A program made the position numbers and the translations under genes. From IMG/VR virus record IMGVR_UViG_3300025106_000016, positions 1 to 20,561 of that record: a stretch of DNA of 20,561 nt, one strand, 5' to 3'. The notes under the pieces were generated by a model that saw only the letters and a program-made list of their open reading frames with translations, was not told the DNA's origin and ran no database searches. Positions 1-20,561 of this stretch are shown piece after piece (position 1 is the first letter of the stretch; each line of letters starts with the position of its first letter). Source of the DNA: a virus.

Positions 1-1145
1 TTTGCAGTCAAAGCCGTAATTGGATTGTGTGTGCTATTCGTACTCACCGGATCAAGATTTCGCTTAGAAACCATCACCGTACCCTCTTTGCCTCCAAGGT
101 ATTTATCAACGAAAATACCGGCAACCTCTACGCCGTTATTGACAAAACATCTCGGTAAGCTGTATCCAGTTTGAGCAGAGCCACTGATGTCAACTTGCAA
201 TCCATTGTACGGGGCAGCGGTATTTACAGAAAGCTTTACATAGTGTTTTGGGATATAAACCATCACCGAGCCTGAAGCATCAGTATAGTTTCCAAAGTTT
301 GCATGAGTTGGGTCATTGTATCCGGTCATCGGAGTCAGTCCGAAAGCTGTTACAAGTGTATCAGGTGCAACACCGACACCAAATCCAACGCCTCCAGGCA
401 CTCCAATGCTTGAGAGCTTCAGTTGAGCCGTGACTGTTATTCCGGCACTGTAAGAGCCGTAATTGTCTTTTGCACGAACCCTAAAGGTTACCGTCTCGTC
501 CGTTGTTACGCTTCCAACCGTAAACAAATGTGCAGAACCGGCAGCAACTTCAGCAGTTGCGACAGTAAGGTTTCCACTTGAGATTTGATCCACGATGTAA
601 TGCGTTACCGTACCATCTGCATCAGTTGATCCGCTAAATGTATGCGAATATGTTTGGTTGTTGTACAGTGTCGCCGGAAATGTATTTGTAGGATTGGACG
701 GCAACTGATTTGGCTGAATGGTTGTGCCATTGCTTCCAGTCCATAGATTTGAACCGGCAGTATTGTCCGTACAAATAAAAAGCTCAGCAGTTGTCAAATT
801 CAGCCATTTTGCATGCAAGTTGGTCGGGTTGACATCTATGCCAGGATTTGTGGTCTCTTCATAATCAAAGCTTGAAGCCGCTTGAAGATTGACCCATTGA
901 CCCCAAGTGCCGTCATTTTGCTTGAAGCGGACTGATGTGCCGTTCCATTCATGCTCAAGACCGACACCATTTGCCAGCTCTTGCAGCTCAGACATAAGCT
1001 CATATTGCAAAGTGTTTAATCCTTGCACCGCTGCGCTCGATTGATTTCCGATTGCGGCGAAAGCCCCGTCATACTTATTGAAAACATCCCTTGCTTTATT
1101 GAGCAACTCTTCAATTGCCAGGTTCAACTCTTCAGTTGTTAACAT
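1..1145 (-). CDS. Large tail fibre / receptor-binding protein, 3' end beyond the window
   Basis: An open frame of 381 codons runs from an ATG at 1145 off the left edge, so the C-terminus is missing. The start has a strong AAAGGAG site 6 nt upstream and overlaps the previous gene by 14 nt. Visible parts in order: an N-terminal helical stretch (residues 1-60); a WNGTSVRF...WGQWVNL segment (about 67-87) of the kind seen in phage fibres; a proline/asparagine linker (140-155); an Ig/cadherin-like beta domain (about 156-240, with the STDADG and VRAKDNYG signatures of such repeats); then a glycine-rich turn and a domain starting with MVYIPKHYVK (295-304) and GIFVDKYLGG (343-352). This last part resembles C-type-lectin/FGE-sulfatase-like domains of phage receptor-binding proteins, including diversity-generating-retroelement targets. 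It is the last gene seen in the tail operon. The role in host binding is inferred from position and domains. Confidence 0.8.
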   Translation of the reverse strand, partial: MLTTEELNLAIEELLNKARDVFNKYDGAFAAIGNQSSAAVQGLNTLQYELMSELQELANGVGLEHEWNGTSVRFKQNDGTWGQWVNLQAASSFDYEETTNPGIDVNPTNLHAKWLNLTTAELFICTDNTAGSNLWTGSNGTTIQPNQLPSNPTNTFPATLYNNQTYSHTFSGSTDADGTVTHYIVDQISSGNLTVATAEVAAGSAHLFTVGSVTTDETVTFRVRAKDNYGSYSAGITVTAQLKLSSIGVPGGVGFGVGVAPDTLVTAFGLTPMTGYNDPTHANFGNYTDASGSVMVYIPKHYVKLSVNTAAPYNGLQVDISGSAQTGYSLPRCFVNNGVEVAGIFVDKYLGGKEGTVMVSKRNLDPVSTNSTHNPITALTA

Positions 1146-1686
1146 CGATAACTCCTTTGTCGATTAGTTTATTTGTGAGATCAAAATAATTTGTTGCGTT
1201 TGCGACAACTGGTCTCAAAACATTTTGCTTATGGTTCAAGAGCTCAGCCGGTGTCACATACTCGCTATTTTTAAAGACAATCACTCCAGGACTACCTTTG
1301 ACAGCTACTTTGACAACGAATGTCCCCCCGACACCCGAGATAAGAACTATCTTTGGAGTCGGCGTGATACTGACGAGCTGATTATCCGTCGAGACAAGCC
1401 CCACTGCATAAGTGTATTTTTGCAAGTCCTCCTCAAGCGGTAAAAGCAGCTCAAAAGTAAGCACTCCCTCATCATCAAAATATGCCGTTTCAACGGTTCC
1501 GTGATAAAAGATATACCCTTGTATGTCGGCATAAGTTACGACCTCGGTATCTTGAAGCAAGGCATCAAGAGAAGTGTTTGTGTATGCAGTTGCGCCGATG
1601 AGCACAAACTTAGTCACCTGATTTCTCAGCTCAGTGTTTAAAATGCCTATACCCTGATTGGTTGGTACGGCGGTTAGATTCGCCAT
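1132..1686 (-). CDS. Tail fibre protein, N-terminal type (small)
   Basis: A 184-aa protein directly after the gpI-like gene, where Mu-type phages carry tail-fibre genes. The N-terminus (LTAVPTNQGIGILN) resembles the start of collar/fibre proteins (the DUF3751-type pattern in which the first domain attaches the fibre to the baseplate). The rest is beta-rich, with TFELLLPLEEDL and YAVGLV as in that family. The ATG at 1686 has a strong AGGAGG site, and the gene overlaps gpI by 13 nt. It probably joins the large fibre encoded next to the gpI end of the baseplate. No catalytic motif is seen. The family call comes from sequence pattern and position only, so a structural or chaperone-like role is also possible. 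Confidence 0.6.
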   Translation of the reverse strand: MANLTAVPTNQGIGILNTELRNQVTKFVLIGATAYTNTSLDALLQDTEVVTYADIQGYIFYHGTVETAYFDDEGVLTFELLLPLEEDLQKYTYAVGLVSTDNQLVSITPTPKIVLISGVGGTFVVKVAVKGSPGVIVFKNSEYVTPAELLNHKQNVLRPVVANATNYFDLTNKLIDKGVIDVNN

Positions 1687-2411
1687 GTAATTCCTCCTAT
1701 TGCGTTAAATTCAAACCCGGTGCTCTTTTGGAGCAAGAGGTCTTTTTGACTCTCTACCCTTTGCACGCTTGCACATGCAAGAGAAAGGTCAGTCTTTGCA
1801 TTGTCTTTTCTTGTCATCGCTAACCGTGATCCATCAACATAAGCCGCCCCCCAGTAGTTATTTAAAGCACCTCCCGAACTCTGCTTGAGGTCTGTTTGAC
1901 CAGATGTGTCAGTTTTCCAGTTCAAGCCGGTATCAGCTCCAATAAGCCCTTTGCTTTTTGGCAGCTCCACATAAAAATTGAGAAACTGCGAACGGGCATT
2001 TTTTGCAGAGTTAATGAGCTCTCTGCACTTCTCAAACTTCTTTGCGTCAAAGACGGCATCAAGCGATACTCCGATGGTAACTTTGGCGTTAAATGTGTAT
2101 GGATCACCTCCAATGTCAAACCACTCTAAAATCTCAGCCTCTGAAAAAATAGACAAAAGAACTTTTTTTACCGAGTAAAGAGTGCCTTGATAACGATGTA
2201 TCTCAATTGAGTTTGTTATCAATGCACGGCTCTCGCTTTCCGATAAACCTGAGATATTGACATCAAACATGTGGGCGAGATACGGAAGCAGCTCTGCTCT
2301 TGCATTTTGAGGCAAGATAGTCACCCCTGATATATCAAGCGTCGATGCACTTTCAAAAATACCGTCAAGACCTTTTAGAGCTTCGCTTTCGTTTTGAGGC
2401 AATAGTGTCAT
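1674..2411 (-). CDS. Baseplate/tail protein I (P2 gpI / Mu gp48 type)
   Basis: A 245-aa protein. The N-terminal two thirds fit the P2 gpI family: LLPQNARAELLPYLAHMFDV (about 33-52), then an RALI..SIEIHRYQGT segment (63-77) and the VKKVL helix, which is the usual core of these baseplate wedge proteins. The last 80 residues are more divergent (SSGGALNNYWGAAYVDGSRLAM). The start at 2411 shares an ATGA overlap with the stop of the gpJ-like gene, indicating translational coupling. In P2 and Mu this protein works with gpJ in the baseplate wedge and links to the fibres. The order here (W, J, I, fibres) matches that arrangement. Confidence 0.85.
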   Translation of the reverse strand: MTLLPQNESEALKGLDGIFESASTLDISGVTILPQNARAELLPYLAHMFDVNISGLSESESRALITNSIEIHRYQGTLYSVKKVLLSIFSEAEILEWFDIGGDPYTFNAKVTIGVSLDAVFDAKKFEKCRELINSAKNARSQFLNFYVELPKSKGLIGADTGLNWKTDTSGQTDLKQSSGGALNNYWGAAYVDGSRLAMTRKDNAKTDLSLACASVQRVESQKDLLLQKSTGFEFNAIGGITWRI

Positions 2412-3493
2412 GCGATCACCTCAAAAGTTAGCTGGACTTCATCGATAACAATGACATCCGCAGCCGTAGCAATAACATCACTGGTCGGCTGGTTAAGAGC
2501 GACCTTGTAAACTCCATCTACATGGCAACTTCTTATGATGTCTGAGAGCGTTAGATTTTGCTTTATTCTAAATCTACGGTTTAGATTTGTTCTGATTGCA
2601 CTCTCGATATTAACCGCCGTGCTTAAATCAAAAACGGTTATTGCTGCATTAATTATTATGCTGACAGGATTTGCAGCTGCTACATTGACGGTGTCCGTAA
2701 GAGGTCTTACTTTCTCATGGTTCAAAGCATCTTCAACACGCTCAATCATCTGCTCATCCACTCCATCAGCTGAAGCAAGATAAACATTGACAACACCAGG
2801 AGAGAGGGAGACAACACTTACATCATCAACACGCTCATCAGCACTCATTGAGTGATAAATATAGCTTCCAACGCTTCCGGCGGTGCTAAATCTTGAAAGA
2901 GACAAAAGATAACGCTCTCTGAGCTCTTCATCGCTCTCAGGTCTGCTACCATTTGCAAAAGGCTCGAGAGACTTTGCTTTTAGCACATAAGGCAATGGTG
3001 TTGTAATATTCTCTGTTTTGGCAGCATCAAACTCAACGAATAACTCAAGCTCAACAACTCCGACCGCTTTAATCTGTCCGGCAACAATCGTTAAATTGCT
3101 TTTTAAACGGCTTTTAAACGCACCATCATCACTGATTAAAGATAGACCGGCTGGAATGATTACATCTGAATACGAAATGCGACTGAGCTCAAACTCATAT
3201 TGTGCATAAGGATAAGCACCAGGGAGACGCTCAACTCCAAGACCGGCAACAAAGTTGTCAAGGTCTGAGCCGGTTGAAGTAGGAAGTAGCATCGCTTTGA
3301 TTGCCTCATTTATCCTTGCTCTCAGAAACATCTCTTTATATGTAAAGCTCTCAATAAGCACCATCCAGTCATCTGACTCGATAGGCTTCCACGCAGGGAA
3401 GATAAGCTGAACTTGAGAAATATTTTGGGCAAGAAGCGTCTCATAGTCAAGCTCTTCAATTACTGCCGGTTTAGGCAACGCTGCTAAATTCAC
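2408..3493 (-). CDS. Baseplate assembly protein J
   Basis: A baseplate_J family protein of 361 aa, a main wedge component of contractile-tail baseplates. I place the start at a GTG at 3493, because GAGGAG lies 7 nt upstream and the resulting N-terminus (NLAALPKPAVIEELDYETLL) is the standard opening of the family. Upstream in-frame TTG 3517 and ATG 3511 lack a site. Family features seen: YPYAQYEFELSR, the IIPAGLSLISDDG strand pair, and the central RPESDEELRERYLLSL segment with the SVGSYIYHSMSADERVDDVSV region. It overlaps the gpW-like gene by 23 nt and is coupled to gpI by ATGA. Function follows from established P2/Mu baseplate biology. Confidence 0.92.
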   Translation of the reverse strand: MNLAALPKPAVIEELDYETLLAQNISQVQLIFPAWKPIESDDWMVLIESFTYKEMFLRARINEAIKAMLLPTSTGSDLDNFVAGLGVERLPGAYPYAQYEFELSRISYSDVIIPAGLSLISDDGAFKSRLKSNLTIVAGQIKAVGVVELELFVEFDAAKTENITTPLPYVLKAKSLEPFANGSRPESDEELRERYLLSLSRFSTAGSVGSYIYHSMSADERVDDVSVVSLSPGVVNVYLASADGVDEQMIERVEDALNHEKVRPLTDTVNVAAANPVSIIINAAITVFDLSTAVNIESAIRTNLNRRFRIKQNLTLSDIIRSCHVDGVYKVALNQPTSDVIATAADVIVIDEVQLTFEVIA

Positions 3494-3764
3494 CCTCAAT
3501 CTCCTCTCCATTGTCAAAGTGCAATGTGTAATAAACCTTTGAGCCCTCTATCTTTCTAAGCTCTACACTGACAAGCTTGACTCGCTTTTCCCATTTATTA
3601 ATTGCTTCAGCGGCAAAACGGATAAAATCAAGCTTCCACTTCTCGTCCATTCGTTTGTCGATGAGCTCATAAAGCCTACTTCCAAACTCGGGACGCATCA
3701 CTCTTGTACCGATAGGCGTTTCAAGTATGCGCTTGATTGACTCTGCAACACTTACCTGGTACAT
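3471..3764 (-). CDS. Baseplate protein W (GPW/gp25 family)
   Basis: A 97-aa protein of the gpW/T4 gp25 family, a small wedge protein with a lysozyme-like fold name but no lytic role in most phages. The opening SVAESIKRILETPIGTRVMR followed by PEFGSRLYELID is the family signature. ATG at 3764; the gene follows the PAAR gene with a 1-nt gap and overlaps gpJ. It is of normal length for the family. Confidence 0.92.
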   Translation of the reverse strand: MYQVSVAESIKRILETPIGTRVMRPEFGSRLYELIDKRMDEKWKLDFIRFAAEAINKWEKRVKLVSVELRKIEGSKVYYTLHFDNGEEIEGEFSSVA

Positions 3765-3765
3765 C

Positions 3766-4050
3766 TCAACCGCCTATAAAAACATTTTGGCTGCCAGCAG
3801 CTTGAGTGCTGCCACAATCAACTGGATCACCAACTTTTTGCGCTGATTTTCCGTTAATAAATACAGAATTTGAACCCGACATCTTTCCAGTGTGGCAATC
3901 TGCGAGACAGCAGTGAGCCGTTGAAACATCTCCGGCTCTGCTTGCTGGTATGCCATTAACAAAAACATTTTGGCTGCCAGCATCTATATTATGATCTCCC
4001 CAGCAACCGTGACCGCTCAAAGCATCACCAATTCTTGTTATTCCTGGCAT
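3766..4050 (-). CDS. PAAR-motif tail spike tip protein
   Basis: A 94-aa PAAR protein. PAAR proteins cap the trimeric gpV spike and form the sharp, metal-bound tip that pierces the cell envelope. The protein starts with the usual ITRIGDALSGHG and has three similar strand units (AGSQNVFVNG, SGSNSVFINGK, AGSQNVFIGG). His and Cys residues that could hold the metal are seen in GHGCWGDH and AHCCLADCH. It sits between spike protein V and gpW, which fits that role. Two of the units are encoded by an identical 22-bp stretch (3778-3799 and 3961-3982). No toxin extension is present. Confidence 0.9.
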   Translation of the reverse strand: MPGITRIGDALSGHGCWGDHNIDAGSQNVFVNGIPASRAGDVSTAHCCLADCHTGKMSGSNSVFINGKSAQKVGDPVDCGSTQAAGSQNVFIGG

Positions 4051-4058
4051 ACAAACTC

Positions 4059-4508
4059 CTAATTCAAATCAAGACGAGCACAGTCAATGTCTATATTGCC
4101 GCCAGCCTCAAGCTTGATATTTCCAGCGGCTTTGATTGTTATGTCCCCGACCGCATTCATAAAAAGATGTTTTGCTTTTGTGTCATACATCACAACCGTT
4201 CCGTCTTCAAACTCAATGACCTCGGTCGTGTCGTTTGCAAGCTCGGGCTCTCTGCATCCACGATTAAAAATCCCACGGATCACAAAACCGCTGCTTGCCT
4301 CACCGTATGGAGAAATGACAATCACTTGCTCTCCGACTCGAAGCGGCACAAAATGCTTTTTAAAAGAGTTTGCAAACATCAGCACCGGCAGAAAATCAGT
4401 CACTCTATCAAGTAGTGTCACTCGAACAAGTGCTTTTGCCTCCACGACTTCGCTAATGGTTCCAACTGCCGCTATGTTTCCAAGCTTTCTGAGTAGTTCG
4501 GCACTCAT
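4059..4508 (-). CDS. Baseplate assembly/spike protein V (P2 gpV / Mu gp45 type)
   Basis: A 149-aa spike protein. The N-terminal half is an OB-fold-like domain (GTISEVVEAKALVRVTLLD, then VGEQVIVISPYGEASSGFVIRGI, residues 16-84). The C-terminal half has the FEDGTVVMYD turn and then short repeats (AVGDITIKAAG, NIKLEAGG, NIDIDC) typical of the triple-stranded beta-helix of membrane-piercing spikes. It starts at 4508 with an ATGA overlap to the preceding gene. It would form the trimeric central spike that carries the PAAR tip encoded next. Confidence 0.92.
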   Translation of the reverse strand: MSAELLRKLGNIAAVGTISEVVEAKALVRVTLLDRVTDFLPVLMFANSFKKHFVPLRVGEQVIVISPYGEASSGFVIRGIFNRGCREPELANDTTEVIEFEDGTVVMYDTKAKHLFMNAVGDITIKAAGNIKLEAGGNIDIDCARLDLN

Positions 4509-4744
4509 TTTTCAATCTCCAGCATAAATTGCTTAAAGTCGTCAGGAGGCAAGTGCTTGAATACAATCGCCCTGAGCAGCTTTAGCTCTTCACTTTGTTG
4601 CTTGACAATTTTTTTCAGCTGCTCAATCTCTTGCTGCTGTTTTTCGATAGTCTTTTGCGAGTTCTGAATTAGCTTCCAAACAGGTATCACCAAAAAGACA
4701 ATCACAAAATTTAAAAGCGGCAGATAAGCGATTACTTGCTCCAT
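4505..4744 (-). CDS. Small membrane protein with coiled coil; possible spanin-like or tail accessory
   Basis: A 79-aa protein with one N-terminal membrane segment (residues about 8-25, LPLLNFVIVFLVIPVW), then a long heptad-like charged helix (28-60, rich in Q/E/K), and a short tail. ATG at 4744 overlaps the holin-type gene by 13 nt. The layout (TM anchor plus periplasmic coiled coil, right after a holin) matches inner-membrane spanins (Rz-like) in general shape, but I see no partner lipoprotein gene nested within it. The annotation as spanin-like is therefore tentative. It is real as a gene by its tight coupling on both sides. Confidence 0.7.
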   Translation of the reverse strand: MEQVIAYLPLLNFVIVFLVIPVWKLIQNSQKTIEKQQQEIEQLKKIVKQQSEELKLLRAIVFKHLPPDDFKQFMLEIEK

Positions 4745-5151
4745 TTAATAACCCCACCTTTTTCGCCGGCAGTCATCATCTTTCCGACTTTCTCAATGGT
4801 TCTTGCACCAAAATAGAACATAAATGAGGTCATTAAAAGGTCTTGCAGCATTTGCAAAACTTGCTGAGGCACATCATTAAAAAATGCCAAGGTAAAGAGC
4901 CCCATAAGATAGACAAGGACGAGCGGTCTGATATTCTTAGAAAGCCAGCTGTCAGATTGCATATCGTTTTTATGTCGCTCAGTAAGTTGTCTTTGCTCTT
5001 CATTCCATGCAACCTGGATTTGTTCTTGCAGATACTTTTCAAACTCTCTTGCCTTTTCAGCTTTTTCTCCATCTGACTCAAATTTTTTATCAAACAGCTC
5101 AAGACCTTTATTGACAAGGGTCGGTATTAAACTTGCGAGTACCGGTACCAT
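4732..5151 (-). CDS. Holin, 3TM-type (GTA_holin_3TM-like)
   Basis: A 139-aa protein with an N-terminal helix (ASLIPTLVNKGLELFD), a charged stretch (25-65), then DSWLSKNIRPLVLVYLMGLF (about 66-85) and a second hydrophobic segment (LLMTSFMFYFGARTIEKV, 104-121). The D-x-W-L-S-K-x-I-R-P-L block before the membrane helices is typical of the phage 3TM holin family. ATG at 5151 with GGAGG upstream. It is the first gene of the leftward tail operon, divergent from the head operon. It is expected to let the endolysin (encoded far away at 16241-16666) through the inner membrane. Confidence 0.75.
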   Translation of the reverse strand: MVPVLASLIPTLVNKGLELFDKKFESDGEKAEKAREFEKYLQEQIQVAWNEEQRQLTERHKNDMQSDSWLSKNIRPLVLVYLMGLFTLAFFNDVPQQVLQMLQDLLMTSFMFYFGARTIEKVGKMMTAGEKGGVIKWSK

Positions 5152-5347
5152 GACTGCAACCTCCGAAAATTAAACTTTTGGCGACATCTTAGGCAAAACG
5201 CTTTTCTTAAATCTATTCTTATTTTTCAGACAAATGCTTTTGAAAAGGCGGCGGCTCAAATTTACGATTACACTGCTTGAGCAAAAACCCTTAATAGATA
5301 TGCCGACAATGTAAATGTAAAAATGGCGCAAAAATTCGGGAGTTGTA
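5152..5347. promoter_or_regulatory. Divergent intergenic region between tail and head operons
   Basis: At 196 bp this is the largest non-coding gap. It separates the leftward holin/tail operon from the rightward head operon, so it must hold, or lie downstream of, promoters for both. I see AT-rich stretches and possible -10-like sequences (TAGATAT near 5295-5301 on the plus strand; TTAAGA near 5216 on the minus strand), but no convincing -35/-10 pair. That would fit activator-dependent late promoters. No credible small gene lies here: a minus-strand frame through the gap overlaps the start of the next gene and has no ribosome site. Confidence 0.5.
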
Positions 5348-5800
5348 ATGGTTGCACTATTTGAAAACGAGCTCAAACAACATTTACAAACACTCGTTGA
5401 CACGCCCGAGTCTGTAAGACCTTATCTCGGAGAGTTCGACGACCCTAAGAGTCTTCAGAGCTGCATCAAATCTGCTCCGGTCATTTTCATAGATTTTGAC
5501 GGGGACGAGGTGATCGATACATATAGAAAGATGTGTCGCTGGAATCTTTACATTGTAGGTTCTACGGCAAGCAAGCAAGAAAAATACAGGGAGGCAAGCA
5601 GACATGAGCTCATAGAATTTATGGAAAAGGTTGACAAAAGCCTTATTGATAGAAGTTTCAGCAATAGCGGAAGCATCAAACTAATCGCATCTAAAAAGAT
5701 TTTTGACGGAATCACAAACCACGGATATTTGAGTGTATATGTCAGAAACTTCTCTGCGGTGCTGTTTGAAGATGAAGTCGAAATTTTAGAAGAGGAGTAA
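5348..5800 (+). CDS. gp37-like head/tail joining protein (DUF1834, Mu gp37 type)
   Basis: A 150-aa protein matching the pattern of Mu gp37 / DUF1834: an N-terminal helix, then IDFDGDEVIDTYRKMCRWNLYIVG (about 48-71) and a C-terminal YLSVYVRNFSAVLFE strand pair. In Mu-type phages this small protein is encoded between capsid and sheath genes and is thought to sit at the head-tail joint. Here it is the first gene of the head operon, upstream of the protease, unlike Mu where it follows the capsid. ATG at 5348, with GGGAG 6 nt upstream. Confidence 0.75.
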   Translation: MVALFENELKQHLQTLVDTPESVRPYLGEFDDPKSLQSCIKSAPVIFIDFDGDEVIDTYRKMCRWNLYIVGSTASKQEKYREASRHELIEFMEKVDKSLIDRSFSNSGSIKLIASKKIFDGITNHGYLSVYVRNFSAVLFEDEVEILEEE

Positions 5801-5804
5801 ATAA

Positions 5805-6659
5805 GTGAAGAGAAACATTTTGTATGCAGACAAAATAATCCCTCTCAAAGAGCCAAACAGCAAGGCTTCAGAGAGTGAAGTTGTAATAGTTGTAGGAGTT
5901 GTAGGGGAGTGGCACGGTCATCCAAACGGATCATTCAAAATCACTGCCGAAGACCTAAAAACTATTAAGGAGAACTTCGACAAACAACAAACCGAAATCG
6001 TTATCGATTACGAGCACCAAACACTTTACGGAACTGAGGCACCCGCTGCGGGATGGATTAGCGAGCTGATGATTGAAGATGACAAACTGCTTGCAAAAGT
6101 ATCCTGGACGGAAAAAGCCGCCGAGTACATCAAAAACGGAGAATACAAATACATCTCGCCAGTGTATGTTTTTGATAGTTTTGATAACAAAACAAACGCC
6201 TACATCGGAATAAAACTTCATTCCGTCGCATTGACAAACACGCCGTTTCTCGATGAATTAGGCGAAGTTCACGCCAACAAACAAAACACCCAAAAGGAGG
6301 AAAACATGGGTAAAGATACAAATCCGGCAAATGCTGAAGATCAAAAAAAACCTGATGCAAAAGGGGCAGATGCTGCAAACCAAGCTGGAGCAGATACAGA
6401 CCTTGCAGCTGAAAACGAAAAGCTAAAAGAGCAGCTTGCAGAAACAAAGGTCGAAGCGGCAATCGCAGCGAACAAAATCACAGCTGACCAAAAAGCGTGG
6501 GCGGTCAAGTATTGCAAACAAGACCCTGAGGGCTTTGAGCAGTTTTTGTCATTTCAAAAACCAAGCAAAGACTTACCTGGAAGTAACATGTATGCAAACA
6601 AAGGCGGTCAAGGTGACGGCATTGATGTCGTAGCACTTGCAACCGGCAACACTAAATAA
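5805..6659 (+). CDS. Prohead protease/scaffold, Mu gpI type
   Basis: A 284-aa protein. The GTG start at 5805 has GAGGAG 7 nt upstream. Residues about 25-155 form the Mu I-protease domain, with VIDYEHQTLYGTEAPAAGWI (66-85, containing the conserved DYEH), then the EYKYISPVYVFD segment and SVALTNTPFLDEL (the family's S-x-x-L-T-N-x-P motif, where the nucleophile Ser is expected). From about 165 the sequence turns low-complexity and coiled-coil (AENEKLKEQLAE), as in scaffold proteins. As in Mu, a second in-frame start seems to make the scaffold alone. The role is head assembly and processing of capsid parts. A run of three 9-bp repeats (AGTTGTAxx) at 5879-5905 encodes the VVIVVGVVG strand. Confidence 0.92.
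   Translation: MKRNILYADKIIPLKEPNSKASESEVVIVVGVVGEWHGHPNGSFKITAEDLKTIKENFDKQQTEIVIDYEHQTLYGTEAPAAGWISELMIEDDKLLAKVSWTEKAAEYIKNGEYKYISPVYVFDSFDNKTNAYIGIKLHSVALTNTPFLDELGEVHANKQNTQKEENMGKDTNPANAEDQKKPDAKGADAANQAGADTDLAAENEKLKEQLAETKVEAAIAANKITADQKAWAVKYCKQDPEGFEQFLSFQKPSKDLPGSNMYANKGGQGDGIDVVALATGNTK
6306..6659 (+). CDS. Nested scaffold protein (Mu gpZ-like internal start)
   Basis: An in-frame ATG at 6306 inside the protease gene is preceded by a near-perfect AAGGAGG (6294-6300) with 5-nt spacing, a stronger site than that of most genes here. Initiation would give a 117-aa protein (MGKDTNPAN...) made only of the linker, coiled coil and C-terminal region. This mirrors the Mu I/Z and lambda C/Nu3 arrangement, where the internal product is the head scaffold. 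It is not a separate gene on the DNA but a second product. Seen: site, frame and start. Inferred: actual expression. Confidence 0.8.
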   Translation: MGKDTNPANAEDQKKPDAKGADAANQAGADTDLAAENEKLKEQLAETKVEAAIAANKITADQKAWAVKYCKQDPEGFEQFLSFQKPSKDLPGSNMYANKGGQGDGIDVVALATGNTK

Positions 6660-6670
6660 AAGGAGAAATC

Positions 6671-7111
6671 ATGGGATTTGAAGCAATGGGACTTAGACAC
6701 AGCGATGTCGTAGTCAATAAAGTTCTAAGCGTAAACGCAACGGTAACAGTGCCGGAAGATGTAACACTTGACATTGGAACACTCTTGTCAAGCTCTGACG
6801 GCGGAGTGACTTTCACTACCCAAACAACGGCTGCTTATGCTGCTGGCTCATACGACACCGGTGATGAAGTTTATCATCTCGGACATATTTTTGAGAGTTT
6901 GGCGGACGCTAACACTGCGGTACCTGGAAGCGACGCTACAAAATGGGAAGACAAAGGGGCGTGGAACGCAAACGGTATTCTATGCGATTACATCGAAACA
7001 ACCGGCGTTGCAAATGTACTTGTTAGCGGTGTGGTGGTTGAGCAAAACTTGACCGGATTTGAAGAGGCTCTAAGAAGCACTCTATTTGAAAACAAAATCA
7101 TCTTGAAATAA
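6671..7111 (+). CDS. Head decoration protein (lambda gpD-like) with a possible carbohydrate-binding-like insert
   Basis: A 146-aa protein encoded between protease and capsid, the lambda gpD position. The N-terminal part (1-45) and the C-terminal part (GILCDYIETTGVANVLVSGVV, then EEALRSTLFENKIIL) fit gpD-type capsid stabilisers. Between them, residues about 56-98 form a segment (AAGSYDTGDEVYHLGHIFES..., ending PGSDATKWEDKGAW) with the Y-x-x-G-D-x-V, Y/F-E-S and PG...W spacing of small chitin/carbohydrate-binding (CBM5/12) domains. ATG at 6671 follows AAGGAG. It would bind the outside of the expanded capsid. The insert call is from pattern only. Confidence 0.75.
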   Translation: MGFEAMGLRHSDVVVNKVLSVNATVTVPEDVTLDIGTLLSSSDGGVTFTTQTTAAYAAGSYDTGDEVYHLGHIFESLADANTAVPGSDATKWEDKGAWNANGILCDYIETTGVANVLVSGVVVEQNLTGFEEALRSTLFENKIILK

Positions 7112-7120
7112 GGACGGACA

Positions 7121-8101
7121 ATGAAAGACATCCTCAAACTGTTTACACTGCAATCAATGATTGCAATCATCAGCCAGCTAAAAGTTGCGCCGAGTTTTGC
7201 ATTTGACAAATACTTTGCAAAATCTCAAAAAGGCGTTTTAGGTTCTACCGTGAACATTCCTATCAAAAAAGGAGCCGGTATCGTTCTTGAGAGCGTATCA
7301 CCAAATGCGGAGCACTTGATCCACGATGAGGGCGATACTTATATGCTTACAGTTACGCTGCCTCGCTTCCCGCTTGAGTCTGTTATCAGTGCAAGCGACA
7401 TGAACGAAATCAAAGCACTTGACGGAACGACTGACCAAGCTCAAGCATTGTCTCAAAAAATCGGAGAGCTGGTGCAAGAGCATAAAGACTCTTTTATGAC
7501 GACAATCGAGTTTATGTCTGTCGGTGCGCTTTTCGGAAAAGTAATGGACGGAAAAGGCAATGTATTGTTTGAGTTCTCAAGCGGAGCTGCTCAAAAGACT
7601 TTCACAAATACAAAGTCAATCATTCAAAGCCTAAACGAAATCGATGACGCTTTGGTTGAAGAGCTCGGAACTGAGGTTGGATATACAATCCTTGCAAGCC
7701 GTTCTTTTATCAGCGGTGTTGCTGCAAGAGCTACGACTGAGGAGCTATTTGCTCAAGGTCAAGCGAAGTGGATCAACGAGGGCGAAAAACGCATCCTTGA
7801 AGTACACGGCAAAAAGTTTATTCCGTACACTGCGAAATACAAAAACGCAAACGGTCAAACAAAAAGCTTTATTGCTGACAATGAAGCAATCGTTACGCCT
7901 GACAGTCCTGAAGTGTACAAACTTTTCTACGGAAGAGCAAACCACACTCAAGCTCTTAACAAAGCTCCGGTGCTATTCTTTACGGCTACGCCTGAGGAGC
8001 TTCCAAAGGGTCGTGGATACTCTATCGTATCAGAAACAAGACCTCTTCCGGTGTGTGTCAGACCAGGTGCTCTTATCAAGCTAAAGTATCAAACTGCATA
8101 A
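7121..8101 (+). CDS. Major capsid protein (lambda gpE family)
   Basis: A 326-aa protein of the phage major capsid protein E family (lambda gpE; HK97 fold), not the Mu gpT type. Family features: GSTVNIPIKKGAG near 41-53, LPRFPLESVISASDMNEIKAL (the rigid helix/loop around 85-105), the VGYTILASRSF strand, the GKKFIPYTAKYKN hairpin and the C-terminal SETRPLPVCVRPGALIKLKY. It is encoded after the decoration gene and followed by a strong hairpin, a common way to favour capsid messenger over downstream genes. Together with the decoration gene it forms a lambda-like D/E pair inside an otherwise Mu-like phage. Confidence 0.9.
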   Translation: MKDILKLFTLQSMIAIISQLKVAPSFAFDKYFAKSQKGVLGSTVNIPIKKGAGIVLESVSPNAEHLIHDEGDTYMLTVTLPRFPLESVISASDMNEIKALDGTTDQAQALSQKIGELVQEHKDSFMTTIEFMSVGALFGKVMDGKGNVLFEFSSGAAQKTFTNTKSIIQSLNEIDDALVEELGTEVGYTILASRSFISGVAARATTEELFAQGQAKWINEGEKRILEVHGKKFIPYTAKYKNANGQTKSFIADNEAIVTPDSPEVYKLFYGRANHTQALNKAPVLFFTATPEELPKGRGYSIVSETRPLPVCVRPGALIKLKYQTA

Positions 8102-8106
8102 AACTA

Positions 8107-8136
8107 ACAGAAAGGGGCTTAAAAGCCCTTTTCTGT
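8107..8136 (+). terminator. Strong hairpin after the capsid gene
   Basis: Two 14-nt arms (8107-8120 and 8123-8136) pair fully with one G-T pair, forming a GC-centred stem six bases after the capsid stop. The run of T lies inside the 3' arm and none follows, so it may be a partial terminator or an RNA-stabilising end rather than a classic intrinsic terminator. Confidence 0.75.
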
Positions 8137-8164
8137 ATCGAGACGATAAAAGATACTAAAAAAA

Positions 8165-8208
8165 GATTTTAAACGATTTACGGCGATTTTAAACACTGTT
8201 TAAACGGT
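8165..8208. promoter_or_regulatory. Repeat-rich operator-like region upstream of the gp36-like gene
   Basis: GATTTTAAAC occurs twice exactly 20 bp apart (8165-8174 and 8185-8194). The second copy runs into a perfect 17-bp odd palindrome (TTTAAACA, C, TGTTTAAA; 8188-8204). Bases 8192-8207 (AACACTGTTTAAACGG) recur exactly at 16209-16224 on the other strand, in the same orientation relative to the genes that follow. This looks like a protein-binding site for a phage regulator. It is non-coding and lies 19 bp before the next start codon. Confidence 0.5.
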
Positions 8209-8226
8209 ATTCCATAAAGGACTAAG

Positions 8227-8622
8227 ATGATAACTAACGAAGACCTGCTAAAAGAGGTATCTCAAAAAGAACTTTTACAGCTTTCAGATGTCAATGCAAC
8301 CGGCGAGATTGACCAGTCTGTTATTGATGATTGCAAACAAGACTCCATCTCTTTTATCAGCTCTTTCATCACGATACCAAATAACCCATCTCCATTGCTT
8401 CGGGATATTGCGGTTGATTTGACAATCATCGAGCTCAAAAAACGAAACGGCTTTCCAAAAGAAGCAATCAAAGAGGCTCAAGAGAAGTGCGAATCACTGC
8501 TCCTCAAAATGGCATCCAAAAAAATACCGACAGAGGTTACGAGCGGAACGAGCTCAAGACCAGTTCAAAAGAAACGCAGCTTTGTACACAATAGCGAGCG
8601 TTTGGATTTAACCGGCTTTTAA
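8227..8622 (+). CDS. gp36-like protein (DUF1320), head-tail connector
   Basis: A 131-aa protein with the DUF1320/Mu gp36 pattern: MITNEDLLKEVSQKELLQLSD, then DQSVIDDCKQDSISFISSF (30-48, a helix-rich core as in connector adaptors) and LLRDIAVDLTIIELKKRNG (57-75). Members act at the portal/neck, by similarity to gp6-type adaptors. The C-terminal third (about 95-131, basic and serine-rich) is not clear. Start ATG 8227 with AAGGA upstream. It is the first gene after the capsid hairpin and the operator-like repeats, so its expression may be set separately from the capsid. Confidence 0.8.
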   Translation: MITNEDLLKEVSQKELLQLSDVNATGEIDQSVIDDCKQDSISFISSFITIPNNPSPLLRDIAVDLTIIELKKRNGFPKEAIKEAQEKCESLLLKMASKKIPTEVTSGTSSRPVQKKRSFVHNSERLDLTGF

Positions 8623-8633
8623 GAGGTGTTTAA

Positions 8634-9065
8634 ATGACGCTTGAAGTAAGAGTAACTGGACTCGATGAGCTAAACAATACACTTGAGAGGCTCGGAAGAT
8701 TTGGCGAAGAGCCTCTACAAAGAGCACTTAAGAGCATAGGAACTGCCGTTGTTGCTCAGACAATAGAGCGTTTTGAAAATGAAGTTGACCCAGACGGCAA
8801 TAAATGGAAGCATCGAAAAGTAGAAACCAATAAAACCCGAGGCAGAAAAATACTGCATAACAGCGGTCAATTAAAAAGAGTTACCTATGTCACGGGCAAA
8901 GGATTTGTCAAGATAGGGGCAACGGTCAATTATGGAGTATTCCATCAGTTTGGCACGAAGAAAATGCCAGCAAGACCATTCTTAGGCATTAACAAAGACG
9001 ATTACGAAGAGATTGCCGACATATTATCAAATCAACTTAGGAAGCATTATGGCACCAACGACTAA
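8634..9065 (+). CDS. Virion morphogenesis protein (Mu gpG / P2 gpS type)
   Basis: A 143-aa protein of the phage virion morphogenesis family, a tail-completion or head-tail joining protein. Signature: ALKSIGTAVVAQTIERFENE (31-50), DPDGNKWKHRK (52-62, the D-P-x-G-x-x-W box), LHNSGQLKR (74-82) and VNYGVFHQFGT (99-109), followed by MPARPFLGI (the M-P-A-R-P-F/W-G-I box). The ATG at 8634 follows GAGGTG. Its end overlaps the next gene by 17 nt. Confidence 0.92.
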   Translation: MTLEVRVTGLDELNNTLERLGRFGEEPLQRALKSIGTAVVAQTIERFENEVDPDGNKWKHRKVETNKTRGRKILHNSGQLKRVTYVTGKGFVKIGATVNYGVFHQFGTKKMPARPFLGINKDDYEEIADILSNQLRKHYGTND

Positions 9066-9537
9066 TACCAAAGAGCTTGCAAAAGAGCTTTATCTTAAAG
9101 GCTTTGACATTGACAAAATCGCTCAGATATTGTCAAAGAACTCAAAGACAATAAAAAACTACAAAAGCCAAGACGGTGATTGGGATGAGCTCAGAGCTGC
9201 CGGTTACCTGAATAAGCGTGGCGATGATAAAGTCGTGATTTATCAAAACTTCATTGAGCAGATGTATCTCGCAGTCAAAGAGATAAATGAGTCAAGCCTA
9301 AAAGCAAACGAGAAAGCATCGGCACTCTCTCAGCTCGGAGACTCTTTTGCAAAAATGAAAAAAGTGGCAAGTTTTGAAGACCCTGAGAGCTACAAACTCG
9401 CAATTGCAAAAAGAGTGGTGCAGCTGATCGTCGGAGAGTTCAAAAATACCGGAGACAAAAAGTGTATTGAAAAGATTGTCGAAATGCTTGATAGCAAAGA
9501 GTTTACCGACAGCTTAGGAACGATAGATGTTGTTTAG
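9049..9537 (+). CDS. Terminase small subunit-like protein (DUF1804, Mu gp27 type)
   Basis: A 162-aa protein. I choose ATG 9049 (MAPTTNTKEL) over an upstream in-frame ATG at 9013, because AGGA precedes it and the family's N-terminus fits. An N-terminal HTH (ELYLKGFDIDKIAQILSKN, then SKTIKNYKSQ) is followed by DWDELRAAG and a helical C-terminal region. DUF1804 proteins are encoded directly before the Mu-type large terminase and are taken as the DNA-recognition subunit for packaging. The same pairing is seen here, with an 11-nt overlap into the large-subunit gene. Confidence 0.82.
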   Translation: MAPTTNTKELAKELYLKGFDIDKIAQILSKNSKTIKNYKSQDGDWDELRAAGYLNKRGDDKVVIYQNFIEQMYLAVKEINESSLKANEKASALSQLGDSFAKMKKVASFEDPESYKLAIAKRVVQLIVGEFKNTGDKKCIEKIVEMLDSKEFTDSLGTIDVV

Positions 9538-11212
9538 CAAAGAAGAGCTCGACTCGTTTCTTGAAGAGACAAGACTTAGCTATGAGCTTGACGGGAAAGA
9601 TGAAAAGAGTATCCGAAAACTCACACGAAAAGACTTTGTTGATTGGTTGGATGACCTCAAAGATGAGCTTCGCAGTCAAATCTTATGCAATGCAACGCTT
9701 GACCCAAAAACAAGAGATGAGCGTGTTGCAAGAGGCGAGCACGATTTTGAGTTTTGGGCGAGAACTTACTTCCCACACTATTTCAGCATACCTGGAAAAA
9801 ATGCGCTTCACGAATACCTTGAGGAAAAGTTTGTCGAGATTACGACAACGCTCGAGGGAACCAAAAACGCTATTGCCGCACCGAGGGGACATGCAAAAAC
9901 GACTTATGTATCGCAGCTATTTCCTTTGTGGTGTGCAACCTATAAAAAGAAACGCTTTATCGTTGAAATATCAGACGCAGTCGAACTGGTCGAGGGAAAT
10001 CTCGAAGCAATCAAAGTCGAGCTTGAGGACAATGAAAACCTCAAAGCTGATTTTCCTGATGTCTGCGGTGTAGGTACCAGCTGGAAAGTCGGGGAGTTTG
10101 TAACTCGCAACGGTGTTAAGTTCAAAGCGTTTGGTAGCGGCAAAAGACTCAGGGGTGTAAAGTTTGGCGTATATCGACCCGACCTCACAATCCTTGACGA
10201 CCTTGAGAACGATACAAATGTGCGAAGTAAAGCACAAAGAGACAAGCTCGAGGAGTGGCTCGATGAAGCGGTATTGAACTTAGGCTCAGCCGATAGGTCG
10301 ATGGATATTATTTACATCGGAACCATTCTACACCGAGACAGCGTGCTTGCACGAAAGCTCAAGCTCCAGTTTTGGAACCCTAAAAAGTTTCAGTCCGTTA
10401 TCACTTTTCCAAAGCGCATGGACCTATGGGATAGATACGGCTTTATTTACAAAAACATGGGAACGCATGAGGCAGAGGCTTTCTATCTCAAGCATAGAGT
10501 CGAAATGGATGAGGGAGCAGAGGTTCTTTGGAAAGAAGCTCTCCCGATTAACAAGCTCATGCAAATCAGAGCGGAGACCCCAAAAGCGTTTAATAAAGAG
10601 CAGATGAACAATCCTCTCAGCGAGGCTCAAAAGTTCAAAAAAGAGAACATGCACTTTTATCATACTGCTCCAAAATGCGACCGCCATATTATGTGGGTTG
10701 ACCCTGCCGGTGAAAAAAAGAAAAGCGACTATACTGCAATCACGGTTCTCGGCATTAAAGAGAGCGAGCGCAAAGGCTATGTGCTTGAGAGCAATGTCAA
10801 GGTCATGCCGGCACGAGAGATCATCAACACGGTTATCAAGCTTCAGCAGCTCTACCGTTGCAAGATTATCGGAGTTGAGACAAACGGCGGTCAGTTCTTT
10901 CTCAAAGGCTGGATGCTTGAAGCGGCATTTGATGCTGGAGTGCATCTGCCACTCAAGGGGATTGACAACTATCAAAACAAAGAGGCAAGGATTGAGGAGC
11001 TTGAGCTTCCAATCGAAAACGGGGAAATACTATTCCATAAAAGCCACACGCTTCTTATTGAGCAGCTTGAGGAGTTTCCTGAGGGTGAAAACGATGACGC
11101 ACCGGACAGCTTACACGGTGCTTATATGCTCAGTAAGCTTGCAAAAACAAAGAAAAAGAAAAAACGGTCAAACCGTGTTATCAGAAAACGACCAGGAGTG
11201 ATGGATGATTAA
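9527..11212 (+). CDS. Terminase large subunit (Mu gp28 type)
   Basis: A 561-aa DNA-packaging motor ATPase/nuclease. Walker A-like AAPRGHAKTT (117-126), Walker B LTILDD (220-225, acidic pair D224/D225), then coupling motif IYIGTILH (262-269). The C-terminal RNase H-like nuclease starts at HIMWVDPAGE (387-396, D392), with GVETNGGQ (E451) and the acidic DDAPDSLHGA (523-532) completing the metal site. The ATG at 9527 has AGGA upstream. The end (KKKKKRSNR) is strongly basic. It works with the DUF1804 protein upstream and the portal downstream to fill heads, by a headful mechanism in Mu relatives. Confidence 0.95.
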   Translation: MLFSKEELDSFLEETRLSYELDGKDEKSIRKLTRKDFVDWLDDLKDELRSQILCNATLDPKTRDERVARGEHDFEFWARTYFPHYFSIPGKNALHEYLEEKFVEITTTLEGTKNAIAAPRGHAKTTYVSQLFPLWCATYKKKRFIVEISDAVELVEGNLEAIKVELEDNENLKADFPDVCGVGTSWKVGEFVTRNGVKFKAFGSGKRLRGVKFGVYRPDLTILDDLENDTNVRSKAQRDKLEEWLDEAVLNLGSADRSMDIIYIGTILHRDSVLARKLKLQFWNPKKFQSVITFPKRMDLWDRYGFIYKNMGTHEAEAFYLKHRVEMDEGAEVLWKEALPINKLMQIRAETPKAFNKEQMNNPLSEAQKFKKENMHFYHTAPKCDRHIMWVDPAGEKKKSDYTAITVLGIKESERKGYVLESNVKVMPAREIINTVIKLQQLYRCKIIGVETNGGQFFLKGWMLEAAFDAGVHLPLKGIDNYQNKEARIEELELPIENGEILFHKSHTLLIEQLEEFPEGENDDAPDSLHGAYMLSKLAKTKKKKKRSNRVIRKRPGVMDD

Positions 11213-12590
11213 AATGTTTAAGGGATTTTTCTCGAATAAAATTGATAGTAACAAAAAAAGCAGACTTGTCAGCTCAAACAATAGCCTGATTGACACTCTT
11301 TTCAGCGCAGATGCAAGCCTAATTACTCAGACTTTGAGCGATGAGCAGATGGATAAGATACTCAGGGACTTGAGCGTCTCTCAAGCCGATGAGAGTCGAA
11401 AGAGTGTGACTGAAAAAAAAGAGCTTCAGATTGTATGCAAAAATGACAAACACCGTCTTGCATTGGAAGATATTGTCAGCCCCGATGTAATATCTCAAAT
11501 CTTAGACACTTACATGTACGGATTTAATGTCTTTGAAATCAACTGGAAACTCAAAGATGGTCTTTATCTGCCTGAGCTCGTTCAAAGAGATTATCGCAAT
11601 TTCGTGTATGACAAAGACGGGGTTTTGAAGTTTAAAAACCAAGGATACATGGAAGACATCGCCGATTATAAAATCATCACGGCGACATATCGTAAGCGGT
11701 TCAATAAGCCATACGGCGATGGAACCATTGCAAAGATATATTTTCCGGTAAAACTCAAAAATGCATCAATGGAGTTTTGGGTCAGGTTCCTTGAGAAGTT
11801 CGGGAGCCCGTGGGCGATTGGTAAGACAGACTCTGATGCCGATGAGCTTGCAAATGAAATCAATGCAATGCTCAGCGGAGACACAGCGGTTATTGACCCT
11901 GAAGAGAAAATCGAGCTCGTACATCCTACGGCAAACAAAGGAGACTTTGATAAGCTGATTGATTACTGCGACTCACAGATCAATCGTGCAATACTCGGAG
12001 GCAACCTAACCGGCAATGTCAGTTCAGGTTCTTTGGCAGCGACCCAGGTTCACAACGAAATTAGAGAGGATTTGGCAAACGCAGACCGAAAGATACTTGA
12101 GTATGTGCTCAATAGAGCGATAGGCTACTTCAAAGAGGTAAACGGCATCACTGATGAGATTTATGCAATGCTCAAAGATGAAGATGATCCACGCACAGAC
12201 CTTGCAACGAGAGATAAAACAATCTATGAAATGGGATACCGACCGACAAAAGAATACATAGAAGCGACCTATAATATCACGGTCGAAGAGGTGCAGCAAC
12301 AACAAACGGTAACGGCAAATAAAATACCGTTTAAAGCCCATTTAATAGCAAATAAAACAGATACAGACGAGCAGAAAGCAGCGGCAAGAGCCATACTGTT
12401 TGACGAGCTTGTCTCATCGTTTCTCGAAAATGCGAGCCTGAGCAAATCAAACTTTCTTGAACTGCTCGAAAAAGCGGAGAGTTTTGAGGACTTACTTGAT
12501 ACTCTTGACTCGCTTGAGAATGTGAATCAAAAAACCATAGAGCAAGCAATACTAATATCAGAGCTCTACGGGATGAGTAAAGATGATTAA
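11205..12590 (+). CDS. Portal protein (DUF935, Mu gp29 type)
   Basis: A 461-aa DUF935 portal. Typical segments: LITQTLSDEQMDKILRDLSV (about 39-58), YMYGFNVFEINWKL (103-116, the Y-G-x-x-x-x-E-x-x-W box), the MEFWVRFLEKFGSPWAIGK core (186-204) and the ILGGNLTGN...SLAATQVHNEIREDL run (about 263-288). The N-terminus is unusually short of the family's usual leading helices but complete. ATG 11205 overlaps the terminase end by 8 nt with AGGAG upstream. It forms the dodecameric DNA channel at one capsid vertex, docking the terminase and the neck proteins. Confidence 0.95.
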   Translation: MIKMFKGFFSNKIDSNKKSRLVSSNNSLIDTLFSADASLITQTLSDEQMDKILRDLSVSQADESRKSVTEKKELQIVCKNDKHRLALEDIVSPDVISQILDTYMYGFNVFEINWKLKDGLYLPELVQRDYRNFVYDKDGVLKFKNQGYMEDIADYKIITATYRKRFNKPYGDGTIAKIYFPVKLKNASMEFWVRFLEKFGSPWAIGKTDSDADELANEINAMLSGDTAVIDPEEKIELVHPTANKGDFDKLIDYCDSQINRAILGGNLTGNVSSGSLAATQVHNEIREDLANADRKILEYVLNRAIGYFKEVNGITDEIYAMLKDEDDPRTDLATRDKTIYEMGYRPTKEYIEATYNITVEEVQQQQTVTANKIPFKAHLIANKTDTDEQKAAARAILFDELVSSFLENASLSKSNFLELLEKAESFEDLLDTLDSLENVNQKTIEQAILISELYGMSKDD

Positions 12591-13260
12591 CTTTGGCAAG
12601 GTAACGCCGGAGGAGGCGATTGAATACTTTGTTAAAAAGCTGCTTTTGTCGTCCGAGGAATTTGCAGCTCTTGAGCAAGATGCAAAGACAATGGCTTTCA
12701 CGGTGAGCGAACTGTCCAAACAGACAGAACTCGAGTTTGTGTTTGACTCTATAAAAAAGGCACTGGAAGAGGGGCAAGGATTTAGCGAGTGGAAAAAGCA
12801 GACAAAGGAGCTTTGGAAGCAGAAAGGATGGAGTGATTTTAGAATTAAAACAGTCTATCAGACAAATATGCACCAAGCAAAATCAGTCGGAACATGGAAG
12901 CAAATCCAAGAAACAAAAGAGGATTTTCCTTATTTGAGGTACTCTGCAATTTTAGACTCACACACACGACCATCTCATGCGTCGATGCACGGTAAAGTAT
13001 TGCCGGTTAATGATAAGTTTTGGGATAGTTTTTATCCTCCAAACGGGTTTAACTGTCGTTGTCAGGCTTATGCTATCACAGAAATAAAAGCCAAGAAGTT
13101 TGGAGTCACGCCGGATGTGGCGAAAGTAGGATTTGCGGATGAGGGTTGGAATTACAACGCTGGAAAAGCGTATGATAAGAAAATAAATGGATTGTTAGAT
13201 GAGCAGAGCTCGAAGACAGAAAAGTCAAAGAACGAAGTGAGGAGCCTATTAAAAAAATAG
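12583..13260 (+). CDS. Mu gpF-like minor head protein (gp30 type)
   Basis: A 225-aa head morphogenesis protein. The hallmark block lies at 90-160: TVYQTNMHQAK, RYSAILDSHTRPSHASMHGK (R, H and H conserved), FWDSFYPPNGFNCRC (the P-P-x-G-x-x-C-R-C end). The last 30 residues are charged. Members (Mu gpF, SPP1 gp7) bind the portal and go into the head. It is shorter than Mu gpF, keeping little beyond the core. It is the last gene of the plus-strand head operon, overlapping the portal gene by 8 nt, and its stop is 1 bp from the stop of the opposing lipoprotein gene. Confidence 0.92.
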   Translation: MINFGKVTPEEAIEYFVKKLLLSSEEFAALEQDAKTMAFTVSELSKQTELEFVFDSIKKALEEGQGFSEWKKQTKELWKQKGWSDFRIKTVYQTNMHQAKSVGTWKQIQETKEDFPYLRYSAILDSHTRPSHASMHGKVLPVNDKFWDSFYPPNGFNCRCQAYAITEIKAKKFGVTPDVAKVGFADEGWNYNAGKAYDKKINGLLDEQSSKTEKSKNEVRSLLKK

Positions 13261-13261
13261 G

Positions 13262-13603
13262 CTATTCGCAGAGGTTATTTGCGTCCGATGTTATAGTTCC
13301 AATGTCAATCATCATTCCCTCACGACCTGGTCTATTATCTTTCAATAAATATTCATTCAAAGCACTTACATCGTTTTGACCGTATTTTGCATCGGCATAT
13401 CCAGTTAAACCGTATGGCTTACCATTGATTATAACAACCGGTGCTTTTATATCACCATCCTTATAGCATTTTATTACAGCAGTATCAGCCGTAAAAGACC
13501 ATTTGTCTCCGTATTCTTTTGCAGTTATTGTTTTTTCATTATTACTGCTGCACCCAACAAGCAACAATATAGTTGCAACCACAAATAAAACATGTCTTTT
13601 CAT
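13262..13603 (-). CDS. DUF2511 (YebY-like) lipoprotein, probable cargo gene
   Basis: A 113-aa protein with a type II signal peptide (KRH, hydrophobic VLFVVATILL, lipobox L15-V-G-C18). The mature part follows the DUF2511/YebY pattern: TAKEYGDKWSFTADTAVIKC, then VVIINGKPYGLTGYADAKYG and a final IDIGTITSDANNLCE. Cys46 and Cys112 could form a disulfide. ATG with AGGAGG. It is the last gene of the leftward early/middle operon, 70 bp after mor. Function is unknown. It has no role in known phage assembly, so it may be a moron changing the host envelope, for example against superinfection. That is inference. Confidence 0.82.
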   Translation of the reverse strand: MKRHVLFVVATILLLVGCSSNNEKTITAKEYGDKWSFTADTAVIKCYKDGDIKAPVVIINGKPYGLTGYADAKYGQNDVSALNEYLLKDNRPGREGMMIDIGTITSDANNLCE

Positions 13604-13673
13604 AAGACCTCCTTTTGGTAAATTGACAAGTTAAAACGACCATAATCGCCTTAAGGTCGGCAACATACCGAGC

Positions 13674-13955
13674 CTAATCAAAAAGAGTAGGCTCTCTTTT
13701 ATCTTTGGTTATAGCATAAATTTGAGAAACTGACAAGTCATACTTTCCTGCAAGTCTTCTTATAATGGTTGAGCTATAACTCCCATCTTTAAGCATTGCC
13801 TCGTATTCATTCAAAATCTCTTCATTTCTGCAAACTGATTTATAAGATGGCACATAAATAGAGCTGCCACCGTACTCTTTGTAAATGTCCGATATAGACT
13901 CACATTCTTTAATTTTTTTGAAAAATTCTTCAAATAACTCGACAGTTGAAACCAT
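13674..13955 (-). CDS. mor: Mor-type transcription activator
   Basis: A 93-aa Mor/C family activator. A dimerisation part (VELFEEFFKKIKEC) leads to GGSSIYVPSYK (29-39, the G-G-x-x-x-Y-I/V-P box) and a C-terminal HTH (IIRRLAGKYDLSVSQIYAIT, 64-83). It is shorter than Mu Mor (129 aa), mainly at the N-terminus. ATG 13955 has GGAGGAG upstream. In Mu, Mor made early turns on the middle promoter for gene C, and C then turns on late genes. Here no separate C gene is seen, so this protein might act on the late promoters itself. A weak TATATC -10-like sequence on the minus strand (near 13974-13979) could give it its own promoter. Confidence 0.85.
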   Translation of the reverse strand: MVSTVELFEEFFKKIKECESISDIYKEYGGSSIYVPSYKSVCRNEEILNEYEAMLKDGSYSSTIIRRLAGKYDLSVSQIYAITKDKREPTLFD

Positions 13956-14000
13956 ACCTTAACTCCTCCTGTGATATAATTGGCAGTTATGTTGCTTCAG

Positions 14001-14030
14001 AGGGAGTGTCATTGGCAGGTGTCACTCTCC
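14001..14030 (-). other. Imperfect hairpin overlapping the gemA stop
   Basis: GAGTGTCA (from 14004) and TGTCACTC (to 14027) form an imperfect stem around the gemA stop codon, between gemA and mor. In addition, ATTGGCAG occurs twice, 32 bp apart (13979-13986 and 14011-14018), in this 66-bp gap. It may act as a weak terminator, RNA stop or binding site. No T-run follows on the minus strand. Confidence 0.35.
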
Positions 14031-14501
14031 GCTTTTATTGCTTTTTAAATCCTCTTTATTTCTCTTTTCGTTCCAATCATCTTGCATTTTCAAAAGACCA
14101 GTTATGACCTTTTGGGCATCAGCTCGAGAGAGGAAGCGCAAATAAAGTGGTCTCACTCCAGTTATTCGGTGGATATAGTTTCTCAGCGCAAAGTCGCTCG
14201 CATCTCTTGCTATCCTAAACCAAATTCCCTCGATGGTTTCGATTTGCTTTTGGGTTGCATTTTCAACCGTCTTCTCGCTCTTATCTTTGATAAAAGGCTT
14301 TTTCTCTTTAGCAGCTCTTCCATAACCGAGGAAAATTGCAAACTCTTTGAGCTGGTCAATACTAAGCTCGGACATTGAGTCTTTTCCATAAGTGACAAAG
14401 AGATAATCTTTTCGAGTTTCATCATCGGGAAACTTGCTATTTTTAAGCGTATGGCACACCTTTATAAGGTGCTTTTTTAACTCTTTTTGTTTTGCCGTCA
14501 T
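14022..14501 (-). CDS. gemA: GemA-like regulatory protein (DUF1018)
   Basis: A 159-aa protein. I choose ATG 14501 (MTAKQKELKK), since GGAGGAG sits directly upstream. A longer frame to 14564 would translate the repeat array and has no site. The DUF1018 core is seen at the C-terminal half: QIETIEGIWFRIARDASDFA (about 90-109), then LRNYIHRITGVRPLYLRFLS and ADAQKVITGLLKM. In Mu, GemA affects host gyrase-related gene expression and is cotranscribed with mor. The same gemA-mor order is kept here. Start control may involve the repeat hairpins lying just upstream of its ribosome site. Confidence 0.88.
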   Translation of the reverse strand: MTAKQKELKKHLIKVCHTLKNSKFPDDETRKDYLFVTYGKDSMSELSIDQLKEFAIFLGYGRAAKEKKPFIKDKSEKTVENATQKQIETIEGIWFRIARDASDFALRNYIHRITGVRPLYLRFLSRADAQKVITGLLKMQDDWNEKRNKEDLKSNKSGE

Positions 14502-14515
14502 GTGCTCCTCCTTAG

Positions 14516-14589
14516 AAGTTGTAGCTCGGGAGACTACAACATGTACAACCTTTACAACTTGCAAGTTGTAGAAGTTGTAGAAGTTGTAT
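14516..14589. repeat. Two-armed array of 9-bp repeats in the gemA leader
   Basis: Three AAGTTGTA(G/T) units with exact 9-bp period (14563, 14572, 14581) face three (C/G/T)TACAAC units also with 9-bp period (14534, 14543, 14552), with a GC centre at 14561-14562. The arms are 27 bp and match at 22 positions. A single further AAGTTGTAG at 14516-14524 pairs perfectly with CTACAAC at 14534-14540. The array starts right at the stop of the ATPase gene (14589-14591) and ends just before the gemA ribosome site. It could be an operator, an iteron-like site or an RNA switch with two alternative hairpins. Confidence 0.85.
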
Positions 14590-15500
14590 CAACCAAGACT
14601 GTAAATGTATTTATTGCCTTGTTTTTTGGACTTCCAAAACTTGTCAGTAAACTTATCCAGCGTATCTCTCGCCGTTTTATCATCTTTTTTATGACCGGTA
14701 TTCTCAAGCAGTTCTGTTTTATTGAGACCGTCTTTGTATAGCGTTAAAGCCTTTTTAACTTTCTCAACAAACTCAAGCTCATACTCATTCATGCAAGCGA
14801 TGTCAATATCCATCTCTTGCAAACTCAGCTCTTTTGTTTTTACACAAAACGCACGGTCTTTGACACCGGCACGCTCTTTTTGCACTTCAAGCAAGAAGTT
14901 GATCTCATCATCTCCGCTCGGTCTTTTCTCAAGGCGATACATGCAGTCGATAGAGTTTCTGATGTTGTTGCTGCCTTGATAGTTTCGACCGTCTTTATTG
15001 CTATGATGCAAGAGCACGATTGTTGCTCCAGCTTCTCTCATATTCATCAATGCGTCCATTGCTCTCATCACCTTGCCGTCGTGACTTATATCAACGATGT
15101 TTCTCAAGCTGTCAAACAAAAAGACACAGTTCTCATAAGCTCCGTTATAAGCATGTTCTTCAAGCTTGAGAAGTAAGTCAAACGGCGACATATTCAGCGT
15201 TGAACGCTGGATGTAGTTTAGGTTCTTATACTTTTTGATAAGCAGCTCATAGATATTCCTATCTTTCAAGATGCTGACTGGATTATCAAAGTCGATATAG
15301 GTCAGCATTTCGGTCATATCATTATCGAGAAGATAATTTGATATTGCCTGAGCAAGCCAGCTCTTGCCATTGCCTCCGTCTGCGTAATACATAGTTATGA
15401 GCTTTTTTGGTAAAAAGTCGGGGATTAAAAACTCTACCTCTGCGTTGAAGTGAGTGTCTTGCAGTTTAATAGCTTGCAGATAGTCAAAAACATTATTCAC
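14589..15500 (-). CDS. RepA-like / AAA_25 hexameric ATPase
   Basis: A 303-aa protein of the RepA/KaiC-like RecA-fold ATPase group. Walker A ADGGNGKS (40-47), a strand with LTYIDFDNP (66-74), Walker B CVFLFDSLRN (125-134), then IVLLHHSNKDG (161-171) and GSNNIRNSIDC (176-186), which form the typical sensor region of plasmid RSF1010 RepA-type helicases. A winged-helix-like tail follows (about 240-303). The GTG start at 15500 is supported by GGAGG at 7 nt and a GTGA overlap with the previous gene. Such ATPases unwind DNA at replication origins. Mu itself does not carry one and uses host replisome proteins. Its target here is unknown, but the 9-bp repeats adjacent to its 3' end are notable. Confidence 0.82.
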   Translation of the reverse strand: MNNVFDYLQAIKLQDTHFNAEVEFLIPDFLPKKLITMYYADGGNGKSWLAQAISNYLLDNDMTEMLTYIDFDNPVSILKDRNIYELLIKKYKNLNYIQRSTLNMSPFDLLLKLEEHAYNGAYENCVFLFDSLRNIVDISHDGKVMRAMDALMNMREAGATIVLLHHSNKDGRNYQGSNNIRNSIDCMYRLEKRPSGDDEINFLLEVQKERAGVKDRAFCVKTKELSLQEMDIDIACMNEYELEFVEKVKKALTLYKDGLNKTELLENTGHKKDDKTARDTLDKFTDKFWKSKKQGNKYIYSLG

Positions 15501-15817
15501 TTTTTAGCCTCCATCTCTTTTCTAATTGCTTGATTTTTCTTTGCTGCTTTATCTATCCACTCCGCAACATCTTTAAGCTGATTGAAACTCAAATGCTCAA
15601 TACCTTTGAATTTGTCAAGCTCTCTGTCATATTTCATTTTTAAAAAAAGCACCATCAAAACATAAGCGACCATCTTTTCGGGAGGAGTGTCTTTTGCTTT
15701 TTCAACGAAGTCCCAGTAAAACTGGTCAAAGTTTTCGTATTTATCCAGCAGCTCTTCCATTCGCTGATAAACTTCGCTGCACTTCTTGCACATTGCCTCT
15801 TCAATCGCCCATCTCAT
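15497..15817 (-). CDS. Hypothetical helical protein
   Basis: A 106-aa protein I do not recognise. I choose ATG 15817 because it forms an ATGA overlap with the stop of the upstream gene. A TTG at 15850 in the same frame has no ribosome site. The protein is mostly helical and charged, with cysteines in an AMCKKCSEVY segment near the N-terminus (a single C-x-x-C), and ends in AAKKNQAIRKEMEAKK. It is coupled on both sides, between the DUF7220-like membrane protein and the RepA-like ATPase. No function can be given. Confidence 0.75.
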   Translation of the reverse strand: MRWAIEEAMCKKCSEVYQRMEELLDKYENFDQFYWDFVEKAKDTPPEKMVAYVLMVLFLKMKYDRELDKFKGIEHLSFNQLKDVAEWIDKAAKKNQAIRKEMEAKK

Positions 15818-16026
15818 CGCTTGACTCTTTTGTTGAAAAATCGTCTCCAAAGATAAGAGCGACAGACTGATGCAACCGTGAAAATGGTGACTATCTCCAA
15901 AGACTGCCCAGTCTTGACGGGGAAGCCATAAAGAGGCAATACGACATTGACAAGTACAAGTGAAAGTAAAAAGCCGGTTGCGGTGTTTAGTAAGCTTTCA
16001 ATCAAGCTCTCAGTTTTGCTTTGCAT
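15814..16026 (-). CDS. DUF7220-like small membrane protein
   Basis: A 70-aa protein with two membrane segments (about 14-34, TATGFLLSLVLVNVVLPLYGF; about 43-54, LEIVTIFTVASV) and a basic end RSYLWRRFFNKR. The pattern (S-x-x-E-x-x-x-N, then a P-L-x-G-F/L turn, I-F-T-V-x-S-x-x-R-S-Y-x-x-R-R) matches a family of small phage inner-membrane proteins of unknown role (DUF7220). ATG with AAAGGAG. It overlaps the 43-aa gene upstream by 17 nt. It may take part in lysis or envelope changes because the endolysin gene is nearby, but the family is not a proven holin. Confidence 0.8.
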   Translation of the reverse strand: MQSKTESLIESLLNTATGFLLSLVLVNVVLPLYGFPVKTGQSLEIVTIFTVASVCRSYLWRRFFNKRVKR

Positions 16027-16141
16027 GTGGTCTCCTTTGTTTGATAGGGATCACTTTTGCTTTGCCGTCCTTGAGAGCTCTCCAAAGAGCCGCCTTTTCT
16101 TTTGCGATTAAAAATCTTGCATTCGGTTTTACTAAATCCAT
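16010..16141 (-). CDS. Small basic protein, 43 aa
   Basis: An ATG at 16141 preceded by AGGAGAG opens a 43-codon frame (MDLVKPNARFLIAKEKAALW...), rich in lysine and arginine (end KQRRPHAKQN), that ends inside the next gene. The strong ribosome site, the tight overlap and the lack of any other gene here support it. I do not recognise it. It is the first gene after the 99-bp gap with the palindromic element. Confidence 0.7.
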   Translation of the reverse strand: MDLVKPNARFLIAKEKAALWRALKDGKAKVIPIKQRRPHAKQN

Positions 16142-16240
16142 TCTCTCTCCTATAAACGATCTTGAAAGTCGCCAAGCAATTTGGAGACTTTAAAAAGCGT
16201 TTTAATACCCGTTTAAACAGTGTTAAACGGGCTTTTAAAC
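16142..16240. promoter_or_regulatory. 99-bp gap with palindromic element
   Basis: It holds the perfect 9-bp inverted repeat CCCGTTTAA (16208-16216) / TTAAACGGG (16223-16231) with a 6-bp spacer. Within it lies a 16-bp exact match to the element upstream of the gp36-like gene. On the minus strand a weak TTGCTT, 18 bp, TTATAG promoter-like pair lies just before the 43-aa gene. The hairpin could also serve as a terminator for the endolysin transcript, though no clear T-run follows. Confidence 0.5.
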
Positions 16241-16666
16241 TTATGCAAGCTCGAAGTGTGGCAAGTCGTCAAAGCTTTGGTCTGCAAAATCTTTGTCGCT
16301 GTCCCAGTCACCGCCCCATCTGAGCTCATGAGTGATAACACCCTCAGCTTTGAGCTGAGCTGCCGCCATAAACATATAACCGGCAAGATGATAGAACCGT
16401 GCTCGGGCTTTCTCTTTTTCGTTGAAATCAATCGGATAAGGAGCGATGTCAACGGCATTGCTCGGCTTACTCTGATGCTTGCTCTTTTGGTTTACGCCGT
16501 CAAGCTTGCTCTTACCCTCTTTGAAATACTTTTGTTGCTGCTCTAATGTTCTTTCGCCCTCGAGGACGCTGAAATCTGTGATCTCAATAACTCTCTCGCA
16601 AATTCTTTGCAAATCGGGATGGCATGTGTCAAGACGACTCCTTGATGTTTCTCCAAACTTTGGCAT
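16241..16666 (-). CDS. M15-family peptidase, probable endolysin
   Basis: A 141-aa peptidoglycan peptidase of the M15 (L-Ala-D-Glu endopeptidase / D-Ala-D-Ala carboxypeptidase) type, as in T5 and other phage endolysins. Zinc ligands visible: H64 (KSKHQSKPSN), D73 (AVDIAP) and H137 (DLPHFEL). RWGGDWD (116-122) precedes the last. An N-terminal CHPDLQRICERVIEI and EGERTLEQQQKYFKEGKSK block is also standard. ATG 16666 is chosen for GGAGG upstream, one base after the gam stop. A longer frame to 16732 would overlap gam. It lacks a signal peptide, so it needs the holin. Its place in the early operon, far from the holin at 4732-5151, is odd. Confidence 0.9.
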   Translation of the reverse strand: MPKFGETSRSRLDTCHPDLQRICERVIEITDFSVLEGERTLEQQQKYFKEGKSKLDGVNQKSKHQSKPSNAVDIAPYPIDFNEKEKARARFYHLAGYMFMAAAQLKAEGVITHELRWGGDWDSDKDFADQSFDDLPHFELA

Positions 16667-16667
16667 G

Positions 16668-17171
16668 TTAAACCTCCACTTCGTTTTGTTTAGCTTCGAC
16701 CCAAAACTTATCTTCGACGACTCGTTTTGCATCGACGAGCTTGAGTTTCTCTTTGCTCCAATCTCTCATAACTTCTTTATTTGGGGACTCTTTTGTGATG
16801 ATTGCCTCTTCGAGACCGTGCTTTTTGAGCAGTTCAAGCGTTGTCTGCTTCACACTGATGCTCGTACTTTGTCGGTACCCGAAAAGCCCAAATGTCAGCT
16901 CAATCGTTTTCTTATCGCTGAAGAGTTCGCTTTTGTTATACTCGGAATAAATACCGAGGCTCTTTTCGAGTCTCTCTTTCTCTTCGATGAGCTCCTCTGC
17001 TTGAGCTTTCAACTCCTCTTTAATCTCATTGACTCTGATGTCTGCATCCGCTTCGATTTTGCGAAGATTTGCGTTGATGTCGCTGATGCGTTTAAGCAGT
17101 CCGTCTGCTTCGCTCAGGCTTGTAATCTTGACCGTCTCAATCGACGGCTTGCTTCTTTTTTCTTTTGCCAT
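16668..17171 (-). CDS. gam: Host-nuclease inhibitor Gam
   Basis: A 167-aa Gam family protein. Mu Gam binds linear DNA ends as a Ku-like dimer and protects them from RecBCD-type exonucleases. The family pattern is clear: SLSEADGLLKRISDINANLR, a long coiled coil (30-80, VNEIKEELKAQAEELIEEKE), then SDKKTIELTFGLFGYRQSTS and the C-terminal EKLKLVDAKRVVEDKFWVE. ATG 17171 is chosen since AAGGAG lies 7 nt upstream. A GTG at 17177 would also read through, but its site is too close. It is of normal length. Its position after A, B and a set of small genes matches Mu. Confidence 0.93.
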   Translation of the reverse strand: MAKEKRSKPSIETVKITSLSEADGLLKRISDINANLRKIEADADIRVNEIKEELKAQAEELIEEKERLEKSLGIYSEYNKSELFSDKKTIELTFGLFGYRQSTSISVKQTTLELLKKHGLEEAIITKESPNKEVMRDWSKEKLKLVDAKRVVEDKFWVEAKQNEVEV

Positions 17172-17173
17172 TC

Positions 17174-17392
17174 TCACTCCTTAGGTTTGATTTGTTTTTC
17201 GAGCTCTTCAAAGAACTCCACCTCTATTTGCTCCCACTTCTCACCGTAGATCACAAAGTCAATCGACTCGGCATCACCCTCAGGCTCAACTCTCAAAAAC
17301 AGTCGCTTGTTTTTGAAAAGCGATTGTGTCGATACGGTAAAAGGTCTGCCGACCATCTCAAGCACTTTGGCTTCAAGCTTTATCAAATCCAT
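17174..17392 (-). CDS. Hypothetical protein, 72 aa
   Basis: A small acidic protein (MDLIKLEAKVLEMVG..., ending EELEKQIKPKE) with alternating strand and helix (VSTQSLFKNKRLFLRVEPEG, then DFVIYGEKWEQIEVEF). ATG 17392 has AGGAG. The gap to the previous gene is 1 nt, and the stop is at 17174 just before gam. I do not recognise it. Its place among early genes suggests an early regulatory or accessory role only. Confidence 0.75.
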   Translation of the reverse strand: MDLIKLEAKVLEMVGRPFTVSTQSLFKNKRLFLRVEPEGDAESIDFVIYGEKWEQIEVEFFEELEKQIKPKE

Positions 17393-17393
17393 C

Positions 17394-17582
17394 TCAGCTC
17401 CTCATCTTTGCTTTGCGTCTGTTTGACCTGATTTTTTGACTCTTATGGCGTTTGCCTTTTGTTACCGGTGCCTTTGAAAGTCCAAAACTCTTTTGCGTTT
17501 TGAGTGTCGGAGTCTCTGCGACTCTTGCTCCAAAACCTAATGCCGCCATGACTGCGGCAGATATTGCGCCAAACTTCATCAT
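17394..17582 (-). CDS. Hypothetical small basic protein, 62 aa
   Basis: It starts MMKFGAISAAVMAALGFGAR, an Ala/Gly-rich hydrophobic stretch, and ends in a very basic tail (KGKRHKSQKIRSNRRKAK). The ATG at 17582 makes an ATGA overlap with the 38-aa gene upstream and has GGGAGAAAGGAA before it. The N-terminus could be a membrane or signal segment and the tail could bind nucleic acid. No family is recognised. Confidence 0.65.
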   Translation of the reverse strand: MMKFGAISAAVMAALGFGARVAETPTLKTQKSFGLSKAPVTKGKRHKSQKIRSNRRKAKMRS

Positions 17583-17695
17583 TTCCTTTCTCCCGAAAGT
17601 TGATGCTTGTCACAAAACGACTTCTTGCACACAAAGCCGTACTTCAATGCGACCGGCAAGCTGTCTTTATTTTTTCGTATAATCCTGATTGACAT
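17579..17695 (-). CDS. Small protein, 38 aa, coupled to the next gene
   Basis: ATG 17695 with AAAGGAGAG upstream opens a 38-codon frame (MSIRIIRKNKDSLPVALKYG...), basic, with two cysteines (VCKKSFC), which ends in the ATGA that starts the next gene. Good site, coupling and lack of another candidate support it. The C-x4-C pair could bind metal, but only two ligands are evident. Unknown function. Confidence 0.65.
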   Translation of the reverse strand: MSIRIIRKNKDSLPVALKYGFVCKKSFCDKHQLSGERK

Positions 17696-17715
17696 TGCTC
17701 TCCTTTATTTGTTGT

Positions 17716-17755
17716 GAGTGTAAGCACTCCATAAAGACCGCCTTGACGGTCTTTA
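17716..17755 (-). terminator. Tandem hairpins between small early genes
   Basis: TAAAGACCG (17732-17740) and CGGTCTTTA (17747-17755) form a perfect 9-bp stem with a 6-nt loop. GAGTG / CACTC (17716-17729) forms a second short stem downstream on the minus strand. They lie 8 bases after the stop of the 67-aa gene and before the ribosome site of the 38-aa gene. They may cut down read-through or protect RNA ends. Confidence 0.6.
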
Positions 17756-17762
17756 GCAACGC

Positions 17763-17966
17763 TTATTTTCCACCGTAAGCCACAATCGCTCGCAGCTTTC
17801 TCGCCTGGTCTCCTCCGGTCTGCTGTCTTAGCAATTCCGAAAGAGGCATGCCGGTCTCTCTGACCAGCTGCCGTGCAAGCTCTTTGGCTTCATCAACACT
17901 CAGCGAGACGATAAATTTCCCCTCATTCAGACACAAAGTGTCGTTTCCAAGTCGTGTTGCAGTCAT
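17763..17966 (-). CDS. Hypothetical protein, 67 aa
   Basis: I choose ATG 17966 (MTATRLGNDTL) because it overlaps the stop of the 30-aa gene as ATGA and has GGGAG 8 nt upstream. Starts at 17972 and 17999 in the same frame are less likely. The protein has a short strand region (NEGKFIVSLSV) and helices DEAKELARQLVRE and LSELLRQQ. The ending GGDQARKLRAIVAYGGK is typical of nothing I know. Early-operon accessory protein of unknown role. Confidence 0.7.
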   Translation of the reverse strand: MTATRLGNDTLCLNEGKFIVSLSVDEAKELARQLVRETGMPLSELLRQQTGGDQARKLRAIVAYGGK

Positions 17967-18055
17967 TTCCATCTCCCTCTCTTTTTGTATTCGATCCATA
18001 TCTCACAGCCAATCCAGCCAAGTACAAAGCAACCAGCTCCCAAAATAAAACTCAT
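17963..18055 (-). CDS. Single-TM microprotein, 30 aa
   Basis: ATG 18055 with AAAGGAG upstream, 30 codons: SFILGAGCFVLGWIGCEIWI followed by a charged end EYKKRGRWK. That is one membrane helix with a positive C-terminal flank. Its stop overlaps the next start as ATGA. The exact placement between two genes in the chain of overlaps supports a real microprotein. Function unknown. Confidence 0.65.
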   Translation of the reverse strand: MSFILGAGCFVLGWIGCEIWIEYKKRGRWK

Positions 18056-18252
18056 CTTTTCTCCTTTTTGTCGCATCTCATAAAAACTTGCATCAAAGCT
18101 CGCCTTGCAGTCTCAAGGCTTGTTAAGACATAGGCATCGGGTATCTCTTCTTTTCTGATACTCATCAACATATCAAGACACTCAATTGCCTTGTCTCTTA
18201 TTTCAATCCTTGCCATTTCCATATCAATGACTTTGTGTGCTAAATTCTCCAT
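18052..18252 (-). CDS. Hypothetical helical protein, 66 aa
   Basis: A small protein (MENLAHKVIDMEMARIEIRD...) predicted to be all helix, with many charged residues and a basic end DKKEKR. ATG 18252 with GAGG 7 nt upstream, 4 nt after the muB stop. It overlaps the 30-aa gene by 4 nt. Not recognised. Confidence 0.72.
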   Translation of the reverse strand: MENLAHKVIDMEMARIEIRDKAIECLDMLMSIRKEEIPDAYVLTSLETARRALMQVFMRCDKKEKR

Positions 18253-18256
18253 TTGG

Positions 18257-19195
18257 CTACCTCAATAACAACATCTCGACCGCAGTCTCGATGACATCTT
18301 TTGTGATCTCAGTGCCGTAGCTTTTTGCCAGTCTCTCAGAACGCTTGAGGAGCTTCTCTGTTTTTCGGAAGTTCCCTTTTGTAAACTGCTTGATTGTTTT
18401 TGCAATCGCAATCTCTGTTATTCCAAAGAGCTTGCAGACCGCCTTGAGGTCATCATCTATCTCAACGACTTTGCCCTCGCTCTCTTTGGCGTAAGTGAGA
18501 CCTTGCAGCACCCACTTACCGCCGACTCTTGAGCTGAGCTGCTCATATTCGTCATAGTCACTCTCGCCTCCGGTGAGGTTTTTGATGAGCTTTTTGGTTC
18601 CGGCAAGTATCAAAGGACTTTTTGAGAAGTCATACATCCGTCGCAGTAGCTCCAATGCCCGATAAGGTAAGTGTTCTGCCTCATCAATGATGATAAACTT
18701 CTCACTTTTTTGGAGTATCGAAGCGCACTCTCGCACCGTGAGGTCGAGGCTTCCTTTGTATTGAGAGCCAAGCAGCTCAGCAATCTTTTTAAAAAGGTCT
18801 CTTGCAGTGGTGCTGATGGTTGCTTCAATCAAGATACACTCGGGATGATTTTTTGCAAACTCCCTGAGCGTTCGACTCTTGCCGGTTCCGGCTTTGCCTA
18901 CAATGACCGCCATATCCTCATCCATCACAGCCCATTCGATAACTGCAAAGACACTTTTTGCGTCTCTTGTCATCACAAATTCAAGCTCTGCCTCTTTTCT
19001 TTTGCTTGTCTTTTCGATATAATTTGCGATGTATGTTTTAGCAGGGGTGATGACTTTATCTTTGTACTGGTAATCATCTCCTTGCTGCATATACCCACTC
19101 AAATAAGCCGGATTAACTCCGATTGTCTTTGCGAACTTGTTTTGACTAATCCCCTGAGCCTCTATAAACTCCAAAATCTGATCCCGTAAATCCAT
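18257..19195 (-). CDS. Transposition protein MuB-type AAA+ ATPase
   Basis: A 312-aa ATPase that selects target DNA and activates the transposase. The N-terminus has an HTH of the lambda-repressor kind (ISQNKFAKTIGVNPAYLSGY, 16-35), as in MuB. Walker A GKAGTGKS (100-107) and Walker B FIIIDEAEH (167-175) follow, then a sensor-like ILAGTKKLIKNL. The last 60 residues (ITEIAIAKTIKQFTKGNFRK and on) form the helical C-terminal domain. ATG 19195 with AAAGGAG. It is the gene right after the transposase, 59 bp away, as in Mu and relatives. MuB also gives target immunity in Mu, by established knowledge. Confidence 0.93.
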   Translation of the reverse strand: MDLRDQILEFIEAQGISQNKFAKTIGVNPAYLSGYMQQGDDYQYKDKVITPAKTYIANYIEKTSKRKEAELEFVMTRDAKSVFAVIEWAVMDEDMAVIVGKAGTGKSRTLREFAKNHPECILIEATISTTARDLFKKIAELLGSQYKGSLDLTVRECASILQKSEKFIIIDEAEHLPYRALELLRRMYDFSKSPLILAGTKKLIKNLTGGESDYDEYEQLSSRVGGKWVLQGLTYAKESEGKVVEIDDDLKAVCKLFGITEIAIAKTIKQFTKGNFRKTEKLLKRSERLAKSYGTEITKDVIETAVEMLLLR

Positions 19196-19230
19196 TGTTT
19201 CTCCTTTTTTAGTTGGTTGGATTAAGCGAC

Positions 19231-19248
19231 CCTCCCGTGGGAGAGTCT
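19231..19248 (-). other. Small GC hairpin between transposase and muB
   Basis: CTCCC-GT-GGGAG, extended by ACC/AGT pairs with one wobble, lies in the 59-bp gap between transposase stop and muB start. It is a short stem with a very small loop, with no T-run after it. It might tune muB translation relative to the transposase. Weak evidence. Confidence 0.3.
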
Positions 19249-19254
19249 GTTAAT

Positions 19255-20561
19255 TCAACTCCAATTGACCGCTTTTTCAATGACGCTGTCCCAGCTGAGC
19301 TTGCTTCTTTTTTCACTTCCTGGCATAACCATTTTGTCAATGTCAAAAACACGCTCTCTGATACTGTCAACCTCTCTTTGTTCCCGCAGCTTCTCTCTGA
19401 CATCTGCGACGACATCACTATTGACAGCTTCCACTTTTTGAGGTTTAAGCGACTCTTTGTGAGTCTCGAGCATCCGCTCCAAATCCTCTTCGATTGTAAG
19501 CCGTGTAAATGCGCTGAACTCTGCCGACTTGATGACGGCTCTGACCTGACGCATATCCTCTTTGAAAACCTTTTTGACCGCTTTGTACTGCTCCGCAGAC
19601 ATGTGAGCAATCTCTTTGTCGTAGGCTCGGCAGATAAACTTCCCTCCAAGGTCGAAAACAAATATCTCTTGAGCGTTGTCGATGTTCTCTCTGACCACCA
19701 CTTTGGTACCGACCGGAGGCAGTGCATCCCCGACAAAGCGCAACGCTTCGTATTCGATACCTTTCTTGCTTACCGTTCTGATCTCAGCTCCACCGGCATA
19801 CAAGACAAACTCTTCATAAGCCACTTTTCTGATTGGTGTAGCATCGGAGTTCCATCTATCCATCGGAGACTCGTTTTTGCGTCTGACACGCATGATGTCC
19901 CATTTGGCGACCTCAGTATCAAGCCTCATTTTCATTTGCTCAAATGTCAAAAGGTGCAGTTGGTTTGTCTTTTTCACATTCCCAAACTGGTCTTTTGCTT
20001 TTCGGTCTCGCTTTGGCGTTCTCTGCTCTATCATTTCACGCTTTGCCAAGCTGTTTCCGATGTATCCAGGTGTAAAGCTGATACCGCTATGCTGAACCGT
20101 TCGGAAGTGTCTCTCAACAAATCCTTTCTCATCACCGGCATAAGCGACCGCTCTGTCGTAGTCGATACCAAGACCGTTGAGTAGCTCTTGAAACTGTTTT
20201 GATAGATAGTCTTTTCCGTTGTCACCTTTAATGTATTCAGGCTTTCCGAACTTCTCAAGAGCTTTCCAAATCAAACGGATAAGCGAGAGAGCATTTGATG
20301 TTCGCTCTAAACTCATAACGCTTCGACCGCTGAACACATCAACTATTGAGAGGATGTTTGGTCTAAATGCCGCACCAGTCTCTCCGTCTCTCACCATCGC
20401 ATCAAGAGGCGATGAGTCAACTTGCCAGCACTGATTGCGTCTGATGATGAGCTCTTTTTGATTGCCCATTGCCGGTTGCAAATAGCTTTTTGCTTTATCT
20501 TCGCCAAGCGTAACCATCACATACTCAAGCCGATTGTTTTTATAGTAGTTGTCGATAAAGC
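19255..20561 (-). CDS. Mu-type DDE transposase, 5' end beyond the window
   Basis: The last 434 residues of a transposase (rve core, Mu C-terminal barrel). The frame is open up to the right edge, so the N-terminal DNA-binding domains are missing. Catalytic residues in the visible part: D48 (CWQVDSS), D113 (YIKGDNGKDY) and E149 (KGFVERHF). The spacing is D-64-D-35-E. From about 225 the Mu_transpos_C barrel starts (NESPMDRWNS...LPPVGTKVVVRENID), and the end (about 360-434) holds the helical region that in Mu contacts MuB. It catalyses strand cleavage and joining for integration and replicative transposition. Confidence 0.93.
   Translation of the reverse strand, partial: FIDNYYKNNRLEYVMVTLGEDKAKSYLQPAMGNQKELIIRRNQCWQVDSSPLDAMVRDGETGAAFRPNILSIVDVFSGRSVMSLERTSNALSLIRLIWKALEKFGKPEYIKGDNGKDYLSKQFQELLNGLGIDYDRAVAYAGDEKGFVERHFRTVQHSGISFTPGYIGNSLAKREMIEQRTPKRDRKAKDQFGNVKKTNQLHLLTFEQMKMRLDTEVAKWDIMRVRRKNESPMDRWNSDATPIRKVAYEEFVLYAGGAEIRTVSKKGIEYEALRFVGDALPPVGTKVVVRENIDNAQEIFVFDLGGKFICRAYDKEIAHMSAEQYKAVKKVFKEDMRQVRAVIKSAEFSAFTRLTIEEDLERMLETHKESLKPQKVEAVNSDVVADVREKLREQREVDSIRERVFDIDKMVMPGSEKRSKLSWDSVIEKAVNWS

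Follow-up and report, generated by a model that had tools for sequence, protein, structure and literature searches.

A tail-fibre gene cut by the end of a Mu-like Campylobacterota phage contig is the probable target of a diversity-generating retroelement just past that end

The fibre gene and its setting in the window

The stretch of DNA that we analysed (the window) is an entire IMG/VR record of 20,561 bases, the left end of which cuts a tail-fibre gene at residue 381. The gene, which had originally been placed at 1–900, begins with an ATG at position 1145 of the minus strand and is open through the left edge at position 3 (3..1145), and its first 381 codons encode a protein with 75–90% identity to related fibres. 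In full-length relatives (L008 and L009, described below) the fibre is 653 amino acids long, which leaves ~270 C-terminal residues, including the variable region, beyond the left edge of the window. Pfam and NCBIfam searches of the fibre matched no family, and phrog_20912, a family of unassigned function, matched its last 135 visible residues (E=1.5e-39). This match marks the start of a conserved C-terminal domain (residues 244–378; 12..416, minus strand), a constant portion that lies upstream of the variable region and that both family profile and fold relate to TaqVP, as detailed below. Three peptides that the original prediction had quoted from the fibre were found at the residue numbers it gave: MVYIPKHYVK at residues 295–304 (window 263..234), LPRCFVNNGVEVAGIFVDKY at residues 330–349 (window 158..99) and KRNLDPVSTNSTHNPI at residues 361–376 (window 65..18).

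Upstream of the fibre gene and on the same minus strand lie a small protein with conserved synteny (1132..1686; 95% identity in L008 and L009), a P2 gpI-like tail protein I (1674..2411; Tail_P2_I, PF09684, E=6.8e-25), a Baseplate J-like protein (2408..3517; PF04865, E=5.6e-26), a gp25-like baseplate wedge protein (3471..3764; PF04965, E=7.8e-15) and a PAAR spike-tip protein (3766..4050; PF05488, E=5.8e-18). The large terminase subunit is encoded on the plus strand (9527..11212) and is 97% identical to that of L009, in keeping with membership of the same phage lineage. At the far end of the window, both on the minus strand, are a MuB-like AAA ATPase (18257..19195; AAA_22, E=1.2e-20, and Phage-MuB_C, E=2e-4) and a DDE transposase with a Mu-type C-terminus (rve plus Mu-transpos_C; 19255..20559; PF09299, E=1.9e-12, and PF00665, E=7.9e-12), the latter truncated at the right edge. 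These two genes bear out the proposal that the phage is Mu-like, and because they share the window with a run of tail and baseplate genes directly upstream of the fibre gene, its description as the fibre of a Mu-like phage stands.

Within the window itself we found no reverse transcriptase (RT), a repeat search returned no repeats, and comparison of the window with the template repeat (TR), variable region (VR), Avd and RT of L009 gave no match. A search for a record overlapping the window's left edge likewise found none.

Related loci and the cassette they carry

A first scan of viral contigs yielded L001, which begins inside the fibre gene and runs 4.8 kb further in the direction missing from the window, carrying the whole cassette. 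A genome scan yielded L007 (Epsilonproteobacteria MAG tcs-49), L008 (a Sulfurimonas MAG) and L009 (an Aliarcobacter MAG), the host genus of the last two being assigned by MAG binning, and further IMG/VR viral contigs supplied L012 together with more distant loci; Baseplate J used as bait among viral contigs gave no confirmed relative. The window's fibre is 90% identical to those of L008 and L009 across all 381 residues, 77% identical to that of L007, and 75% identical to that of L001 over 347 residues. L009 represents the window's phage, with 97% identity in the terminase, 94% in the head protein, 92% in Baseplate J and 90% in the fibre, and with gene order and orientation conserved; as far as L008 extends, the identities of its tail module to the window equal those of L009. 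Complete cassettes occur in the three Campylobacterota MAG loci (L007, L008 and L009), in two IMG/VR contigs (L012 and L030) and in L001. The five near relatives in which the region downstream can be read (L001, L007, L008, L009 and L012) all keep the cassette intact. The contig L030 (IMGVR_UViG_3300025106_000052, 1–10836) starts ~107 bp past the point at which the window stops (L009 coordinates 11151 and 11043, respectively) and is 85% identical to L009, the same divergence as that of the window; it possibly represents the missing half of the window's phage, but the argument here does not rely on it as proof. The fibre of L012 (9896–11563) is a natural length variant, shorter by ~100 residues in the segment that joins its N-terminal portion to the C-terminal domain.

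In these relatives the rest of the fibre gene with its VR is followed by a hairpin, avd, TR and RT, then by two small genes and finally by the gene for the tail sheath. In L009, on which the window ends at 11043, VR occupies 11724–11835, avd 11892–12293 and TR 12321–12432, and the RT gene ends at 13543; mapped through L009, these features would lie 681–792 bp (VR), 849–1250 bp (avd), 1278–1389 bp (TR) and up to 2500 bp (RT end) past the window's left edge. The VR of the relatives ends ~7 codons short of the fibre stop. One of the small genes that precede the sheath is interrupted by a TAG in L009 (14073–14555) and is intact in L008. The RT, template repeat and Avd that had been predicted to lie further left are thus all present there in the nearest relatives, from which we infer that the window's own molecule carries the cassette too. 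The predicted variable C-terminus, too, falls outside the left edge, but the peptides quoted for it belong to the constant part of the protein, and the VR starts only 681 bp past the edge, as judged from L009.

The RT of the relatives matches PF00078 and contains GVPIGNLLSQ, GIPIGNLLSQ or GVPLGNLLSQ together with YVDD, such that VPIGNLLSQ supplies the (I/V/L)GxxxSQ motif for which the original prediction had suggested looking. Its closest solved structure is 8ub7 (E=1.5e-69), which we take to be the RT of the BPP-1 diversity-generating retroelement (DGR), followed by group II intron RTs (E=2.4e-32). The Avd protein matches PF22296 (bAvd; E=2.9e-17, above the cut-off) and phrog_3206, annotated as 'Avd protein of DGR' (E=9.4e-21), and matches NF033474 with E=2.5e-20 at 72.7 bits, under that model's strict cut-off of 80.

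It had also been proposed that the C-terminus of the fibre resembles a C-type lectin (CLec) domain. A profile built from 13 C-terminal domains had a single match among solved structures, 5VF4 (E=1.6e-4), with one region of similarity at GIADLxGNxWE and a second in the variable region. An AlphaFold model of the fibre C-terminus had a low mean confidence (pLDDT 57, pTM 0.71), and when it was used in a fold search 5VF4 was the sole match at E<=0.001 (E=2.4e-4, probability 1.00); among viral proteins, its best structural match was the homologous fibre of a Firehammervirus. The structure 5VF4 is that of TaqVP, a DGR variable protein with an FGE-type CLec fold (PMC6328139). The proposed CLec fold of the fibre tip therefore depends on the agreement of two weak results, one of them from a model of low confidence, and the two are not fully independent because the model was built from the profile's alignment.

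In an even sample of the phylum, the fibre family was present in 6 of 397 Campylobacterota genomes, with an Avd gene directly downstream in all six, and the same arrangement is found in a prophage of Helicobacter ganmani. The genome bin of L009 contains a second, distinct DGR a few kb upstream of the prophage (L021, 10556–14899; G005:C6, ~117.5–121.9 kb), which comprises a target gene (10556–11542) with its VR at 11419–11540, avd (11560–11907), TR (11932–12053) and RT (12199–13272), followed by sheath-like and tube-like genes. Its VR and TR mismatch nearly exclusively at TR adenines, and its gene order is that of the window's lineage.

The template and variable repeats

As anticipated by the original prediction, which had called for a template repeat of roughly 100 bp differing from the fibre's 3′ end at adenines, the relatives contain a VR and TR of 112 bp whose mismatches fall at TR adenines in 14 of 14 cases in L009 and 10 of 10 in L001. 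Across 13 of the 14 related loci, 164 of 172 VR/TR mismatches were at TR adenines (per-locus hypergeometric P of 3.5e-7 to 6.6e-13). The exception left out of this count was L002 (7079–7583), in which only 7 of 13 mismatches were at TR adenines and the avd frame was shortened, and its DGR, by sequence, looks decayed. A truncated further pair in L029 had 13 of its 15 mismatches at adenines. The near-repeat of L005, a Firehammervirus, was rejected as a DGR pair, being 74 bp long with mismatches that were not restricted to adenines. When read in the frame of the fibre, the TR adenines all occupied codon positions 1 or 2 at every locus except L016, which had two at position 3. An AAY-rich template of this kind is the usual design of a DGR.

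Comparison of closely related loci pointed to recent activity. Between L008 and L009, the TRs were identical (0 of 112 bases differing), and differences were few from avd to TR (3/429), in the remaining RT (2/1111) and in the fibre gene before the VR (43/1825), whereas the VRs differed at 18 of 112 bases, 17 of which corresponded to TR adenines. Analogously, L001 and L007 had identical TRs and VRs that differed at eight positions, all eight at TR adenines. Identical TRs combined with VR differences at TR adenines, a pattern that drift does not give, indicate recent independent rewriting of VRs from one template, and the sequences of the two nearest prophages (L008 and L009) thus carry the signature of recent mutagenic retrohoming.

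A perfect hairpin stood immediately 3′ of the VR, and never of the TR, in eight loci. In L001, L007, L008, L009 and L012 it had the form GCAGGGT-loop-ACCCTGC with a loop of GATA, GACA or GAGA, and in L013, L014 and L006 it had a stem of 9–10 bp and a GATA loop. When the L009 stretch was shuffled 20,000 times, no GRNA-loop hairpin with a stem of 7 bp arose. Phage DGRs have been described with stems of 7–10 bp with a four-nucleotide GRNA loop situated 4–34 bp past the VR, and in BPP-1 the hairpin is needed for efficient homing (PMC3240598). In a distant clade (L002, L011 and L015–L017) no perfect hairpin was found after the VR. Just after the VR of L011, L015, L016 and L017 there is a conserved stretch like GTGAACGATAGTGAACGG, and target recognition in that clade may differ.

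Probable diversification of the fibre tip

Taken together, these comparisons make it highly likely that the gene at the left end of the window encodes the receptor-binding fibre of a Mu-like Campylobacterota myophage and is the target of a DGR directly past the edge, the cassette parts, adenine restriction, hairpin and recent VR replacement having been read in relatives. By analogy with BPP-1, the TR RNA would be copied by an RT–Avd complex that inserts bases at random opposite adenines of the template, and the mutated cDNA would replace the VR, guided by the GC-rich 3′ end of the VR and the hairpin immediately downstream. AAY codons in the TR would thereby give rise to many other codons, such that about a dozen exposed residues of the CLec tip would vary while the scaffold stayed constant. 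The varied surface presumably binds the host receptor, as suggested by its position, its fold and the parallel with BPP-1, and the Mu-like phage very probably alters this receptor-binding surface by targeted mutation.

The window ends before its own downstream region, and its phage might have lost the DGR or kept a fixed fibre tip, having the domain without diversifying it. This reading draws on the decayed-looking pair of L002 and on the Campylobacter phages of the CP220 group, which have homologous fibres and of which the member tested (CJLB-14) has no RT. We nevertheless consider it very unlikely, because L001, L007, L008, L009 and L012 all retain the cassette, the two nearest of these have fibres with 90% identity to the window's, and Avd adjoins the fibre gene in every one of the six Campylobacterota genomes that have the family. 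Our evidence comes from static assemblies, which would also accommodate a VR and TR that are merely a passively drifting duplication with no active DGR. The chance of this is negligible, however, given that mismatches are limited to adenines in a single copy and sit at the two codon positions where a change alters the amino acid, and that the VRs of sister prophages differ almost solely at TR adenines while their TR is identical.

A further idea, which would add to the DGR rather than exclude it, is that the TR is also translated, in which case the RT would start at an ATG overlapping the 3′ end of avd and would bear at its N terminus the fibre's tip peptide in unmutated form, with a separate function. 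An RT frame that stays open from the ATG at the avd stop, through the TR in the VR's frame and on into the RT domain, occurs in ten loci from two clades (L001, L007–L009, L011, L012, L015–L017 and L030; 2292–3560 in L001 and 12287–13543 in L009), and the alignment of phrog_1423 to the RT begins at residue 14. Against this, the leader and the spacer outside the TR show no codon-level constraint, their differences being distributed across all three codon positions and non-synonymous codons being in excess (in the spacer, 17 non-synonymous versus 4 synonymous codons between L015 and L016, and 13 versus 2 between L009 and L001), whereas changes in the RT core are mostly at third positions. In addition, RT residues 1–91 were modelled at very low confidence and without secondary structure, the solved relative 8ub7 aligns only from residue 91 onward, and L014 and L006 have no fusion of the leader to the RT. 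A translated, functional leader is accordingly improbable, and the codon-position counts, lack of structure and alignment start favour an RNA-level sequence that is open by chance. Annotated RTs of the open-leader loci would start with an unmutated copy of the fibre tip peptide.

The DGR of the window's lineage has its parts in the same order as that of Bordetella phage BPP-1 (mtd-avd-TR-brt). In both, the VR lies 3′-terminally in a fibre gene, TR and VR differ specifically at adenines, Avd is present, the RT has an (I/V/L)GxxxSQ-type motif and a GRNA-loop hairpin follows the VR. The system described here differs in host phylum and in having a target nearer to TaqVP than to Mtd, and its phage is a Mu-like myophage and not of the BPP-1 type. 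The hankyphage of Bacteroides is likewise a Mu-like transposable phage with a DGR that diversifies a tail protein, and its related prophages in different hosts likewise have identical TRs and diverse VRs (PMC6199706, PMC12135933), but its host phylum is different and its target has been described as unlike any characterised protein (PMC6199706). TaqVP of Thermus aquaticus (5VF4) has an FGE-type CLec fold with its variable region at the extreme C-terminus, as here, but is a single-domain monomer (PMC6328139), whereas the domain studied here forms the tip of a fibre of 653 residues encoded beside baseplate genes. Fibres of Firehammervirus (the CP220 group) share the C-terminal domain family at 40–42% identity, but the genome of the member tested, CJLB-14, is without RT, and no near-repeat that had the length of the TR and VR and was restricted to adenines turned up beside the fibre homologue. 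Because a homologous domain thus occurs in a phage that has no RT, the domain alone is no proof of a DGR, and the motif on which the original prediction drew is a good lead to one rather than proof.

The system is a complete DGR of an ordinary and known kind, carried by a Mu-like phage in the manner of the hankyphage. The literature on DGRs in connection with Sulfurimonas, Campylobacter, Helicobacter or Arcobacter, searched outside supplementary tables, contained no such system, and the main text of a large DGR catalogue (PMC8144416) has no word starting with 'Campylo' or 'Epsilon'. DGRs apparently have not so far been described in Campylobacterota, and catalogues that draw on IMG data may already include the loci.

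The near-identical cassettes in the Aliarcobacter and Sulfurimonas bins, with their strongest local divergence in the VR of the fibre, raise the idea that one Mu-like phage lineage crosses genera of Campylobacterota, aided by DGR-driven receptor switching, which we regard as conceivable but rather doubtful. Sister prophages in two genera, with identical templates and different VRs, provide a natural setting in which to ask whether a change of host is followed by the retroelement. The window also illustrates that a contig end can conceal a DGR that is predictable from the constant part of its target. More broadly, these loci point to targeted fibre mutagenesis in phages of both sulfur-oxidising and host-associated Campylobacterota.
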